DNA of 64,000 nt from positions 62,001 through 126,000 of the forward strand of contig NZ_JAVFVS010000005.1 of the NCBI RefSeq assembly GCF_030929605.1. The letters run 5' to 3'. Below are positions 1 to 64,000 of the stretch, piece by piece (position 1 is the first letter of the stretch; every line of letters starts with the position of its first letter). The notes beneath the pieces are model-generated. The model did no database searches and was not told the DNA's origin. It saw nothing but the letters and a program-made list of their open reading frames with translations. The position numbers and the translations under genes are program-made. The stretch comes from Flavobacterium sp. LHD-80 (GTDB lineage: Bacteria > Bacteroidota > Bacteroidia > Flavobacteriales > Flavobacteriaceae).

Positions 1-17
1 CCAAATGAACATAAAGA

Positions 18-50
18 AAAAGCGAAATAAAGAATCTTTATTTCGCTTTT
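18..50 (-). terminator. Rho-independent terminator of the dipeptidase gene
   Basis: A 14-bp perfect stem (arms 18-31 and 37-50, AAAAGCGAAATAAA and its complement) closes a 5-nt loop immediately 3' of the minus-strand dipeptidase stop codon. On the minus strand it runs into a T-rich tract. Confidence 0.8.
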
Positions 51-55
51 CTATT

Positions 56-1273
56 TTACTTTTTAGTTGCTATATCAAATATTCGGCAATAGTTTCCGCC
101 ACCAATTTTAGCAATTTCTCCTTCTTTAAAACCAGCGTTCAATAATGATTCCACAACCGTATAATAAAACCCTTGTTTCTCAATTCCCCAGGTCTGATTC
201 GTCCCCTGAGATCCTTGCTTTTTATTATTGTCTTGAGCTTTTTGATCATTTTCTTTTTTAGGCGGTTCATTTTGTCCTTGCGGTTTTTTGTCTTCACCTT
301 GTCCCCAGCCTTTATCATTTGGCGAACGATAGGCTGGCGTCAATTTTGTGTCTGTTCCAATGCAGACATGATCAATACCAACAACATCAACCATTGCTTT
401 AATATTATCGGCAAATTCTGTTGGAGAATCCGCGAGATGCGTCCAAACACCAATCACACCACCATTATCAGCAACGATTTTAGCTTGTTCATTATTAATT
501 AATCTTGGCATCATCATCTTAGACATAAATTCATTATTTCCTAAACGCGTATTTAGCCCAGTATGAGAAACCAAAACAGGATTTTTAGCTACTTTTAAAG
601 CTCCATTTACCGTATTATTATCACAATGCGACAAATCGACCAAAATTCCCAATCTTTCGCATTCCCTAATAACTTCAGAACCAAAAGTCGTAAGTCCGCC
701 CCATTGTGGTGTTTTTGTAAAAATATCACCAAGCGGTACCGAAGCATCATTATCATGAAGCAATCCCAAATGTCTTAAACCGCGATCGTAGGTAATTTGC
801 AAACGCTCAATTTTGCCTTCAAGAAAATGCCCGCCTTCAACAGACTGAATTACAGTTGGCTTTTTAGCTTTTTTCGCCAACTCAAGATCTTTAAAGTTTA
901 AAGAACGTTGCATATTATTAGACTTCAATATTTCATCCATTGCAGTCAAACCGTTAAGGAATCTTTCATAAGCATCTCCCGGATTTACTAACTTCTGATA
1001 ATCAACTGCAAAAGTCATACAAATCGCCTTTAATCCAGATTTGTTTAATTCACCAGCCAAATCAACTTTTGGCCCGGGAAGTTCCGATTTGATTAGCGGA
1101 ACATCAATATGATTATGTGTATCAATTCCAAAAGTTCTCGCAACAATACCGGCAATTCCAGGATCTAAATCATTTCCTGCCCACGACAAAAGCGGATTTA
1201 ACATTAATGCTGTACCTGCTCCGCTCATTGTTAGCAAAAAACTTCTGCGATTCCATTCTTGATTTTGACTCAT
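56..1273 (-). CDS. Tat-exported membrane dipeptidase (peptidase family M19)
   Basis: Zinc-dependent dipeptidase of the renal dipeptidase family (M19), 405 aa. The N-terminus carries a twin-arginine signal (NRRSFLLTMSGAG, about residues 8-20) with a hydrophobic stretch, so export in folded form is expected. Metal-site motifs are visible: DTHNHID near residue 50, VEGGH near 144, LSHCD near 214 and VSHTG near 234. The segment GIDHVCIGTDTK (about 299-310) matches the conserved C-terminal Asp region. A Lys/Gln/Asn-rich insertion at about 322-360 is low complexity and probably a surface loop. The gene stands alone, with its own terminator just downstream. Family assignment is firm; the natural substrate (dipeptide, D-amino acid dipeptide or beta-lactam) cannot be read from sequence. 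Confidence 0.9.
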   Translation of the reverse strand: MSQNQEWNRRSFLLTMSGAGTALMLNPLLSWAGNDLDPGIAGIVARTFGIDTHNHIDVPLIKSELPGPKVDLAGELNKSGLKAICMTFAVDYQKLVNPGDAYERFLNGLTAMDEILKSNNMQRSLNFKDLELAKKAKKPTVIQSVEGGHFLEGKIERLQITYDRGLRHLGLLHDNDASVPLGDIFTKTPQWGGLTTFGSEVIRECERLGILVDLSHCDNNTVNGALKVAKNPVLVSHTGLNTRLGNNEFMSKMMMPRLINNEQAKIVADNGGVIGVWTHLADSPTEFADNIKAMVDVVGIDHVCIGTDTKLTPAYRSPNDKGWGQGEDKKPQGQNEPPKKENDQKAQDNNKKQGSQGTNQTWGIEKQGFYYTVVESLLNAGFKEGEIAKIGGGNYCRIFDIATKK

Positions 1274-1430
1274 TTATATTGATTTTGAATGTTTGAAACT
1301 AAAATAAACTTGATAATACAAATCAACGCTTTTTTTATATTCTAAAACTAATTATTATACAGATCAATAACTACAAACGACCAATAGTATTAATTCTTCT
1401 ATTAACCTTTTTCTTAAATCAAAAAAAAAT

Positions 1431-1509
1431 GCCACGAATTACACGAATTTGCACTAATTTTTATTCGCTAAGAAAAATTTAATTCGTGAAAATTCGTGAA
1501 ATTAGTGGC
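1431..1509. repeat. Imperfect inverted repeat (GCCACGAATT type)
   Basis: Arms 1431-1449 and 1491-1509 are largely complementary, starting GCCACGAATTACACGAATT and ending with AATTCGTGAAATTAGTGGC. It fills the gap between the dipeptidase promoter region and the 3' end of the methyltransferase, and could act as a 3' hairpin for the latter. Confidence 0.7.
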
Positions 1510-1519
1510 GAAAAAACAA

Positions 1520-2227
1520 TTATTTAATTCCGCCAAAAGCGCCAAAACACATATTTTTATGCAAAATTTCGACTTTTGAAAAACCAACTTTTTTCATCAA
1601 ATCCAATTGATAATTCATTGATCTTGGTGTATCTTCTTTAGCAATATAATCGAATACATTTTGGCGGTATTCTGCTCCTCCAATTCCTTCTAAATATTCG
1701 CCGTAACGTTGCCAGGTATATTCGTTTAATAATTCCGTGTCTTGCGTAATCAAATCCGAAATCATAAAACAACCGCCCGGTTTTAACAATTTGAATATTT
1801 TTTCGAACGTTGTTTCCCAATCCTGATCATCTCTCAAATGATGTAAAACTGCTCCGGCCAAAATAATATCAAACTGATTTTCCGGCAAAGCGACTTCGCG
1901 GATATCACCTTGCTTAATCTCGACTTTTCCACTTGTTTCTGCTGAAACTCTTTCTAAAGCTTTCTCCAACATCGGCAAACTCAAATCGACCAAAGTGCAG
2001 TTTAAATTTGGCAATTTAGACAACATCATTAAAGTATAATTTCCTGCACCACAGCCAATATCCAAAACATGAGTCGCATTTGGAACAATCCGTTTTGAAG
2101 CTTCCGTTATTAATTCCAAAGAAACTTTAGCGTCGATCGTAGACAACTGTCCCGTTTCTAAATTCGAAAATCGTTCGACATCCTTGTCAAATCGTTCTTT
2201 GATTTCTGTAATAGTTGATTTTTTCAT
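1520..2227 (-). CDS. Class I SAM-dependent methyltransferase
   Basis: A 235-aa Rossmann-fold methyltransferase. Motif I is clear (VLDIGCGAGNYT, about residues 55-66), followed by the acidic motif II (TLVDLSLPML), the QGDIRE segment and motif IV (DIILAGAVLHHL). The length and the VLHHLRDD...FEKIFKLLKPGG stretch are typical of small-molecule methyltransferases of the UbiE/Methyltransf_25 type. Substrate unknown. The gene is divergent from a LysR-family regulator at 2451, the usual layout in which a LysR protein controls its neighbour, so it is a good candidate target. An inverted repeat and a palindromic operator-like site lie between the two starts. Confidence 0.85.
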   Translation of the reverse strand: MKKSTITEIKERFDKDVERFSNLETGQLSTIDAKVSLELITEASKRIVPNATHVLDIGCGAGNYTLMMLSKLPNLNCTLVDLSLPMLEKALERVSAETSGKVEIKQGDIREVALPENQFDIILAGAVLHHLRDDQDWETTFEKIFKLLKPGGCFMISDLITQDTELLNEYTWQRYGEYLEGIGGAEYRQNVFDYIAKEDTPRSMNYQLDLMKKVGFSKVEILHKNMCFGAFGGIK

Positions 2228-2244
2228 TGTCTTTACTTTTTTAA

Positions 2245-2368
2245 TCTCTCGCAGATCTAGCAGATTTAGGGGATCTTTTTGCTATTATAGATCGGAAAGT
2301 TTAATGATTAAGAATGATTTTAATAAAATTAATTAATAATCTGCCCTATCTGCTGAATCTGCGAGAGA
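2245..2368. repeat. Inverted repeat, arms starting TCTCTCGCAGAT
   Basis: Arms 2245-2265 (TCTCTCGCAGATCTAGCAGAT) and 2348-2368 (its near complement, GATTCAGCAGAT version) enclose an AT-rich 82-bp centre within the divergent methyltransferase/LysR intergenic region. The same 'untranslated' look is shared by other intergenic palindromes in the window. Confidence 0.7.
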
Positions 2369-2401
2369 ATTATTTTTTCATCAAAACTATCTCTTTCATA
2401 A

Positions 2402-2449
2402 ATACTTTAAAAATACTATTTTTATCAATCAACAATACTTTAAAAGTAT
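2402..2449. promoter_or_regulatory. Candidate LysR-type operator
   Basis: A perfect 15-bp palindrome, ATACTTT-A-AAAGTAT, occupies 2435-2449 and ends one base before the LysR-family ATG. A related imperfect copy, ATACTTT-A-AAAATA, starts at 2402, exactly 33 bp (about three helical turns) upstream. Repeated T-N11-A dyads on one DNA face are the normal target of LysR proteins. Placement against the start codon suggests autorepression. Inference from sequence only. Confidence 0.55.
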
Positions 2450-2450
2450 C

Positions 2451-3338
2451 ATGGAATTACGTCACTTAAAATATTTTTTGGCTGTAGCCGAAGAATTAAA
2501 CTTTACAAAAGCTTCAGAAAAATTATTCATTTCTCAACCACCATTGAGTCGCCAAATAGCGGAATTGGAAGAAGAACTCCAGGCAAAGCTTTTCATCAGA
2601 AACAATAAAAAAGTAGAATTGACCGAAGCCGGAAAATATTTTGAAAAAGAAGTCAAATCAATTTTTCAAGTTCTCGAACGCATTTCCGTTAAAACAAAAA
2701 AGATTGCCGAGAATGTTTCGGGCGAATTCAGAATTGCTTATATCAGTTCGATTTATTCTTCAACAATTTCAGATTTAATCAAACACCTGAAAGCACAATT
2801 TCCTTATGTAAATTTCAAGCTCTTTGAAGTTTCAACAAGCAAGCAAATCGATGCTTTGGAACAAGGAAAAATCGAAATGGGAATTATTCGTTCCCCGATA
2901 AAATCTCCCAAAATAAAATCGCATTTATGGTTTCAGGACGGATTTTCAATTGTTTTTAATAAAAAGAACATTCAGCTAAAATCTGAAAAAGAAATTCTAA
3001 ACCTGAAAGATGAAACATTCGTTTTCTTCAACAAAGATTATGCACCACATTATCACGAAGTTTTACTGGAACTTTGTGCTTTTTATGGCTTTACGCCGAA
3101 AATTATCCACGAAGCCAACAATATCAATTCCATCGTACAATTAGTCAAAAACGGGTTAGGAATTTCGATTGTTCCTTCAAATATTGCAAAAAACAATCAA
3201 GATTCTGAAATTGGTTTTATCGAATTGAATAAAGTTAATTTAAAAACAGATGTTTCGATTATAACTTCAAAAGAAGATGATTCTGAAATTACAAAAACTG
3301 CTGTTGATTTTTTATTGAATAAAAGTAGTTCACGCTAA
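2451..3338 (+). CDS. LysR-family transcriptional regulator
   Basis: A 295-aa LysR-type regulator. The N-terminus MELRHLKYFLAVAEELNFTKASEKLFISQPPLSRQIAELEEEL is the canonical winged helix-turn-helix of the family, with the SQPPLSRQI recognition helix near residues 28-36. Residues from about 90 to the end form the periplasmic-binding-protein-like co-inducer domain. It is transcribed away from the methyltransferase at 2227, its probable target. The ATG lies right after a perfect palindrome (2435-2449). The inducer is unknown; the regulator resembles the CbbR/CatR-like subgroup by its N-terminus, but no closer call is justified. Confidence 0.93.
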   Translation: MELRHLKYFLAVAEELNFTKASEKLFISQPPLSRQIAELEEELQAKLFIRNNKKVELTEAGKYFEKEVKSIFQVLERISVKTKKIAENVSGEFRIAYISSIYSSTISDLIKHLKAQFPYVNFKLFEVSTSKQIDALEQGKIEMGIIRSPIKSPKIKSHLWFQDGFSIVFNKKNIQLKSEKEILNLKDETFVFFNKDYAPHYHEVLLELCAFYGFTPKIIHEANNINSIVQLVKNGLGISIVPSNIAKNNQDSEIGFIELNKVNLKTDVSIITSKEDDSEITKTAVDFLLNKSSSR

Positions 3339-3394
3339 GTTTTGTGATGCAATTAATCTCGCAAAGACGCAGAGTCGCAAAGTTTATTCTCATT

Positions 3395-3498
3395 TTTGTC
3401 ATTTCGACGAAGGAGAAATCTTCACAAGTAACTCCGTTCCTATAAGCCAATCTTTGTGGAGCTTCTCGTGGAGATTTCTCCTTCGTCGAAATGACAAA
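3395..3498. repeat. Dispersed palindromic element, GTCATTTCGACGAAGG type, copy 1
   Basis: A 104-bp near-perfect inverted repeat: left arm TTTGTCATTTCGACGAAGGA..., right arm its complement ending at 3498. The centre contains CCAATCTTTGTGGAGC, a loop shared with other copies in this window. It lies in the 3339-3710 gap, which otherwise holds only further repeat debris, including the palindrome TCCCGATAGCTATCGGGA at 3539-3556, and no credible gene. Confidence 0.9.
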
Positions 3499-3710
3499 CT
3501 ATTCGGAAAAAGCTGTAAAAAAAACTTTGCGCCTTCGCTCCCGATAGCTATCGGGATTGCAAGATTAAATTATAAAAAAACTTTCCGCCTTAGCGCCTTC
3601 GCGGCCATAACAAAAATTCGTTACAATTTAGTACAGAAATCCACATTATAAAAAGAGAACTTTTAGATACCTTAGCAAATTCAAATTCTACAATAAAAAT
3701 TCAATAAAAA

Positions 3711-4997
3711 ATGGCTGAGCAATCTTCAATTCAGTGTCCAAACTGCGGAACTCCTATCGATGTCAATGATGTTTTAAAGCATCAATTGGAAGACAGCATC
3801 CGTAAAGAATTTCAACAAAAAGCGACTATTCAAAATAAAGAATTAGAGCTTAAAAATGAGCAATTGGACAAAGCTAAAGCCGAATTTGAAGCCAAAAAGA
3901 AACAAGAAAACGAGCTTTTTGCCGAGCGTTTGGAACGTGAAAGAAAAATTGCGGAAAAGGAAATTTCTGAAAAACTAAAAACCAAACTCGAAGAAGAAAA
4001 TAAAGACCGTTTGCTTTTAATGGAAAAAGAGCTCTCTGAAAAATCGGAAAAAATCAGGGAATTAAATAAAATGGAAGGCGAAATCGCAAAATTACAGCGT
4101 GAAAAACTGGAAATGAAAGATGCCATTCAGGCCGAAGCCGAAAAGCAATTAAACACTCAATTGGCTTTGGAACGTGAAAAAATCAGAAAACAAGAAGACG
4201 ATAAAAACGAGTTAAAATTTAAAGAACTTCAAAAGCAATTAGAAGAGCAGAAAAAATTAACCGAAGAAATGAAACGCAAGCAGGAACAAGGTTCTATGCA
4301 ATTGCAAGGCGAAATAATGGAATTAGCAATCGAAGAATGGCTTGCCAATAATTTCCCGCTTGATAGTATCGACGAAGTTAAAAAAGGTGCAAATGGTGCC
4401 GACTGCCTTCAAATTGTAAACACTCGCGAACATCAAAACTGCGGTTCGATCTATTACGAAAGCAAAAGAACAAAAGCGTTTCAGCCTTCATGGATCGAAA
4501 AGTTTAAAAACGATATTCGAATTAAAAGAGCGAATATCGGCGTTTTGGTTACTGAAGTAATGCCAAACGGAATGGAACGAATGGGCATGCGCGACGGAAT
4601 CTGGATTTGTACGTATGAAGAATTTAAAGGCTTGAGTGCTGTTTTACGTCAATCTTTAATTCAGATCAATCAAGCTGTTCAGGCGCAGGAAAACAAAGGC
4701 GATAAAATGTCGATGTTATACGATTTCTTAACTAGCAACGAATTCCGTTTGCAGATTGAAGGAATTGTAGAAGGTTTTACGCAAATGCAAAGCGATTTAG
4801 ATTCTGAAAAAAGAGCGATGCAGAGAATCTGGAAGCAACGTGAAAAACAAATCGAAAAAGTAGTTCACAATACTTTAGGAATGTACGGATCAATTCGTGG
4901 TATTGCCGGAAATGCCGTTCAAAGCGTAAAAGCTTTAGAATTAGATTTTATTGAAGGAGACGATGAAGAGGAAGAAACTAAGGAATTGCTTGAGTAA
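3711..4997 (+). CDS. DUF2130 family protein (coiled coil plus nuclease-like domain)
   Basis: A 428-aa protein. It opens with a zinc-finger-like pair (CPNCGTPI, residues 9-16), followed by a highly charged coiled coil from about residue 25 to 200. The C-terminal half is the DUF2130 domain. Within it, the spaced acidic residues in EEWLANNFP, the segment GANGADCLQIV and YYESKRTK fit a PD-(D/E)xK nuclease-like core (D in GADC, E-x-K in ESKRT). The biological role is unknown; related proteins are described only by domain number. The gene stands alone between two copies of the dispersed palindrome, and a bidirectional terminator follows at 5120. Domain call is firm, nuclease activity is inference. 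Confidence 0.85.
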   Translation: MAEQSSIQCPNCGTPIDVNDVLKHQLEDSIRKEFQQKATIQNKELELKNEQLDKAKAEFEAKKKQENELFAERLERERKIAEKEISEKLKTKLEEENKDRLLLMEKELSEKSEKIRELNKMEGEIAKLQREKLEMKDAIQAEAEKQLNTQLALEREKIRKQEDDKNELKFKELQKQLEEQKKLTEEMKRKQEQGSMQLQGEIMELAIEEWLANNFPLDSIDEVKKGANGADCLQIVNTREHQNCGSIYYESKRTKAFQPSWIEKFKNDIRIKRANIGVLVTEVMPNGMERMGMRDGIWICTYEEFKGLSAVLRQSLIQINQAVQAQENKGDKMSMLYDFLTSNEFRLQIEGIVEGFTQMQSDLDSEKRAMQRIWKQREKQIEKVVHNTLGMYGSIRGIAGNAVQSVKALELDFIEGDDEEEETKELLE

Positions 4998-5009
4998 TTA
5001 AGTATATTA

Positions 5010-5115
5010 TTGTCATTTCGACCGAAGGGAGAAATCACACTCGAAACTCGACAAAGATTGGAGAAGTTCTGTGCGGAATTACTAGTGTGATTTCTCCCTT
5101 CGGTCGAAATGACAA
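5010..5115. repeat. Dispersed palindromic element, copy 2 (GACCGAAGGG variant)
   Basis: A 106-bp inverted repeat. Compared with copy 1 the arms read GACCGAAGGGAGAAATC instead of GACGAAGGAGAAATC, and both arms carry the matching change, so complementarity is kept. The loop has the shared motif in the opposite orientation (ACAAAGATTGG). Confidence 0.9.
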
Positions 5116-5119
5116 AATA

Positions 5120-5157
5120 AAAAAGGCTTCGAAATCAATCGAAGCCTTTCATTTTTA
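5120..5157. terminator. Bidirectional terminator between convergent genes
   Basis: An 11-bp stem AAAGGCTTCGA (5122-5132) pairs with 5139-5149, flanked by A-rich and T-rich tracts. It lies between the convergent DUF2130 gene (+) and the META lipoprotein (-). Confidence 0.85.
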
Positions 5158-5158
5158 A

Positions 5159-5590
5159 TTAACCTTTTTTGAAAGACATTGTCAATCCAAATTGATTGGA
5201 AAGGAAAAGCTTATTATTCTCAACAGAATAACCTGAGGTAGTTCTTAGCAATTGCAAAAATTCAACTTCCTTTTTTGCATCACATTTTTTAGTTTCTGAA
5301 GTAAGATTCGTAAACTGAACTTGTCCTGTACCTTTCGAAAACAAATTTCCATTAACAGCGTTGCATCCTGTTGAACCTGAAAAAGTTGAAGAAGACATTA
5401 CAATTTTAGGAAAGTTCGAAAAATCTTTTTCAGTAATAACTTTTCCATTTAAATTCTCCAAAATCCAAGTTTGTTGCAATTTCTTTTCAATTGAATTTTC
5501 ATTCGTCGAAGTAACAACTTTTGTATCTTTAGTTGATTTGCAACTGCAAACAAGCGATACCGTAATAAATAGCATTAAAATCCTTTTCAT
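5159..5590 (-). CDS. META domain lipoprotein (HslJ-like)
   Basis: A 143-aa predicted lipoprotein with a short signal (MKRILMLFITVSLVCSCKS, lipidated Cys about residue 17). The mature part holds one META domain, recognised by WILENLNGK near residue 42, the GCNAVNGNLF core near 75 and TKKCDAKKEVEFLQLL near 102. META/HslJ proteins are small envelope proteins linked to heat-shock or stress tolerance; a catalytic role is not known. The next gene upstream (5703-6482) is also a META lipoprotein on the same strand, 112 bp away, so the pair probably arose by duplication and may be co-transcribed. Confidence 0.85.
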   Translation of the reverse strand: MKRILMLFITVSLVCSCKSTKDTKVVTSTNENSIEKKLQQTWILENLNGKVITEKDFSNFPKIVMSSSTFSGSTGCNAVNGNLFSKGTGQVQFTNLTSETKKCDAKKEVEFLQLLRTTSGYSVENNKLFLSNQFGLTMSFKKG

Positions 5591-5702
5591 GTAAAATAAA
5601 TAATTATAAGTTTTATTTTACAAAAGTATTTTCGCTTTAAGCCATTCTAGTATACTATAAGTTATTTTTAAACCATTCTAAGACATTTTAAAATCTCAAA
5701 TT

Positions 5703-6482
5703 TTAATCAACTTTTTTAAAAACCAAAAGTTTACCAGAAGGATTTGAAAGCGTTAATCGATTATTTTCAATCGAATAGGTTGTAGTGCTTTGTAACGCTT
5801 TTGTAAACTCTCCTTCTTTATTTCCGGGGGCACAAGCCATTAAAGTCGAAATCACCTTTGTAAATCGCAATAAATCTTTTTCATAAAAAATTTGTCCGCT
5901 AATTCCATTACAACCACCATAACCAGAAAATCTGTTTTCTGCTGAATTAATTTCAATTCTTGGAAATTCTTTTTGAAAATCGGTCGCAAAAACTTTGTAG
6001 CCATTTAATTCTTCCAAAACCCAAATATCATAAAGTCTATAATCGGTAATATATTTTCCGCATCCGTTGAGTTTTTTAAATTCTAATTCCGAATTATTTT
6101 TAATCTCAACTTTCACACTATAAGGAGAAATCGCGCCAGACATCGAATCCTGACAATCTAACTGCTGAATCGTAATTGTAGCCGAAGCCGATTCAGTATT
6201 GACTCTATACATCTTTACATTAGCATCCATTGCTTTTATGGCTTCAACAGCAGGAAAAACTATTTTTTCTTTTCCCGGAATTAAAGATGTAAAAACAATA
6301 TTCTCATTTCCAATTTTTATTCCCCAAAACGGCTCATTTCCCGTTGCTTTAAAATAAAAGTTCATATCATCTTGATTTACTCCTTCTTGAGCAGTTTCTT
6401 TTGTAGCTACATTTTTGCTTGCTGTAGATTTACAGCCCACCATCAAAGACAGTAAAAGCAAAAGTGGTATTATCTTTTTCAT
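5703..6482 (-). CDS. Two-domain META lipoprotein
   Basis: A 259-aa predicted lipoprotein; the lipobox is LMVGC at about residues 13-17. Residues 40-145 form a domain starting FYFKATGNEPFWGIKIG, the COG3650/YajI-like segment commonly placed before META domains, with two Cys (LDCQDS and NGCGKY) that could pair. Residues 150-259 are a META domain (WVLEELNGY, GGCNGISGQIF, LMACAPGNKEGEFTKAL). It lies directly upstream of the shorter META lipoprotein. The intergenic 6483-6749 behind it belongs to the divergent nirB promoter. Confidence 0.82.
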   Translation of the reverse strand: MKKIIPLLLLLSLMVGCKSTASKNVATKETAQEGVNQDDMNFYFKATGNEPFWGIKIGNENIVFTSLIPGKEKIVFPAVEAIKAMDANVKMYRVNTESASATITIQQLDCQDSMSGAISPYSVKVEIKNNSELEFKKLNGCGKYITDYRLYDIWVLEELNGYKVFATDFQKEFPRIEINSAENRFSGYGGCNGISGQIFYEKDLLRFTKVISTLMACAPGNKEGEFTKALQSTTTYSIENNRLTLSNPSGKLLVFKKVD

Positions 6483-6620
6483 ATTATTATAATTTGAAAT
6501 GTGTTTTCTGTTAAAAACATCCGTAAAATTCTTATGAATTTACAACAATTTTTTCAAATGCTTATTTAGAATCTTTTCAAATTTAAAAAATTGCCCATTT
6601 ACAAAATCACTGAAAACCCG

Positions 6621-6723
6621 TACTACGTAAAAGATTACGACAAAATACGTAGTAAATAAAAATGATTGGTATTTAAAAAATAAATAAGTTACGTATTTTA
6701 ATAAGTATAAATACTTATATTTG
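6621..6723 (+). promoter_or_regulatory. nirB promoter with clustered TACGTA / TAAGTA operator half-sites
   Basis: Four related elements are stacked here: an inverted repeat TACTACGTA (6621-6629) with TACGTAGTA (6646-6654), a lone TTACGTA (6689-6695), and an 18-bp dyad ATAAGTA-TAAA-TACTTAT (6701-6718). The dyad overlaps a -7 box, TATATTTG (6716-6723), that matches TAnnTTTG. No TTTG -33 box is seen 19 bp upstream, so transcription probably depends on an activator. The ATG is at 6750. Confidence 0.65.
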
Positions 6724-6749
6724 CGTAGTAATACTTAATTAAAGAAATC

Positions 6750-9263
6750 ATGATTAGAGTAATAGTAGTTGGAAACGGCATGGTTGGTTATAAATTTTGC
6801 GAAAAGTTTGTTGCAAAATCAGGACAGGAAAAGTATCAGGTTACCGTTTTTGGTGAAGAGCCAAGACGCGCATATGATCGTGTTCACTTAAGCGAATACT
6901 TTGGAGGAAAAACGGCAGATGATCTTTCATTATCAACAAGTAATTGGTACACTGAAAACAATATTATTCTCAATACATCAGAATTAATTACAGATATTAA
7001 TCGTGACACAAAAACAATTCACACGCACTTAAACAAAACACATACGTACGATTACTTAGTTTTAGCTACAGGTTCTTCTGCTTTTGTTCCACCAATTGAA
7101 GGCGTCGAAAAAGAAGGTGTTTTTGTATACAGAACCATCGAAGATCTAGATGCTATAATGGCTTATGCAAAAAAAATAAAAATAAAAGGCGCAACAGAAG
7201 CTGCTGTTTTAGGAGGAGGATTATTAGGCCTTGAAGCGGCTAAAGCGGTTAGAGATTTAGGTTTGAATCCGCATGTAGTGGAATTTGCACCACGCTTGAT
7301 GCCAAGACAATTGGATCAAGGCGCAAGCGATATGCTTCAAGCCAAAATTGAAGAATTAAATATCGGAATTCATCTTAACAAAGCAACACAATATATTGAC
7401 GGAAAAGAAAGCATAACAGGAATGATGTTTGCGAATGAGGAATTGTTAAAAGTAGACATGTTGGTTATATCTGCCGGAATCAAACCTCGTGACGAACTGG
7501 CTAGAGTTTCAGGACTTGAAGTTGGCGTGAGAGGCGGAATCGTGGTAAACAATCAAATGCAGACATCAGATCCTTCAATTTATGCAATTGGTGAAGCTGC
7601 ACTTTACAACCAAAACATTTACGGACTTGTTGCTCCAGGCTACGAAATGGCCGATGTTGCTGCTGAACAAATCTTAAATGGTGATAAAACCATGAGAGAA
7701 ACCATCGATATGTCGACACAATTGAAATTAATTGGTGTTGAAGTTGCGAGTTTTGGTGATCCTTTTATCGAAAATGAAAACGTAACTGCCATTATTTATG
7801 AAAACAAATTAAGTGGCATCTACAAAAGAATAAATGTTACCAAAGATTCTAAAACGCTCTTAGGTGGAATTTTAGTCGGCGATTCAAGCGATTACAATTC
7901 GCTTTTTCAGATTTACAGCAACGCAATGGCTTTGCCTAAAAATCCAGAAGATCTGATTTTAGGTTCTCGCGACGGCTCTGAAGGTTCAAGTTTAGGAAGT
8001 GTTATGGATTTACCAGATACTGCCGTAATTTGCTCTTGTGAAAATGTAACAAAAGGCGCCATCTGCTGTAAAATTCTAGACGAATCTTGCGCTACACTTT
8101 CAGATGTTGTAAAAGCAACCAAAGCAACTTCAGGCTGTGGAGGCTGTAAACCAATGGTTTCTGATTTGGTAAAAGCGACTCAAAAATCTTTAGGAAAAGA
8201 AGTAAAAGAAGTTATATGTGAACATTTCAACTATAACCGCCAGGAATTATTCGATTTGGTAAAAATCAATAAATATGAGAATTTCTACGATGTTTTAGAT
8301 CATCACGGGAAAGGCGACGGATGCGAAATTTGCAAACCGGTTGTCGCTTCTATTTTCTCTAGCATTTATAACGATACTGCAAATAAACACGTTACAACGC
8401 AAGATACAAACGATAGATTTTTGGCTAATATTCAACGAAACGGAACTTATTCTGTAGTTCCTAGAGTTGCCGGAGGCGAAATTACTGCTGAGAAATTAAT
8501 CGTAATTGGCGAAGTGGCTAAACAATTTGATTTATACACTAAAATCACTGGAGCGCAAAGAGTCGATTTATTTGGAGCACATTTAAGTGATTTGCCGAAA
8601 ATCTGGAAAATATTGATTGATAACGGTTTTGAAAGTGGTCACGCTTACGGAAAATCACTTCGTGCTGTAAAAAGCTGCGTAGGAAATGCTTGGTGTCGTT
8701 ACGGAATGGACGACAGCGCCGGATTTGCCATCGAACTAGAAAACAGATACAAAGGAATTCGTTCTCCGCATAAATTAAAAGGTGGCGTTTCAGCCTGCAT
8801 CCGCGAATGCGCAGAAGCCCGCGGAAAAGATTTCGGATTAATTGCTGTTGAAGGTGGATGGAACCTATACATCGCAGGAAATGGCGGTGCAAATCCAAAA
8901 CATGCCGTTTTATTAGCCGAGAAAATCGACAAAGAAACAGTTATAAAATACATGGACAGATTCTTAATGTATTACATCCGCACCGCTGGCCCGCTGATTC
9001 GAACTTCAACTTGGTTAGAAAAACTAGACGGCGGTTTAGAATATTTAAAAGAAGTAATCATCGAAGACAGTTTAGGAATCTGCGAAACATTAGAAGCAGA
9101 AATGCAGACTTTAGTTAACACTTTCGAATGCGAATGGAAGCAAGTTCTTGAAAAACCAAGATTATTGAAACGTTTTAATCACTTTATAAACTCAGACGAA
9201 AAAGACGATAACGCAGTTTTTGTCCCTTTAAGAGATCAAAAAATGCCTAAAGCTTGGTCGTAA
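6750..9263 (+). CDS. nirB: NAD(P)H-dependent nitrite reductase, large subunit
   Basis: Cytoplasmic siroheme nitrite reductase reducing nitrite to ammonium; 837 aa is normal for NirB. Domains in order: FAD/NAD(P)H oxidoreductase (VVGNGMVGYKFCEKF at the N-terminus; second dinucleotide fold AAVLGGGLLGLEAAKAV near residue 150); a BFD-like [2Fe-2S] segment (ICSCEN and SGCGGCKP, about 427-468) with a second, degenerate BFD-like repeat (CEHFNYNRQ and GCEICKP); ferredoxin-like half domain; then the siroheme/[4Fe-4S] site with SCVGNAWCRYG near 640 and ACIRECAEA near 681. All four cluster Cys are present. The partner nirD lies 380 bp downstream and SUMT for siroheme is at 31474. The promoter carries the operator motif shared with narK, the nitrate reductase and moeA. 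Confidence 0.96.
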   Translation: MIRVIVVGNGMVGYKFCEKFVAKSGQEKYQVTVFGEEPRRAYDRVHLSEYFGGKTADDLSLSTSNWYTENNIILNTSELITDINRDTKTIHTHLNKTHTYDYLVLATGSSAFVPPIEGVEKEGVFVYRTIEDLDAIMAYAKKIKIKGATEAAVLGGGLLGLEAAKAVRDLGLNPHVVEFAPRLMPRQLDQGASDMLQAKIEELNIGIHLNKATQYIDGKESITGMMFANEELLKVDMLVISAGIKPRDELARVSGLEVGVRGGIVVNNQMQTSDPSIYAIGEAALYNQNIYGLVAPGYEMADVAAEQILNGDKTMRETIDMSTQLKLIGVEVASFGDPFIENENVTAIIYENKLSGIYKRINVTKDSKTLLGGILVGDSSDYNSLFQIYSNAMALPKNPEDLILGSRDGSEGSSLGSVMDLPDTAVICSCENVTKGAICCKILDESCATLSDVVKATKATSGCGGCKPMVSDLVKATQKSLGKEVKEVICEHFNYNRQELFDLVKINKYENFYDVLDHHGKGDGCEICKPVVASIFSSIYNDTANKHVTTQDTNDRFLANIQRNGTYSVVPRVAGGEITAEKLIVIGEVAKQFDLYTKITGAQRVDLFGAHLSDLPKIWKILIDNGFESGHAYGKSLRAVKSCVGNAWCRYGMDDSAGFAIELENRYKGIRSPHKLKGGVSACIRECAEARGKDFGLIAVEGGWNLYIAGNGGANPKHAVLLAEKIDKETVIKYMDRFLMYYIRTAGPLIRTSTWLEKLDGGLEYLKEVIIEDSLGICETLEAEMQTLVNTFECEWKQVLEKPRLLKRFNHFINSDEKDDNAVFVPLRDQKMPKAWS

Positions 9264-9266
9264 ATA

Positions 9267-9624
9267 AATTTATTTAAAACACATAGAGACATAGAATCAT
9301 TAAACTTAAAAAGGCGTTTCACTTGCATAAACACACATAGCTATGCGTTAGAAACTAGTTTCTTTTAATTTTCTATTTCTCAAACAAAAAACAAAAAAAT
9401 CTATGTTTCTATGTGTTTAAAATAAAAGCCACAGATTAAAGGATTAAAAAGATTAAAAATAAAATCGGCTAAATCTGCAATCCCGATAACTATCGGGAGC
9501 GCGAGAAAAAATAGCTCCAAAAAAAAAAGAAAAAAAAATCATTAAACGTTTGCTGTCCTTCTTACCCTCTTTTTTACTGCGCCATCAAACTCTCTTGATT
9601 GTAAAAAGAGGGCTAAGAAACAGG
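9267..9624. repeat. Repeat-filled gap between nirB and nirD
   Basis: The gap contains an inverted repeat with arms near 9267-9290 (ACACATAGAGACATAGAA) and 9401-9420 (ATCTATGTTTCTATGTGTTT), a palindrome TCCCGATAACTATCGGGA at about 9481-9498, and a strong hairpin at 9552-9624. The hairpin stem pairs CTTACCCTCTTTTTTAC with GTAAAAAGAGGGCTAAG, ending about 20 bp before the nirD ATG. The hairpin may set nirD expression relative to nirB. The segment AAGGCGTTTCACTTGCA near 9312 recurs inverted near 10166, so nirD is flanked by inverted copies. Confidence 0.65.
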
Positions 9625-9643
9625 AAATCAAAACTTAATCAAA

Positions 9644-10021
9644 ATGGAAGAAATCTTAAATCAATACGAAACGGTTCATGCAAGCGATGCAACAATTTGG
9701 TTCAAAGCTGGCAAAGTTGAAGATTTCCCGACCAACCGAGGCGGATGCATCAAATACAAAAACAAACAAATTGCTATTTTCAATTTCACACGTCGTAATG
9801 AGTGGTATGCTTGCCAAAACGCCTGCCCGCACAAAATGGAAATGGTGCTTTCAAGAGGAATGACCGGATCTACAGACGATATTCCAAAAATTGCCTGTCC
9901 GATGCATAAAAAGACTTTTTCTTTAGTTGATGGTTCAAATTTAAACGGAGAAGAATATAGCATTGCAACTTATCCTATTAAGATTGTTGAAGACGAAGTT
10001 TTCGTTGGATTTGTAGATTGA
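9644..10021 (+). CDS. nirD: Nitrite reductase small subunit, Rieske-type
   Basis: A 125-aa Rieske [2Fe-2S] protein that pairs with NirB in NADH-dependent nitrite reduction. The two cluster motifs are CQNACPHK (about residues 57-64) and CPMHKKTF (about 86-93), giving the expected Cys-x-His and Cys-x2-His ligands in the NirD arrangement. The N-terminal stretch VHASDATIWFKAGKVEDFP is typical of NirD. It is separated from nirB by an unusually long repeat-containing gap, so it may be under a separate or attenuated transcript. Confidence 0.92.
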   Translation: MEEILNQYETVHASDATIWFKAGKVEDFPTNRGGCIKYKNKQIAIFNFTRRNEWYACQNACPHKMEMVLSRGMTGSTDDIPKIACPMHKKTFSLVDGSNLNGEEYSIATYPIKIVEDEVFVGFVD

Positions 10022-10033
10022 TTTCACGCAATC

Positions 10034-10138
10034 TTGTCATTTCGACGAAGGAGAAATCTTCGCAAGTAACTCCGCACAGAAGCGTTAACAATCTTTGTCG
10101 AGCTTCTCGCGAAGATTTCTCCTTCGTCGAAATGACAA
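10034..10138. repeat. Dispersed palindromic element, copy 3
   Basis: A 105-bp inverted repeat with the same arms as copy 1 (GTCATTTCGACGAAGG), just 3' of nirD. The loop contains AACAATCTTTGTCGAGC. A probable 3' hairpin for the nirD transcript. Confidence 0.9.
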
Positions 10139-10276
10139 AACTATCGTAATTACTATGTGAATTAATGCAAGTGAAACGCCTTTAACCACAAACAAAACTA
10201 TGTTTCTATGTGTTAAAAAAAATTATCCGCAAAAACTTAATTCCGTATCTTTGAAATTCTATTATCAAACCAAAAA

Positions 10277-10861
10277 ATGACTACACCTTTTCAAAAAGCA
10301 AGCGAATGGATTGATGCTGAAAATGCTCAAGACCCAAACATTGAAACCGACCACAACAAAGAATATCCAAAAGAATTACTGTATTCCAACAGGATGTACG
10401 AAAGACTGATGCAGTTTGAACCAAATGCATCCGAAGAAATCCAAATTGCTTCAAAAGCACAGCACATCTGTCGATGGAAAGTTGCCCGCGAATCATACCC
10501 AATAGACCGTGTTGGTTATTTGAAATGGAGAGAAGAATTGAAAAAATTCCACGCAAAAACTACTGCAGAAATTCTGGAAAAAGCAGGTTATGACCAGACT
10601 TTTATTGATCGCGTTTCTTTTTTAATTGAGAAAAAATTACTTAAAAAAGACCACGAAACACAATTATTAGAAGATGTAATTTGTCTAGTTTTCCTTGAAT
10701 ATTATTTAGATCCTTTCGTTCACAAACACGACGAAGAAAAACTAAAAAACATCTTCAAAAAAACCTGGGATAAAATGTCGGACAAAGGACATGAGGAAGC
10801 CTTGAAAATCAACTATTCTGAAGAAAATCTTAATCTTATAAAAGCATCTTTAGGATTGTAA
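10277..10861 (+). CDS. DUF4202 domain protein
   Basis: A 194-aa soluble protein starting MTTPFQKASEWIDAENAQDPN, which matches the DUF4202 family. Visible features are the conserved CRWKVARESYP near residue 75, GYLKWREELKKFHA near 89, and an acidic helix LLEDVICLVFLEYYLDPF near 133-150. There is no signal peptide or membrane segment. Function unknown; the His/Asp/Glu pattern recalls HD-like helical proteins, but I cannot confirm a metal site. It sits 9 bp upstream of the NarX-like kinase and is probably co-transcribed with it, pointing to a role in nitrate assimilation. Confidence 0.85.
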   Translation: MTTPFQKASEWIDAENAQDPNIETDHNKEYPKELLYSNRMYERLMQFEPNASEEIQIASKAQHICRWKVARESYPIDRVGYLKWREELKKFHAKTTAEILEKAGYDQTFIDRVSFLIEKKLLKKDHETQLLEDVICLVFLEYYLDPFVHKHDEEKLKNIFKKTWDKMSDKGHEEALKINYSEENLNLIKASLGL

Positions 10862-10870
10862 ACTGACTTT

Positions 10871-12679
10871 ATGAAGAAAAGCAATCAGGAAGAAGAAAAA
10901 ATCACCTTCAAAAATTTACGCCGTCTGTATTTTTTTGCGCTTCTTACTATTGCCTTAACTATAATTGTGAGTCAGATTTTAGTGCAATACAATCTGAATC
11001 AACAGTTAAGCGATTCTAAAATCATTAATTTTTCGGGAAAACAAAGGATGTTGAGCCAGAAAATCGTAAAAGAAGTTCTGATTCTGCATTACGTTTCTGA
11101 TACCGCCTCTGCCAAACAAATTTCGCATTTAAATGAAGTTTTAGCGCTTTGGAAGAAAAACCAAAATATGCTCGAAAACGGCAGTGATAGCTTGGCTTTT
11201 CCAAAAGAAAAATCAGAAACACTTTCTAAATTATATTTAGAAATCAATCCAATTTTCAATAAAATTGCAAAGGCAACCGATTCATTTTTATTGAATTTAA
11301 AACAAAAAAAACAATCATCTGAAAATCAAAAATTCGTAAATAGTATTTTAGAAAACGAAGGCATTTTCCTTTCTAAAATGAATCAGATTGTAACCCAATA
11401 CGATCTCGAAGCACACGAAAAAGTAACTGAGCAACGCAAAATTGAATATTGGATTTTTGGGTTCACTCTTTTAGTTTTGCTTTTAGAATTCCTTTTCATT
11501 TTCAGACCTACAAATAAAAAAATCGAAAGATTAATTACAAGACTTTTATCTTCCGAAAAGAAAGCTTTAAAGCTCGCTTACGACACAGAAATCCTCAGCG
11601 AAATCAAGGAAAATTCGGTTAAAGAATTAAAATCGCTCAATTATGCGATGGAAAATACTTTACTCTATTGCCGAATTTCGCCTGATGGTTCGATTATTCA
11701 TATTGGTGAAAAATTTGCCAAATTGCTGAATTATACCAAGTTTTCATCAAACAAAAAATTCTCTGAAGTTTTAACTGTTGACGAAAAAGAACAAACCAAT
11801 TTTGACCGTCTAATTTTCGAAAAACAAAGAAGTGGCTGGCAGGGCGAAATCAGTATTTTAAACAAAGAAAACGAAACCATTTGGCTTGATTTGTCAATGG
11901 TTCCGGTCATGATCAAAAAAGACGAATTAGAACTTTTAATCGTATGTTTCAACATTACTGAACGCAAAAAAGCACAGCGTGAAGTTGAACGTTTAAATCT
12001 TGAAAATACAACCGAAAAAATCAATCAGCAAAAGATTATTTCGAGTAAAATTGTTGAAAATCAAGAAAACGAACAAAACCGAATCGCAAAAGAAATTCAC
12101 GACGGAATTGGCCAAATGCTTACGGGCTTAAAATTCAGTTTAGAAAGTATCAATTTAGACGACCGAGAAAAATCGGAACAAAAAATTGAATATTTAAAGA
12201 AACTTTCGCTAGACATTATAAAAGGTGTCCGTACCGCAACTTTTAACCTGATGCCACCAGAATTAAGCGATCACGGAATCGTTTCTTCATTGGCAAAACT
12301 TACACAAGAACTCTCAAAACTTACTGGAAAAGAAATCCTTTTCTACAACAAAACTGAGTTCGACCGACGTTTAGATTCCCTAATCGAAATCAACATTTAT
12401 CGATTAACTCAAGAAGCCATCAACAACGCCATAAAATACGCCGAATCGTCGCATATTATCGTCCAGCTTTCCCACAGCGAAACACTTTTAAGCATCATCA
12501 TCGACGACAACGGAAAAGGTTTCGACATCAATTCCGTCGACAAAAAGCGCAACAGCGAATCCGGAATGGGGCTTTTATTCATGAAAGAAAGAATACAATA
12601 CATCAACGGGCGCGTTTTCATCAACTCAATTCCAGGCGAAGGAACGAGAATTACATTCAATATTCCTATTCTTAAATGA
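10871..12679 (+). CDS. NarX-like nitrate/nitrite sensor histidine kinase
   Basis: A 602-aa inner-membrane kinase. TM1 spans about residues 17-40 and TM2 about 192-213; between them lies a periplasmic PilJ/NarX-type domain with INFSGKQRMLSQKI near 51-64, corresponding to the NarX P-box that binds nitrate or nitrite. Then come a PAS domain (about 250-370; SPDGSIIHIGEKFAKLLNY), a HisKA_3 dimerisation helix with the phospho-acceptor in RIAKEIHDGIGQMLTG (about 400-415), and a HATPase domain with the DDNGKGFD and SGMGLLFMKERI boxes. HisKA_3 kinases pair with NarL/LuxR-type regulators, and such a regulator follows at 13423. Nitrate sensing is inferred from the P-box and the setting. Confidence 0.9.
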   Translation: MKKSNQEEEKITFKNLRRLYFFALLTIALTIIVSQILVQYNLNQQLSDSKIINFSGKQRMLSQKIVKEVLILHYVSDTASAKQISHLNEVLALWKKNQNMLENGSDSLAFPKEKSETLSKLYLEINPIFNKIAKATDSFLLNLKQKKQSSENQKFVNSILENEGIFLSKMNQIVTQYDLEAHEKVTEQRKIEYWIFGFTLLVLLLEFLFIFRPTNKKIERLITRLLSSEKKALKLAYDTEILSEIKENSVKELKSLNYAMENTLLYCRISPDGSIIHIGEKFAKLLNYTKFSSNKKFSEVLTVDEKEQTNFDRLIFEKQRSGWQGEISILNKENETIWLDLSMVPVMIKKDELELLIVCFNITERKKAQREVERLNLENTTEKINQQKIISSKIVENQENEQNRIAKEIHDGIGQMLTGLKFSLESINLDDREKSEQKIEYLKKLSLDIIKGVRTATFNLMPPELSDHGIVSSLAKLTQELSKLTGKEILFYNKTEFDRRLDSLIEINIYRLTQEAINNAIKYAESSHIIVQLSHSETLLSIIIDDNGKGFDINSVDKKRNSESGMGLLFMKERIQYINGRVFINSIPGEGTRITFNIPILK

Positions 12680-12688
12680 GAAAATCAG

Positions 12689-12846
12689 TCAATTAGATAA
12701 TTTGATAATTACTTAAAGTCGCGTAAAAAATTATCTAATTATCAAATTGATACATTCCCTAATTATCTAATTAATAAGGGCGAGCCAGTATTAGAAAAAG
12801 TGGGCAAACATACTTTATCTTTATTCGCCCACTTTCCCTAATACTG
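12689..12846. repeat. Two adjacent inverted repeats downstream of the kinase
   Basis: First, TCAATTAGATAATTTGATAA (12689-12708) is near-complementary to TTATCTAATTATCAAATTGA (12731-12750), with a further AATTATCTAATTAA unit after it. Second, CAGTATTAGAAAAAGTGGGC (12786-12805) pairs with 12827-12846, 18 of 20 bases. Downstream 12847-12912 resembles the 25684-25724 segment in its ending, GCACTCGTTTTCAAAAGAA. Confidence 0.75.
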
Positions 12847-12950
12847 TCGGGCTATCCGCGCTACTTCGGTAGCTTGCTCCTATCCCTCTCGCGGGCACTC
12901 GTTTTCAAAAGAAAATTTAAGTTTATAAGGGAATTAAAAAGTAAAAAAAA

Positions 12951-13119
12951 CAATTGCCTCCAGCTTTAGCTGGAGGTTATAAAAAAGTATCAAGAAGGGC
13001 TTTAGCCAAACTTATGCATTTGGCTAAAGCCTTTTCCCTTTTACCTAGAAAAAACTCCAGCTAAAGCTGGAGGCAATTGAAAAACAAACTTTGTCAAAGT
13101 TTTGAACTTTGACAAAGTT
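12951..13119. repeat. Nested palindromes
   Basis: Outer arms 12951-12976 and 13055-13079 pair with each other, but each is also a palindrome by itself (CCTCCAGC-TTTA-GCTGGAGG). Inside them, AGGGCTTTAGCCAAA (12996-13010) pairs with 13019-13034. Just after, AACTTTGTCAAAGTT (13087-13101) is perfectly repeated in inverse at 13105-13119. No gene is credible between 12680 and 13354. Confidence 0.85.
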
Positions 13120-13140
13120 ACCCCAAAACTACCCACTATC

Positions 13141-13232
13141 TTGCTAAGCTGAGCGGAGTCGAAGCCCATGCAAAGCAAATCGCCAATCTTTGTAACGCTA
13201 CTTGCATGGGCTTCGACTCCCCTCGGCCTGAC
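13141..13232. repeat. Dispersed palindromic element, CTGAGCGGAGTCGAAG stem with shared loop
   Basis: Arms AGCTGAGCGGAGTCGAAGCCC... and the near complement ending GGCCTGAC. The loop CGCCAATCTTTGTAACGC is the same loop seen in the GTCATTTCGAC-stem elements, linking two stem types into one family. Confidence 0.85.
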
Positions 13233-13354
13233 TAAAAATGAGAGCTAAAAATTGAAATTGATTTTTTTGCAATTGCAATTGATATTGCATTTTTTAATGA
13301 TTTTTTAATATTGGAGCCTACAATTTCACAAATCAGAATTTAAAATCTAAAAAA

Positions 13355-13395
13355 TTACGTATATTAGCGTCTTCTTTATAGATGAATATACGTAA
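13355..13395. promoter_or_regulatory. TACGTA inverted repeat in the response-regulator promoter
   Basis: A perfect 11-bp inverted repeat, TTACGTATATT (13355-13365) and AATATACGTAA (13385-13395), separated by 19 bp and ending 27 bp before the response-regulator ATG. The TACGTA core also occurs upstream of nirB and the nitrate reductase, which suggests shared control or autoregulation. Confidence 0.55.
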
Positions 13396-13422
13396 AAATC
13401 GAGAATCTAAATTAAGTAAATT

Positions 13423-14082
13423 ATGAGTAATATCATTCGTGTAGTATTAGCAGATGACCATGTTTTTGTTAGAGACGGAATCAAATCTTTACTGGAAAAC
13501 GAAGCAAACATCGAGGTTGTGGGCGAAGCAATAGATGGCGCCGATGCAATTGATGTAATTGCCGATACAAAACCTGATTTACTTATAGCTGATATTCGTA
13601 TGCCAAACTTAACAGGTATCGAACTAGTAGAAAAACTTAGAAGCGATAACAACGATATAAAAATCATCATGCTTTCAATGCACGAATCAGAAGAATATGT
13701 ATTAAAGTCAATAAAAGCTGGCGCCGACGGGTATTTATTAAAAGGATCTTCTAAAGAAGAGTTTTTAAAAGCGCTTCATATTGTTTCTGCTGGCGGAAAA
13801 TATTTCAGTGGCGATATTTCTTCTATCTTAATTGGTCAATTAACAAATCCTTCTAATTCATTAGAACCTAAGCAAAATTTAGGTGACGAAATGATGATTA
13901 CCAAAAGAGAAAAAGAAATTCTGACGCTGTTATTATCAGGAAAAGGAAACAAAGAAATTGCCGAAGCACTTGACATCAGCAAACGTACTGCCGAAGTACA
14001 CCGTTTTAACCTCATGAAAAAACTGAAAGTAAAAAACTTAATGGAACTTTCTAACAAAGCCACTGAGTATTCTTTAATCTAA
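13423..14082 (+). CDS. NarL/LuxR-type response regulator
   Basis: A 219-aa two-component response regulator. The receiver domain has the acidic pair D11/D12, phospho-acceptor D57 in LLIADIRMP, the Ser/Thr switch region IIMLSMHES and the conserved Lys in YLLKGSSKEE. The C-terminal LuxR/NarL helix-turn-helix spans about 150-212 (TKREKEILTLLLSGKGNKEIAEAL, then SKRTAEVHRFNLMKKL). It is the evident partner of the HisKA_3 kinase at 10871. The recognition helix (RTAEVHRFN) differs from E. coli NarL (STVKVHVKH) at the Lys contacts, so its DNA site need not match TACYYMT, although TACTTAT sites in this window do fit that consensus. Confidence 0.92.
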   Translation: MSNIIRVVLADDHVFVRDGIKSLLENEANIEVVGEAIDGADAIDVIADTKPDLLIADIRMPNLTGIELVEKLRSDNNDIKIIMLSMHESEEYVLKSIKAGADGYLLKGSSKEEFLKALHIVSAGGKYFSGDISSILIGQLTNPSNSLEPKQNLGDEMMITKREKEILTLLLSGKGNKEIAEALDISKRTAEVHRFNLMKKLKVKNLMELSNKATEYSLI

Positions 14083-14112
14083 ATAATTACGTATAAATAC
14101 GTAATTATTTTT
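14081..14112 (+). terminator. Terminator of the response-regulator gene
   Basis: A perfect 13-bp stem AAATAATTACGTA (14081-14093), loop TAAA, complement 14098-14110, then a T run. It starts inside the stop codon. The inner TTACGTA-N4-TACGTAA also has the form of the regulatory dyads, so a dual role is possible. Confidence 0.75.
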
Positions 14113-14139
14113 CAAAAACTGCGTTTTAGCATGTTTTAA

Positions 14140-14162
14140 CTAAGTTATAGTACTTATTTTTA
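14140..14162 (+). promoter_or_regulatory. narK promoter with operator dyad
   Basis: CTAAGTT-ATAG-TACTTAT (14140-14157) overlaps a -7-like box, TATTTTTA (14155-14162). The relation between dyad and -7 box is the same as at nirB and the nitrate reductase. The ATG is at 14181. Confidence 0.55.
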
Positions 14163-14180
14163 CATAAAAATATAAGTACT

Positions 14181-15680
14181 ATGAAAACTACAAACTCACT
14201 TACGCAATCACACAAGATTTTATTTTTAAATACTTTGGCATTTACAATCTGTTTTGCCTGCTGGACTTTAAACGGGGTTTTAGTAACCTTTTTGGTCGAT
14301 AATGGAATTTTCCATTGGAGCGTTGTTCAAGTTGGATGGCTTTTAGGAATTCCAATTTTAACGGGTTCTGTAATGCGTCTCCCAATCGGAATCCTAACTG
14401 ATAAATTTGGAGGAAAATATGTTTTTTCTCTTTTACTATTATTAAGTTCAATTCCACTCTTCCTCCTTCCCTACGCCGACAGTTTTTTCATGTTTGCTTT
14501 ATTGAGTTTCTTCTTCGGAATGGTCGGAACCAGCTTTGCAGTCGGTATTGGTTATACTTCAATATGGTATCCAAAAGAATGGCAAGGACGCGCCTTAGGA
14601 ATCTTCGGAATGGGAAATGCCGGCGCGGCAATTACTACATTTTTAGCTCCTTCCCTATTAAATCATTTTTCAATTGATGATCCGCAAAACGGCTGGAAAG
14701 TGCTCCCTATTATTTATGCTGTTTCATTAGTTGTTATTGGAATTGCCTTTTTACTTTTTACCGAAAATAAAAAACCTGAAAACAATACTAAAACTGTATC
14801 TCAAATGCTTGTCCCTTTAAAATCAGCCCGAGTTTGGCGTTTTGGAGCATATTATTTTTTAGTTTTTGGTTGCTTTGTGGCTTATTCGCAATGGCTTTTA
14901 CCCAACTTTATGAATGTTTATCAGACTAGTTTGGTTATGGGAGGTTTGTTTGCTACTATGTTTAGTCTTCCTTCAGGCGTTATCAGAGCATTTGGGGGTT
15001 ATTTATCCGATAAATTCGGCGCAAGAAAAGTAATGTATTGGGTTTTGGGTTCTTCCGTAATTTTGAGCGCTTTATTAGCTATTCCAAAAATGGAAATCAT
15101 TACAACAGGTCCTGGAGTTTTGGCAACTAAAAAAGGAACCATTACAGCTGTAACAAACGATAAAATTAAGATAGGAGAAACTGATTTTCCGGTCGCACAG
15201 AAAAAAGAAAACACAGCCGAAAATGCTATTTTTCCAACTTCAACATCTTGGCAACAAGTCGTAGTAGCAGAAAATCAAAGTGTAAAGAAAAAAGAATTAC
15301 TAGCAAAAGGAATTACCGTAATTAAGTTTGATGCTAATATGTGGGTTTTCTTGGTTTTAGTAATCTTAATCGGGATTTCTTGGGGAATCGGAAAAGCAGC
15401 TGTTTACAAACATATTCCAGAATATTTCCCAAATGAAGTGGGTGTTGTAGGTGGAATGGTCGGAATGATTGGCGGTTTAGGTGGCTTCTTTGGCCCAATC
15501 ATCTTTGGTTATTTATTAACCGCAACCGGAATCTGGTCAAGTTCATGGATTTTTATTCTGCTTTTTTCAATAGGCTGTTTGGCTTGGATGCATTACGCGA
15601 TTACCAAAAGTGTAAGCAAAAAACAATCTGTACCAACAAAAGCTATTGAAACGCAGCAACTTGTACCTGCAACTAATTAA
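14181..15680 (+). CDS. narK: NarK-family nitrate/nitrite transporter (MFS)
   Basis: A 499-aa twelve-helix major facilitator in the inner membrane. The nitrate-signature Gly-rich segments are visible: FGMGNAGAAITTFLAP near residues 149-164 and GGMVGMIGGLGGFFGPIIFG near 431-450. A soluble insertion of about 75 residues (about 306-383) splits the second helix bundle and is not typical of classical NarK; it has a beta-rich repeat and a VVVAENQSVKKKELLAKG segment reminiscent of biotinyl/lipoyl hairpins. The two paralogues at 41702 and 43409 carry the same insertion. It lies in the nitrate assimilation cluster, so nitrate uptake is the likely job; direction (import, antiport) is not readable. Confidence 0.92.
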   Translation: MKTTNSLTQSHKILFLNTLAFTICFACWTLNGVLVTFLVDNGIFHWSVVQVGWLLGIPILTGSVMRLPIGILTDKFGGKYVFSLLLLLSSIPLFLLPYADSFFMFALLSFFFGMVGTSFAVGIGYTSIWYPKEWQGRALGIFGMGNAGAAITTFLAPSLLNHFSIDDPQNGWKVLPIIYAVSLVVIGIAFLLFTENKKPENNTKTVSQMLVPLKSARVWRFGAYYFLVFGCFVAYSQWLLPNFMNVYQTSLVMGGLFATMFSLPSGVIRAFGGYLSDKFGARKVMYWVLGSSVILSALLAIPKMEIITTGPGVLATKKGTITAVTNDKIKIGETDFPVAQKKENTAENAIFPTSTSWQQVVVAENQSVKKKELLAKGITVIKFDANMWVFLVLVILIGISWGIGKAAVYKHIPEYFPNEVGVVGGMVGMIGGLGGFFGPIIFGYLLTATGIWSSSWIFILLFSIGCLAWMHYAITKSVSKKQSVPTKAIETQQLVPATN

Positions 15681-15759
15681 AATTTAAAATAATGACTTTT
15701 ATCATTAGTAAAGGCTTATTTTTCTTACAAATTTACGCCATCAAAAAATTACCAGTTTT

Positions 15760-17019
15760 ATGAAAAAAATAAAATTAATTGCGCTATTCCTTTTTGGTGC
15801 TGGCGCAGCGCTACAAGCACAAGAATTAGATGTAAATTTACAAATAAGGCCTCGTTTTGAATATCGAAATGGATATAAACAACTTCTGCAAGAAGGACAA
15901 GAAGGTACGTCACAAATTTCGCAGCGTTCTCGTTTAAATTTCAATTATAAACAAGAAGATTTAACTGTAAAACTGACTTTACAAAACACAAGAACTTGGG
16001 GAGATGTTGCACCAACATCGCCAGCCGATAAAAACGGAGTTGCTGTTTTTGAAGCTTGGGCACAATATAATTTCACAGACAAATGGAGCGCCAGAATGGG
16101 ACGCCAAGTACTTTCTTACGATAACCAACGTATTTTGGGTGAGCAAGACTGGGGACAGCAGGCACAAAGCCATGATGCTCTTACCGTTTCGTTTCATACT
16201 GAAAAACAAAAATTAGACTTTGGAGGAGCGTATAATTCTACTGCCGAAAATGTTGTACAGACACCTTACACAGTGGCGAGCTACAAAGCGTTGCAATATG
16301 CATGGTACCACAACCAATTTAGTACTGATTTAGGTATGAGCTTTTTACTCCTAAATACAGGTTATGAATATGCTAATGCTGACGCAAAATTATTAGTCGA
16401 TTACAAACAGACTTTCGGACCTTACTTAACATATAAAAACAGTAAAATCGACAGTAATTTTTGGCTATACGGTCAAACCGGAAAAAGTACCGACAAACAA
16501 GTAAGTGCTTGGAATGCTGCCGCAAATTTCAATTATAGCATTACCGAATCTTTCAAAGCAGGTCTTGGCTACGAATTTTTATCAGGAAAAGCGACAAATG
16601 ACGCAAGCACAGTAATAAAATCGTTCAACCCAATATTTGGAACCAACCACGGATTTAATGGTTACATGGATTATTTTTATGTTGGAAATCACTTAAATAG
16701 TGTTGGTTTGCAAGATGCTTTTATCAAATTGAATTACAGTGTAAACAAATGGCAATTTGCTTTGATTCCGCATGCATTTCTAGCCGCTGCAGATGTAGTT
16801 ACTCCATTAAACGAAAAATTGGATTCGTATTTAGGAACAGAGATCGATGCAACTTTTGGTTATAATTTCAAAAAAGACATTACCGTTACAGGAGGTTATT
16901 CTCAAATGTTTGGTTCTAAAACTATGGAATTCATCAAAAACGGAGATGCAAATCACACCAACAATTGGGCTTGGTTAATGATTTCTGTAAATCCAAGAAT
17001 TTTTAGCTGGAAAAAATAG
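15760..17019 (+). CDS. Outer-membrane beta-barrel, alginate-export-like porin
   Basis: A 419-aa protein with a signal peptide (MKKIKLIALFLFGAGAALQA) and alternating amphipathic beta strands to the C-terminus (ISVNPRIFSWKK). The start QELDVNLQIRPRFEYRNGY with SQISQRSRLNFNYKQ matches the alginate_exp porin family. The family name is historical; nothing else here concerns alginate. The gene sits 80 bp after narK and ends with a terminator at 17042, so it is probably co-expressed and could provide outer-membrane passage of nitrate or nitrite. A short remnant of a second copy lies at 17513-17551. Confidence 0.8.
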   Translation: MKKIKLIALFLFGAGAALQAQELDVNLQIRPRFEYRNGYKQLLQEGQEGTSQISQRSRLNFNYKQEDLTVKLTLQNTRTWGDVAPTSPADKNGVAVFEAWAQYNFTDKWSARMGRQVLSYDNQRILGEQDWGQQAQSHDALTVSFHTEKQKLDFGGAYNSTAENVVQTPYTVASYKALQYAWYHNQFSTDLGMSFLLLNTGYEYANADAKLLVDYKQTFGPYLTYKNSKIDSNFWLYGQTGKSTDKQVSAWNAAANFNYSITESFKAGLGYEFLSGKATNDASTVIKSFNPIFGTNHGFNGYMDYFYVGNHLNSVGLQDAFIKLNYSVNKWQFALIPHAFLAAADVVTPLNEKLDSYLGTEIDATFGYNFKKDITVTGGYSQMFGSKTMEFIKNGDANHTNNWAWLMISVNPRIFSWKK

Positions 17020-17041
17020 TTTTTCTTCAAAATTAACTCCT

Positions 17042-17085
17042 AAAAAATCCCCTTTTCCTATTTCGGAAAAAGGGATTTTTTTTTG
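17042..17085 (+). terminator. Terminator of the porin gene
   Basis: Stem AAAAATCCCCTTTTCC with GGAAAAAGGGATTTTT (15 of 16 paired), followed by a T run, 23 bp after the porin stop codon. Confidence 0.9.
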
Positions 17086-17157
17086 TCTGTCTAAAACTTT
17101 ATTATATGATTTAATTATTTATATTTGAAGTGATTATGAACCCCAAATTCTATCAAA

Positions 17158-17523
17158 ATGAAACCATTTCTAAAATTATCTATGCTGACATTTATTGTCA
17201 CGCAAACAGGCATTGCACAAAAGTACAATGATGCCTTAATTTCTAGTAATTCCGAAATAAATTTTGCCAAAACGCAAAAAAGAGGAATCAAGAAAAACAG
17301 TATTGTTTATTATGTCGAGAATGACTTACAAACAATATCAGCCTACAAAAGAAGCAAATTGAAATGGCAGACCAATGTAATTTCAGTTTGTGGAAAACCC
17401 AAAAAAGGACAACCTGAAATTAGATATGTAGGTTATAATTCAGACAAACTGCTTATCGTTATGGGAAAGCATAATTTTGCTGAAATTGATATCAATAGCG
17501 GTGTTACGAAGCTTGTTGGTTAA
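17158..17523 (+). CDS. Small secreted protein of unknown function
   Basis: A 121-aa protein with a likely signal peptide (MKPFLKLSMLTFIVTQTGIAQ, cleavage after about residue 21). The mature part is basic, with GIKKNSIVYYVENDLQTISAYKRSKLKWQTNVISVCGKPKKGQPEIRYVG and a single Cys. The middle and end (KLLIVMGKHNFAEIDINSG) suggest beta strands, possibly a PQQ-like or WD-like single repeat. No family recognised. Its 3' end overlaps in another frame a remnant of the porin C-terminus, so it lies between a porin gene and porin debris. Confidence 0.6.
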   Translation: MKPFLKLSMLTFIVTQTGIAQKYNDALISSNSEINFAKTQKRGIKKNSIVYYVENDLQTISAYKRSKLKWQTNVISVCGKPKKGQPEIRYVGYNSDKLLIVMGKHNFAEIDINSGVTKLVG

Positions 17524-17551
17524 CCCTAGGATTTTTAGTTGGAAGAAATAA
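17513..17551 (+). pseudogene. 3' remnant of a duplicated porin gene
   Basis: In the frame ending at the TAA of 17549-17551 the sequence encodes LLVNPRIFSWKK-stop. The intact porin ends ISVNPRIFSWKK-stop. A terminator-like hairpin follows here too, as after the intact gene. This points to a former tandem copy of which only the last codons and downstream region survive. Confidence 0.7.
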
Positions 17552-17582
17552 CAAGATTTTAAAAAATCTAAATTATATAAAC

Positions 17583-17616
17583 TGCCCTTTTTCTACTTTG
17601 GAAAAGGGTATTTTTA
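17583..17616 (+). terminator. Terminator downstream of the small secreted protein
   Basis: A hairpin CCCTTTTTC...GAAAAGGG followed by TATTTTTAT. It resembles the porin terminator at 17042 and is probably its duplicated copy. Confidence 0.7.
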
Positions 17617-17695
17617 TTTCTAATTATCTTGCGAATATATTTAAAGTATTATTTAGGTATATTTGGTTGAAAATGCTCGAAATGCAATTTACTAT

Positions 17696-18178
17696 ATGAA
17701 ATATAAAGACATCATAATTTTGTTTGTTTTCATAATTTTATTTTTTCTAATTGGATTATTATGTGATATCGAATATCGAACTTTAACTCGGACGTTCATA
17801 TCTAAAATTGCTGATTATGATTTAAAATTTTACGGAGGAAAAGAGATTAGATTTTTTATTCCAGATTTTGGCTTCATATTAAGCCTTATTCCTATTGGGT
17901 TTTACATCATCTCTCGGCTTCAAAAACCAAAAAAAATCACTTTTGTTTCAATTCTTATTTACATAGTTCTTTTACTTTTATTTTATCTTATATTTTGTTT
18001 ATTAGAATCACAAATTATAAAGTATACTACCGTAATTGATAGCGAAAACATATATCATTATCATTATAGCAATATCAACTATAGATTAATAGCATTCTCT
18101 AGTATTGTTTTTTCATTAAGCATAAACTTCGTTGTTTTAAATATTTTGAAGCAACAAAAATCAATTTCAGAAAAATGA
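17696..18178 (+). CDS. Four-helix membrane protein of unknown function
   Basis: About 160 aa from the preferred ATG at 17696 (MKYKDIIILFVF); an in-frame ATG at 17663 would add 11 residues (MVENARNAIYY) that break the hydrophobic start. Four hydrophobic segments are visible: IIILFVFIILFFLIGLL, FGFILSLIPIGFYII, FVSILIYIVLLLLFYLIFCLL and LIAFSSIVFSLSINFVVLNIL. No family recognised. Its stop overlaps the next gene's start by 4 bp (ATGA), so translation is coupled to the endonuclease/exonuclease/phosphatase gene at 18175. The AT content is higher than in neighbouring genes. Confidence 0.7.
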   Translation: MKYKDIIILFVFIILFFLIGLLCDIEYRTLTRTFISKIADYDLKFYGGKEIRFFIPDFGFILSLIPIGFYIISRLQKPKKITFVSILIYIVLLLLFYLIFCLLESQIIKYTTVIDSENIYHYHYSNINYRLIAFSSIVFSLSINFVVLNILKQQKSISEK

Positions 18179-18888
18179 AACTAATCGCCTGGAATTGCAA
18201 CATGGCATTCAGAAAAAAAGCAGAATACACTCTTGCTTACCATCCTGATATTGTCGTAATTTCGGAGTGCGAAAACCCTGAAAAATTAAAATTTCCAGAT
18301 AATATAAAACAGCCAACAGATATTCTTTGGTACGGAACCAATCCGAATAAAGGAGTTGCTGTTTTCTCTTATAGCGATTATCGGTTTCAATTATTAGATT
18401 GTCATAATCCAGATTTCAAAAATATTCTGCCAATAGCCGTTACGGGTGGAAAAGTTGATTTTACTTTGTTTGCAATTTGGGCAAATAATCCTGCTGACAA
18501 AGATGGCGCTTATGTAACGCAGATTTGGAAAGCGATTAATTATTACGAAGATTTAATTAAAGAAACCAAAACCATTTTAATTGGTGATTTCAACAGTAAT
18601 ACCATTTGGGACCGACCGCGTCGAGAAGGAAATCATACAACGGTGGTAAATAAATTGGGCGAAAAGAACATTTTTAGCACGTATCACAAATACTTCAACC
18701 AAATTCAAGGCAAAGAAGCGCATCCAACTTTATACATGTATCGTCACGAAAACAAACCGTATCATATGGATTATTGTTTTGCATCAAATGATTTTATAGA
18801 AGTTTTAGAAAGCGTTGAAGTCGGAAATTACAAAGATTGGACTTTGCACAGCGACCACAAACCTTTAATTATTAAATTCAATATATAA
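18175..18888 (+). CDS. Endonuclease/exonuclease/phosphatase family protein
   Basis: A 237-aa protein of the EEP (DNase I-like) fold. Family motifs are visible in order: IAWNCNMAFRKK (residues 4-15), PDIVVISECE near 24-33 with the metal-binding Glu, LIGDFNSNTIWD near 139-150 with the Asp/Asn pair, and the C-terminal HSDHKPL with the catalytic His. Members cleave phosphodiester or phosphate bonds in nucleic acids, lipids or nucleotides; the substrate here is not readable. No signal peptide. It overlaps the preceding membrane protein by 4 bp and is 3 bp before the methyltransferase. Confidence 0.85.
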   Translation: MKLIAWNCNMAFRKKAEYTLAYHPDIVVISECENPEKLKFPDNIKQPTDILWYGTNPNKGVAVFSYSDYRFQLLDCHNPDFKNILPIAVTGGKVDFTLFAIWANNPADKDGAYVTQIWKAINYYEDLIKETKTILIGDFNSNTIWDRPRREGNHTTVVNKLGEKNIFSTYHKYFNQIQGKEAHPTLYMYRHENKPYHMDYCFASNDFIEVLESVEVGNYKDWTLHSDHKPLIIKFNI

Positions 18889-18891
18889 ACC

Positions 18892-19512
18892 ATGAACAAC
18901 TGGACTAAAAGATGGGACGACCGCTACAGCAGTGAAGAATTTGCTTACGGCGAAGAGCCCAACAATTACTTAAAAGAACAAATCGAAAAATTACAAGTCG
19001 GGTCAATTTTATTTCCTGCTGAAGGCGAAGGACGAAACGCCATTTTTACAGCAAAATTAGGTTGGAATGTTTCGGCTTTTGATATTAGTGAAGAAGGAAG
19101 AAACAAAGCTTTAAAACTTGCTGAAGCCAATGATGTATCAATCGATTATCAAGTTGGCGAATTAGAAACGCTGGATTTTGAGGAAGAACAATTTGATGCA
19201 ATTGCTTTGATATATGCGCACTTTCCGGCAGAAATTAAATCGGATATTCACAAACAACTGGGTCAATTATTACATAAAAATGGAATTATTATTTTTGAAG
19301 CTTTCAGCAAAAAACATTTAGAATATCTTGCGATAAATGATAAAGTCGGCGGACCAAAAGATATTGAATCGCTTTTTTCAATAGAAGAAATAAAAAATGA
19401 TTTTCCGAATTACGAAATCATCGAATTAGAAGAAAAAGAAATCGAATTAAACGAAGGTTTATTTCATAACGGAACGGGTTCTGTAATTCGATTTATTGGC
19501 AGAAAAAAATAA
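18892..19512 (+). CDS. SAM-dependent methyltransferase (TPMT/TehB-like)
   Basis: A 206-aa methyltransferase starting [27 protein letters not shown], the form seen in TehB and thiopurine methyltransferase-like proteins. Motif I is atypical ([19 protein letters not shown], residues 43-61), as usual in this subgroup, followed by [14 protein letters not shown] and [12 protein letters not shown]. It probably methylates a small soft nucleophile such as a thiol or metalloid compound; the target is unknown. It lies 3 bp after the EEP-family gene and is likely in the same transcript. Confidence 0.82.
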
Positions 19513-19568
19513 ATTATTCGGCGTGGAGACGCACTGTTGTGTGTCTCTACAAAATCTTAAAACTAATT

Positions 19569-19586
19569 TTACGTATTATTACGTAA
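19569..19586. promoter_or_regulatory. TTACGTA-N4-TACGTAA dyad
   Basis: A perfect 18-bp dyad, TTACGTA-TTAT-TACGTAA, between the convergent methyltransferase and Crp/Fnr genes. It has the geometry of the operator dyads upstream of nirB and the nitrate reductase. Being between gene 3' ends, it may simply be a weak terminator stem. Confidence 0.45.
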
Positions 19587-19591
19587 TAATT

Positions 19592-20302
19592 TTAAACAGA
19601 GAAATATTTATGTTCCATAATTTCAGAACGTAATTCCTCAACATCCAAAATCCCAATTCGTTTTCCAACTGTTTGAATCAACGCTTCTTTTTTAAGACTT
19701 GAAATTACTCGAATCGCTTGTTCTTCAGTTGTTCCGGCAAAATCGGCGATTTCTTTTCGAGAAAGATCAATATCGATCAAACCGTTGATTTGTCCGAATT
19801 TACGATGAATATAAAGCAGTAAATCAACCACACGTTCACGGACATTCATATGCGCAATTTTGCGAATATTGTTTTCGCTTTTATTTAATTCTTCTGCATA
19901 AAACAGCATTAGAGCATAAGTAAATTCCGGAATCTGTTTTAAAATTTCTAACATCGTTTCGTTGCTGAAATTACATAAAACTGTGTCTTCCAACGCATAA
20001 GCACCAATTAAATACTTTTTTCCAGTTCCAAATCCACGAAAGCCGATAATATCTCCGTTTTTTGTTAAACGAACAATTTGCTCTCGACCATTAATTCCCG
20101 TTTTAACCGTTTTTGCTTTTCCTTTACAAATAAAATAAAGTCCTTGCAAAGAGGAACCTTCCACAATAAATTGATCTGATTTTTTGCAAACTATATTCTG
20201 TTTCTTAGAAACATAAGTATTCATTTGCTCTAAATGCAAGTGTTTCTTGATAAAACAATTTTCATTGGCACAAGAATAACAAACGGTTTGCTCTTCTTTC
20301 AT
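19592..20302 (-). CDS. Crp/Fnr-family transcription regulator
   Basis: A 236-aa regulator. The N-terminus has Cys8, Cys11 and Cys16 (CYSCANENCF), an FNR-like spacing that could hold an iron-sulfur cluster. A cyclic-nucleotide-binding-fold beta roll follows (about 35-120), then a long dimer helix, and an HTH_Crp winged helix (about 165-220) with LSRKEIADFAGTTEEQAIRVISSLKKE. The recognition helix keeps the Arg that contacts G in FNR/CRP half-sites (E-x3-R), but has Ile in place of the Ser of FNR. It is divergent from the nitrate reductase gene, with operator-like dyads in the shared promoter region, so it is a strong candidate regulator of nitrate assimilation. Confidence 0.92.
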   Translation of the reverse strand: MKEEQTVCYSCANENCFIKKHLHLEQMNTYVSKKQNIVCKKSDQFIVEGSSLQGLYFICKGKAKTVKTGINGREQIVRLTKNGDIIGFRGFGTGKKYLIGAYALEDTVLCNFSNETMLEILKQIPEFTYALMLFYAEELNKSENNIRKIAHMNVRERVVDLLLYIHRKFGQINGLIDIDLSRKEIADFAGTTEEQAIRVISSLKKEALIQTVGKRIGILDVEELRSEIMEHKYFSV

Positions 20303-20385
20303 GAGTCCTAATTTTTATCGGATTAAAAAACTAATTTCTTGTTGCTCATTTCTTTGCATCAAAAATAAAAAAATAAATTCAAAAA

Positions 20386-20418
20386 ATAAGTATTTATACG
20401 TAAAAATACTTATTTTTG
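20386..20418 (+). promoter_or_regulatory. Nitrate reductase promoter with three phased operator half-sites
   Basis: ATAAGTA (20386-20392), TACGTA(A) (20397-20403) and TACTTAT (20407-20413) are each separated by 4 bp, making two overlapping dyads. The last overlaps a -7 box TATTTTTG (20411-20418, TAnnTTTG). No TTTG -33 box is seen. The region is shared with the divergent Crp/Fnr gene, whose own -7-like box may be at 20360-20367 on the minus strand. Confidence 0.65.
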
Positions 20419-20478
20419 TATACGTGATTTATTTACAATCAAACAGATTCAATAATTAGTATCTAAATAAGAACTGTA

Positions 20479-23400
20479 ATGCAAAATACCAAAATCAAAA
20501 CTACCTGTTCGTATTGTGGCGTTGGCTGCGGTATAATCGTAACCAACGATGCCAAAAATGGCGTGATGGTAGAAGGCGACAAAGATCATCCGGTAAACAA
20601 AGGAATGTTATGTTCAAAAGGAATGAATTTGCATTACGTAGTCAACGATACTTCCGATAGAATTTTATATCCTGAAATGCGCGGCAGCAAATCGTATCCG
20701 CTGGAACGTGTAAGCTGGGATACTGCGCTTGATCGCGCTGCAGCCGTTTTCTCTTCCATAATAAAAAAACACGGACCAGACAGCGTTGGATTTTATATTT
20801 CAGGACAATGCTTGACCGAAGAATATTATCTGGTAAACAAGCTTGTAAAAGGTTTTTTGAAAACCAATAATATCGATACCAATTCAAGACTTTGCATGAG
20901 TTCTGCTGTTGTAGGTTATAAAAAGACTTTTGGAGAAGATTCTGTTCCAATCGCCTACGAGGACATTGAACTTGCTGATACATTTCTAATTACAGGTGCA
21001 AATCCGGCTTGGTGCCACCCAATTCTTTTCAGAAGAATTGAAAAACACAAAGAGAAAAATCCAAAAATAAAAATCATTTGCATTGATCCAAGACGAACAG
21101 ATACTGCCGCTTTCGCCGATTTGCATTTACAAATTATTCCGGGTTCGGACATTATTTTGTATCATGCCATTGCCAAACGCATTATTGAAAAAGGCTATGT
21201 CGATCATGATTTCGTAAAATACAATGCAGAAAATTTTAAACAATATAAAGACTTAGTTTTAGGCACTTCTTTAGAAAAAGCGTCAAAACTTTGCGGAATT
21301 TCAGTTAACGACATTAAACTCGCTGCCGATATTATCGGGAAAGCAAAAGGCTTTATTTCGCTTTGGGCGATGGGATTGAATCAAAGTGCCGTTGGCGTTG
21401 ACAAAAACACGGCATTGCTGAATCTTTCTTTATTAACAGGACAAATTGGGAAACCAGGTTCTGGACCGTTTTCATTGACTGGCCAGCCCAACGCAATGGG
21501 CGGACGTGAAGTCGGTGGCATGGCGACACTTTTAGCCGCGCATAAAGATATTGCCAATCCAGAACACCGCAAAGAAGTTGCAGATTTTTGGGGTGTTGAT
21601 GAAATCTCAGATAAACCGGGTTTAACTGCAACCGAAATGTTCGAAGCATTAGAATCAGGAAAAATGAAAGCCGTTTGGATTATCTGTACCAATCCTTTAG
21701 TCAGTTTGCCCGATTCCCGAAAAATTGAAAAAGCGCTTCAAAATGCAAAATTTGTTGTTGTTCAAGATATTTCGCATAATGCCGATACAGCAAAATTTGC
21801 CGATTTACTTTTACCCGCTGCAGGTTGGTTAGAGAAAGAAGGAACGATGACAAATTCTGAACGCCGAATTTCTTATTTACCAAAAGGAATTAATGCGCCG
21901 GGAGAAGCACTTCCAGACATTGAAATTTTAATTCGCTTTGCAAAAAAAATGAATTTCAACGGATTCAATTTCAACAGTGCCGAAGAAATTTACAAAGAAC
22001 ATTGTGCACTTACAAAAGGCACTAATATTGATATTTCATTCTTAAATTATAACCGTTTAAAAACCGAAGGAACGTTTCAATGGCCCGTTCCAGATTACGG
22101 ACATCCAGGAACTCCGAGATTATTTACCGATAAAAAATTCTATACGCCTTCGCAAAAAGCAATTTTTAATCTGCCTATTTCAATCGAAAATACATCGGTG
22201 CAACCAAATGCCGAATTCCCTTTTATCTTAACAACAGGTAGAATTCGTGATCAATGGCATACGATGACCAAAACCGGAAAAGTATCGAGATTGTTGACGC
22301 ATATTCCGAGTCCGGTTTTAGAAATAAATCCGATTGACGCTTATAAAAACGAAATTAAAAATGGTGATATCGTTACGGTTACAAGCAAAAACGGTGAAGT
22401 TCGAGTAAAAGCAAAAGTTACAGATTCGATAAAAGAGAAAGTCGTTTTTCTGCCAATGCACTGGGGAAAACAACTTGAAAATGATTTAAATAGAACCAAT
22501 AATTTAACCAATACCGTTGTTGATCCGGTTTCAAAAGAACCTGATTTTAAATACACTACAGTTTCGATTTCGAAATATGTAAAACCATTTCAAAAAATTG
22601 CGATTGTTGGTGCCGGCGCGGCTTCTTTCCGATTTATTCAAAACTATCGAGAATTCAATACAACAGATGAAATTATAGTTTTTTCAAATGAAGTAAATCC
22701 GTTTTACAACCGCGTTTTGCTTCCTGAATATATGACGGGAGAATTTACTTGGGAACAACTTTTAAAAGTAAAAGACGGCGAAGCTTTCAGCAAACTAAAA
22801 ATTACAATGAAAGCGGGAGTTGCTATTGATAAAATAGATACAAACAACAAGACAATCAAAGACAGCCAGGGCGAAATTCACACTTTTGATTCGTTAATAA
22901 TGGCGACAGGAAGCCGTCCTTTTGTGCCTGAAAATGCGCAACTTCATCTTCCTGGCCGATTTACAGTTAGAAAAAAAGAAGACGCTGATCGATTGAAAAA
23001 ACACTTAGACAGCACCAATCTTCCGCCAGAAGAACAGCATGTTGTGATTATTGGAGGTGGATTATTAGGACTGGAATTGGCCGCCGCATTAAAACATAAA
23101 AAAGTAAAAACTACCATAGTTCAACGTGCTTCGCGTTTAATGGAACGTCAGCTGGACCGAATTTCAAGTAAATTATTGGCCGAGGAAGTACAGCTTCGTG
23201 ATATTCAAATTTATTTTGATAATGAAGTCAGCACTGTTTTTGAAACGGATAATCCAAATGAAATTGAAATCGCTTTAAAAAGTGGTAAAATCATTACTGC
23301 AAATGCGATTGTGTATACCATTGGAACAATTCCGAATATCGAAATCGCCAGAGAAAGCGGTCTCGCCTGCGGTCGTGGCGTTAAAGTCAATCAGTATTTA

Positions 23401-23994
23401 CAAACCTCAAATCCGGATATTTTTGCCATTGGAGAAATAGCCGAATTCAACAATAAATTATTCGGAATCACTTCTGCCGCCGAAGAACAGGCCGATATTC
23501 TGGCAAACTTTTTAGCCGGTGACATCAGCAGTTATTACAAAGGTTCGATTTTAATGAATATTCTAAAATTAGAAGACATCAACCTTTGCAGTATTGGTGA
23601 TATTGAAATTCCCGAAAATGACGATTCATACGAAGAAATTGTTTTTGCCGATTTGAAAAAACGCTATTACAAAAAATGTATCGTAAAAGATGATCTTTTG
23701 GTCGGTGCGATTTTAATGGGCGATAAAAATGAGTTTGCCGAATTCAAAACGATGATCGAAAGTAAAATCGAATTATCAGACAAACGAAATACGCTTTTAA
23801 GAGGAAGCTCAAATGCAAAACCTGTTTTAGGAAAACTAGTATGTTCCTGCAGTCAAGTTGGTGCCGGAAACATCGAGGAAACCATTAAAAGTGGTGTAAG
23901 CGATTTCACTGATTTATGTAAAAATACCGGTGCTGGCCTAGGATGCGGAAGCTGTAAGACGGAGGTTAAAGAAATTCTAGCGAAATGTAAATAG
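20479..23994 (+). CDS. nasA: Assimilatory nitrate reductase fused to an FAD reductase and a [2Fe-2S] domain
   Basis: A 1171-aa cytoplasmic molybdoenzyme. Residues 1-690 are the Mo-bisMGD catalytic part: [4Fe-4S] Cys in CSYCGVGC (10-17) with a fourth in MLCSKG, the Mo-ligand Cys near residue 139 (SRLCMSSA), and the C-terminal molybdopterin-binding domain (ILTTGRIRDQWHTMTKTGK). From about residue 704 an FAD/NAD(P)H oxidoreductase begins (KIAIVGAGAASFRF), with the second Rossmann motif VVIIGGGLLGLELAAAL. Residues 1118-1165 form a BFD [2Fe-2S] domain (LVCSCSQVG, LGCGSCKTE). In Klebsiella-type systems the FAD part is a separate protein (NasC), so this single chain should pass electrons from NAD(P)H to nitrate alone. 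There is no Tat signal. Confidence 0.92.
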   Translation: MQNTKIKTTCSYCGVGCGIIVTNDAKNGVMVEGDKDHPVNKGMLCSKGMNLHYVVNDTSDRILYPEMRGSKSYPLERVSWDTALDRAAAVFSSIIKKHGPDSVGFYISGQCLTEEYYLVNKLVKGFLKTNNIDTNSRLCMSSAVVGYKKTFGEDSVPIAYEDIELADTFLITGANPAWCHPILFRRIEKHKEKNPKIKIICIDPRRTDTAAFADLHLQIIPGSDIILYHAIAKRIIEKGYVDHDFVKYNAENFKQYKDLVLGTSLEKASKLCGISVNDIKLAADIIGKAKGFISLWAMGLNQSAVGVDKNTALLNLSLLTGQIGKPGSGPFSLTGQPNAMGGREVGGMATLLAAHKDIANPEHRKEVADFWGVDEISDKPGLTATEMFEALESGKMKAVWIICTNPLVSLPDSRKIEKALQNAKFVVVQDISHNADTAKFADLLLPAAGWLEKEGTMTNSERRISYLPKGINAPGEALPDIEILIRFAKKMNFNGFNFNSAEEIYKEHCALTKGTNIDISFLNYNRLKTEGTFQWPVPDYGHPGTPRLFTDKKFYTPSQKAIFNLPISIENTSVQPNAEFPFILTTGRIRDQWHTMTKTGKVSRLLTHIPSPVLEINPIDAYKNEIKNGDIVTVTSKNGEVRVKAKVTDSIKEKVVFLPMHWGKQLENDLNRTNNLTNTVVDPVSKEPDFKYTTVSISKYVKPFQKIAIVGAGAASFRFIQNYREFNTTDEIIVFSNEVNPFYNRVLLPEYMTGEFTWEQLLKVKDGEAFSKLKITMKAGVAIDKIDTNNKTIKDSQGEIHTFDSLIMATGSRPFVPENAQLHLPGRFTVRKKEDADRLKKHLDSTNLPPEEQHVVIIGGGLLGLELAAALKHKKVKTTIVQRASRLMERQLDRISSKLLAEEVQLRDIQIYFDNEVSTVFETDNPNEIEIALKSGKIITANAIVYTIGTIPNIEIARESGLACGRGVKVNQYLQTSNPDIFAIGEIAEFNNKLFGITSAAEEQADILANFLAGDISSYYKGSILMNILKLEDINLCSIGDIEIPENDDSYEEIVFADLKKRYYKKCIVKDDLLVGAILMGDKNEFAEFKTMIESKIELSDKRNTLLRGSSNAKPVLGKLVCSCSQVGAGNIEETIKSGVSDFTDLCKNTGAGLGCGSCKTEVKEILAKCK

Positions 23995-24048
23995 TTTTTT
24001 TGTTTCAGGTTTCACGTTTCAAGTTGTTGGAAACTTGAAACAACGCAA

Positions 24049-24116
24049 TGTCACCCTGAGCGGAGTCGAAGGGCGCCCCAATTGGAGACGGGCTTCGACT
24101 CCGCTCAGCCTGACAA
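24049..24116. repeat. Dispersed palindromic element, CCTGAGCGGAGTCGAAG type
   Basis: A 68-bp inverted repeat: TGTCACCCTGAGCGGAGTCG with the complement ending CAGCCTGACA. The centre is GGGCGCCCCAATTGGA, shared with the element at 25815. It is flanked by GTTTCAGGTTTCA-like repeats (24001-24045 and 24120-24160) between the nitrate reductase and the next gene. Confidence 0.9.
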
Positions 24117-24167
24117 ACTTGCAAAAAACCTGAAACAAAGAAAACCTGAAACCTGAAACAAAAAAAA

Positions 24168-25598
24168 ATGGAACTAACAAGATTAATAGTAAAAGGAGGC
24201 GTTATTTCGCCAGGAGAACTGCGAGAAGTAGTAAATATTGCTTTAGACGAAGGTCTGGATTCCATTTCTTTTGGTTCTAGACAGGATATTATTTTCCCAA
24301 AAGGTTTTAAATCATTGCATAAAACCACTTTAGGAAAACATCATTTTGTATATCCAGATCAAAAAAGTGGCAATAATATCGTTTCCTCTTATGTTTCGAC
24401 AGATATTTTCAGAAACACCAATTGGCTAACCGGAAATAGGTTTTTATATGTTTTGGAAGAATTTAAAGAACAACCAAAACTAAAAGTCAACATAACCGAC
24501 CCGAAACAGCAATTAGTTCCTTTATTTACAGGGCATTTAAATTTTATCGCGTCAGAGCACGAAGATTATTGGTACTTGTACATTCGACTTCCAAAATGGG
24601 AGAAAATGGAAGTTTATCCTGTTTTAATTTACAGCTGGGATTTAGCTAAAATTTATTACGAAATTGAGAAAATTTCTGAAGAAGCTACTGTTGATATTGA
24701 ACTCCTTTTTACGTTAGTAAGCGAAGCTTTAGATACCAACAATCGCACAATTGACAAACCTTTAAATATTCCATTTTATCCTTTTCCGTACTACGAAGGA
24801 ATGAATAGACTGGGAATCGATCAATATTGGCTTGGACTTTATTGGAGAAACAATTTATATGATTTGGATTTTCTAAAAGAAATGTGCGATATCTGTTTCG
24901 AATGCAAAATCGGGAAAATATGTATCACGCCTTGGAAATCATTCATCATCAAAGGAATTCCGAAAGACCGAAAACTCGAATGGGAAAAATTCTTAGGCAA
25001 ACGAGGCATCAACGTTCGCCATTCTTTATTGGAATTAAATTGGCATTTGCCTGTGGCGATGGAATGGGCTCTTAATCTTAAAACTTTCTTGGTTCGAACG
25101 CTCGATCAATTCGACATTAGTACGTACGGATTGAATTTCGGAATTTCAGAATACAACCGTGATGGGCATTATTTCACATCAATTGTCATCGAAAAAAATG
25201 AACTTCCTGCCGCTTTAGAATCCATTAAAATCAGAGACACATATAATGTTTTATTTGCAAAGAATTTTGACCCGAATACGCGCGAATATATTGTGCATTC
25301 TCAAGATATTGACAAATTGGAACTTCCAACCATCTTAATCGAATTAAGCCGAAAATACTTCGACGAACTCGGAAATTCAACTTCAGAAACACCCGAAAAC
25401 ACACAGAAAAAAGAAAAACCACAATTAGACATTTACCAATGCCAAGAATGTCTGACACTTTATAAACCAGAATATGGAGATGAAAGCCAAGGCATTCCAA
25501 AAGGTATTTTATTTACAGATCTAGACGAAAACTATTGCTGTTCGTTATGTGAAGCGCCAAAAAGCAATTTTAAGATTTTAGAAATTATAAAGAATTAA
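24168..25598 (+). CDS. NiR/SiR-like protein with a C-terminal rubredoxin
   Basis: A 476-aa soluble protein. The N-terminal two thirds resemble the ferredoxin-like halves of siroheme nitrite/sulfite reductases (LIVKGGVISPGELREVVNIALDEGLDSISFGSRQDIIF) and include ICITPWKSFIIKGI near residues 256-269, like the CobG/SiR segment LTPWR. The C-x5-C and C-x3-C siroheme ligands of NirB are not seen; the only Cys cluster before the end is CDICFECKIGKIC near 243-255. The C-terminus is a rubredoxin: YQCQECLTLY near 421 and CCSLCEAPK near 455. Position after the nitrate reductase suggests an electron carrier or assembly partner. Rubredoxin domain is firm; function is inference. Confidence 0.8.
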   Translation: MELTRLIVKGGVISPGELREVVNIALDEGLDSISFGSRQDIIFPKGFKSLHKTTLGKHHFVYPDQKSGNNIVSSYVSTDIFRNTNWLTGNRFLYVLEEFKEQPKLKVNITDPKQQLVPLFTGHLNFIASEHEDYWYLYIRLPKWEKMEVYPVLIYSWDLAKIYYEIEKISEEATVDIELLFTLVSEALDTNNRTIDKPLNIPFYPFPYYEGMNRLGIDQYWLGLYWRNNLYDLDFLKEMCDICFECKIGKICITPWKSFIIKGIPKDRKLEWEKFLGKRGINVRHSLLELNWHLPVAMEWALNLKTFLVRTLDQFDISTYGLNFGISEYNRDGHYFTSIVIEKNELPAALESIKIRDTYNVLFAKNFDPNTREYIVHSQDIDKLELPTILIELSRKYFDELGNSTSETPENTQKKEKPQLDIYQCQECLTLYKPEYGDESQGIPKGILFTDLDENYCCSLCEAPKSNFKILEIIKN

Positions 25599-25642
25599 TT
25601 GTTTCATAATAATTTTAAGAAGCTAATTCCCGCTGTCCTTCC

Positions 25643-25879
25643 AATCTTTTGTGTCTCGTTTTGGAACGAGACACAAAAGGATTTTCCCTCTCATCGGGGC
25701 TAGAGCACTCGTTTTCAAAAGAACTTATTTGAAATGTTTCATGTTTCATGTTTCATGTTTCATGTTTCATGTTTCAGGTTTCAGGTTTAAAGTTTCAGGT
25801 TTTCGCTAACGCTTGTCAGGCTGAGCGAAGTCGAAGCCCGATTCCAATTGGAGCGCCATTCGACTCCGCTCAGGGTGAC
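25643..25879. repeat. Repeat-filled gap: hairpin, GTTTCAT heptads and a palindrome
   Basis: Three parts. A hairpin with arms 25643-25660 and 25665-25683 (TTGTGTCTCGTT stem) is preceded by GCTGTCCTTC and followed by GCACTCGTTTTCAAAAGAA, endings seen also near 9551 and 12894. Then six perfect tandem copies of TGTTTCA (25735-25776) and a degenerate one. Then a 65-bp palindrome 25815-25879 (GTCAGGCTGAGCGAAGTCG stem, loop with CCAATTGGAGCG), the inverse-oriented relative of 24049. No gene is seen from 25599 to 26190. Confidence 0.85.
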
Positions 25880-26190
25880 ATTAGTTTGTTTCAAGTTTCT
25901 GGTTTCATCTTGCATCTTGTCTCTTGCCTCTTTCAGAACTCACAATTAACAATTCACAAATCACCATTAACAATTAATAATCATACCTCTTTTTTCCAAG
26001 TAGAATTGTTAAGAGATTTTGTTTTTTATTTTGACCAAAAAACACAAATATTTAAATTCCAGTCAGTTAACATTAAAATTTAACTAAAAACTTAACATTG
26101 GGAGACTTGTTTTATAATTATCTTTACTTAACTGTAAATTAACAATTTAGTTACATTGTTAATATTAATCTTCTTAAAAGCACTATAAAT

Positions 26191-26865
26191 ATGGAAAACA
26201 AACCCGAAGAGACAAATCCGGAAAAAATCGATTCTCCAAAAACTGAAACCGCTCAACCTGTTGCCGATACTGCAAAACCAGCAAATACACCTGTAAAAAA
26301 AGCACCGGTTCGTAAAGCTCCAGTAAAAACAACGACAGCGGCAAAACCAGCAGCTTCAACAACTGCAAAACCAGCAGTGGCAAAAGCTCCTGCAGCTACT
26401 GTAAAAAAGACAGCTACAACATCTACAGCAAAAACACCTGCTAAAGCTGTAGTAAAAACTGTTGCAGCAACTTCACCAAAACCAACTGTTAGAAGAGCTC
26501 CAGCTAAAAAAGTCTTAACTCCAGCTGCAAAGCCAGAGGAAAAAACAGCAGTTGCTCCAGCATCGGTTACTGAATCAAAAGAAGAAAATACTAACCAGGC
26601 AGTTAAAACTGAAAAAGACAAAGCTGCTAAAAAAGCCAAAAAAGTGAAAGATAAAGAAAAGGAAAAAGAGAAAAAGAAAGCCGCTAAGAAAAAAGACAAG
26701 GCTAAAAAAGATAAAAAGAAAGAGAAAGCTAAAAAAGCAAAACAAAAAGCTGCTGCTAAGAAAAAAGAAAAAGCTAAAAAAGCAAAGGAAAAAGCGAAAG
26801 CTAAAAAAATTGCTAAAAAGAAAGCTAAAGCTCAAAAAAAGGCAAAAGCTAAAAAGAAAAAATAA
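26191..26865 (+). CDS. Lys/Ala/Pro-rich histone H1-like protein
   Basis: A 224-aa protein of extreme composition. Residues 1-30 are acidic and polar; 30-130 are Ala/Pro/Lys/Thr repeats with K-x-P/A-A-x-K units (KKAPVRKAPVKTT); from about 140 to the end it is almost only Lys, Ala and Glu in KKAKxKxKK units ending KAKKKK. No signal, no membrane segment, no folded domain. This resembles eukaryotic H1 tails and bacterial AlgP/HctB/Hc1-type DNA-binding proteins, so nucleoid binding is the best guess. The reverse strand has a long open frame only because Lys/Ala codons lack stop complements. A terminator follows at 26888. Confidence 0.8.
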   Translation: MENKPEETNPEKIDSPKTETAQPVADTAKPANTPVKKAPVRKAPVKTTTAAKPAASTTAKPAVAKAPAATVKKTATTSTAKTPAKAVVKTVAATSPKPTVRRAPAKKVLTPAAKPEEKTAVAPASVTESKEENTNQAVKTEKDKAAKKAKKVKDKEKEKEKKKAAKKKDKAKKDKKKEKAKKAKQKAAAKKKEKAKKAKEKAKAKKIAKKKAKAQKKAKAKKKK

Positions 26866-26887
26866 TTATTGAGAAAGGTTTGACTTT

Positions 26888-26907
26888 AAAAAGGTTGAAC
26901 CTTTTTT
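26888..26907 (+). terminator. Terminator of the histone-like gene
   Basis: Stem AAAAAGGT-TGA-ACCTTTTTT followed by GTTTC, 22 bp after the stop codon. Confidence 0.8.
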
Positions 26908-26930
26908 GTTTCAAGACGGTTTTCATAAAG

Positions 26931-27036
26931 TTTGTCATTCCGAGGAACGAGGAATCTCCACAAGAAGCTCCGCATGCAAAATCGCCAATCTTTGTAGAGC
27001 TACTTGCGGAGATTCCTCGTTCCTCGGAATGACAAA
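26931..27036. repeat. Dispersed palindromic element, copy with GTCATTCCGAGGAACGAGG arms
   Basis: A 106-bp perfect-armed palindrome whose stem differs from copy 1 at several positions (TTCCGAGGAACGAGGAATC), each change matched on the other arm. The loop ATCGCCAATCTTTGTAGAGC is retained. A half fragment, CACTCAGCCTGACAA, follows near 27065. Confidence 0.9.
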
Positions 27037-27114
27037 ACTATGTGGCTAAATAAGACTTAGACTTCACTCAGCCTGACAATTCACAATTAACAATTCACAA
27101 TTAATAATTAATTT

Positions 27115-28122
27115 TCACCCTCCAATCGCAATCATACTGCGATTATCAAAATGTTTCGCAGGATCGTCCATTTCATCAATTGTAACCATTCCTGCGCGAA
27201 CTTTCTTTTTATTATGAATCGATGCTGAAATCAAATCCGTAATCGATTCTCCATTTCTAAAAGCGGTCAATAAATCTGTTTCAGAATTTGAGAAAAGACA
27301 ATTCTTGATTTTCCCGTCGGCCGTTAAACGGATTCGGTTACAACTATCACAAAACGGATTTGTAATCGAACTTATAATTCCGAAATCACCTTGAAAATCT
27401 TTTATTTTATAATTTCTCGAAGTATAGTTTTTTTCGTCTTCAAGTTTCTGAATTTCATCAGCTGAAAATGCATTTCCGACTAAAGATAAAATCTCCTTTT
27501 GCGAAACCATTTTGCTTCTGTCCCACTCATTTCCTGCAAACGGCATAAACTCAATAAAGCGAACAGAAATTGGCAGAAATTGAGTCAGTTTTACAAAATC
27601 AACAATTTCATTATCATTAAAACCTTTCATCAAAACGACATTCACTTTCACTTGAAAATCGTTATTCAGAAGCAAATGCAGATTATCAACAACCTTCTCA
27701 AACTGATTTCTGAGCGTTATAGAAGCAAATTTAGACGAAACCAAAGTATCTAAACTCAAATTGATCTTTTTGATTTTAAACTGTTTTAAAACATTAATAT
27801 GACGGTCAATTAAAATTCCGTTTGTAGTTATCGAAAGTGAGATATCTAAGGTTGCTAATTTTGAAACAATTTCTGGAAAATCTTTTCTTAGTAAAGGTTC
27901 TCCGCCTGTTAATCTAATTTTGTCAACACCATTTTGCACGAAAGTCTGAGCGATACCAAAAATCTCATCAGCCGTCATTAAACTGGCTTTTGGAGAAAGC
28001 GCAATTCCGTCAGCCGGCATGCAATACGTACAACGCAGATTGCATTTTTCCAGCAACGAAATACGCAAGTAATTGTGTTTGCGTCCAAAACCGTCCGTCA
28101 AAATTGTGTTAGAGGCTGTCAT
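27115..28122 (-). CDS. moaA: GTP 3',8-cyclase, molybdopterin biosynthesis
   Basis: A 335-aa radical SAM enzyme that with MoaC converts GTP to cyclic pyranopterin monophosphate, the first step of molybdenum cofactor synthesis. The radical SAM motif is CNLRCTYCMP (residues 27-36, C-x3-C-x2-C in EKCNLRCTYC). The second [4Fe-4S] site is seen in CDSCNRIRLTADGKIKNC near residues 259-276. It ends with the double Gly (AIGG) important for activity. Its start overlaps the 3' end of moaCB by 14 bp, so it is translated as part of the minus-strand Moco operon. Confidence 0.96.
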   Translation of the reverse strand: MTASNTILTDGFGRKHNYLRISLLEKCNLRCTYCMPADGIALSPKASLMTADEIFGIAQTFVQNGVDKIRLTGGEPLLRKDFPEIVSKLATLDISLSITTNGILIDRHINVLKQFKIKKINLSLDTLVSSKFASITLRNQFEKVVDNLHLLLNNDFQVKVNVVLMKGFNDNEIVDFVKLTQFLPISVRFIEFMPFAGNEWDRSKMVSQKEILSLVGNAFSADEIQKLEDEKNYTSRNYKIKDFQGDFGIISSITNPFCDSCNRIRLTADGKIKNCLFSNSETDLLTAFRNGESITDLISASIHNKKKVRAGMVTIDEMDDPAKHFDNRSMIAIGG

Positions 28123-29023
28123 GGTTTTTACCTTTTAAAATATGAAAAACATGCATTACATGCGGAAAAACAGCGTCCATCGATTCTCTTACTCCATTTG
28201 TAGATCCTGGTAAAGCCAAAACTAGGCTTTTCCCTAAAGTTCCAGCAACACTTCTTGAAAGCATTGCATACGGCATTCGCTGCTGTCCATAATTACGAAT
28301 TGCTTCTTCGATTCCCGGAATTCTGCTTTCTAAAATTGGTTCTAAAGCTTCTGGCGTTACATCTCTTGGTGATAATCCAGTTCCGCCCGTAAAAATCACC
28401 AGCTGATTATCTTTGGCGAAAGCCTTAGTTTTCTCTTGAATAATATCTAATTCATCTGGAATAATTTCATAATGAGAAGTTTCTACTCCATAAGAATCTA
28501 GTTTCTCTACAATCGTTTTTCCAGAACGATCTTCTTTATCACCAGCAAAAACCGAATCAGAACAAACAAAAACCGCCGCTTTTATCGCATTCGGAAATTT
28601 ATTTTTAAAAGACGATTTTCCGCCTTCTTTATTGATTAATTTGATGGTTGAAATTTCGATTTCTTTATCAATTGGTTTCAGCATATCGTACATGGTCAGC
28701 GCAACAATCGATGCGCCGTGCATGGCTTCAACCTCAACTCCGGTTTTATACACCGTTTTTACATTGAAAATTATCTGAATTTCTAAACCTTCGATTATAT
28801 ATTCCACCGAAGTAAATTCAATCGGAATTGGGTGACAATCTGGAATCGATAAGTGCGTGTTTTTTACCGCAAACAATCCTGCCGTTTTTGCCATTTCGAG
28901 TACATTTCCTTTTGGCACAAGATTATTTACCACAGCATCAATTGTTTCCTGTCTGCTGACTTTTACAATTGCAGTTGCAGTAGCTTTTCTTAATGTACTT
29001 ATTTTATGCGTAATATCTACCAT
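28109..29023 (-). CDS. moaCB: MoaC-MoaB fusion, bifunctional Moco biosynthesis protein
   Basis: A 304-aa fusion. Residues 1-145 are MoaC (cyclic pyranopterin monophosphate synthase): KNTHLSIPDCHPIP and EAMHGASIVALTMYDMLK are its conserved active-site segments. Residues 150-304 are MoaB/MogA-like (molybdopterin adenylyltransferase fold): VFVCSDSVFAGDKEDRSG, the FTGGTGLSPRDVTPEA loop and LALPGSTNGVRESMDAV. The two activities are not consecutive in the pathway. MoaC-MoaB fusions are known in Bacteroidota. Start is coupled to moaE by TAATG overlap (stop TAA, start ATG sharing one base). Confidence 0.93.
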   Translation of the reverse strand: MVDITHKISTLRKATATAIVKVSRQETIDAVVNNLVPKGNVLEMAKTAGLFAVKNTHLSIPDCHPIPIEFTSVEYIIEGLEIQIIFNVKTVYKTGVEVEAMHGASIVALTMYDMLKPIDKEIEISTIKLINKEGGKSSFKNKFPNAIKAAVFVCSDSVFAGDKEDRSGKTIVEKLDSYGVETSHYEIIPDELDIIQEKTKAFAKDNQLVIFTGGTGLSPRDVTPEALEPILESRIPGIEEAIRNYGQQRMPYAMLSRSVAGTLGKSLVLALPGSTNGVRESMDAVFPHVMHVFHILKGKNHDSL

Positions 29024-29454
29024 TAACTATTTTGTTTCCAAGTGAATGTATCGTTTTCAAACATTTCTTTTCCAAAAATCGGAACATCGGTTTTTATCCA
29101 GTTTACAATCGCTTCAGTAGCTTCATAAACTTGTTTTCTGCGTGTTGCCGAAACAAATACAAACAAACAAATTTCGCCTGCTTTTACCACACCTAAACTG
29201 TGATAAATATGCATACAAGTTAAATCGAATTTAGCAAAAGCTTTTTCTCGAATTGTGTGCAAAGCTTCATTTGCCATGTCTGTGTAAGCAGAATAATCAA
29301 TCGCAACGACTGTATTATCATGAATTACATCGGCACGAACTTGCCCTAAAAATATATTATGCGCCCCAATTGTATGTTTTGATTGGTGTTTTGCGATTGA
29401 CTCGGCTATAAATTCAGGAGCAATTGGTCCTTCTACAAATACATTTTTACTCAT
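29023..29454 (-). CDS. moaE: Molybdopterin synthase catalytic subunit
   Basis: A 143-aa MoaE, which with the MoaD thiocarboxylate inserts the dithiolene sulfurs to form molybdopterin. Conserved features: FLGQVRADVIHDNTVVAIDYSAY near residues 36-58, the IYHSLGVVKAGE block near 82-93 and the Lys-rich ATRRKQVYEATEAIVNWIKTDVPIFGKE stretch near 101-128, which holds the active-site Lys residues. It overlaps moaCB by one base. Confidence 0.95.
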   Translation of the reverse strand: MSKNVFVEGPIAPEFIAESIAKHQSKHTIGAHNIFLGQVRADVIHDNTVVAIDYSAYTDMANEALHTIREKAFAKFDLTCMHIYHSLGVVKAGEICLFVFVSATRRKQVYEATEAIVNWIKTDVPIFGKEMFENDTFTWKQNS

Positions 29455-29467
29455 TTTTTCTATAAAT

Positions 29468-30133
29468 TTACCCCATTACAGACTTTACATCTGTACCACT
29501 TGTTTTTTTGCTTTCAATAACTTCAATTTTTTCTTCAGAATGAATTTTAATACTATCTGAAAATAAAAAATAAAAACCAGTAACCCATATTACTACCAAG
29601 GTTATGAATACATATTTTACATTAAATTTAGCCCCCTTTTTCAGAAATAAGGGAATTAAACAAAAAGCAACAAATGAATTCCACATTATTGAAAATATTA
29701 AAACTCCTGCGATAGAATTGTTAATACCTTTAATAATTATGGCTTCAGAATTATTGTCTGGATTAACGAACACAGAAATTTTCTTTGCATTTTCTAATTT
29801 AGAAAATAACGCAACATGCTCTTCTCCATTGCCACCTGAATATCCAATGGCAATTTTATGTCCCAAAAATTCTTTGTTACCAATTTTATATTTATAGCCA
29901 ATTTTGACTTCGTATATGCCATCACCACCCTCGTTATCATTATCGTAATCCAACTTTATATGCGCTACAGTAGCGGTAACTTTAGTCCAATCTTTTATTT
30001 TTTGAGAATTGTAAATATTATTTAAACTATAAATTAAAATCCCAATACCAACCAATACAAATGGCAGAAAAAATAATCCAATACAACCATAACCTTTCAT
30101 TTTAGTGACAATCCAAGTATCATTTTCTGTCAT
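29468..30133 (-). CDS. DUF3592-type membrane protein inside the Moco operon
   Basis: A 221-aa protein with an N-terminal TM helix (IGLFFLPFVLVGIGILIYSL), an extracytoplasmic beta-rich region with IKDWTKVTATV...IGYKYKIGNKEFLGH and VFVNPDNNSEAII, then two TM helices (ISIMWNSFVAFCLIPLFL-like and VFITLVVIWVTGFYFLF). This is the DUF3592 layout. No molybdenum role is known for the family, yet it sits between moaE (13 bp) and moeB (29 bp) in the same direction. Function unknown; could be a recent insertion into the operon. Confidence 0.75.
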   Translation of the reverse strand: MTENDTWIVTKMKGYGCIGLFFLPFVLVGIGILIYSLNNIYNSQKIKDWTKVTATVAHIKLDYDNDNEGGDGIYEVKIGYKYKIGNKEFLGHKIAIGYSGGNGEEHVALFSKLENAKKISVFVNPDNNSEAIIIKGINNSIAGVLIFSIMWNSFVAFCLIPLFLKKGAKFNVKYVFITLVVIWVTGFYFLFSDSIKIHSEEKIEVIESKKTSGTDVKSVMG

Positions 30134-30162
30134 AAATTAATGTCATCTACTGATGTTTATAT

Positions 30163-31230
30163 TTATACTTTTATTTTTTCAACTAGTTGTTTCATTGCCA
30201 AAACGCCTCCAGCAATACTTTTTACATTTTTAAATTGATGTTTTTGAAGCAATTCTGTTGCAATTTTACTTCTTATTCCAGATTGACAGAAAATATAAAT
30301 CTCTTGATTTTTATCCAATTTATCAATTTCATTCTCTAAATGCATCAATGGAATATGAACTTGATTTTTTAAACCCATTTTTGGCAATTCGTCTTCATTT
30401 CTAACATCCAAAAATAAAACTTCATCCTTATTTATTTCTTCTAAAATAGATTCAAAACTTATTTCTTCAATTTCAGTTTTATTGTATTTTTCTTCGAATG
30501 TTTCTCTGCTAATCTTTTGAAGATTATTTTTATCGAAATCAAACTTCTGTTGTTCGTTCTTCAAAATATTGTAAACCAATATTTTTCCGCTTAAAACTTC
30601 TCCAATTCCGAGAATCATTTTCAAAACTTCATTTGCCTGAAGCATTCCAATAATTCCAACCGAAATTCCAATTACGCCGGCATCTTCACAATTTAAAGCA
30701 TTCGCGTTTTCATCTGGATACAAACATCTGTACGTTGGTCCGTTTTGATAATTAAAAACCGAAACTTGTCCCTGAAATCTAAAAATCGATCCGTAAACCA
30801 TTGGTTTATTGGTTGCCAAACAAGCATCGTTTATTAAATATTTAATCGAAATATTATCTGTTGCGTCAACAATAATATCATATTTTTCAAATAACGAAAT
30901 AGCATTTTTTCCTGATAATTTTTCAGAAAAAGAGTCTACTTCAATTTCAGGATTTAATTCGGAAATCATCAATTTTGCTTCTTCAGCTTTCGATTTTCCA
31001 ACAGCCGAAGTTTTGTAAATTACCTGACGATGTAAATTTGAAATTTCGACAATATCATCATCCACAATTCCAATTTTCCCAACTCCCGCCGAAGCCAAAT
31101 AAGGCAGAATTGCAGCGCCCAAACCTCCGGCACCAATTACCAAAACTTTTGATTTCGATAATTTTTGCTGGCCTTCCGCTCCTATTTCAGGAAGTATGAT
31201 TTGTCGGTTATATCGGTTATTTGAATTCAT
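30163..31230 (-). CDS. moeB: MoeB/ThiF-type adenylyltransferase with C-terminal rhodanese
   Basis: About 355 aa from the preferred start at 31230 (MNSNNRYNRQIILPEIG); an upstream in-frame ATG at 31275 lies within moaD and adds 15 unlike residues. It activates the MoaD C-terminus by adenylylation. Visible: the ATP-binding KVLVIGAGGLGAAILPYLASAGVG, the IVDDDIVEISNLHRQVIY motif and CEDAGVIGISVGIIGMLQANE. Zinc Cys of E. coli MoeB are not all present (only TYRCLYP and NCEDAG). The C-terminal rhodanese domain has an active Cys in IYIFCQSGIRS, so sulfur transfer may be built in, as in MOCS3. The start is 4 bp after the moaD stop. Confidence 0.9.
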   Translation of the reverse strand: MNSNNRYNRQIILPEIGAEGQQKLSKSKVLVIGAGGLGAAILPYLASAGVGKIGIVDDDIVEISNLHRQVIYKTSAVGKSKAEEAKLMISELNPEIEVDSFSEKLSGKNAISLFEKYDIIVDATDNISIKYLINDACLATNKPMVYGSIFRFQGQVSVFNYQNGPTYRCLYPDENANALNCEDAGVIGISVGIIGMLQANEVLKMILGIGEVLSGKILVYNILKNEQQKFDFDKNNLQKISRETFEEKYNKTEIEEISFESILEEINKDEVLFLDVRNEDELPKMGLKNQVHIPLMHLENEIDKLDKNQEIYIFCQSGIRSKIATELLQKHQFKNVKSIAGGVLAMKQLVEKIKV

Positions 31231-31234
31231 GTTT

Positions 31235-31471
31235 TTATCCTCCAGCAAATGGTGGCAATAAAGCAACAATATCACTGGCTTGCAACTGATATTCTTGTGT
31301 TTTTGAAACTATTTTTTGATTTACCGCAACGCTGAAAGTTAGTGATTCAAATGCATATTTTTCGTCTAAATCCTGCAATACTTTTTGCAGTGATACTTCA
31401 GAAAAAGATAACTTTTCGAATTCACATTTTGTCTTTTCAGCTACAGCTCCAAAATATTTAATCTCGATCAT
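31235..31471 (-). CDS. moaD: Molybdopterin synthase sulfur carrier subunit
   Basis: A 78-aa ubiquitin-like protein, ending ALLPPFAGG. The C-terminal Gly-Gly is thiocarboxylated and gives sulfur to MoaE. The N-terminus MIEIKYFGAVAEKTKCEFEKL is typical of MoaD. It lies 2 bp after the SUMT gene and 4 bp before moeB, so tight coupling with its activating enzyme is expected. Confidence 0.95.
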   Translation of the reverse strand: MIEIKYFGAVAEKTKCEFEKLSFSEVSLQKVLQDLDEKYAFESLTFSVAVNQKIVSKTQEYQLQASDIVALLPPFAGG

Positions 31472-31473
31472 TT

Positions 31474-32262
31474 TTATAAATTTAAATTCTGAAAAATAAA
31501 TTCGTCATCAAAATGCTCCCAAAAATATTCTGTCAATTTCGATGTATTTTTCACTACTTCGCCAATCACAATTATGGCAGGCGATGAAATATTATTTTCG
31601 GACACCAATTTAGTAATTGTGTTTATAGTTCCGATTACTTTTTGCTCGGAATTTTTCGTTCCGTTCTGAATTATCGCAATTGGAAGATCGTCATTTCTGT
31701 TTTCTTGGTAAATCGAAATAATTTCCTCCAATTTATGCATTCCCATCAAAATAACCACCGTCGCCGCCGATTTTGAAGCCAAATGTACATCTTTTGATAA
31801 TTCATGATTCGAAGTTGTTCCAGTAATAACCCAAAAACTTTCGGCGATTTTACGTTGTGTCAAACTGATTCCTGCAGCAGCCGGAACACCTAAAGCCGAA
31901 GAAATTCCAGGAACGACAGCGGTTTCTAATCCAAATTGTACAGCATAATCAATTTCCTCGCTTCCTCTTCCAAAAACAAAAGAATCACCACCTTTTAAGC
32001 GTACTACATGACCGAAACGATTTGCCATCGAAACAATCAATTCGTTAATTTGATCTTGCGTATAAGCGTGGCAACCCAAACGTTTTCCAACAAAAACAAT
32101 TTCCGCATTTGAGGCATATTCTAATAATTCTTCGTTAACTAAAGCATCGTATAAAACAACATCGGCGCTTTCTAAAGCTTTGATTGCCTTTAATGTAATC
32201 AATTCAACATCGCCTGGACCTGCGCCTACAATAGTCAATTTTGGTGTTTTTAAATTTCGCAT
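31474..32262 (-). CDS. cobA: Uroporphyrinogen-III C-methyltransferase (SUMT)
   Basis: A 262-aa SAM-dependent methyltransferase that makes precorrin-2, the precursor of siroheme. Motifs: LTIVGAGPGDVELITLKAIKAL near residue 8, VLYDALVNEELL near 36, VRLKGGDSFVFGRGSEEIDY near 86 and the PGISSALGVPAAAGISLTQR block. The siroheme-requiring enzyme in this window is NirB (6750), which explains a SUMT in the nitrate/Moco cluster. It is the single-domain form without the CysG dehydrogenase/ferrochelatase part; that function must be elsewhere. Confidence 0.94.
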   Translation of the reverse strand: MRNLKTPKLTIVGAGPGDVELITLKAIKALESADVVLYDALVNEELLEYASNAEIVFVGKRLGCHAYTQDQINELIVSMANRFGHVVRLKGGDSFVFGRGSEEIDYAVQFGLETAVVPGISSALGVPAAAGISLTQRKIAESFWVITGTTSNHELSKDVHLASKSAATVVILMGMHKLEEIISIYQENRNDDLPIAIIQNGTKNSEQKVIGTINTITKLVSENNISSPAIIVIGEVVKNTSKLTEYFWEHFDDEFIFQNLNL

Positions 32263-32267
32263 AGTCT

Positions 32268-32840
32268 TTAGATTAAATTGATATTCAAATCGTTTAATTC
32301 GTCAGCCGAATTAACATTGGTTAAATGAAAGTTTTCGCTTTCTTCTATATTGATAATTTGATGTGGCATTTTAGCTAACAAATCCATCATTTTTAATTCG
32401 TTTGAATCGATTGCTTCTTTGATAATTGGAACAATTTTTTTCGAATAAATTCCGATTAACGGATGCGTTTTACTTTCGGATGCGAAAACTGTAATTCCAG
32501 CTTCTTCTGTATGCTTTGAAATCAATTCCTGCAATAACTCGGTTGAAATTAGCGGAATATCGCAGCTTAAAATCAAATTAAATTCGGTTTCAGAATGTGA
32601 TAAAGCGGTGTAAATTCCGCCCAGCGGACCTTTATCTAAAATTAAATCTGGTATTTTGTCGTACTCCAAATAATCATATTCTTTTGAAGCCGTAATCAGT
32701 TTTATTTTATCTGTAATTGGCAAAATCGCCTGAATAATATGTTCAATAAATGGTTTATCCTGAAACAATACTAATCCTTTTTCAGACTGCATTCTGGAGC
32801 TTTTTCCTCCGCAAAGAATAAATACTGTTAGTGTTTCCAT
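32268..32840 (-). CDS. mobA: Molybdenum cofactor guanylyltransferase
   Basis: A 190-aa nucleotidyltransferase that attaches GMP to molybdopterin, needed for the bis-MGD enzymes at 20479 and 36643. Conserved N-terminal loop: FILCGGKSSRMQSEKGLV (residues 7-24), then DLILDKGPLGGIYTAL near 64-79 and LSCDIPLIS near 90-98 with the metal Asp. It lies 5 bp upstream of the SUMT gene. Confidence 0.93.
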   Translation of the reverse strand: METLTVFILCGGKSSRMQSEKGLVLFQDKPFIEHIIQAILPITDKIKLITASKEYDYLEYDKIPDLILDKGPLGGIYTALSHSETEFNLILSCDIPLISTELLQELISKHTEEAGITVFASESKTHPLIGIYSKKIVPIIKEAIDSNELKMMDLLAKMPHQIINIEESENFHLTNVNSADELNDLNINLI

Positions 32841-32888
32841 AGTTTTTTATTTCAGGTTTTTCTTTGTTTCAGGTTTCAAGTTAATTTT

Positions 32889-33021
32889 ACCGCAAAGAGC
32901 GCTAAGACTTTTAATCATTTATAGCTTTAAAATAAAGTTCGCAAAGCTGGATCTACACAAAGCTTTGCTAACTTTGCTGTTTTTATAAACCGCTTTTACA
33001 AAACCTTGCGTGCTTTGCGGT
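32889..33021. repeat. Inverted repeat ACCGCAAAG type
   Basis: ACCGCAAAGAGCGC (32889-32902) pairs with GCGTGCTTTGCGGT (33008-33021), 12 of 14; the centre has a smaller dyad around CAAAGCTTTG. It fills the gap between the TauE-like permease and mobA. Confidence 0.65.
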
Positions 33022-33043
33022 TAATTTTTTATTTAATTAGTTA

Positions 33044-33790
33044 TCAAGGAAAAATCAATTTAATGCTTGCCATTAAAATTACAGTTCCTAAAACCATTTT
33101 TAAAGTTCTATTCGAGAATTTACCACTTCCGTAAAATCCTCCTAACATTCCTCCCACAACTGCAATTGGAACCAAATAAAAACTTTCCATCGGGATTATT
33201 TTTCCTCCTAATAAGAATCCAAGCATTCCTGCAAATGAATTCACAAAAATGAATAAACTTGAAACCGCCGCCGATTCTTTTACCGAGGCCCATCCTAAAA
33301 ATAATAAAATTGGACTCAAAATAATTCCGCCACCAATTCCAAGCATTCCAGATAATAGTCCAATTGCAAAACCAATTAATAATGCAAATGGAAGATTGAT
33401 TTTTACTTCTTCTTTTTCTTTAAAATTAAAGATCCCGAACAATCGTAACGCTGCAAAAACTAACACAACTCCTAAAACAATTTTATAAATCGCGTTGTCC
33501 AAGGTTATAAATCCGCCAATAAACGCTGCCGGAATTGATGCTATCGCAAACGGATAAAAGAGCTTTGGTTTGAAATAATTATTTCGATAATAAAATAAGA
33601 ACGAAATACTCGAAACAAACAAATTCAACAACAATGCCGATGGTTTCATCACCGAAATTGGAAAAGCAAAAATACTCATTAAAGCCAAATAACCAGAAGC
33701 ACCGCCGTGCCCGACACTTGAATATAAAAATGCAATAACAATTAATGCAAAACTGAATAATAGTATGTTTTCGGAACTTAAAATGCTCAT
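33044..33790 (-). CDS. TauE/SafE-family sulfite exporter-like permease
   Basis: About 248 aa from the preferred ATG at 33790 (MSILSSENILLFSFALIV). An upstream in-frame ATG at 33814 would add MKQNKQKI, but this DNA is the same AAACAAAACAAACAAAA leader that directly precedes the ATG of the molybdopterin enzyme at 38859. Seven or eight hydrophobic helices, with the family's repeated SSVGHGGASGYLALMSIF near residue 24 and LSGMLGIGGGIILSPILL near 143. Members move sulfite, sulfonates or related anions; location in the Moco operon suggests anion (sulfite, molybdate or nitrite) handling, but the substrate is unproven. Confidence 0.82.
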   Translation of the reverse strand: MSILSSENILLFSFALIVIAFLYSSVGHGGASGYLALMSIFAFPISVMKPSALLLNLFVSSISFLFYYRNNYFKPKLFYPFAIASIPAAFIGGFITLDNAIYKIVLGVVLVFAALRLFGIFNFKEKEEVKINLPFALLIGFAIGLLSGMLGIGGGIILSPILLFLGWASVKESAAVSSLFIFVNSFAGMLGFLLGGKIIPMESFYLVPIAVVGGMLGGFYGSGKFSNRTLKMVLGTVILMASIKLIFP

Positions 33791-33928
33791 TATCTTTTGT
33801 TTGTTTTGTTTCAAGTTTAAAGTTTCAAGTTGGCAAGCTGTATGTTTAAAATTACATACCGATTTTCATCCCTTATACTCAAAATCTATTCTCTTTCTCC
33901 TTGATTCTTTCTTCTTAAAATATAAATT

Positions 33929-35101
33929 TTAGTCAATCGGCAATAACGAAACCAATTGACCTTTTTTGTATTCTTCAACATTTTCAGGAACAATTAATAA
34001 ACTGTTTGCTATCGCAAAAGTATTAAGCATTGCTGAGCTTTGACCGTCTAAAACTGTTACGGTTGTTTCGTCGTATTTTGCTTTTAGAAAAAGCGTTTTT
34101 CCAGTATTATTTTTGATATCTGAATTTATTTTTCGAACCACTTTAGGTTTATGAATTTCAGAAAAACCCATTTTATTTTTCACCGCCGGCGCCACATAAA
34201 TATAAAAATTAGTCAGCGACGAAGCCGGATTTCCCGGAAGGGCAAAAACTAACGTTTCATTTTTAGATCCAAAGAACATTGGTTTTCCCGGTTTCTGATT
34301 GATTTTATAAAAAAGCTCTTTTACATCGTTCTGCAATAATGCTTCTTTTACAAAATCATAATCTCCAACTGAAATTCCGCCCGAAACCAGCACAATATCA
34401 TATTTTTTCAAAATGCTTTTAAGTGCTTTTTTTGTTGCTTTTAAATTATCCCTTACTCTGTAAATTTTCGTTTTTTCGATGCCGATAGTTTGCAATGCTG
34501 CTTCAAGCATAACCGAATTACTTTCGAAAATTTTGCCTTTTTTTAATTTCTTTCCCGGTTGCATTAATTCATTTCCAGTAACTAAAATTGCCACTTTCGG
34601 CTTTTTGTAAACTTCAATTTCAGTAATTCCCAAAATTGCCAAAAATCCAATTGCTGCCGGAGTAATTAAAGTATTGGCTTCAAAAACAACATCATCTTTA
34701 GCAATCTGCTCTCCTTTTGGGCGAACATTTGAAAATTTTTCTGGCATTTCGGCAATCAAAATAGAATCAGTGTTTGCCATTACATGCTCCTGCATCACCA
34801 CTGTATCTGCACTGTTAGGAACAAAAGCGCCAGTAAATATTCTAATCGCTTCTGTTGCTTTTAATTTTATGTTCGAATGATCTCCAGCTTGTGAAATTCC
34901 CACAACATCATATTGATGACGAATGCTGTGCGAAAAAGCATATCCATCCATCGCCGATTGACGAAATGGAGGCATATTGATTGGCGAAATCACTTTTGTT
35001 GCCAAAACATATCCCAGTGCTCTATTGACTGAAATAAGTTTCGTTGGCATTTTAGCACTGTTTGCTTCAATAATTGCTATGGCTTCTTCAACTTTAATCA
35101 T
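33929..35101 (-). CDS. moeA: Molybdopterin molybdenumtransferase
   Basis: A 390-aa MoeA, which inserts molybdenum into adenylylated molybdopterin. Conserved blocks: NMPPFRQSAMDGYAF near residues 58-72, VRPKGEQIAKDDVV near 126-139, VAILVTGNELMQPGKKL near 169-185, VSGGISVGDYDFVKEAL near 239-255 and FALPGNPASSLTNFYIYV near 289-306. It is the first gene after a 166-bp gap, and its promoter carries the shared operator dyad (35141-35158), so it probably leads the Moco transcript toward moaA. Confidence 0.95.
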   Translation of the reverse strand: MIKVEEAIAIIEANSAKMPTKLISVNRALGYVLATKVISPINMPPFRQSAMDGYAFSHSIRHQYDVVGISQAGDHSNIKLKATEAIRIFTGAFVPNSADTVVMQEHVMANTDSILIAEMPEKFSNVRPKGEQIAKDDVVFEANTLITPAAIGFLAILGITEIEVYKKPKVAILVTGNELMQPGKKLKKGKIFESNSVMLEAALQTIGIEKTKIYRVRDNLKATKKALKSILKKYDIVLVSGGISVGDYDFVKEALLQNDVKELFYKINQKPGKPMFFGSKNETLVFALPGNPASSLTNFYIYVAPAVKNKMGFSEIHKPKVVRKINSDIKNNTGKTLFLKAKYDETTVTVLDGQSSAMLNTFAIANSLLIVPENVEEYKKGQLVSLLPID

Positions 35102-35140
35102 TAGGCTATTTTATAAAAGCAAAAAATACTTACTACAAAT

Positions 35141-35158
35141 ATAAGTACTTTTACTTAG
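35141..35158 (-). promoter_or_regulatory. moeA promoter operator dyad
   Basis: Plus-strand ATAAGTA-CTTT-TACTTAG; on the minus strand CTAAGTA-AAAG-TACTTAT, which runs directly into ATTTG, forming a -7 box TATATTTG. The dyad/-7 arrangement is identical to nirB (TACTTATATTTG in both). The moeA ATG is 40 bp downstream. Confidence 0.6.
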
Positions 35159-35266
35159 TTAAATTCAATAAAAATCTTAATTCTTTAAAAAATATAAATT
35201 TACTGCAATAAATGCAAATAGATTCATAAAAAACCAAAATAGCTTTTTGAAATTAAGAATATCATT

Positions 35267-35515
35267 TTATTTCTTTCTGAAATTTCCCTTTGGAAGATAA
35301 TAAAGCCATGCAAAACCAATCAAAAATAAGATGGCAGAAGCGATAAAAGCAGGAATTAAAATTTCTTTATTATTATCTAACGCATTATTCAAAGAAGCAT
35401 ACAAAAGCCAGATCTGAATGCTGACATTTAGGATTAAAATAAATATAAGTGTAGAAAGTATATTGTTCAGTTTATTAGGGTTCGCACGATTTTGACTTCT
35501 TCTAAAAGTACTCAT
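35267..35515 (-). CDS. Small two-helix membrane protein
   Basis: An 82-aa protein with TM helices NILSTLIFILILNVSIQIWLLYA (about 18-40) and ILIPAFIASAILFLIGFAWLYYL (about 52-74) and basic ends. No family recognised. It is the last gene of the 38.9-35.3 kb minus-strand cluster, 15 bp after the Rieske gene, so it is probably a small subunit or assembly factor of that membrane complex. Confidence 0.7.
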   Translation of the reverse strand: MSTFRRSQNRANPNKLNNILSTLIFILILNVSIQIWLLYASLNNALDNNKEILIPAFIASAILFLIGFAWLYYLPKGNFRKK

Positions 35516-35530
35516 AATTCTAGATTTAAA

Positions 35531-36043
35531 TTAGCTTTCTTTTTTTTCAATTAATGCTTTTACAAAAACAGCATTTTCTTTAAAAACAACTTCTAATTGA
35601 GGCAATGCTCTTGGCGGTGGCCCAGCAATTACATCACCAGTGCTGGCATCAAAAGATCCTTCGTGACAGGGACAATGTATAATTCCAGTTCCGGGTTTGT
35701 AAAAAACAGAACAAGAAAGATGTGTACATTTTTGCTCATAAGCTCTAAAGTCACCGTTTTCAAGATGGATCAAAATATACGGAATTGTACTTCCTTCTAA
35801 AACAAAACCTCTTGTCCCGCCCACAGGAACATCTTCTTTGTTGCAAATAAAATGTTCTCCTTGAACTTCTTCTTTTGGCAATAAAAATGCTTTTGCCGTT
35901 ACAAATCCACTACCTACCATTAATCCGCCGGAAACAAATGTTAGGAATTTAGCAAAATCGCGTCGACTGACTTGAGTTGATTCTTGTTTTTTTATTGGAA
36001 AATCTTTTTTCCAGTTTTCATTTAAATTATCTTCTTTAGACAT
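35531..36043 (-). CDS. Tat-exported Rieske [2Fe-2S] protein
   Basis: A 170-aa Rieske protein. A twin-arginine signal/anchor is present (SRRDFAKFLTFVSGGLMVGSG, about residues 26-46). The cluster is bound by CTHLSCSVFY near 111-120 and CPCHEGSFD near 131-139, in the high-potential form with both extra Cys for the disulfide, as in bc1/b6f Rieske subunits. Such a protein facing the periplasm beside a cytoplasmic molybdenum enzyme is unusual, and suggests quinol oxidation on the outer face. It lies 10 bp after the ferredoxin gene. Role in the complex is inference. Confidence 0.88.
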   Translation of the reverse strand: MSKEDNLNENWKKDFPIKKQESTQVSRRDFAKFLTFVSGGLMVGSGFVTAKAFLLPKEEVQGEHFICNKEDVPVGGTRGFVLEGSTIPYILIHLENGDFRAYEQKCTHLSCSVFYKPGTGIIHCPCHEGSFDASTGDVIAGPPPRALPQLEVVFKENAVFVKALIEKKES

Positions 36044-36053
36044 GATTCGGCAT

Positions 36054-36623
36054 TTAATAAATTCGTAATTCTGTGCTGCCTTTTGGCATCATAATATTGA
36101 CCTTTGTAGTAACTTTTTCGTTTCCAAAAATAAAATTATTGACAGGTGAACTATTTGGTCTCATTTCTTCTATTTGTTCTCTGGTACCATAAAACAATGC
36201 ACCGCTTGGACAAACTGTAGCACACATTGGTTTTTTTCCAACGCTGGTTCTGTCATAACACATCGTGCATTTCATCATCAGATCGTATTCTTCTACTTTT
36301 TTAGGCACTCCAAAAGGACAAGCCATTACGCAGTTGGAACAACCAATGCATCTTTCTGTACTTGCCGTATGTACAACGCCAAATTCATCTTGCGAAATTG
36401 CATCTGCTGGACAAACATTGGCACAAACCGGATCTTCGCAATGCATACAAACCTGAACTGTTGTTTGGATTGTTGAAGCACGATCTACGTAATTCACGCT
36501 TATTAACGTCTGCTGGCCGTTGGTTTCACATTCGGCGCAGGCCATTTCACAGGCTTTACAGCCAATGCAACGTTGCATATCTACAAAAAATTCTTCGCTA
36601 GTATTAAAATTGGTTAAATTCAT
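36054..36623 (-). CDS. Four-cluster 4Fe-4S ferredoxin subunit (NrfC/HybA-like)
   Basis: A 189-aa iron-sulfur subunit with four Cys groups typical of DMSO reductase-family beta subunits: [15 protein letters not shown] near residue 17, [14 protein letters not shown] near 59, [14 protein letters not shown] near 91 and [21 protein letters not shown] near 117. It should wire electrons from the membrane subunit to the catalytic subunit. No Tat signal, so cytoplasmic. It is 19 bp after the molybdopterin oxidoreductase gene. Confidence 0.9.
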
Positions 36624-36642
36624 AAGGTTAAATTTTTAGAGA

Positions 36643-38859
36643 TTAAACACTTGCATATGCTTCAGATTCTTTAGACGGCGGGGCTATTGTTCCTTGCGGA
36701 TCTAATTTGCAGGCACAAACTTTAAACTCGGGAATTTTTGAAATTGGGTCCAAAGTTCCCGGCGTTAATTGATTTGCCGATTTATGTCCCGGCCAGTGAT
36801 ACGGAATAAAAACAGTATCTTTTCTAATTGTTTCTACAATATTCGCGGGAAAAATTCCCTCGCCTCTTCTGGTAACAACTCTTACTAGTTCACGTTGTTT
36901 GATATTATAAGATGCAGCCATTTCTGGATGAATTTCTACCATTGGTTCCGGAAACTGATCTACTAATTTTCCGATTCTTCGAGTTTGGGTTCCGCTTAAA
37001 TATTGCGAAACAACGCGTCCGGTTGTCAATGTTATTGGATATTCCTCATCGGTAACTTCGCCAGGAAGTTTATACGGTGCTGGATTAAAATGCGCTTTTC
37101 CGTCAGGGGTTTTAAACTTTTTATCTTCCCAAAGTCTTGGTGTTCCTGGATGATCTTCTGTTGGACAAGGCCAGAAAACGCCCATATTATCCTCCACTTT
37201 TTTATAAGTAATTCCGAAATAATCTGCTGTTCCTCCTTTTGAAGCAACACGCAGTTCATTAAAAATTTCTTCGCTGTTGTTGTATGTGAATTTATCTTTC
37301 TCACCCAAACGTTCGGCAATTTCCAACAAAATTGAAGTATCTGTTCGCGCTTCTCCCGGAGGCGTAACGGCTTGTCTGATTCGGATAACACGTCCTTCTG
37401 CCGAAGTCGTTGTTCCTTCTTCTTCTTCTTGTAAAGAACCAGCCAAAACAATATCAGCATGACGGGCAGTTTCATTTAAAAAGAAATCGATACAAACGTA
37501 AAATTCTAATTTTTCTAAAGCAGAACGCACATAATTATTGTTTGGAAGTGAAACCAGCGGATTAAAACAAATCGAAATCAATCCTTTAATTTCGTCTCTA
37601 TGAATGGCTTCTATAATTTCGTAGGCTGTAAGTCCTTTTCCGGGTAAATCTTTTTCATCAATTCCCCAAACTTCTGAAATGTATTTTCTGTGTTCTGGAT
37701 TTTCAATATCTCTGTTTCCTGGCAATTGATCACATTTATGTCCGTGTTCCCTTCCGCCTTGGCCATTTCCTTGTCCGGTAATTGTTCCATAACCGCAATA
37801 AGGTCTGCCAATTCTTCCTGTTGCCAAAACTAGATTAATACAACCTAAAACATTATCAACACCTTTTGAGTGATGTTCTATGCCGCGCGCGTGGAGTAAA
37901 AAACTTGTTTTTGCTTTTCCCCATAATTCGGCAGCTGCTTTTATTTTTTCTTTGTCAATTCCTGTAACTTCTTCTGCCCATTCTAAAGTATAGTCTTTTA
38001 CAGCATCAATCGTTTCCTGAAATCCAGATGTATAATTATCAATAAAATCATGATCAAGCATATCGTGATCGACCAAATATTTCAGCATGGCGCCATATAA
38101 AGCCGAATCTGTTCCGGGTTTTACATCCAAATGGATATCGGCAGTTCTTGCAAGCGGAATCATTCTTGGATCAATTACGATCAATTTTGCGCCTCGATCT
38201 CTAGCTTTCCAAATCCAATGTGTCAAAGTTGGAAAAGTCTCGCTAATATTGGCTCCAGTTACAATAATCACCTCGGCATATTCTAAATCAGAATAATTAT
38301 TTGAAGCGCGATCTAAACCAAATGCTTTTTTATTTCCAGCACCGGCGCTTACCATGCAAAGTCTTCCGTTATAATCCAGATTTCTAGTCTTTAAAGCAAC
38401 TCTAGCAAATTTTCCAACCAAATAACTTTTTTCATTTGTCAACGAAACCCCAGATAACATTGAGAATGCATGTTTTCCATATTTTTCCTGAATTCTATTT
38501 ATCTCAGAAATCGTTTTATCCATAGCATCATCCCAGGAAACTTTTTCAAAACCTTTTCCTTCTACTCTTTGTATTGGGTGTAAAAGTCGGTCTGGGTGAT
38601 TATTTTGAAGATATCTTTGAACTCCTTTTGGACATAAACGACCTTCATTAAAAGGAAATTCCATCCAAGGTTCAAAACCAACTACTTTATTTTCTTTTAC
38701 CAATAATTGAATGCCACATTGCATTCCGCAAAAACAGCAATGCGTTTTTACCACCTCATCTGGTTCATCTCTTCCTGTGTAACCATCAACAGGCGCATAG
38801 TTTAAATGTGGTCCAAAAACATCTATGATTTTCTCTAATGATACTGGTAGTTTTGCCAT
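36643..38859 (-). CDS. Molybdopterin oxidoreductase, Nap/Nas-like nitrate reductase
   Basis: A 738-aa Mo-bisMGD enzyme. The N-terminal [4Fe-4S] site is CCFCGMQC near residues 41-48 with RLCPKG near 73; the Mo ligand is probably Cys in [12 protein letters not shown] near 168, as in NapA/NasA. The C-terminal MGD-binding domain has [18 protein letters not shown]. It has no Tat signal and begins with an unusual 30-residue lead ([13 protein letters not shown]). It is distinct from the fused nitrate reductase at 20479 and sits with ferredoxin, Rieske and membrane subunits and three NarK genes. Nitrate is the best-supported substrate; formate or another oxo-substrate is not excluded. Confidence 0.87.
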
Positions 38860-38875
38860 GCTTTTTTTGTTTGTT

Positions 38876-39002
38876 TTGTTTCAAGTTTCAGGTTTCAGGT
38901 TCTGTACGGAACTTGAAAACTTAAACTTGAACCTTTTATAAATTTTATCTTCAAGTTTGACGTTCTGTTCGGAACTTGAAACTTTAAACGTGAAACCTGA
39001 AA
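38876..39002. repeat. TTTCAAGTTT/TTTCAGG repeat gap with inverted arms
   Basis: GTTTTGTTTCAAGTTTCAGG and related units on one side, and their complements (AACTTGAAACTTTAAACGTGAAACCTGAAAC) on the other, with GTTCTGTACGGAAC and GTTCTGTTCGGAAC dyads in the middle. It separates the molybdopterin enzyme from the membrane subunit gene. Confidence 0.7.
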
Positions 39003-39011
39003 CTATTATCT

Positions 39012-40061
39012 TTATCCAAATAAATTTCCGCCTTCTAATCTGGCTTTTAAATGTGCTTGAGCCAGGCGCGATCTTTTTCCTTCGGGACTTAAATCAAGGT
39101 GAGAAGTTCCGTCTTCGTGGGTAAAATCAAAACCTAATTGTTTTGTTACTGTTTTTAAATCGTCGATATGAAGCTGTGTAGCGAATTCTTCTCCAGTATG
39201 CGGACAAACTGCCATTCCTTTTTTAATTCCTTCTTTCTTATAAATATGTGCGCCAATTTGTGCTGGACGCTGAATGATGTGGAAGAATTTTCCAAACGGA
39301 ATCCAAAGCAAAAACATAATTACAGTTACGCAATGAATTACAGCAAGAAAATCATAAGCGAAACCTTTCATGAATTGATACGAATAAGTCAGACACAATC
39401 CTGTAACCGAAATAGCAATTAACAAAATAAGTGGCAGTAAATCGCCTTCAAAAGTTTGCGTTGCAATTAATCCGGGATTGGTCAATCTTCTTCTTAAATA
39501 ATAAACTGAACCTATAATTACTAGCCAAGAAGACCAGTTTAAAGCATGAAAAATTAGAAATGCTAAAAATGAGTTTATCTGAAAATCCATCATTTTGAAG
39601 CCGAAGAAATGTGCTTCGTAAATTGAAATGGAATTTGGTGCCAAAGTGAAATGAATCCATCCAAACGTAAGCGGAATTGTAATTGCAAAAGCCGATAAAC
39701 ATCCTAAAGCAATACAAAAATGGGCAAACCAGCGCCATTTGCTTCTTGGATAAATGAATCTTTGAACTAAAATATTCTGTACTGATTCTTTCCCCAAAAA
39801 CCATAAATGTGAAAATACTTTTCCGGTAAAAAGGAATTTAAGACTTCTTTTAAAATACATCCAAGTTGGAGGTCTTTGAAGCCAGACAGTGTATCTATAA
39901 ACAATTCCGAAGAAAGCAAATACGGTTCCGAAGAGATACGTTACGAGAGCTGCATCAAAATTTTGCAATTGCCTTGAACCGTAAAACACTAGTATAATTG
40001 TAAGTATAGAAACTAGTGTTGCAACCAGTAAAGCTTTGGTATTAAACGTTTTATTTTTCAT
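39012..40061 (-). CDS. Membrane quinol-oxidising subunit, NarI/cytochrome b-like
   Basis: A 349-aa protein with about seven hydrophobic helices. Candidate heme-ligand His residues lie in WFAHFCIALG, IYEAHFFGF, FLIFHALNWSS and FLAVIHCVTVIMFLLWIPFGKFFHII; the last segment is typical of NarI/DsrM-type gamma subunits (PFGKxxH). The C-terminal 90 residues are soluble, with MAVCPHTGEEFATQ. It lies just upstream of the molybdopterin enzyme, in the same direction, and probably anchors the catalytic and ferredoxin subunits to the membrane. Heme content is inferred. Confidence 0.75.
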   Translation of the reverse strand: MKNKTFNTKALLVATLVSILTIILVFYGSRQLQNFDAALVTYLFGTVFAFFGIVYRYTVWLQRPPTWMYFKRSLKFLFTGKVFSHLWFLGKESVQNILVQRFIYPRSKWRWFAHFCIALGCLSAFAITIPLTFGWIHFTLAPNSISIYEAHFFGFKMMDFQINSFLAFLIFHALNWSSWLVIIGSVYYLRRRLTNPGLIATQTFEGDLLPLILLIAISVTGLCLTYSYQFMKGFAYDFLAVIHCVTVIMFLLWIPFGKFFHIIQRPAQIGAHIYKKEGIKKGMAVCPHTGEEFATQLHIDDLKTVTKQLGFDFTHEDGTSHLDLSPEGKRSRLAQAHLKARLEGGNLFG

Positions 40062-40090
40062 CCTTAATTTTTATTTTAATGATTACTTCT

Positions 40091-41683
40091 TTAACTTGGT
40101 TTCTCGCAATTCTTACGATTGTAAAACCACCAATTGATACCTGTAGCTAATATAGTAAAAAAAGCAACACCAATAAAGAATTGATTTACAGTACCATTAG
40201 CAGAAATATTATTTCCTATTAATTTAGAAAAGATAAATGGTCCAAACGCCGCTATTGCAGCAGTCCACCCAATAACGCCTGCTGCCTGACGCGGATTTTC
40301 TTTAAAAATAATTGGATATTGTCTGAAGGTTCCGGCATTTCCAATTCCGGTGAAAAAGAACATTGTCAAAATTACTCCCACAAAAAGCGGAAATTGATCC
40401 ATACTTGTTGGCGCAACTAATCCTTGTGTTACTAAAATAACAGCTCCAGCCAAAATTCCTAAACCTGTTATAGTTGTTAAAACAGCTCCTCCCACTTTAT
40501 CAGCAACAAAACCGAAAGCGATTCGGCTGGCAGAACCAATCAATGGACCATAAAAAGCATATACCAAAGGATCTGGCGCATTTGGAAAATCTCCGTATAA
40601 AAATTTAATCATTAAAGGAAAAGCGGCAGACAATCCCGCAAAAGTTCCGAAAGTCATTACGTATGTGATTGTGCAATACCAAGTATGTTTATTGGAGAAA
40701 ATATCCAATTGCTCTTTCACTGAAGCTTTCATTGGAATACTTCTTAAATAAAACCAGCTCACGATCGCCATTATTATTAAAAAAGGTGCATACCAAAATG
40801 CTGCAGATTGCAAATAAATTGGTTTGTTTTTTACTGCTGTATTTTCAGCACTGATGTTGTTTATTATTTTTTCAGCCAATTTTGGATTTGCATTTGCAAT
40901 CGCTTTTGCTTTTGCTTTATTTGGAAGCGAAATAAAAACAATTGCATTATCATGAGAATTCACGGCAGTACTTACTGAATCAATAATATTCTTCTTTACA
41001 TTAGAAAGAATTTTTGTCTGCACTTCCATATCAAGAGCAGCAAATACTTCTTTTTGTTTTTCTGTTGATGAATTTTGAAAAACCGTCAATGTCTCTTTCG
41101 GATCAATGCTAGTAAAAACGGTCGATGCTCCAAAAATCCCTACACTAATAATCAATGGCGTAACAAATTGTGCTATTGAAACACCAAAATTTCCAATTCC
41201 TGCCTGAATTCCTAATGCAGTTCCTTTCAATTTTTGAGGAAAAAATAAACTGGTACTTGGCATATAAGATGAAAAATCGCCACCGCCAAAACCAGTTGTA
41301 AAGGCCAAAACTGCAAAAACCCAGAAAGGTGTATTTACATTCATGACCGCAAAACCAATTCCGATTACAGGAATTAATTTAATTGCTGTCGCGAAAGATA
41401 AAATATGTCGCGTTCCAAAAATAGGAAGCAAAAACGTATGAATAATTCTTAAAAATCCGGCCGCTAATCCAGGAATTGCAGTCAACCAGAAAAGCTGATC
41501 TTTGGAAAAATTAAATCCTAATCCGGGTAATTTTACCGCTATAACGCTCATCATAAACCAAGAGGCAAATGACAGCACTAATGTAATTGTTGTAATTGTT
41601 AAAGTTCTCCAAGCTATTTTACTTCCGCCAGCATTCCAATACGCTTCATCTTCGGGGTTCCATTTGTCTAACCAAGTTTTCAT
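40091..41683 (-). CDS. NarK1-type nitrate/nitrite transporter (MFS)
   Basis: A 530-aa major facilitator of the NarK1 type, with TM segments starting LTITTITLVLSFASWFMMSVIAVKLPGLG and the signature GIQAGIGNFGVSIAQFVTPLI near residues 152-172 and GNAGTFRQYPIIF near 452. Between TM6 and TM7 is a soluble insertion of about 100 residues (DPKETLTVFQNSSTEK through ENTAVKNKP), rich in Lys/Asn/Ala and different from the insertion in the other three NarK proteins here. It lies 29 bp upstream of the membrane subunit gene and is probably in one transcript with the second molybdenum reductase. Confidence 0.9.
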   Translation of the reverse strand: MKTWLDKWNPEDEAYWNAGGSKIAWRTLTITTITLVLSFASWFMMSVIAVKLPGLGFNFSKDQLFWLTAIPGLAAGFLRIIHTFLLPIFGTRHILSFATAIKLIPVIGIGFAVMNVNTPFWVFAVLAFTTGFGGGDFSSYMPSTSLFFPQKLKGTALGIQAGIGNFGVSIAQFVTPLIISVGIFGASTVFTSIDPKETLTVFQNSSTEKQKEVFAALDMEVQTKILSNVKKNIIDSVSTAVNSHDNAIVFISLPNKAKAKAIANANPKLAEKIINNISAENTAVKNKPIYLQSAAFWYAPFLIIMAIVSWFYLRSIPMKASVKEQLDIFSNKHTWYCTITYVMTFGTFAGLSAAFPLMIKFLYGDFPNAPDPLVYAFYGPLIGSASRIAFGFVADKVGGAVLTTITGLGILAGAVILVTQGLVAPTSMDQFPLFVGVILTMFFFTGIGNAGTFRQYPIIFKENPRQAAGVIGWTAAIAAFGPFIFSKLIGNNISANGTVNQFFIGVAFFTILATGINWWFYNRKNCEKPS

Positions 41684-41701
41684 TTGTATGTATTTTAATT
41701 T

Positions 41702-43180
41702 TTAATGATTGTCTTCTATTTCTTTAGTAAAATCAGGTGATTTGCTTCGCATAGCAGTTATGATTGTTCTGTGCATCCATATCAAACAACCCACGGAAAC
41801 GAGAAATATGAATATCCATGAACTTGTCCAGAGTCCCGTATAATTGAGGAGATAACCGAAGATTATTGGACCTAAAAATCCGCCCAAACCACCAATCAAG
41901 CCAACCATTCCGCCTACAACTCCTACTTCATTAGGAAAATATTCTGGAATATGTTTGTAAACCGCTGCTTTACCAATTCCCCATGAAATTCCAATTAGCG
42001 TTACCAAAATCACATACACCCAAAGATTTGCGCTGAAATTGATTTGCGTAATTCCTTTTGCTAATAATTCCTTCTTTTTAACTTCCTGATTTTGTTGTAC
42101 GATAATTTCCTGCCATGATTTTTTTACAGGAAAAACAGAAGATTCTTTACTTATTTCTAGATCTTTTTTATTATTGATTTGATGTATTTTTCCGTTGACA
42201 ATTATTTTATCTGCCACAATTTCCGTTACTGTTCCGCTACTTAAAGACATAACTCCGGGGCCTGCAGTAAAGATTTCCATTTTAGGAAACATCAATAAAA
42301 AACTGATTACTATTGAAGATCCTAAAACCCAATACATTACTTTTCTAGCTCCAAATTTATCTGAGAGATAACCACCAAATGCTCTTATAATTCCAGACGG
42401 AAGACTGAACATTGTCGCAAACATACCGCCCATTACTAATGTCGTATTGTAGACATTCATAAAATTTGGAAGAAGCCATTGCGAGTAGGCAACAAAAAAT
42501 CCGAAGACCAAAAAATAATACGTTCCAAAGCGCCAAACTCTAACCTTTTTAAGCGGAGACATGAGTTCACTCATAGTTTTTGAAACGCCTTGATTCGTTT
42601 TGTTTTTAGCAAAAACGATAAAAAGAATTCCAATAATAACAAGTGTAAAGGCATAAATAACCGGAAGCATTTTCCATCCGTTAACGGGATTATTTTCAGA
42701 TAAATTATTTAGAATAGTTGGCGCAATAAAAGTGGTAATTGCGGCGCCAGCATTTCCCATTCCGAAAATTCCTAATGCTCTTCCCTGCCATTCTTTTGGA
42801 TACCAAATTGAAGTATATCCGATTCCGACAGCAAAACTGGTTCCTACTAATCCAAAGAAAAAACTGAGCACTGCAAAACTCCAAAACGAATTTGCAAAAG
42901 GCATTAAGAAAAGTGGAATAGAACAAAGCAGAAGCAAAACAGAAAAAATAATTTTACCTCCATATTTGTCGGTTAAAATCCCAATTGGAAGTCTAAAAAT
43001 AGAACCTGAAAGAATCGGAATCCCTAGAAGCCATCCGATTTCGACAACTGTAAAATTGAAAATTCCTTTATCGGCCAAAAAAGTGATCAAAACGCCATTT
43101 AATGTCCAACAGGCAAAACAGACTGTAAAAGCAAGCGTATTAAGAAATAAAATTCGGTGAGGTTGAGATAAATTACCCAT
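41702..43180 (-). CDS. NarK-family nitrate/nitrite transporter
   Basis: A 492-aa MFS protein closely related to that at 14181 and 43409. Signature FGMGNAGAAITTFIAP near residues 143-158 and GGLGGFLGPIIFGYLL near 431-446. It carries the same soluble insertion (MSLSSGTVTEIVADKIIVNGKIHQ... IIVQQNQEVKKKELLAKG). The ATG is preceded by a CRP-like palindrome at 43259, and an upstream terminator (43336) isolates it from the 43409 gene, so it has its own promoter and probably leads the transcript through 35267. Confidence 0.92.
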   Translation of the reverse strand: MGNLSQPHRILFLNTLAFTVCFACWTLNGVLITFLADKGIFNFTVVEIGWLLGIPILSGSIFRLPIGILTDKYGGKIIFSVLLLLCSIPLFLMPFANSFWSFAVLSFFFGLVGTSFAVGIGYTSIWYPKEWQGRALGIFGMGNAGAAITTFIAPTILNNLSENNPVNGWKMLPVIYAFTLVIIGILFIVFAKNKTNQGVSKTMSELMSPLKKVRVWRFGTYYFLVFGFFVAYSQWLLPNFMNVYNTTLVMGGMFATMFSLPSGIIRAFGGYLSDKFGARKVMYWVLGSSIVISFLLMFPKMEIFTAGPGVMSLSSGTVTEIVADKIIVNGKIHQINNKKDLEISKESSVFPVKKSWQEIIVQQNQEVKKKELLAKGITQINFSANLWVYVILVTLIGISWGIGKAAVYKHIPEYFPNEVGVVGGMVGLIGGLGGFLGPIIFGYLLNYTGLWTSSWIFIFLVSVGCLIWMHRTIITAMRSKSPDFTKEIEDNH

Positions 43181-43258
43181 AAAATATAGATTACTTGAAT
43201 ATCACAGAGAAATTATTCTGTGTTATAACAGCAAAATTATAGCCTCAAATCCTCATTT

Positions 43259-43278
43259 TATATGACATATATCATATA
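43259..43278 (-). promoter_or_regulatory. CRP/FNR-type palindrome TATATGA-N6-TCATATA
   Basis: A perfect 7-bp dyad with a 6-bp spacer (43259-43265 and 43272-43278), 79 bp upstream of the narK paralogue start. TGA-N6-TCA is the CRP/FNR core. It differs from the TAAGTA-N4-TACTTA dyads, which suggests a second regulator for the 43.2-35.3 kb transcript. Confidence 0.5.
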
Positions 43279-43335
43279 AAAGACAATTTTATCTTCTTTT
43301 AAAAAATACTGAAAAATTAAAGTTTAAAATATAAA

Positions 43336-43371
43336 AAAAGCCTTTTTCTCATTTTAAAGAAAAAGGCTTTT
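43336..43371 (-). terminator. Terminator downstream of the 43409 narK gene
   Basis: A 14-bp stem, AAAAGCCTTTTTCT (43336-43349) with 43358-43371, flanked by A-rich sequence that reads as T-rich on the minus strand. Confidence 0.9.
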
Positions 43372-43408
43372 AAGTATAACTTTTTAATGCGTTTTATTTA
43401 GATCACTT

Positions 43409-44881
43409 TTAATGTTTTCGATCCATATCTTTTGCATATTCCGGAGATTTCTCTTTCATCAATTTCACGACAACGCGATGCATCCAGATTAAACAAATAA
43501 GTGAAATTGCCAAAATGAACATCCAGGAACTTGTCCAGAAACCGGTCGTACTTAAAAGATAACCAAAGATAATTGGTCCAATAAATCCGCCTAAACCCCC
43601 AAGCATTCCAACCATTCCACCAACAACTCCAACTTCATTTGGAAAATAATCCGGAATGTGTTTGTAAACTGCGGCAGAGCCAATTCCCCAAGCAGAACCA
43701 ATAAGAATAACTAATACTAAATAAATCCACATATTGGCTTCAAAATGAATTTGTGTGATTCCTTCTGCCAATAAATCTTTCTTTTGAACTTGTTGATTTT
43801 GCTCGACTACTACTTCCTGCCATGATTTTTTAGATGGAAAAAATTGGCTGTGTTTTGCATTTTTATCCTCTTGTATTATAGGATATGTTTTATCTCCAAT
43901 CACTATTTTATCTTTTGCAACTTCGGTAACGGTTCCTGCTTTAGCTGCCGTAAGTCCAGAACCCGATGTTGTGATATCCATTTTTGGAAACATTAAAAGA
44001 AAACTTAAAACAACAGACGAACTCAAGACCCAATACATTACTTTTCGAGCACCAAAACGGTCCGATAAAAAACCACCGTAAGCTCTGATTACTCCCGATG
44101 GCAAACTGAATATCGCTGCAAAAATTCCGCCCATGACCAATGTTGTATGATATACATTCAAGAAATTAGGAAGCAACCACTGCGAAAAAGTTACAAATGA
44201 GCCAAAAACTAGAAAATAGTATAATCCAAAACGCCAAACTCTCACGCTCTTAAGGGGTTGAAAAACCTGACTTACCGTTTTTGGTGCGGCTTCAATTTTT
44301 TTGTTTTTTGTAAAAATCAAGAAAATAATTCCCATGCCCAGCAAGACACTTCCGTAAATTATCGGAAGCCATTTCCAGCCATTTACCGGATCACTTTCTG
44401 AAAATTTTGTCAATAACGTTGGTGCAAGAAATGTTGTTAGTGCAGCTCCCGAATTTCCCATTCCGAAGATTCCTAAAGCTCTTCCCTGCCATTCTTTTGG
44501 ATAATATACAGAAGTATATCCCACACCAATTGCAAAACTGGTTCCCACCATTCCGAATAAAAAACTCAAAATGGCAAACGTCCAAAAATTATAAGCAAAA
44601 GGCAATAGAAATAGCGGAATTGAACTTAAAATCAATAAACAGGAATAAACCGGTTTTCCTCCAAATTTATCTGTTAGAATTCCCATGGGCAATCGCATTA
44701 CAGAACCCGTTAAAATTGGAATTCCAAGTAGCCATCCTATCTCGACGACACTCCATTCAAAAATACCACGATCATTTAAAAAAGTAACTAAAACTCCGTT
44801 GAGCGTCCAACAAGCAAAACAAATTATAAAAGCTAACGTATTAAAAAACAGAATGCGATGAGATTGTGAAAGATCAGCCAT
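43409..44881 (-). CDS. NarK-family nitrate/nitrite transporter
   Basis: A 490-aa MFS protein, the third member with the insertion (AKAGTVTEVAKDKIVIGDKTYPI...VVVEQNQQVQKKDLLAEG). Signature FGMGNSGAALTTFLAPTLL near residue 143 has Ser for Ala in the Gly-rich motif; GGLGGFIGPIIFGYLL is near 430. It has its own terminator (43336) and is therefore a separate unit. Upstream, 44937-44990 holds two direct repeats (GCA-AAAAATAAGAAT units) that may be regulatory. Confidence 0.92.
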   Translation of the reverse strand: MADLSQSHRILFFNTLAFIICFACWTLNGVLVTFLNDRGIFEWSVVEIGWLLGIPILTGSVMRLPMGILTDKFGGKPVYSCLLILSSIPLFLLPFAYNFWTFAILSFLFGMVGTSFAIGVGYTSVYYPKEWQGRALGIFGMGNSGAALTTFLAPTLLTKFSESDPVNGWKWLPIIYGSVLLGMGIIFLIFTKNKKIEAAPKTVSQVFQPLKSVRVWRFGLYYFLVFGSFVTFSQWLLPNFLNVYHTTLVMGGIFAAIFSLPSGVIRAYGGFLSDRFGARKVMYWVLSSSVVLSFLLMFPKMDITTSGSGLTAAKAGTVTEVAKDKIVIGDKTYPIIQEDKNAKHSQFFPSKKSWQEVVVEQNQQVQKKDLLAEGITQIHFEANMWIYLVLVILIGSAWGIGSAAVYKHIPDYFPNEVGVVGGMVGMLGGLGGFIGPIIFGYLLSTTGFWTSSWMFILAISLICLIWMHRVVVKLMKEKSPEYAKDMDRKH

Positions 44882-45318
44882 AGAAAAATAGTGTTAGAAT
44901 TATTATTTTAAAATTTAACCTATAAATCAATATTGCAGAAAAAATAAGAATGGATTTTCCTGCAAAAATAAGAATAGACTAAAATTAGAAAAAAAAGTTT
45001 TAAAACACTAATAATAAACAACATAACCGATTAAAAGTAATAATTACTGTTGTTGTCATTTTATTGATTAAATTTTACAAAAACACTTTCTAAGACGTTT
45101 ATAAGCTGTTTTTGATGCTTTTATCTGTTTTTTAAAGTATTAAAAACAAGCATTTTAAATGTAAAATACTACAATTTTACGCTGAAAACAAAAAAAACTT
45201 TAACATTTTTTTTACGCAAAACTAAAAATCAAATACTTGACAATCAATTAATTAAGCACTTAAAACTCATTTACAAAAGACCTTAATGAAGACTTTTTCA
45301 AAAAAAATCCTGTAAATT
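44882..45318. other. AT-rich gap without a recognised gene
   Basis: It holds the promoter of the minus-strand narK, with two direct repeats TGCAGAAAAAATAAGAATGG and TGCAAAAATAAGAATAG about 28 bp apart near 44934-44980, and then very AT-rich sequence with poly-A/T tracts leading to the sulfatase leader promoter. No other feature is seen. Confidence 0.5.
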
Positions 45319-45349
45319 TTTGGTTTTTATTATATTAAAATTAACTTTG
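45319..45349 (+). promoter_or_regulatory. Canonical Bacteroidota promoter of leader 1
   Basis: -33 box TTTG (45319-45322), exactly 19 bp, -7 box TAACTTTG (45342-45349), a full match to TTTG-N19-TAnnTTTG. The transcript should start near CTATAGGATTAGTAGAG, a sequence repeated after the second leader promoter at 61937. Confidence 0.85.
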
Positions 45350-45402
45350 TCTATAGGATTAGTAGAGTTTAGATTTTTATTGAAAACCAAAAAAACTATA
45401 TT

Positions 45403-45489
45403 TTGAAAACAACCGAGAGCACATCGTATTTAAATCTTCCAAAAATATATACTTATAACAATTGTTGTTATATGTGCTTCTGTTGCTAA
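45403..45489 (+). CDS. Cys-rich leader peptide 1 (28 codons, TTG start)
   Basis: From TTG (45403) to TAA (45487) the frame encodes 28 residues starting LKTTESTSYL (initiator Met expected) and ending YNNCCYMCFCC-stop. Five of the last eight residues are Cys, and the final codons are TGT TGC. The second leader, 16.6 kb away, encodes a peptide of exactly the same length, ending YNTFCYMCSCC-stop, with about 15 of 28 identities without gaps. Conservation of frame, length and Cys positions is good evidence for translation. It lies about 45 bp after the predicted transcript start of the SusC/SusD/sulfatase operon. Likely role: ribosome stalling at Cys codons when charged Cys-tRNA is scarce, controlling operon readthrough. 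TTG start and function are inference. Confidence 0.65.
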   Translation: MKTTESTSYLNLPKIYTYNNCCYMCFCC

Positions 45490-45676
45490 TTCACAATGCA
45501 AGACATTCGTAATTTGATCCATTTCTGTAAATCAAAAACGATATTCAAATTCACCCACAAAATTATCTTTATTGAAAATACAAATATCTGGCTGATGCAT
45601 ATTTTGCATTGCGATGATTTTTTGAATATACCACTATTTTAAAAAGAAAATAATTAACAACTAAAACAAAACTAAA

Positions 45677-45712
45677 ATGAAAAATATGCAAAGCTGTTGT
45701 TGCTGTAAATAA
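45677..45712 (+). CDS. Polycysteine leader ORF, MKNMQSCCCCK
   Basis: An 11-codon ORF from ATG (45677), with four consecutive Cys codons (TGT TGT TGC TGT), then Lys and TAA. The stop codon lies 5 bp before a 10-bp-stem hairpin (45718-45743). A ribosome stalled on the Cys codons would sit next to the hairpin, the classical layout of an attenuator. An in-frame ATG at 45686 gives a shorter form. The equivalent region of leader 2 is degenerate and lacks the Cys run. Polycysteine ORFs acting as cysteine-responsive attenuators are known in mycobacteria; here it is inference. Confidence 0.65.
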   Translation: MKNMQSCCCCK

Positions 45713-45717
45713 AAAAA

Positions 45718-45743
45718 GCCATTTCTGCGGCAACAGAAATGGC
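45718..45743 (+). promoter_or_regulatory. Leader hairpin with CGGCAA loop
   Basis: Stem GCCATTTCTG (45718-45727), loop CGGCAA, complement 45734-45743. Leader 2 has TTTCTG-CGGCAA-CGGAAA at 62239-62256, keeping the loop and replacing a U-A pair by U-G. An alternative pairing AAGCC (45716-45720) with GGCTT (45746-45750) would compete. TTAAAGAACATTTATCACT follows in both leaders. There is no T run directly after, so it is not a standard terminator; it could block translation or bind a ligand. Confidence 0.6.
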
Positions 45744-45844
45744 GAGGCTTAAAGAACATTTATCACTAAATCAAGGAAACAATTAGAGGGTTGAAAATTC
45801 AACGCTCAGGGCGCCTTGTTAATTACTTAAACCATTACAAAGAA

Positions 45845-48800
45845 ATGAAAAAAAATTTAAAGATATACTCAATATTATTTCTCTTGCTGCTGACGGCAGG
45901 ACTTAATGCCCAGAATACAACCCCACTTATCCAATCTAAACTTGACGGAACTGTAGTGGATGACATTACAAATCAGCCAATTATTGGTGCTTCAGTAACC
46001 ATTAAAGGAACAACTCACGGTGTTATAACAGATGCTGAAGGAAAATTTTATTTTCAAACCGGTCAGAAATTCCCTTACACTTTAATTGTAAGTTATATAG
46101 GCTACAAAAAACTCGAAATTGTAGTTGATAAAAACCCTGTAACGATTCACTTAAAAGAAGAGCGTCAGGAATTAGATGAACTGGTAGTTGTTGGGTACGG
46201 ATCTCAAAAGAGAAAAGACATTACAGGTTCAGTCGCTTCAGTTCCAAAAGCAAATTTATCTCAAGTAACTTCATCTGCAGATAACTTGCTTCGAGGTGCA
46301 GTTCCTGGTGTGGTAGTTACACAAAGTTCAGGACGTCCAGGAGCTTCGTCAAGCGTACGTATTAGAGGAGGAAATTCTATTACAGCTGGAAATGAACCAC
46401 TTTACGTTTTAGATGGCGTTTTAATTTACAATGATAATAATAATGGTACGGCAGGTGTTGCTTACGCTGGAGCAACGGTGAATGTCCTTTCGACAATTAA
46501 TCCTGCTGATATTGAATCTATTGAAGTTTTGAAAGATGCGTCAGCAACTGCAATTTATGGATCTAGAGGAGCAAATGGAGTTGTTATTATTACAACAAAA
46601 AAAGGAACAAAAGGACAAGATAATATTTCGTACCAAGGCTACTTTGGATTTCAAAATGTTTCAAAAAAACTTCATTTAATGGATGCGAGTCAATGGGCAA
46701 GTTTGCGTAACGATGTTCAAGCAAGCATTGGGCAAGCACCTTCTTTTACTCCTGCTCAAATTGAAGCATTCAAAACTTCTGGAAGTTATGATTGGCAAGA
46801 TGCCGTTTTTAGAACTGCAGCGCCAATACAAAATCATCAATTGACTTTTTCTGGTGGAGACGATCGTTCAAGATACACTGTTTCTGCAGGTTATTTTGAT
46901 CAGGACGGAATTGTAATTGCAACCGATTTTAAACGTATTTCGCTTCGTGCTAATTATGAAAGAAATTATTCTCAGAATTTTAAATTTGGCGTAAATGCTA
47001 ATTACACAAATTCGGATGCAAACGGAGTTGGAACAAATGGCGGTGCGGCTGCCGGAAGACAGCCAAATCCATTAGTAGTTGCTTTATATCAACCACCAGT
47101 TGTACCAATCAAAAATCCTGACGGAAGTTACAATTTAACTAACAATCCTTACGCTACAGCTGTAAATGGTATCATTGCTAATCCAATTAACGATTTGGAA
47201 AATACTACAAATGAAACCAAAATCAACAGAATTTTAACGAGTTTATTTGGTGAATATAAAATAACAAAACAGCTTACAGCGAAAGTAGCGGTGAGCGGTG
47301 ATGTAATTGATACAAAACAAAATTATTATGCCCCAGCAACTACTACAACTGGAGCGGGAGTTAAAGGTTTAGCGTCTGTTGGTACGCGCAGAGTAAGTTC
47401 AGTTTTAAATGAAAACACAGTAAATTACAATACTAATTTTGGCGACGATCATAAATTCTCAGCTTTAGGAGGTTATACACTTCAATACACAAAAGGCGAG
47501 GTTGTAAATGCAGGAGCGCAGACTTTTGTAAATGATGCCAATACTTATAACGCATTGCAAGATGGTGTTCCAGTAAAACCTTATAGTGATGCATTCGAAA
47601 GTGTTTTAAAATCTTGGTTGGCGAGAGTAAACTATTCTTATAAAGGAAAATACAACTTTACGCTTTCGGGCCGTGCGGATGGTTCTTCAAGATTTGGATC
47701 AGAATCACTTTGGGGTTATTTCCCATCAGCTGGATTTTCTTGGAACATTACTGATGAAGAATTTGCAAACAATATCAAAGGTGTAACGGAAGCTAAACTT
47801 AGATTAACAGCTGGTACAACAGGAAACCAGGAAATTGGAAACTATCTTTCACTTGCTTCAATGGGTTCTGTTAATTATTCTTTTGGAGGTACAACTTATA
47901 CAGGTCTTGCTCCTACTCGACTAGCAAATCCAGATTTGAGATGGGAAAAAACAAATCAATATAACGTTGGTTTAGACTTATCATTATTGGACAGAAAAAT
48001 CAATTTTGTTTTTGATGTTTATTACAAAAAAACTAAGGATTTATTAATCAACGTTCCAGTGCCATTGACATCAGGATATGCAACTGTTCTTCAAAATATT
48101 GGAGGTGTTGAAAACAAAGGTCTTGAAATTGGTTTGACAACTGAAAACATAAAAACAGAAAATTTCTCATGGAATTCTAACATCGTTTTCTCAACTAACA
48201 AAAATAAAGTAACAGCGATAGGAAACGGTGTAGATCAGTTTTTTCCTGTTGTTCCAAACGGATCTTTATTACAACAACAGCCTGTAACTGTAAAAGTTGG
48301 ACTGCCTTTAGGAACTTTCTGGGGATACAGAACAAACGGAATTTTCCAAACGCAGGAAGAAGTAAATACACAACCTAAAATCAATAGTTTGGCAAACACA
48401 AAAGTGGGTGACAGAAGATATGTTGACACCAACGGAGATGGAGTAATTACTGCTCTTGACAAAGGAAACCTAGGTACTTCTCAACCAAAATTTGTTGGAA
48501 GTTTCGGTAATACCATTTCGTATCATGATTTTGATTTGAATTTCTCTTTCCAAGGAGCTTATGGCGGAAAAATCTTCAATGCTTTGAATCAGCAATTAGA
48601 AATTTCAACACTTGGAACAAATGCTAATGTGACGTTAGAAGATCGTTGGACACCAACAAATCCAAGCAATGAAATTCCGAGAGCTACAAGTTCTCCTTTA
48701 GGAATCGTATCAGAGCGTTATGTTGAAGATGCTTCTTTCTTGCGATTAAAATTGATTACGCTTGGTTATACATTGCCAAAAAGCACTTCTCATAAACTGG

Positions 48801-48976
48801 GTGTAAAAAGCGTGAAATTCTATGTTTCTGCAGAAAACTTAATTACATGGACAAAATACACTGGTTATGATCCAGAGGTAAGTTCATACGAACAAAACAA
48901 CTTATATCCGGGAATTGATTTTGGTTCTTATCCAAACTCTAAAACATTCATCTCGGGCTTGAACGTAACTTTCTAA
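45845..48976 (+). CDS. SusC/RagA-type TonB-dependent outer-membrane transporter
   Basis: About 1043 aa from the preferred ATG at 45845 (MKKNLKIYSILFLLLLTAGLNAQ, signal peptide). The in-frame ATG at 45791 adds 18 residues lacking signal character. Domain order: CarboxypepD_reg-like barrel-plug linker (about 30-105; GTVVDDITNQPIIGASVTIKGT), SusC signature DELVVVGYGSQKRKDITGSV near 117, plug domain with IRGGNSITAGNEPLYVLDGV and IESIEVLKDASATAIYGSRGANGVV, and a 22-strand barrel ending GLNVTF. It should import a large ligand together with the SusD protein encoded next. Given the sulfatases behind it, a sulfated glycan or other sulfate ester is the likely cargo. It is preceded by the Cys leader. 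Confidence 0.93.
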   Translation: MKKNLKIYSILFLLLLTAGLNAQNTTPLIQSKLDGTVVDDITNQPIIGASVTIKGTTHGVITDAEGKFYFQTGQKFPYTLIVSYIGYKKLEIVVDKNPVTIHLKEERQELDELVVVGYGSQKRKDITGSVASVPKANLSQVTSSADNLLRGAVPGVVVTQSSGRPGASSSVRIRGGNSITAGNEPLYVLDGVLIYNDNNNGTAGVAYAGATVNVLSTINPADIESIEVLKDASATAIYGSRGANGVVIITTKKGTKGQDNISYQGYFGFQNVSKKLHLMDASQWASLRNDVQASIGQAPSFTPAQIEAFKTSGSYDWQDAVFRTAAPIQNHQLTFSGGDDRSRYTVSAGYFDQDGIVIATDFKRISLRANYERNYSQNFKFGVNANYTNSDANGVGTNGGAAAGRQPNPLVVALYQPPVVPIKNPDGSYNLTNNPYATAVNGIIANPINDLENTTNETKINRILTSLFGEYKITKQLTAKVAVSGDVIDTKQNYYAPATTTTGAGVKGLASVGTRRVSSVLNENTVNYNTNFGDDHKFSALGGYTLQYTKGEVVNAGAQTFVNDANTYNALQDGVPVKPYSDAFESVLKSWLARVNYSYKGKYNFTLSGRADGSSRFGSESLWGYFPSAGFSWNITDEEFANNIKGVTEAKLRLTAGTTGNQEIGNYLSLASMGSVNYSFGGTTYTGLAPTRLANPDLRWEKTNQYNVGLDLSLLDRKINFVFDVYYKKTKDLLINVPVPLTSGYATVLQNIGGVENKGLEIGLTTENIKTENFSWNSNIVFSTNKNKVTAIGNGVDQFFPVVPNGSLLQQQPVTVKVGLPLGTFWGYRTNGIFQTQEEVNTQPKINSLANTKVGDRRYVDTNGDGVITALDKGNLGTSQPKFVGSFGNTISYHDFDLNFSFQGAYGGKIFNALNQQLEISTLGTNANVTLEDRWTPTNPSNEIPRATSSPLGIVSERYVEDASFLRLKLITLGYTLPKSTSHKLGVKSVKFYVSAENLITWTKYTGYDPEVSSYEQNNLYPGIDFGSYPNSKTFISGLNVTF

Positions 48977-48991
48977 GAAAAAAAAAATAAA

Positions 48992-50464
48992 ATGAAAAAG
49001 ATTATTATAACATTCCTATTAAGTGCCGGTTTATTTGTATCGTGCACAGATTTAGAGGTAACACCAACCTCTTTTGTAACCGAAGACAATTACTTCAAAA
49101 CCCAAGATGATGCAATCGCAAGTGTAACAGCAGTTTATGCTTCGTTAAGTTTAGATCCGGGAGAACAAAGTTTATTTGGAAGAAATTTATACTTCTTGAC
49201 TGATATTGCTACTGATTATGCAGCAGCCGGAGTTTCGGCAACAAATCCGCAGGTTAGAGCTTTGAGCAGTTTAACACATGATGCGACTTCAGACCGTGTT
49301 CAGGTGGCGTGGAGACAAATTTATGCGGGAATCAACAGAGCAAACGTAGCGATTGACAATGTTCCTAAAGTTGCCGGAACAGAAGCAGTAAAAAGCAGAT
49401 TGATTTTAGAAGCTAAATTCATTAGAGGATTATTGTATTTTCAAGCAGTTCGTCTTTGGGGAGGTGTGCCAATTGTCTTGCACGAACCAACTTCTATTCA
49501 GTTAGAAAGCTTAAAATCAAAAAGAGCAACAGTTGACGAAGTTTACGCACAAATTATTTCAGATTTAAAAGATGCTGAAGGTCTGCCTAAAACGTATCCT
49601 GCAGCCGATGCAGGTCGCGCAACTTCTGGAGCAGCAAAAGCAATTTTGGCAAAAGTTTATCTAACAAGAAAAGACTGGCCGAATGCAATTACAAAAGCTA
49701 AAGAAGTGATTAACGGTGGTTACGGTTATGCTTTGTTCGAAACTTTTCAAGATATTTTTACCAAAACAAAAAAGAATGGAAAAGAACATATTTTCTCAGT
49801 ACAATTTGAGCCAAATCAAGCAGGAAACGGGTCAAGCGGAAGTACTTTTCAAGCAACATCATTTACTGGATTTACTGCCACTGAGCCTGCAGATATCATT
49901 TCAGATGTAGCGTTGTTTTATGACATTTATGCTACCGGAGATGTGAGAAGAGATGTAAGTTATGGCAAGCAATTGCTTAATCCTGCAACAGGAACTTTGT
50001 ACACTTTTCCGAAACCTATCTTTAAGAAATATCTGGACGTGAGCAATCTGGCGACTCCTGCCAATGTTGCCATCAACTTTCCGGTTATTCGTTATGCCGA
50101 CATTTTATTGTCTTTGGCGGAAGCCATAAATGAACAAGGCGGACCAACTGCCGAAGCATATGAATTAATCAACCAAGTACGCAGAAGAGCTTTTGCAAAA
50201 CCAATTACAACGCCAGATGCAACAGTAGATTTAGTTGGATTAACACAAGTAACTTTTAGAGCTGCCATTCAGGAAGAACGTAAAAAAGAATTTGTTCAGG
50301 AAGGACAAAGATGGTTTGACCTTGTTCGTTGGGGAACTTTGGTTACTGAAGTGAAAAAAGTAACGGCTAAAAACTCTGTTTCAGAAAGAAATAATCTGTA
50401 TCCAATTCCACAAAGTGAAAGAAACATCGATCCTGTAGGTTTACCGCAGAATCCTGGATATTAA
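48992..50464 (+). CDS. SusD/RagB-family surface lipoprotein
   Basis: A 490-aa lipoprotein (MKKIIITFLLSAGLFVSCTD, lipidated Cys about 18). SusD features: TSFVTEDNYFKTQDDAIASVTAVYASL near residue 27, TPR-like helices around KSRLILEAKFIRGLLYFQAVRLWGGVPI and C-terminal FRAAIQEERKKEFVQEGQRWFDLVRWGTL near 425, ending SERNIDPVGLPQNPGY. It caps the SusC channel and binds the substrate. 15 bp after susC, 28 bp before the sulfatase gene. Confidence 0.93.
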   Translation: MKKIIITFLLSAGLFVSCTDLEVTPTSFVTEDNYFKTQDDAIASVTAVYASLSLDPGEQSLFGRNLYFLTDIATDYAAAGVSATNPQVRALSSLTHDATSDRVQVAWRQIYAGINRANVAIDNVPKVAGTEAVKSRLILEAKFIRGLLYFQAVRLWGGVPIVLHEPTSIQLESLKSKRATVDEVYAQIISDLKDAEGLPKTYPAADAGRATSGAAKAILAKVYLTRKDWPNAITKAKEVINGGYGYALFETFQDIFTKTKKNGKEHIFSVQFEPNQAGNGSSGSTFQATSFTGFTATEPADIISDVALFYDIYATGDVRRDVSYGKQLLNPATGTLYTFPKPIFKKYLDVSNLATPANVAINFPVIRYADILLSLAEAINEQGGPTAEAYELINQVRRRAFAKPITTPDATVDLVGLTQVTFRAAIQEERKKEFVQEGQRWFDLVRWGTLVTEVKKVTAKNSVSERNNLYPIPQSERNIDPVGLPQNPGY

Positions 50465-50492
50465 CAATCAAACACAACTAAACCAATAAATT

Positions 50493-52402
50493 ATGAAAGA
50501 ATATCAAAATAGCATATCAATCAAAAGTCCTAAAAAAGGGCTTTTGATTACTGCAATTTTACTTACACAATTTGGTTTTTCACAAACTAAACCAGACGAA
50601 TTTAAAGGCGTAATTGGCAAAACCTTAGCCGATTCAAAAGAATATTGGCCAGAACCCGTTACAGCTCCAAAAGGCGTTCCAAATGTGGTTTGGATTATCT
50701 TAGATGACGTAGGTTATGGGGCTTCAAGCGCTTTTGGAGGTTTAATCCAAACTCCGGTTTTAGAGAGTCTTGCTAACAACGGACTGCGTTATACCAATTT
50801 TCATACAACAGCTATTTGTGCTCCTACCCGCTCCGCTTTGTTAACGGGAAGCAATTCTCATAAAGTTCATGTTGGCGGATTCTCGCATACCATAATGTCG
50901 GCGGGATTTCCAGGTTGGGACGGAAGATTGCCTTCAAAAAACGGAACTGTTGCGGAGATTTTACGTGACAAAGGATATAATACTTTTGGCGTTGGTAAAT
51001 ATGGAATTACTCCAGATGAAGAAGCTACAGACGCTGGACCATTCGACCGCTGGCCAACTGGAAAAGGATTTGAACATTTCTTCGGATTCTTAGGCTCAGC
51101 AACCGATCAATATAAACCCGATTTAATTGAAGATCAAGCGCACGTTGCTCCTGACGGACGCCACCTGAGCGAACAAATTACAGATAAAGCAATCAGTTAT
51201 ATTGCGCGACAGCAAAAAGCCGCTCCGGGAAAACCATTCTTTTTATACTATTCTCCGGCCGCTGTTCATGCACCTCATCAGGTTGCTCAAAAATGGAGCG
51301 ATCCGTATAAAGGAAAATTTGACGATGGATGGGACGCTTACCGCGAAAAAACAATTGAAAATCAGAAGAAATTAGGTGTTATTCCTTCAAATGCTGTTTT
51401 GCCAGAACGTAATCCACTTATTGCAGATTGGAAAAAATTAACGCCAGATCAAAAGAAAGTGTATGCCAAATTTATGGAAGTATATGCTGGATATTTAACA
51501 TATACTGATTACGAAATTGGAAGATTGGTTAATTATTTAAAAGAAATCAATCAGTTGGAAAATACGGTTGTTTTTGTTTTGATTGGAGACAATGGAGCCA
51601 GCAAAGAAGGAACTTTACAAGGCGCTGTGAACAGACAAACGTATGTTGTTGGCGAAACAGACGAGAAAGTTTTCCAAAATAATTTAAACCGAATTGGAGA
51701 AATTGGAACACCTCAAACGTATACCAATTACCCTTTAGGTTGGGCACAAGCAACAAATGTTCCTTTTAAAGATTGGAAACAAGACGCAAACTCAGAAGGC
51801 GGTACTGCGGTACTCATAATCCGTTGATTGTTTATTATCCAAAAGGAATTAAAACGCCTGGAATTAGAACCCAATACAGTCACGTAATCGATATTTTGCC
51901 AACAACGCTTGACATTTTAGGTGTTAAAGCGCCTGAATCGATCAGAGAAATTAAGCAAGATACCATTCAAGGATATTCTTTCTATAATTCTTTGAATGAT
52001 GCAAAAGCCATTTCAAATCATAAAATACAGCATTATTACATTTTTGGAGCCAGAGCTATTTACAGCGATGGCTGGAAAGCGGCAGCTGCACATCATCCAA
52101 ATTCAATTGAAGCTAAAGAAGCTTTGAGTGATCCCAAAAAAGCAGGTTTATTAAAAGCTGATTTTGACAAAGATGTTTGGGAATTGTACAACATCAACGA
52201 AGATTTTAACGAACAAAAAGATTTGGCTAAAAAATATCCTGAAAAGCTGGCCGAATTAAAAAAACTATTTGACGAGCAAGCCAAGAAAAACAACTTGTAT
52301 CCTTTAATAGACTGGTCTGATGTTTATCAAAGAAAAATACATCAAACACCAGGAACAGAAGGAAAATCTGCTCAAGAACTATTGACCAAAGCAAACAAGT
52401 AA
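50493..52402 (+). pseudogene. Arylsulfatase gene interrupted by an 8-bp tandem duplication
   Basis: Two overlapping frames (50493-51827 and the downstream frame from about 51815 to 52402) together match the intact paralogue at 52415 along its length. The first ends EGGTAVLIIR-stop, where the paralogue reads EGGTHNPLIV. The cause is visible: GCGGTACT occurs twice in tandem at 51799-51814. Removing one copy restores EGGTHNPL and a protein of about 634 aa. A signal peptide (about 1-30), metal residues VWIILDDVGYG, and the formylglycine motif CAPTRSALLTG (Cys about 109) are intact. It could be a genuine pseudogene, a slippage-reversible switch or an assembly error. Confidence 0.85.
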
Positions 52403-52414
52403 AAAATAAAAACT

Positions 52415-54346
52415 ATGAAAAATTTTAAATACAACAGTTTAATCAAAAGTCCTAAAAAAGGGCTTTTGATTACAGCGCTCCTAGTTGCACAATTAGGAAC
52501 AGCACAAGATAAACCAGAAGAATTTAAAGGTGTTATCGGGAAAACTTTAGCCGATTCTAAAGAATATTGGCCAGAGCCAGTAAAAGCTCCTAAAGGTGCT
52601 CCAAACGTTATTTGGATTTTATTAGATGACGTAGGATTTGGAGCTTCAAGTGCATTTGGAGGTCTGATCAGTACACCAACTTTTGATCAATTAGCAAATA
52701 ATGGTTTACGTTATACTAACTTTCATACAACGGCAATTTGTGCGCCAACTCGTGCTGCTTTATTGACTGGAAGAAATTCTGGAAGAGTGCACGTTAGTGG
52801 CTTTTCACACACTATTTTATCTGCTGGTTTCCCTGGTTGGGACGGAAGAATTCCTTCTGATAAAGGAACAATTGCGGAGATTTTACGTGAAAACGGATAC
52901 AACACTTTTGCTGTTGGAAAATATGGTGTAACGCCAGATGAAGATGCTACAGATGCTGGTCCATTTGACAGATGGCCAACTGGAAAAGGTTTTGATCATT
53001 TCTACGGATTCTTAGGTTCTCAAACTGATCAATACAATCCTGATTTAGTTGAAGATCAAGTTCACGTTACGCCAGACGGACGTCACTTGAGCGAATTGAT
53101 TACAGACAAAGCAATCAGTTATATTCAAAAACAGCAAAAAGCAGCACCAGGAAAACCATTTTTCTTGTATTATGCACCGGGCGCAGCACACGCACCTCAT
53201 CAAGTTGCCACAAAATGGAGCGATCCTTACAGAGGAAAATTTGATAAAGGCTGGGATGCTTACCGCGAAGAAGTAATTGCAAACCAAAAGAAATTAGGTG
53301 TAATTCCGGCTAATGCAGTACTACCAGAACGCAATCCTTTAATTACAGATTGGAAAAAATTATCTCCAGATCAGAAAAAAGTATATGCTAGATTCATGGA
53401 AGTTTATGCAGGATTCTTGACTTATACTGATTATGAAGTGGGAAGAGTTGTAAATTATTTGAAAGAAAGCGGACAGCTTGACAACACTGTAATTTTCGTA
53501 GCAATTGGCGATAACGGAGCAAGTAAAGAAGGAACTACAGAAGGAACAATCAACCAAAGTTTATTTGCTCAAGGCGTAACTGACGAACAAAATTTAAAGA
53601 CCAACTTAGCGAATATCGACGAAATTGGAACTGCAAAAGGTCTAAATACAAACTACCCTTTAGGATGGGCTCAGGCAACAAACGTTCCTTTCAAAAACTG
53701 GAAACAAGATGCGCAGTCTGAAGGAGGAACTCATAATCCGCTGATTGTTTTTTATCCTAACGGAATTAAAGACAAAGGTGGCATCAGAAATCAATACAGT
53801 CACGTAACCGATTTGCTTCCAACAACTTTAGATATTGTAGGTGTTAAAGCGCCGGAATATATCAAAGGTATCAAACAAGATATTATTCAGGGTTCGTCTT
53901 TATATGCTTCTTTAGATAACGCAAAAGCCGAATCATTACACAAAGTTCAGTACTACTACATCTTTGGAAACAGAGCGATTTACAAAGATGGATGGAAAGC
54001 TGGCGCGGCGCATGCGAATCCGTTTACTGCAGCAAAAACTGTCGGTACTCAGGCGCCTGCACCAAGTAATTTTGATACTGATGTTTGGGAATTATACAAC
54101 TTGAACGAAGATTTTAACGAGCGAAACAATCTAGCAGCAAAGTATCCTGAAAAATTAGCCGAGCTTAAAAAACTGTTCGACGAGCAAGCGAAAGAAAACA
54201 ACGTTTATCCGTTGATTGACTGGCAAGATGTAATCACAAGAAAAATACATAATACTGGTCCAGACAAAGGCAAAAGTCTTCAGGATTTAATTAAACAAGT
54301 TACTAAACCAGGAGAAGGTACAACTACTGCTGGAGGTAGCCATTAA
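52415..54346 (+). CDS. Secreted arylsulfatase (family S1)
   Basis: A 643-aa sulfatase with a signal peptide (LLITALLVAQLGTAQ, to about residue 29). VIWILLDDVGFGASSAFGG provides the metal Asp pair; the formylglycine motif is CAPTRAALLTG with Cys about 109 (C-x-P-x-R), so activity needs a maturase encoded elsewhere. VGDNGASKEGTTEG-like (AIGDNGASKEG) near 366 provides further metal ligands. It hydrolyses sulfate esters, probably in the periplasm. It is a tandem paralogue of the frameshifted gene upstream (about 75 percent by eye), 12 bp after it. A CCTGCAAGG palindrome (54363-54390) follows as likely terminator. Confidence 0.92.
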   Translation: MKNFKYNSLIKSPKKGLLITALLVAQLGTAQDKPEEFKGVIGKTLADSKEYWPEPVKAPKGAPNVIWILLDDVGFGASSAFGGLISTPTFDQLANNGLRYTNFHTTAICAPTRAALLTGRNSGRVHVSGFSHTILSAGFPGWDGRIPSDKGTIAEILRENGYNTFAVGKYGVTPDEDATDAGPFDRWPTGKGFDHFYGFLGSQTDQYNPDLVEDQVHVTPDGRHLSELITDKAISYIQKQQKAAPGKPFFLYYAPGAAHAPHQVATKWSDPYRGKFDKGWDAYREEVIANQKKLGVIPANAVLPERNPLITDWKKLSPDQKKVYARFMEVYAGFLTYTDYEVGRVVNYLKESGQLDNTVIFVAIGDNGASKEGTTEGTINQSLFAQGVTDEQNLKTNLANIDEIGTAKGLNTNYPLGWAQATNVPFKNWKQDAQSEGGTHNPLIVFYPNGIKDKGGIRNQYSHVTDLLPTTLDIVGVKAPEYIKGIKQDIIQGSSLYASLDNAKAESLHKVQYYYIFGNRAIYKDGWKAGAAHANPFTAAKTVGTQAPAPSNFDTDVWELYNLNEDFNERNNLAAKYPEKLAELKKLFDEQAKENNVYPLIDWQDVITRKIHNTGPDKGKSLQDLIKQVTKPGEGTTTAGGSH

Positions 54347-54362
54347 GATATTAATTTTCAAA

Positions 54363-54390
54363 ACCTGCAAGGTTTCTAAAACCTTGTAGG
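54363..54390 (+). repeat. CCTGCAAGGTTT palindrome, possible terminator
   Basis: CCTGCAAGGTTT-CT-AAAACCTTGTAGG. This is the same unit as each arm of the large inverted repeat at 60272-60354. It lies 16 bp after the sulfatase stop codon. The 54391-54565 stretch is AT-rich with no gene. Confidence 0.7.
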
Positions 54391-54565
54391 TTTCATTATA
54401 AGAAATAGAAATACATTTTGATTTAGAATTCACTAAAATCACAATAAATAACAAAAAAAGAACATTTTAAACACTACTAATTCTATAGAATTAAAAGTTT
54501 TTAATTTAAATTTACACTTTATAACTTTTTGATTTTCAACAACACGCAATATAAAATAAGAAATC

Positions 54566-54685
54566 ATGAAACGAGTAGACTATGAAATTATAGGAAAAAA
54601 AATCATCGTGGGCGCGATTGTTTTTTTAGTTCCGCTAGTCATATTGGCGGGAGGTTTAGCACTAATTAATCAATTTTTAAAATAA
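54566..54685 (+). CDS. 39-residue single-helix membrane protein
   Basis: ATG at 54566 to TAA at 54683-54685. It encodes MKRVDYEIIGKKIIVGAIVF and then LVPLVILAGGLALINQFLK, i.e. a basic start and one TM helix (about 14-35). Its stop is 6 bp before the fatty-acid hydroxylase start, each preceded by the same AATAAGAAATCATG start context (AAATCATG at 54562 and 54688), which suggests a translated pair. No family recognised; may stabilise the hydroxylase. Confidence 0.6.
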   Translation: MKRVDYEIIGKKIIVGAIVFLVPLVILAGGLALINQFLK

Positions 54686-54691
54686 GAAATC

Positions 54692-55750
54692 ATGGCAATA
54701 GTACAAAGAGAAAAACTGACAAGAGACTTACTAATAAGCCTTTTTATATATTCTTTGCCTGTAGTGGCAATTTTCCTTTACTTCAAATTAAGCAATAATT
54801 TGGTAAGTGAATCACACATTTCATTACCTGCTTTTTTAGAATTTTCAAAACCCGCATTTGAACATATTAGAACTTGGGGATTAACCGTTTTCATGCTGGT
54901 TTTAGGCGTAATCGAATTTACCGCAGGTTTATATGATGACGAATGGACAGGACAAGAACGTAAAGTTGATATCATTTGTTTCTTAGCTCCAAAATTGCTT
55001 TTGCCACCCGTAATTGCTTTTTTCAGCTTGACAGCGTTGCCTTATTTAATTCCGGATTTAGCTAACACACTTTCTTGGGTTCCTTTTTGGGGAGGATTTT
55101 TCTTAATCGCAATTGCTGATGATTTGACGCAATATTGGTACCATAGATTGCACCACCAAGTTCCATTTTTATGGCGTTTTCATAGAACACACCACTCGGC
55201 TCCATATATGGGAATGGCGATGGCTTCTAGACAAAATTTTATTTACACAGTTTTCTTTTCTCAAATTTATTTGACTGCAACGCTAACATATTTAGGTTTA
55301 GGATTACCAGCTTTATTCGTTTTGGTAATTAAAAGTTTTATTACTCTTGGCGCGCACTCAAGCATTGCGTGGGACAAACCATTTTACAAATACAGAGTTT
55401 TACATCCAATTGCGTGGGTTTTAGAAAGATTGATTTCAACTCCTGCAACGCATCACGCGCATCACGCAGATACAAGCGGAGACGGCGTAGGGCACTTTAA
55501 AGGGAACTTCGGAAACATGTTTTTTATTTGGGATGTAATCTTCGGAACTGGATTAATCACACGCAAATTCCCAGAATCATACGGAACAAAATCATACAAA
55601 CAAGAAGAATGGTACGCACAGTTTTTATGGCCAATTTTCAAATCTAAAAAAGAAGGAAGTCCACTTGCTGATGGCGTTTTATCACTTCCTTTAAAAGCAA
55701 AACCGGTAATAGAAACTACTGAACAAACTCCAGTTTTAGAGCAGGCGTAA
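54692..55750 (+). CDS. Fatty acid hydroxylase / sterol desaturase superfamily protein
   Basis: A 352-aa membrane di-iron oxygenase. The His boxes are visible: HRLHH near residue 151, HRTHHS near 164 and HHAHHADTSGDGVGHFKGNFG near 255-275. About five or six TM helices (LISLFIYSLPVVAIFLYF; WGLTVFMLVLGVIEFTAGL; LLPPVIAFFSLTALPYLI). It probably hydroxylates an aliphatic chain in the inner membrane, using O2. Lying 15 bp before an alkylsulfatase, it may oxidise the alkyl chain released from, or present in, alkyl sulfates or sulfolipids; this link is inference. Confidence 0.87.
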   Translation: MAIVQREKLTRDLLISLFIYSLPVVAIFLYFKLSNNLVSESHISLPAFLEFSKPAFEHIRTWGLTVFMLVLGVIEFTAGLYDDEWTGQERKVDIICFLAPKLLLPPVIAFFSLTALPYLIPDLANTLSWVPFWGGFFLIAIADDLTQYWYHRLHHQVPFLWRFHRTHHSAPYMGMAMASRQNFIYTVFFSQIYLTATLTYLGLGLPALFVLVIKSFITLGAHSSIAWDKPFYKYRVLHPIAWVLERLISTPATHHAHHADTSGDGVGHFKGNFGNMFFIWDVIFGTGLITRKFPESYGTKSYKQEEWYAQFLWPIFKSKKEGSPLADGVLSLPLKAKPVIETTEQTPVLEQA

Positions 55751-55765
55751 TCTTTTAAATTAATT

Positions 55766-57718
55766 ATGAAGAAAAATAAAATAAGTGCTTTACTAATTGG
55801 ATTTACATTTGTTGCAAACGCACAAGCTCCAAAACAGGCAACCACTTTTACCCAAAAATCAAATGAGGCAGTATATTCAAAATTAAATTTTGACGATACT
55901 GCCGATTTTACTGATGCAAAAAAAGGTTTTATCGCCACTTTACCTGACGGAAAAATTCTGTCAAAAAACGGAAATGTAGCCGTAAATCTAACCGATTTTG
56001 ATTTCATAAAAGGAAAAGCGCCGGCAACGGTAAATCCGGCTTTATGGCGTCAGGCGCAATTGAACAACATCAACGGATTATTCAAAATTACCGATGGCGT
56101 TTATCAGGTTCGTTCTTTCGACGCCGCCAATATTTCTTTCATAGAAACCAAAAATGGCTACGTTGTAATTGATGCTTTAACGATTGAAGAAGCTTCCGCG
56201 AAAGCGTATGAATTTGTCAAAAAACACGTTGCTGACAAACCTATTTTGGCCGTAATTGTGACGCACAGTCACGGCGATCATTATGGCGGATTGCAAGGTT
56301 TGGTTTCGGCCGAAGACATAAAATCCGGAAAAGTAAAATTCATTACGCCAAAAGGTTTTTATGAAGAAGCCGTAAGTGAAAATGTGCTTCTCGGAAATGT
56401 TATGCGAAGAAGAGCCGGATATCAATTCGGATTAAATTTAGAAAGAAATGCCACTGGACAAATTGATGTTGGTTTAGGAAAACCATTTCTTGGTGGAGGA
56501 AGTTCATCGCTTTTGCCTCCAAATTTCGAAATTGAAAAAACCGGACAAACCGTTACTATTGATGGTTTGGATTTAGTTTTTCAGCTTACGCCGAATTCTG
56601 AAGCACCAGCCGAATTAACGGTCTTTGCTCCTTCTAAAAAAGTTTTTTTCTCTGCCGAAATAGCAAGTCATACCTATCATAATGTTTTAACACCGCGTGG
56701 CGCAAAAACCAGAGATGCAAAAGCTTGGGCAGGATATCTGGACGAAGCGATCGATTTATTTGGAGCCAAAACGGAAATTATTGTTCCGTCGCACACTTGG
56801 CCGGTTTACGGACATGATAAAGGAATTACTTTCCTGGAAAAACAGAGAGATTTATACAAATATGTTCACGATCAAACGGTTCATTTGGCCAATAAAGGTT
56901 TGAACAAAGATGAAATCGCCGAAGAAATAAAACTTCCAACTGAACTAGCAAAAGAATGGTACAACCGAGATTTTTACGGAACAGTAAAATATAATGCAAA
57001 AGCAACGTACCAATTTTATCTTGGCTGGTGGGACGGAAATCCTGCCGATTACGATAAACTGCCTCAAGTGGAGTCGGCTAAAAAATATGTGGAGTGGTTT
57101 GGTGGTGAAGAAACAGCTTTGAAAAAAGCCAATGAAAGCTTCCAAAAAGGTGAATACCGTTGGGTCGCTGAAGTTCTAAAACATGTGATTTTTGCCAATC
57201 CTGATAATGTTCAAGCAAAGAATTTACAAGCCGATGCTTTTGAGCAAATTGCGTATCAAAGCGAATCAGGAATTTGGAGAGATTTATATTTATCTGGCGC
57301 CAAAGAACTTCGCGAAGGCACAACTGTTCCAAAAAATCCTGTCAATCGCGCTGCCGGATTTTTAGCCAATTTAACTCCAGAAGCAATTTTCGATTATTTA
57401 TCGGTTACAGTTGACGGAAATAAAGCAGCCGGAAAAGAAATTTCTTTGCGTTTCGTTTTTCCTGAACTAAACAAAAACATTCTGGTTTATCTTAAAAATG
57501 GCGTTTTGCATCAAAGCCAAACCCGTGTAGATGATAAAGCTCAGTTTACTTTAGCAATTTCAAAAGCCAAATTTGTAGAATTATTGACCAATCCAGAAAG
57601 TGCCAGAACAATTCTAACTTCTGAAGGTGTAATTTTCGAAGGCGATCCGTTTAAATTTAGAGAATTGGCGAGTGTTTTTGAACCTGCAAATCCATATTGG
57701 AATATTGTAACTCCTTAA
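55766..57718 (+). CDS. Secreted alkylsulfatase (metallo-beta-lactamase fold, SdsA1-like)
   Basis: A 650-aa protein with a signal peptide (MKKNKISALLIGFTFVANAQ). The zinc-binding motif is THSHGDHYGG near residues 166-175, with further ligands in VPSHTWPVYGHDKG near 346. Between come the segment RRAGYQFGLNLERN and the C-terminal alkyl-sulfatase dimerisation and SCP2-like domains (YLGWWDGNPADYDKLP near 418; VFPELNKNILVYLKNGVL near 568). This is the linear primary-alkylsulfatase family (SdsA1), which splits alkyl sulfates such as dodecyl sulfate to alcohol and sulfate. It does not need formylglycine. Co-directional with hydroxylase and rhodanese-thioredoxin genes, 10-15 bp apart. Confidence 0.92.
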   Translation: MKKNKISALLIGFTFVANAQAPKQATTFTQKSNEAVYSKLNFDDTADFTDAKKGFIATLPDGKILSKNGNVAVNLTDFDFIKGKAPATVNPALWRQAQLNNINGLFKITDGVYQVRSFDAANISFIETKNGYVVIDALTIEEASAKAYEFVKKHVADKPILAVIVTHSHGDHYGGLQGLVSAEDIKSGKVKFITPKGFYEEAVSENVLLGNVMRRRAGYQFGLNLERNATGQIDVGLGKPFLGGGSSSLLPPNFEIEKTGQTVTIDGLDLVFQLTPNSEAPAELTVFAPSKKVFFSAEIASHTYHNVLTPRGAKTRDAKAWAGYLDEAIDLFGAKTEIIVPSHTWPVYGHDKGITFLEKQRDLYKYVHDQTVHLANKGLNKDEIAEEIKLPTELAKEWYNRDFYGTVKYNAKATYQFYLGWWDGNPADYDKLPQVESAKKYVEWFGGEETALKKANESFQKGEYRWVAEVLKHVIFANPDNVQAKNLQADAFEQIAYQSESGIWRDLYLSGAKELREGTTVPKNPVNRAAGFLANLTPEAIFDYLSVTVDGNKAAGKEISLRFVFPELNKNILVYLKNGVLHQSQTRVDDKAQFTLAISKAKFVELLTNPESARTILTSEGVIFEGDPFKFRELASVFEPANPYWNIVTP

Positions 57719-57728
57719 ACTTAAAATC

Positions 57729-58445
57729 ATGAAAAATAAAATAGTTAAAAATAGCATTTCAGCATTTGTATTGCTTTTTACCATCGTTGGATTTTCACAA
57801 ACTAAAAGCTCGAATACTGTTTCTTTAGATGTTTATTACAGTAAAATTCAGGCAGAGAAAAATCCACAGATAATTGATGCCAGAGGTCCTGAAGAATTTG
57901 CTTTAAACCATCTTTTAGGTGCAGTAAATTTTAATTTAGAATCTAAAGATTACGCTCAAAAAATAGCAAAATTAGATAAATCAAAACCCGTTTTTACTTA
58001 TTCGATTGGAGCTGGAAGAAGTGTTTGGCTGGCAGACGATTTACTAAAAAAAGGTTTCAAAGAAGCCTACAGTCTGGAAGGCGGCATCGCGAACTGGATT
58101 GGAAGCGGAAAACCGTTTTTTGCCAATTCAAAAAGCAAATTAACTTTAGCAGAATACAACAAAATTATTTCTGACAATAAAACCGTTTTAGTTGATATTG
58201 GATCTGTTTATTGTGGTGCCTGCAAAAAAGTTAAACCAGTTCTGGAAACGATAAAAGCACAATACGGAAGTAATCTAAAAATAGTTGAAATCGATCTGGA
58301 AGACAACACACAAGTCATCGCTGATTTGAAAACAATAAAAGTCTTCCCAACTTTAATTCTTTATCAAAATGGAAAAATCATTCTTAAAAAAGAAGGTTTT
58401 GAAAATTTGAAAAATGAGGTTGATGTGGCTTTGGCTTCGAAATAG
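57729..58445 (+). CDS. Exported rhodanese-like/thioredoxin fusion
   Basis: A 238-aa protein with a signal peptide (SISAFVLLFTIVGFSQ, to about residue 24). Residues 28-130 are rhodanese-like (PQIIDARGPEEFALNHLLGAVNF...EAYSLEGGIANW), but the active-site loop reads FTYSIGAGRS, with Ser where rhodaneses have Cys, so sulfurtransfer is unlikely. Residues 135-238 are thioredoxin-like with C162-GA-C165 (YCGACKKVKP). The thioredoxin half could reduce periplasmic disulfides or handle thiol partners. 10 bp after the alkylsulfatase, hence likely one operon. Confidence 0.85.
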   Translation: MKNKIVKNSISAFVLLFTIVGFSQTKSSNTVSLDVYYSKIQAEKNPQIIDARGPEEFALNHLLGAVNFNLESKDYAQKIAKLDKSKPVFTYSIGAGRSVWLADDLLKKGFKEAYSLEGGIANWIGSGKPFFANSKSKLTLAEYNKIISDNKTVLVDIGSVYCGACKKVKPVLETIKAQYGSNLKIVEIDLEDNTQVIADLKTIKVFPTLILYQNGKIILKKEGFENLKNEVDVALASK

Positions 58446-58481
58446 CTTTTTGATTTTTATTAGACTTAGACAACCACAAAA

Positions 58482-58583
58482 TTGTCATTTCGACGGAGGA
58501 GAAATCTTCGCAAGAAGCTCTACAAAGATTGGATATTCGTTGCGGACTTACTCGTGAAGATTTCTCCTCCGTCGAAATGACAA
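58482..58583. repeat. Dispersed palindromic element, GTCATTTCGACGGAGG copy
   Basis: A 102-bp inverted repeat with GACGGAGGAG on the left and CTCCTCCGTC on the right (paired change relative to copy 1). Loop ACAAAGATTGG in reverse orientation. 3' end of the 54.5-58.4 kb operon. Confidence 0.9.
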
Positions 58584-58638
58584 ACTTTACGCTCAATACT
58601 GAGCCAAAAACCATAAACTACAAACCAAAAACCAAAAT

Positions 58639-60258
58639 ATGGCAACCTATAAAAAAATAACCAAGATTGTTATACCCATTTTAATCATACTCTTTTTATT
58701 AGCAGTATTCCTTTTCTGGCCTATAAACACAGACGGAACTTTAATAAAACCAGATGAAAAACTACTCGAAGGAAAAACAGCATTTCTTTCACAAAAAGAT
58801 ACTGCGAAAACATCTCAAAAGAAACCAAACATCATCATTCTCCTTGCTGATGATTTAGGAAAATATGATATTTCATTATACGGAGGAAAGGCTGCACCAA
58901 CTCCTCAAATTGATTCTTTGGCAGCTTCCGGAGTTACTTTTACCGATGGTTATGTATCGGCTTCGATTTGTTCGCCGTCGCGTGCTGGATTGCTTACAGG
59001 ACGTTATCAAGAACGCTTTGGGCATGAATATCAGCCGGGCGATCGTTATCCAAAAAATAACTTGGAATATTACGCTTTCAAATATTTAATCAACACTAAT
59101 AGCTGGAGGCTCAATGACAAAATAAATTATCCAAATGAAGCCTCTATAGCCACGCAAGGTTTGCCACAATCTGAAATTACTTTTGCTGATTTGGCTAAAA
59201 AACAAGGTTACAGCACGGCAATTATCGGGAAATGGCATTTGGGTCACAACAAAGGATTTTTTCCTTTAGACCGAGGTTTCGATTATCATTACGGATTTTA
59301 TCAGGCATTTTCACTTTATACTCCCGAAGATGATAATCCGGATATTATCAATCATCATCACAAAGATTTTACCGATAAAATGATTTGGGGAAATGGCCGT
59401 GTCGGAATTGGACAAATTCGCCGCGACACTACCATTATTCATGATAAAGCCTATTTAACCGAAACATTTGCTGATGAAGCTGAAGCTTTTATCGATAAAA
59501 ATAAAAACAAACCGTTTTTGCTTTATGTTCCGTTTAATGCGCCGCACACGCCGTTTCAAGTTCGTAAAAAATATTACGACCGTTTCCCGAATGTAAAAGA
59601 CGAAAACAAACGTGTGTATTATGCGATGATCAGCGCACTTGATGATGCAATTGGAAGAATTCGAGCTAAAGTCAAAAAAGAAGGTTTAGAGGAAAATACC
59701 TTAATCATTTTTGCCAGCGACAACGGTGGTGCCGATTATACTTTTGCAACCACAAATGCACCTTTAAAAGGCGGTAAATTTTCGCATTTTGAAGGTGGCA
59801 TAAATGTTCCGTTTGCACTTTCTTGGAAGGGAAAAATAAAACCGCATACTGTTTATAAAACTCCTGTAAGTTCTCTTGATATTTTTAGCACAATTGCTTC
59901 TGTTACGGGTTCTGGTTTGCCAAAAGACCGCGTGTATGATGGCGTTGATTTGATCGATGTGGTAAACAATAATAAAGATGCGCATAAAGATTTGTATTGG
60001 CGTTCTGGCGATGCAAAAGCAATAAGAAGCGGTAACTGGAAATTAATTGTAAGTGGAAAAACACACGAAACCTGGCTTTATGATTTGGCAAAAGACAAAT
60101 CGGAAACAACAGATTTAGCCTCAAAAAATCCAGAAAAAGTAAAAGAACTGCAAACTGCTTTACAAAATTGGGAAAAAGGTTTAATCAAACCGCTTTGGCC
60201 TAATTTGACTTATTATGAGTTCGATTTTGGAAAGCAAAAATACTTTGTGGATTTGTAA
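58639..60258 (+). CDS. Sulfatase (family S1), membrane-anchored
   Basis: A 539-aa sulfatase with an N-terminal hydrophobic anchor or uncleaved signal (IVIPILIILFLLAVFLFWPI, about 10-29). NIIILLADDLGKYDISLYGG is the metal-binding start, CSPSRAGLLTGRYQ is the formylglycine motif (Cys about 111), GKWHLGHNKGFFPLDRGFD near 200 and IFASDNGGADYTF near 357 are conserved. The C-terminus GNWKLIVSG...TWLYDLAKDKSETTDLA is typical. Substrate unknown, likely a sulfated carbohydrate. It lies after a palindromic element (58482) and before the YeiH gene, with the 60272 repeat between. Confidence 0.92.
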   Translation: MATYKKITKIVIPILIILFLLAVFLFWPINTDGTLIKPDEKLLEGKTAFLSQKDTAKTSQKKPNIIILLADDLGKYDISLYGGKAAPTPQIDSLAASGVTFTDGYVSASICSPSRAGLLTGRYQERFGHEYQPGDRYPKNNLEYYAFKYLINTNSWRLNDKINYPNEASIATQGLPQSEITFADLAKKQGYSTAIIGKWHLGHNKGFFPLDRGFDYHYGFYQAFSLYTPEDDNPDIINHHHKDFTDKMIWGNGRVGIGQIRRDTTIIHDKAYLTETFADEAEAFIDKNKNKPFLLYVPFNAPHTPFQVRKKYYDRFPNVKDENKRVYYAMISALDDAIGRIRAKVKKEGLEENTLIIFASDNGGADYTFATTNAPLKGGKFSHFEGGINVPFALSWKGKIKPHTVYKTPVSSLDIFSTIASVTGSGLPKDRVYDGVDLIDVVNNNKDAHKDLYWRSGDAKAIRSGNWKLIVSGKTHETWLYDLAKDKSETTDLASKNPEKVKELQTALQNWEKGLIKPLWPNLTYYEFDFGKQKYFVDL

Positions 60259-60271
60259 TCTTGATCGAAGT

Positions 60272-60354
60272 CCTGCAAGGTTTTCAAAACCTTGTAGGTC
60301 TCGTTTCTACCTTTTTAAATATTAATACCTACAAGGTTTTGAAAACCTTGCAGG
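60272..60354. repeat. Perfect 28-bp inverted repeat, CCTGCAAGGTTTT
   Basis: Arms 60272-60299 and 60327-60354 are exact complements; each arm is itself nearly palindromic (GCAAGGTTTT-CAAAACCTTGT). A single unit occurs at 54363-54390. It lies just 14 bp before the preferred yeiH start and is a likely terminator or mRNA-structure element. Confidence 0.9.
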
Positions 60355-60368
60355 AAATCAAAAAACAA

Positions 60369-61631
60369 ATGTCAACTCAAACTAAACAATTTAATATTCA
60401 CGAAGATTGGACGGTAGTAATTTTAGGGTTCATAATCATCGGAATTTCCCTTTTTATATTTCTTCCCGAAGTTCCAATTTTCAGTTGGTCAAACAGCACC
60501 AATTTAAAAACGAAAGTATTTGATTTTGCAAACTTAAAAATACTTCTCATCCAATTTTTATATCTGATTTTAATCGGAACTTTAGGCGCTTTTTTAATTG
60601 GAAAATCGGTTAAATATTTTTTGCTGACTTTCCCTATATTGTATATTTTAACTTTGATTGCTTTACTTCTGGCGGGAAATTCGGCTATAAAATCTATCAA
60701 TTTAGAAGCGGTAATTTTCAGTTTGATAATTGGTTTAGCAATTGGGAATTTCTTCAAACTTCCTGAATGGTTTCATTCAGCACTTTCAACAGAAGTTTTC
60801 GTCAAAATCGGATTGGTTTTATTGGGAACCAGCGTGATTTTCTCTGATATTTTAAAGGCGGGTTCATTAGGCTTAATTCAGGCTTTGGTTGTTGTTTTGT
60901 CTGTCTGGTATTTTGCCTTTTGGCTTTGCCGAAAATTAAAAGTTGACGATGAATTAACGATGATGATTTCGAGTGCCGTATCTATCTGTGGTGTTTCTGC
61001 TGCGATTGCAACTTCGGGCGCTATAAAAGGCGATTCAAAAAAACTGTCTTATGTAATCTCCATCGTTTTGGTCACTGCCATTCCAATGATGATTTTCATG
61101 CCGATAATTGCCAAATATTTCAACTTTCCCGAAGAAGTCACTGGCGCATGGTTAGGCGGTAGTATTGACACTTCGGGAGCAGTTGTGGCTTCAGGAAGTT
61201 TGGTTGGTGAAACAGCTTTGAAAATCAGTACAATCGTAAAGTTTTCGCAAAATGTTTTATTAGGATTAGCTGCTTTTGCCATTTCTGTGTATTGGACTTA
61301 CACGCACAACAAATCGGCGGAAGCTGTAGAATCAAAACCGACTTTAAGTGTGATTTGGGAACGTTTTCCAAAGTTTGTAATTGGCTTTATTCTGGCTTCT
61401 CTCCTATTTTCTTTTTTCATTACTTCAGAAGTTCGAGATTCGGTAAAAGACAGTTTGAAAAATTTGCAAGGGATTTGGTTTGCTTTGGCTTTTACAAGTA
61501 TTGGTTTAGAAACTAATTTTAAAGATTTGCTTGCTAATAATAGTCGTAAACCTTTGTATGCTTTTTTAATTGCACAATTATTCAATGTGATTGTTACGTT
61601 GATTATTGCTTTTTTGTTGTTTGGAAGATGA
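60369..61631 (+). CDS. YeiH-family putative sulfate exporter
   Basis: About 420 aa from ATG at 60369 (MSTQTKQFNIHEDW). The open frame begins at 60261, but its first 36 residues are the translation of the inverted repeat 60272-60354, so the later start is preferred. About ten TM helices; family motifs FFKLPEWFHSALSTEVFVKIGLVLLGTSVIFSDI, SAVSICGVSAAIATSGAIKG and WLGGSIDTSGAVVASG. PF03601 proteins are called putative sulfate exporters; the substrate is not firmly known. In a locus of sulfatases, export of excess sulfate or sulfite is plausible. Confidence 0.87.
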   Translation: MSTQTKQFNIHEDWTVVILGFIIIGISLFIFLPEVPIFSWSNSTNLKTKVFDFANLKILLIQFLYLILIGTLGAFLIGKSVKYFLLTFPILYILTLIALLLAGNSAIKSINLEAVIFSLIIGLAIGNFFKLPEWFHSALSTEVFVKIGLVLLGTSVIFSDILKAGSLGLIQALVVVLSVWYFAFWLCRKLKVDDELTMMISSAVSICGVSAAIATSGAIKGDSKKLSYVISIVLVTAIPMMIFMPIIAKYFNFPEEVTGAWLGGSIDTSGAVVASGSLVGETALKISTIVKFSQNVLLGLAAFAISVYWTYTHNKSAEAVESKPTLSVIWERFPKFVIGFILASLLFSFFITSEVRDSVKDSLKNLQGIWFALAFTSIGLETNFKDLLANNSRKPLYAFLIAQLFNVIVTLIIAFLLFGR

Positions 61632-61708
61632 TTTAACCGCTAAGTTCGCAAGGTTTTACGCTAAGTTCGCTAAGTTTTTTTATAGATAAGCACCAATAAT
61701 TCATCCAG

Positions 61709-61812
61709 TTTGTCATTTCGACGAAGGAGAAATCTCCACAAGTAGCTCCGTAACGAGAATCCAATCTTTGTCGAGCTACTTGCGGAGATTTCTCGTGCCT
61801 CGAAATGACAAA
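61709..61812. repeat. Dispersed palindromic element, arm-mismatched copy
   Basis: A 104-bp element. The left arm is of copy 1 type (GACGAAGGAGAAATCTCC), while the right arm has CTCGTGCCTCGAAATGAC, so the centre of the stem is mispaired. The loop CCAATCTTTGTCGAGC is kept. Before it, 61634-61680 is an AACCGCTAAGTTCGCAAGG-type repeat. Confidence 0.85.
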
Positions 61813-61936
61813 ACTATAAATATTTTCTTTTTCATAAACAAAAAATTCAAAAAGCTAAAAATCAACTAATTACAACTTTAAATTATTCCTAATACCTTCT
61901 ACTTCACTTCTTTTTTCAAAAAAAAATCAAGATTAA

Positions 61937-61967
61937 TTTGGTTTTTACAATATTAAATATAACTTTG
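61937..61967 (+). promoter_or_regulatory. Canonical promoter of leader 2
   Basis: TTTG (61937-61940), exactly 19 bp, TAACTTTG (61960-61967). Followed by TCTATAGAATTAGTAGAGTT, as in leader 1. Upstream, CTTTTTTCAAAAAAAAATC is also shared by both. Confidence 0.85.
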
Positions 61968-62007
61968 TCTATAGAATTAGTAGAGTTTAATATTTAAAAC
62001 TTACATT

Positions 62008-62094
62008 TTGAAAACAATAGCACACAGAACGTCTTTCATTCTTCCTAAAAATTATGCCTATAACACTTTTTGTTATATGTGTAGCTGTTGTTAA
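62008..62094 (+). CDS. Cys-rich leader peptide 2 (28 codons, TTG start)
   Basis: TTG at 62008 to TAA at 62092, 28 codons starting LKTIAHRTSF and ending YNTFCYMCSCC-stop. It aligns without gaps with the leader peptide at 45403; LKT, LPK, Y-x-YN and CYMC-x-CC are identical. It precedes the sulfatase at 62320 by 225 bp. Between lie a degenerate second ORF (62181-62267, MQFASNEDAQQCYIIK, one Cys) reading through the hairpin, and the conserved CGGCAA hairpin. Predicted cysteine-sensing leader; the TTG start is inferred from conservation. Confidence 0.65.
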   Translation: MKTIAHRTSFILPKNYAYNTFCYMCSCC

Positions 62095-62238
62095 TTCTCA
62101 AATTTGTTTGTCATGATTTTGCTTCATTTAAAATCGGAACAAACCCCACTTTTTTACCCCAATTTCATTTACAATATAATATGCAATTCGCCTCAAACGA
62201 AGATGCACAACAATGTTATATAATCAAGAATAAAGGAA

Positions 62239-62256
62239 TTTCTGCGGCAACGGAAA
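62239..62256 (+). promoter_or_regulatory. Leader 2 hairpin, CGGCAA loop
   Basis: TTTCTG-CGGCAA-CGGAAA, with a G-U pair where leader 1 has A-U, followed 8 bp later by TTAAAGAACATTTATCACT, shared with leader 1. Shorter stem than in leader 1. Confidence 0.55.
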
Positions 62257-62319
62257 CCATCAATTAAAGAACATTTATCACTTACAAAACAAAAAACAAC
62301 AAACAAAAAGCATTTTAAA

Positions 62320-63975
62320 ATGAACAATAAAATTACCTCAATATTATTTTCTGCCTTAATAACCGGAGCTTTCAGTTTTACAAAAGCAACTGCTCAGAAT
62401 ACATCAAAACCAAACATCATTCTGATTATGGTCGATGATATGGGTTACTCTGATTTAGGAAATTATGGTTCGGAAATTAAAACACCAAATCTTGATAAAT
62501 TGGCGAGTGAAGGTTTACGTTTGCGCGAATTTTACAATAACTCGATTTGTGCGCCAACTCGCGCTTCACTCCTAACTGGTCAATATCAGCATAAAGCGGG
62601 CGTTGGTTTTTTTGATGTGAATTTAGGACTGCCAGCTTATCAAGGATATTTGAACAAAGAATCTCTGACTTTGGGAGAAGTTTTCCGTTCTGGAGGATAT
62701 AGCACGATTTTATCCGGAAAATGGCACGTAGGTTCTGAAGATCAGGCGCAATGGCCAAACCAAAGAGGTTTTGATAAATTTTATGGCATCTTAAAAGGCG
62801 CATCCAATTATTTTGATACCAAACCTTTGCCTTTCGGAAAAACTCCATATCCGGTAAAACTGATTCGTAATAATGAAGAACTACATCCAAAAAATGATTC
62901 GTATTATTTTACAGATGAAATTGGAAATAATGCCGTGACTTTCTTAGACGAACAAAACAAAGAAAACAAGCCTTTTTTTCTGTATTTAGCTTTTACCGCA
63001 CCACATTGGCCTTTGCAGGCAAAACCAGTTGACATTGCCAAATACAGAGGAAAATTTGATGAAGGCTGGGATGTTTTGAGAGAAAAAAGAATCGAAAAAT
63101 TAAAAGCAAACGGCATTTTACCAGCCAATCAGACTATTTCGCCAAGAGATCCAGAAGTTCCGGAATGGAGCAAATTATCTTACGACGAAAAACAATTCTG
63201 GAAAGCTAAAATGGAAGTTTACGCCGCAATGGTCGACAACATGGATCAGAATGTCGGGAAAGTTTTGGATAAACTAAAAGCGCTTAAAAAAGATAAAAAC
63301 ACATTGATTATCTTTATTTCAGATAATGGCGCTCAAGGCGGATTCAATACTTATAATCCGTTAGGACGAGGCTTGGTTCGAAATGACGGTCCCGTTGGAA
63401 CTTCAGGATCATTTGATTATCAGGAACAAAACTGGGCATATTTATCGAATACGCCGCTTCAGCAATATAAAAATAATATGCATGAAGGTGGTTTCAGTTC
63501 GCCGTTTATTGCTTGGTTTCCATCAAAAATAAAAGCCGGAAGAATTGATAAAGGAACCGGACATATTATCGACCTCGCTCCAACTTTCTACGAATTGGCA
63601 GGAATTGAATATCCTAAAAATTATAATAATGTAAATACGAATCCGCTTCCGGGGAAAAGTTTGCTTCCCGTTTTATTTGATAATGTTTCAGAAGTGAACC
63701 GAGGCGAACCCCTTTTCTGGGAAAGAGCAGGAAACAGAGCGGTGCGTGACGGAAAATGGAAATTGGTTTCGATTTATCCTTCTTACGAATGGGAACTTTA
63801 CAACCTTGAAACCGACAGAGGTGAAACCACAAATGTGGCACAACAAAATCCGGGAATTGTAAACAAACTTTCGGCATCTTATTTTGAATGGGCAGACCGC
63901 ACTGGCGTTGTAGAATACAGCAAATTCAAACTAAAACCAGAAGTAATGCCGGGTGGTGCCTCTCTAAAGAAATAA
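62320..63975 (+). CDS. Secreted arylsulfatase (family S1)
   Basis: A 551-aa sulfatase with signal peptide (SILFSALITGAFSFTKATAQ, to about residue 25). PNIILIMVDDMGYSDLGNYG carries the metal Asp pair; CAPTRASLLTGQYQHKAG is the formylglycine motif (Cys about 77); GKWHVGSEDQAQWPNQRGFDKFYG near 133 and IFISDNGAQGGFNTYNPLGRG near 331 are conserved. The C-terminus GKWKLVSIYPSYEWELYNLETDRGE is typical of AtsA-like arylsulfatases. It is the first gene behind leader 2 and is likely controlled by cysteine supply. Cys-type sulfatases need an FGE or anSME maturase, not present in this window. Confidence 0.93.
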   Translation: MNNKITSILFSALITGAFSFTKATAQNTSKPNIILIMVDDMGYSDLGNYGSEIKTPNLDKLASEGLRLREFYNNSICAPTRASLLTGQYQHKAGVGFFDVNLGLPAYQGYLNKESLTLGEVFRSGGYSTILSGKWHVGSEDQAQWPNQRGFDKFYGILKGASNYFDTKPLPFGKTPYPVKLIRNNEELHPKNDSYYFTDEIGNNAVTFLDEQNKENKPFFLYLAFTAPHWPLQAKPVDIAKYRGKFDEGWDVLREKRIEKLKANGILPANQTISPRDPEVPEWSKLSYDEKQFWKAKMEVYAAMVDNMDQNVGKVLDKLKALKKDKNTLIIFISDNGAQGGFNTYNPLGRGLVRNDGPVGTSGSFDYQEQNWAYLSNTPLQQYKNNMHEGGFSSPFIAWFPSKIKAGRIDKGTGHIIDLAPTFYELAGIEYPKNYNNVNTNPLPGKSLLPVLFDNVSEVNRGEPLFWERAGNRAVRDGKWKLVSIYPSYEWELYNLETDRGETTNVAQQNPGIVNKLSASYFEWADRTGVVEYSKFKLKPEVMPGGASLKK

Positions 63976-64000
63976 AAATCTTTTTCTAACCATAAAATAA

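Follow-up and report, generated by a model that had tools for sequence, protein, structure and literature searches.

Leaders that carry cysteine codons are known from other bacteria, and the comparisons made here follow the accessible portions of the papers cited. In the cys operons of actinobacteria, leaders with runs of cysteine codons occur without obvious terminators and an involvement of Rho has been proposed (Seliverstov 2005, PMC1262725), while the polycysteine short ORFs of mycobacteria are described in a title as leaderless and cysteine-responsive (Canestrari 2020, cited in PMC13236596). The uORFC-8-2 attenuator precedes cysS in Rhodobacterales and ends in an intrinsic terminator (PMC8632094). 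Work on Flavobacterium psychrophilum has reported clues that amino acid operons are preceded by leader-peptide attenuators (PMC9723704). A further upstream frame, CruR (DUF2946) of Bordetella, is a copper sensor of more than 140 residues that carries CXXC and RAPP motifs (PMC9426467). Among the open-access papers listed by our literature searches, none concerned a cysteine leader in Bacteroidetes. Here such leaders are described before SusC/SusD, sulfatase and cysE genes of Flavobacterium.

The window (the whole stretch of 64,000 nucleotides analysed) was found to contain two frames of this kind. Leader 1 (45403..45489, plus strand) has 28 codons with a TTG start and encodes LKTTESTSYLNLPKIYTYNNCCYMCFCC followed by a stop, and its paralogue (62008..62094, plus strand), also TTG-started and of 28 codons, encodes LKTIAHRTSFILPKNYAYNTFCYMCSCC and a stop. 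The two peptides are identical at 15 of 28 residues and end as CCYMCFCC-stop and FCYMCSCC-stop, respectively (common form CYMCxCC-stop), just as the earlier note had described them. The canonical promoter which it had placed ahead of the leader was also recovered, as a box TAACTTTG (TAnnTTTG; 45342..45349, plus strand) which we take to be a Bacteroidetes-type -7 promoter box, with a possible -33 element TTG at 45320-45322 (plus strand). At both leaders this box abuts a palindrome, CTATAGRATTAGTAG, followed by AGTTTA. The palindrome of leader 1, CTATAGGATTAGTAG, is located at 45351..45365, 37 nt from the frame start, and that of the second leader at 61969..61983, 24 nt from the start. The upstream promoter and palindrome are thus nearly identical between the two leaders, contrary to the earlier statement that the flanking non-coding DNA diverges. 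From sequence comparison we infer that the 28-codon frame is probably a translated regulatory leader, which would provide cysteine-responsive, ribosome-mediated control of sulfur scavenging in Flavobacterium.

Like the actinobacterial and mycobacterial leaders, so far as the accessible text describes these, the leaders in the window have a cysteine run near the stop of a short ORF, cysteine or sulfur genes on the 3' side and no obvious intrinsic terminator. Unlike the mycobacterial ORFs as described there, they do not appear to be leaderless, as the TTG or GTG start lies 40-53 nt past the -7 box (53 nt past the end of the predicted TAACTTTG box for leader 1), and they show a conserved 28-mer, a hairpin over the cysteine codons and a second leader before SusC. 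The actinobacterial and mycobacterial systems belong to another phylum, and homology with the Flavobacterium leaders is not claimed. With uORFC-8-2, as presented in the accessible text (PMC8632094), the leaders share tandem cysteine codons within the first stem and a cysteine-related gene downstream; however, no terminator was found for the SusC and sulfatase leaders, whereas a sulfhydrylase leader described below has one. The F. psychrophilum attenuators are from the same genus and leader-peptide attenuation was likewise proposed for them, but the accessible part of the main text names no cysteine leader, sulfatase or SusC target (PMC9723704). CruR is similar in being a cysteine-containing frame upstream of a TonB-dependent transporter operon, and is reported in the accessible text to act through Rho (PMC9426467). 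Leader 1 differs from CruR and DUF2946 in having 28 residues and no RAPP motif, and its peptide gave no match to Pfam or NCBIfam models. Several features of trp/his-type attenuators are present, namely a short frame translated on comparative evidence, a run of cysteine codons and cysteine-supplying genes downstream. However, scans of 45300-45900 and 61900-62400 gave no intrinsic terminator on the plus strand after either leader, and the SusC and sulfatase leaders were therefore not classed with that type.

The conservation of leader 1 was assessed in two collections. In the first, the DNA pattern for CYMCxCC-stop was found 36 times, spread over 27 of 150 same-genus genomes, more than expected by chance as the reversed-pattern control gave no match in the same 150 genomes. 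Thirty one of the 36 places were read (30 loci and L003), and all 31 have CTAYnnnATTAGTAG, or a palindrome close to it, 100-117 nt 5' of the core motif. A search of the genome itself for CCC-stop returned 68 matches against 27 for its control and was too common for use. The second collection consists of 80 loci found via SusC homology alone, of which 79 were assessable (L144 is cut by a contig end); the strict palindrome pattern is located within 600 nt in 73 of the 80, and the titles of the 80 records listed with the closest SusC relatives are all Flavobacterium or Flavobacteriaceae. Frame-destroying changes in relatives, named in advance as evidence against the leader, were sought and none were found, the frame being open in all 79 assessable loci. 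It has 28 codons in 76 of these and 29 in the other three (L116, L124, and L135), where the extra codon is one for cysteine. A pattern run over all loci, which requires three cysteines near the end and includes the other leaders L006, L172, and L188, gave 110 records with TTG (79), GTG (29), or ATG (2) as start codon, 103 of them of 28 codons. Both ATG starts belong to other leaders (L006 and L172), so that the TTG start noted for the window leaders is TTG or GTG in their relatives; leader-1-like frames with an ATG start were seen before a second SusC type (L171 and L192).

Synonymous changes were counted on the SusC tree for 76 sequences (75 of the 80 SusC loci and the window), leaving out the three 29-codon loci L116, L124, and L135, L146 (start beyond the 600-nt limit) and the cut locus L144. 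In frame 0, 112 changes were seen compared with 73.4 ± 7.6 expected, a number reached in none of 400 randomisations. Frame 1 had 66 against 84.1 expected, and frame 2 a slight excess of 102 over 87.8, which 11 of 400 randomisations reached. The few stop codons present in reconstructed ancestors are an artefact of treating sites independently. Along the frame, the excess is located in codons 2-8 (27 seen, 14.4 expected) and 17-28 (55 seen, 32.4 expected), with codons 9-16 at the level of chance (30 seen, 26.2 ± 3.9 expected). This suggests that both ends are constrained as peptide and the middle hardly beyond the avoidance of stops. The synonymous bias for which the earlier note had proposed a test was accordingly seen at the two ends, but not in the middle part, which includes LPK. 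Taken together, the open frames and the frame-0 excess support leader 1 as a translated frame on comparative grounds.

Cysteine is absent from the first 19 residues in 71 of 73 distinct leader 1 peptides and the last 9 residues hold three to five cysteines in all 73, most of which were gathered with the three-cysteine pattern and seven added by hand. The same cysteine-rich ending is seen in the SusC-selected set, for which two cysteines anywhere were asked. Counting against cysteine sensing, Cys 22 is G or S in six of the 73 peptides and Cys 25 is S in one. Residues other than cysteine are also conserved, these being K2, T3, and M24 (72 of 73 each) and Y23 (62 of 73).

Within the coding sequence, hairpin P1 (45450..45476, plus strand) pairs codons 16-20 with codons 22-25, its 3' arm covering CYMC. 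In 27 hand-chosen leaders, 25 of them distinct, 96.8% of P1 cells are paired, compared with at most 62.8% when the partners are slid; five of ten pairs have changed on both sides and the covariation score was reached by none of 500 shuffles. In L140, L142, and L170, with a VFVNPGRVCCCC-type peptide, a hairpin is kept at this place with other bases. Within leader 1, codons 2-5 might in addition pair with codons 26-29; this was considered and is plausible only, since positions 7-84 and 12-79 are unpaired in 42 and 58% of 86 leaders; together with the inner part, 86% of cells are paired.

Met- and Cys-rich ends could bind copper. In an alternative reading, leader 1 is an arrest peptide along the lines of CruR, whose nascent 28-mer would itself respond to a ligand (cysteine, a thiol, or Cu(I) attached to CYMCxCC) by stalling or releasing the ribosome. 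The near-fixed length (28 codons in most records), the conserved K2, T3, M24, and Y23 and the synonymous excess at codons 2-8 are consistent with this, as is the position of CruR at the head of a TonB-transporter operon, according to the accessible text (PMC9426467). However, codons 22-25 are part of P1, so that RNA pairing accounts for some of the conservation, the middle of the leader is hardly constrained, the end is not RAPP-like and the downstream genes are for sulfur rather than copper. We therefore regard an arrest peptide as unlikely.

Between leader 1 and SusC, several further elements were identified, all on the plus strand. Hairpin H1 (45508..45540) is a predicted fold with CGT/ACG arms and a variable loop, and similar arms are seen by eye in relatives. 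Hairpin H2 (45581..45625) has the flanks CAAanATCT and GATTnTTGA and all six of its inner pairs show changes on both sides among 50 distinct sequences, which were picked by their match to the flank pattern, so that the conservation of the flanks is due to the choice of rows. Folding is more stable than in dinucleotide shuffles, the mean z over the 80 loci being -2.2 for P1, -1.8 for the interval from the leader 1 stop to leader 2 and -2.2 for H2. Leader 2 (45677..45712) encodes MKNMQSCCCCK and a stop, and a cysteine-containing counterpart is located about 149-170 nt 5' of SusC in all 80 SusC-selected loci. In the second SusC type these leaders are mostly MKKRMCC-like, and in the third (L025, L036, and L202) leader 2 has a single cysteine. 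Leader 2 is followed by hairpin H3, GCCATTTCTG-CGGCAA-CAGAAATGGC (45718..45743), and by a box, AAAGAACATTTATCACTA (45751..45768), and both recur before sulfatases, with an H3-like hairpin TTTCTGCGGCAACGGAAA at 62239..62256 (plus strand) and the box at 62266. In the form AAAGAACATTTATCACT, the box was noted after H3 ahead of the SusC and sulfatase genes, at 45751-45768 and 62266-62283. In the four sulfatase loci read (L003, L046, L049, and L050) H3 is kept and no Cys-rich leader 2 is present, which, like the single cysteine of the third SusC type, counts against the proposed cysteine control. In 20 chosen sequences, 94.5% of H3 cells are paired and both partners have changed at three of ten pairs; the H3 consensus was found at 90% or more in 79 distinct rows, 3' of leader 2. 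Directly 5' of SusC, the folds of clade alignments indicate hairpin H4 (45772..45818; CAAGG...CCTTG, inner GTTGAAAATTCAAC).

Two other readings of this interval were set aside. A pairing of the leader 2 cysteine codons with the H3 loop is possible, yet swapped partners and randomised cysteine codons do equally well: for the main SusC type (43 sequences) the energies are -11.5 kcal/mol for the own H3, -11.25 for a swapped H3 and -11.8 with randomised cysteine codons, and for the second type (six sequences) -8.65, -10.1, and -8.1, respectively. H3 and the downstream box are unlikely to encode a small protein, as the frame was broken between loci on reading.

The compensatory changes in P1, H2, and H3 would also be expected if the region were mainly a structured RNA, such as a riboswitch or a site for a protein, with an open frame that is incidental. 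This is very unlikely, given that the frame is open in 79 of 79 loci, its length varies only by a cysteine codon and synonymous changes are in excess in frame 0; furthermore, no Rfam family reached threshold for the leader region, the five matches at 45300-45900 all being far under their gathering scores. Elsewhere in the window, Rfam gave one match above threshold, Flavo-1 RNA (RF01705; 25622-25705, minus strand, 57.3 bits). Antisense RNA control has been proposed for Bacteroides polysaccharide loci, and on the minus strand alone H3, with T7 behind it, does score as a terminator, but that it ends an antisense RNA repressing SusC, with the cysteine leaders mattering less, is highly improbable, as the 80 loci have no conserved TAnnTTTG promoter on the opposite strand (best shared position in 11 of 80), the looser TnnnTTTG at -7 common to 79 of 80 is the complement of ACAAAGAA before the SusC start, and the U-run is weak in sulfatase loci.

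The palindrome at the promoter is a candidate operator. Together with its tail it is present in three copies in the window compared with 0.04 expected. The third copy (54474..54488, minus strand) lies within the gene cluster, between a sulfatase and a fatty-acid-hydroxylase-like gene; no cysteine leader was recognised there on reading, and it is possibly an internal promoter. Across the genome (4.96 Mb), the palindrome with up to two mismatches was found at 20 places and its reversed control at 17, so that the eight sites that have no more than one mismatch are the only ones to carry weight. A TAnnTTTG-type box directly adjoins the palindrome in 93 of the 101 distinct contexts from the collected loci. 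A cysteine leader follows in 79 of these 93, compared with 0.0003 per site in shuffles that keep letters only, although the fraction is not an unbiased estimate as the loci were partly gathered via the leader itself. By the same test, none of the eight contexts without a box has a cysteine leader. The 14 contexts with box and palindrome but without such a leader all precede the second SusC type (judged by its N-terminus), and have a short MKKRMCC leader 2 in 10 cases, a one-cysteine MKKRM frame in three and neither in L193.

Copies of the palindrome also occur beside Rrf2 genes. In L008 it separates a TonB receptor gene from an Rrf2-family gene (PF02082) that scores above the TIGR00738 cut-off but does not reach the cut-offs for IscR and CymR. 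The arrangement recurs in L172, L183, and L188, where the Rrf2 gene was recognised from its N-terminus. On this basis the palindrome is likely to be the operator of an Rrf2-family repressor. The TonB receptors of L172, L188, and L183 have a Met/Cys-cluster frame of their own, at 1574-1660 in L172 (ending GCMMCMC) and at about 1580-1690 in both L188 (IMCMCCL) and L183 (QMMCMS); the receptor of L008 has no such frame.

The plus-strand genes identified behind leader 1 begin with a SusC/RagA TonB-linked outer membrane protein (45845..48976; TIGR04056, E 1.9e-275) and a SusD-family lipoprotein (48992..50464; PF07980). They are followed by the N-terminal part of a sulfatase (50493..51827), the C-terminal part of which is in another frame at 51773-52402, a second sulfatase (52415..54346; PF00884), an alkyl sulfatase (55766..57718; PF14863, PF14864), a rhodanese-thioredoxin protein (57729..58445; PF00581, PF00085), a further sulfatase (58639..60258; PF00884) and a YeiH-like membrane protein (60261..61631; PF03601, with TIGR00698 below cut-off). 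The genes from SusC through the YeiH-like protein appear to form one operon. The split sulfatase (50493-52402) comprises 444 aa and then 209 aa with an SGSH C-terminal domain, whereas its F. resistens counterpart (L081) is one frame of 633 aa; the split is either true decay or an assembly error. Similar inverted repeats (TTGTCATTTCGACG...) at 58480-58590 and 61710-61810, downstream of genes, are probably a dispersed genomic repeat. The second leader precedes another sulfatase (62320..63975, plus strand), and a relative of cysE (serine acetyltransferase) follows 30 nt 3' of it, just beyond the window (G000 C5:126006-126824). In other species leader 1 was also found directly before cysE, in L044 (NF041874 154.2 against a cut-off of 150; TIGR01172 170.7, under 210.65) and, where the genes were judged by like N-termini, in L023, L029, L169, and L191. 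The sulfatases, SusC/SusD, alkyl sulfatase, and cysE identified downstream are consistent with a role in cysteine supply.

Related leaders were found before other sulfur genes. In the same genome (L006), a leader MKTIANNNMMMCCQVMQMCIPICCCQK with a 14-pair intrinsic terminator precedes an O-acetylhomoserine sulfhydrylase (TIGR01326), which suggests that the genus uses Met/Cys leaders of this kind. Of 150 same-genus genomes, 67 have a match to this stretch, although many of the matches are weak and of short length. In 29 of the best 30 loci, a Met/Cys-rich frame is followed by T5 51-62 nt past its stop, the one miss being L238, which was read as a wrong, longer frame, and the palindrome pattern is present in 19 of the 30. 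In another genus of Flavobacteriaceae (L285), a frame MNNTLIIENTNCCKVQTICCTCCWCPKVLCVM with eight cysteines (1297-1395) precedes a cysE relative, and after it comes a hairpin of very high stability (z -6.65) with a T-tract; this is a single case close behind another terminator. The terminator pattern scan of L285 did not list this hairpin, only one upstream, and in the fold the T-tract is inside the stem. Such Cys-rich frames are rare outside the genus (cysE, 3 of 29 loci, shuffled rate 0.031; sulfhydrylase, 1 of 28 loci, shuffled rate 0.021), in a scan with a 450-nt limit that may miss distant leaders and in which L291 is unread and L298 is probably on the wrong strand. The leader-1 profile matched 3 of 299 family genomes, namely its own, the same-genus G060 and G325, with the G325 hit falling, on reading, inside the long open frame of a different gene. 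The H3 model matched 4 of 249 genomes, with the two outside the genus resembling ordinary terminators. Among the genomes searched, leader 1 and H3 are convincingly present only in Flavobacterium.

In the mechanism proposed for the cysteine leader, transcription would start at the TAnnTTTG box, and an Rrf2-type repressor bound to the adjoining palindrome would be the first gate. When charged tRNA-Cys is scarce, the ribosome would stall on the cysteine codons, hairpin P1 could not form and the downstream RNA would be permissive; with ample cysteine, the ribosome would finish and leave, and expression would drop. Leader 2 (MKxMQxCCCK), about 165 nt upstream of SusC, would serve as a second check of the same kind. 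Candidate routes from the stall to higher expression are Rho, RNA folding at SusC and mRNA decay. A Rho site after leader 1 found no support, since the stretch from leader 1 to leader 2 has a C/G ratio of 1.72, which does not exceed the 1.79 of control sequence 560-700 nt upstream of SusC and thus gives no Rho-site signal. Of the earlier idea of a Cys-tRNA-sensing leader, the translated frame, the confinement of cysteine codons to its end and the fitting sulfur genes were upheld, but the output route was not found. The earlier note gave no such route, and it did not mention leader 2, the hairpins, the palindrome, the cysE relative beyond the window or the sulfhydrylase leader. It is possible, though we put it forward tentatively, that two cysteine leaders in series, for which no intrinsic terminator was found, gate SusC/SusD uptake, the nascent chain and hairpin of leader 1 acting jointly as the sensor and leader 2 repeating the check near SusC.

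The covarying RNA hairpins described here match no Rfam family above threshold. The leaders offer a test case for ribosome-mediated control in bacteria without Shine-Dalgarno sequences, as these are described in the accessible part of PMC6847099. If the two-leader arrangement is correct, a polysaccharide-type uptake locus would answer to charged tRNA and not to its substrate. The usual view of SusC/SusD loci is that the glycan acts as their switch. The SusC/SusD and sulfatase locus appears to be under cysteine control via one or two translated leaders and an Rrf2-type operator, so that Flavobacterium may devote some of its sulfatase capacity to sulfur nutrition rather than carbon.
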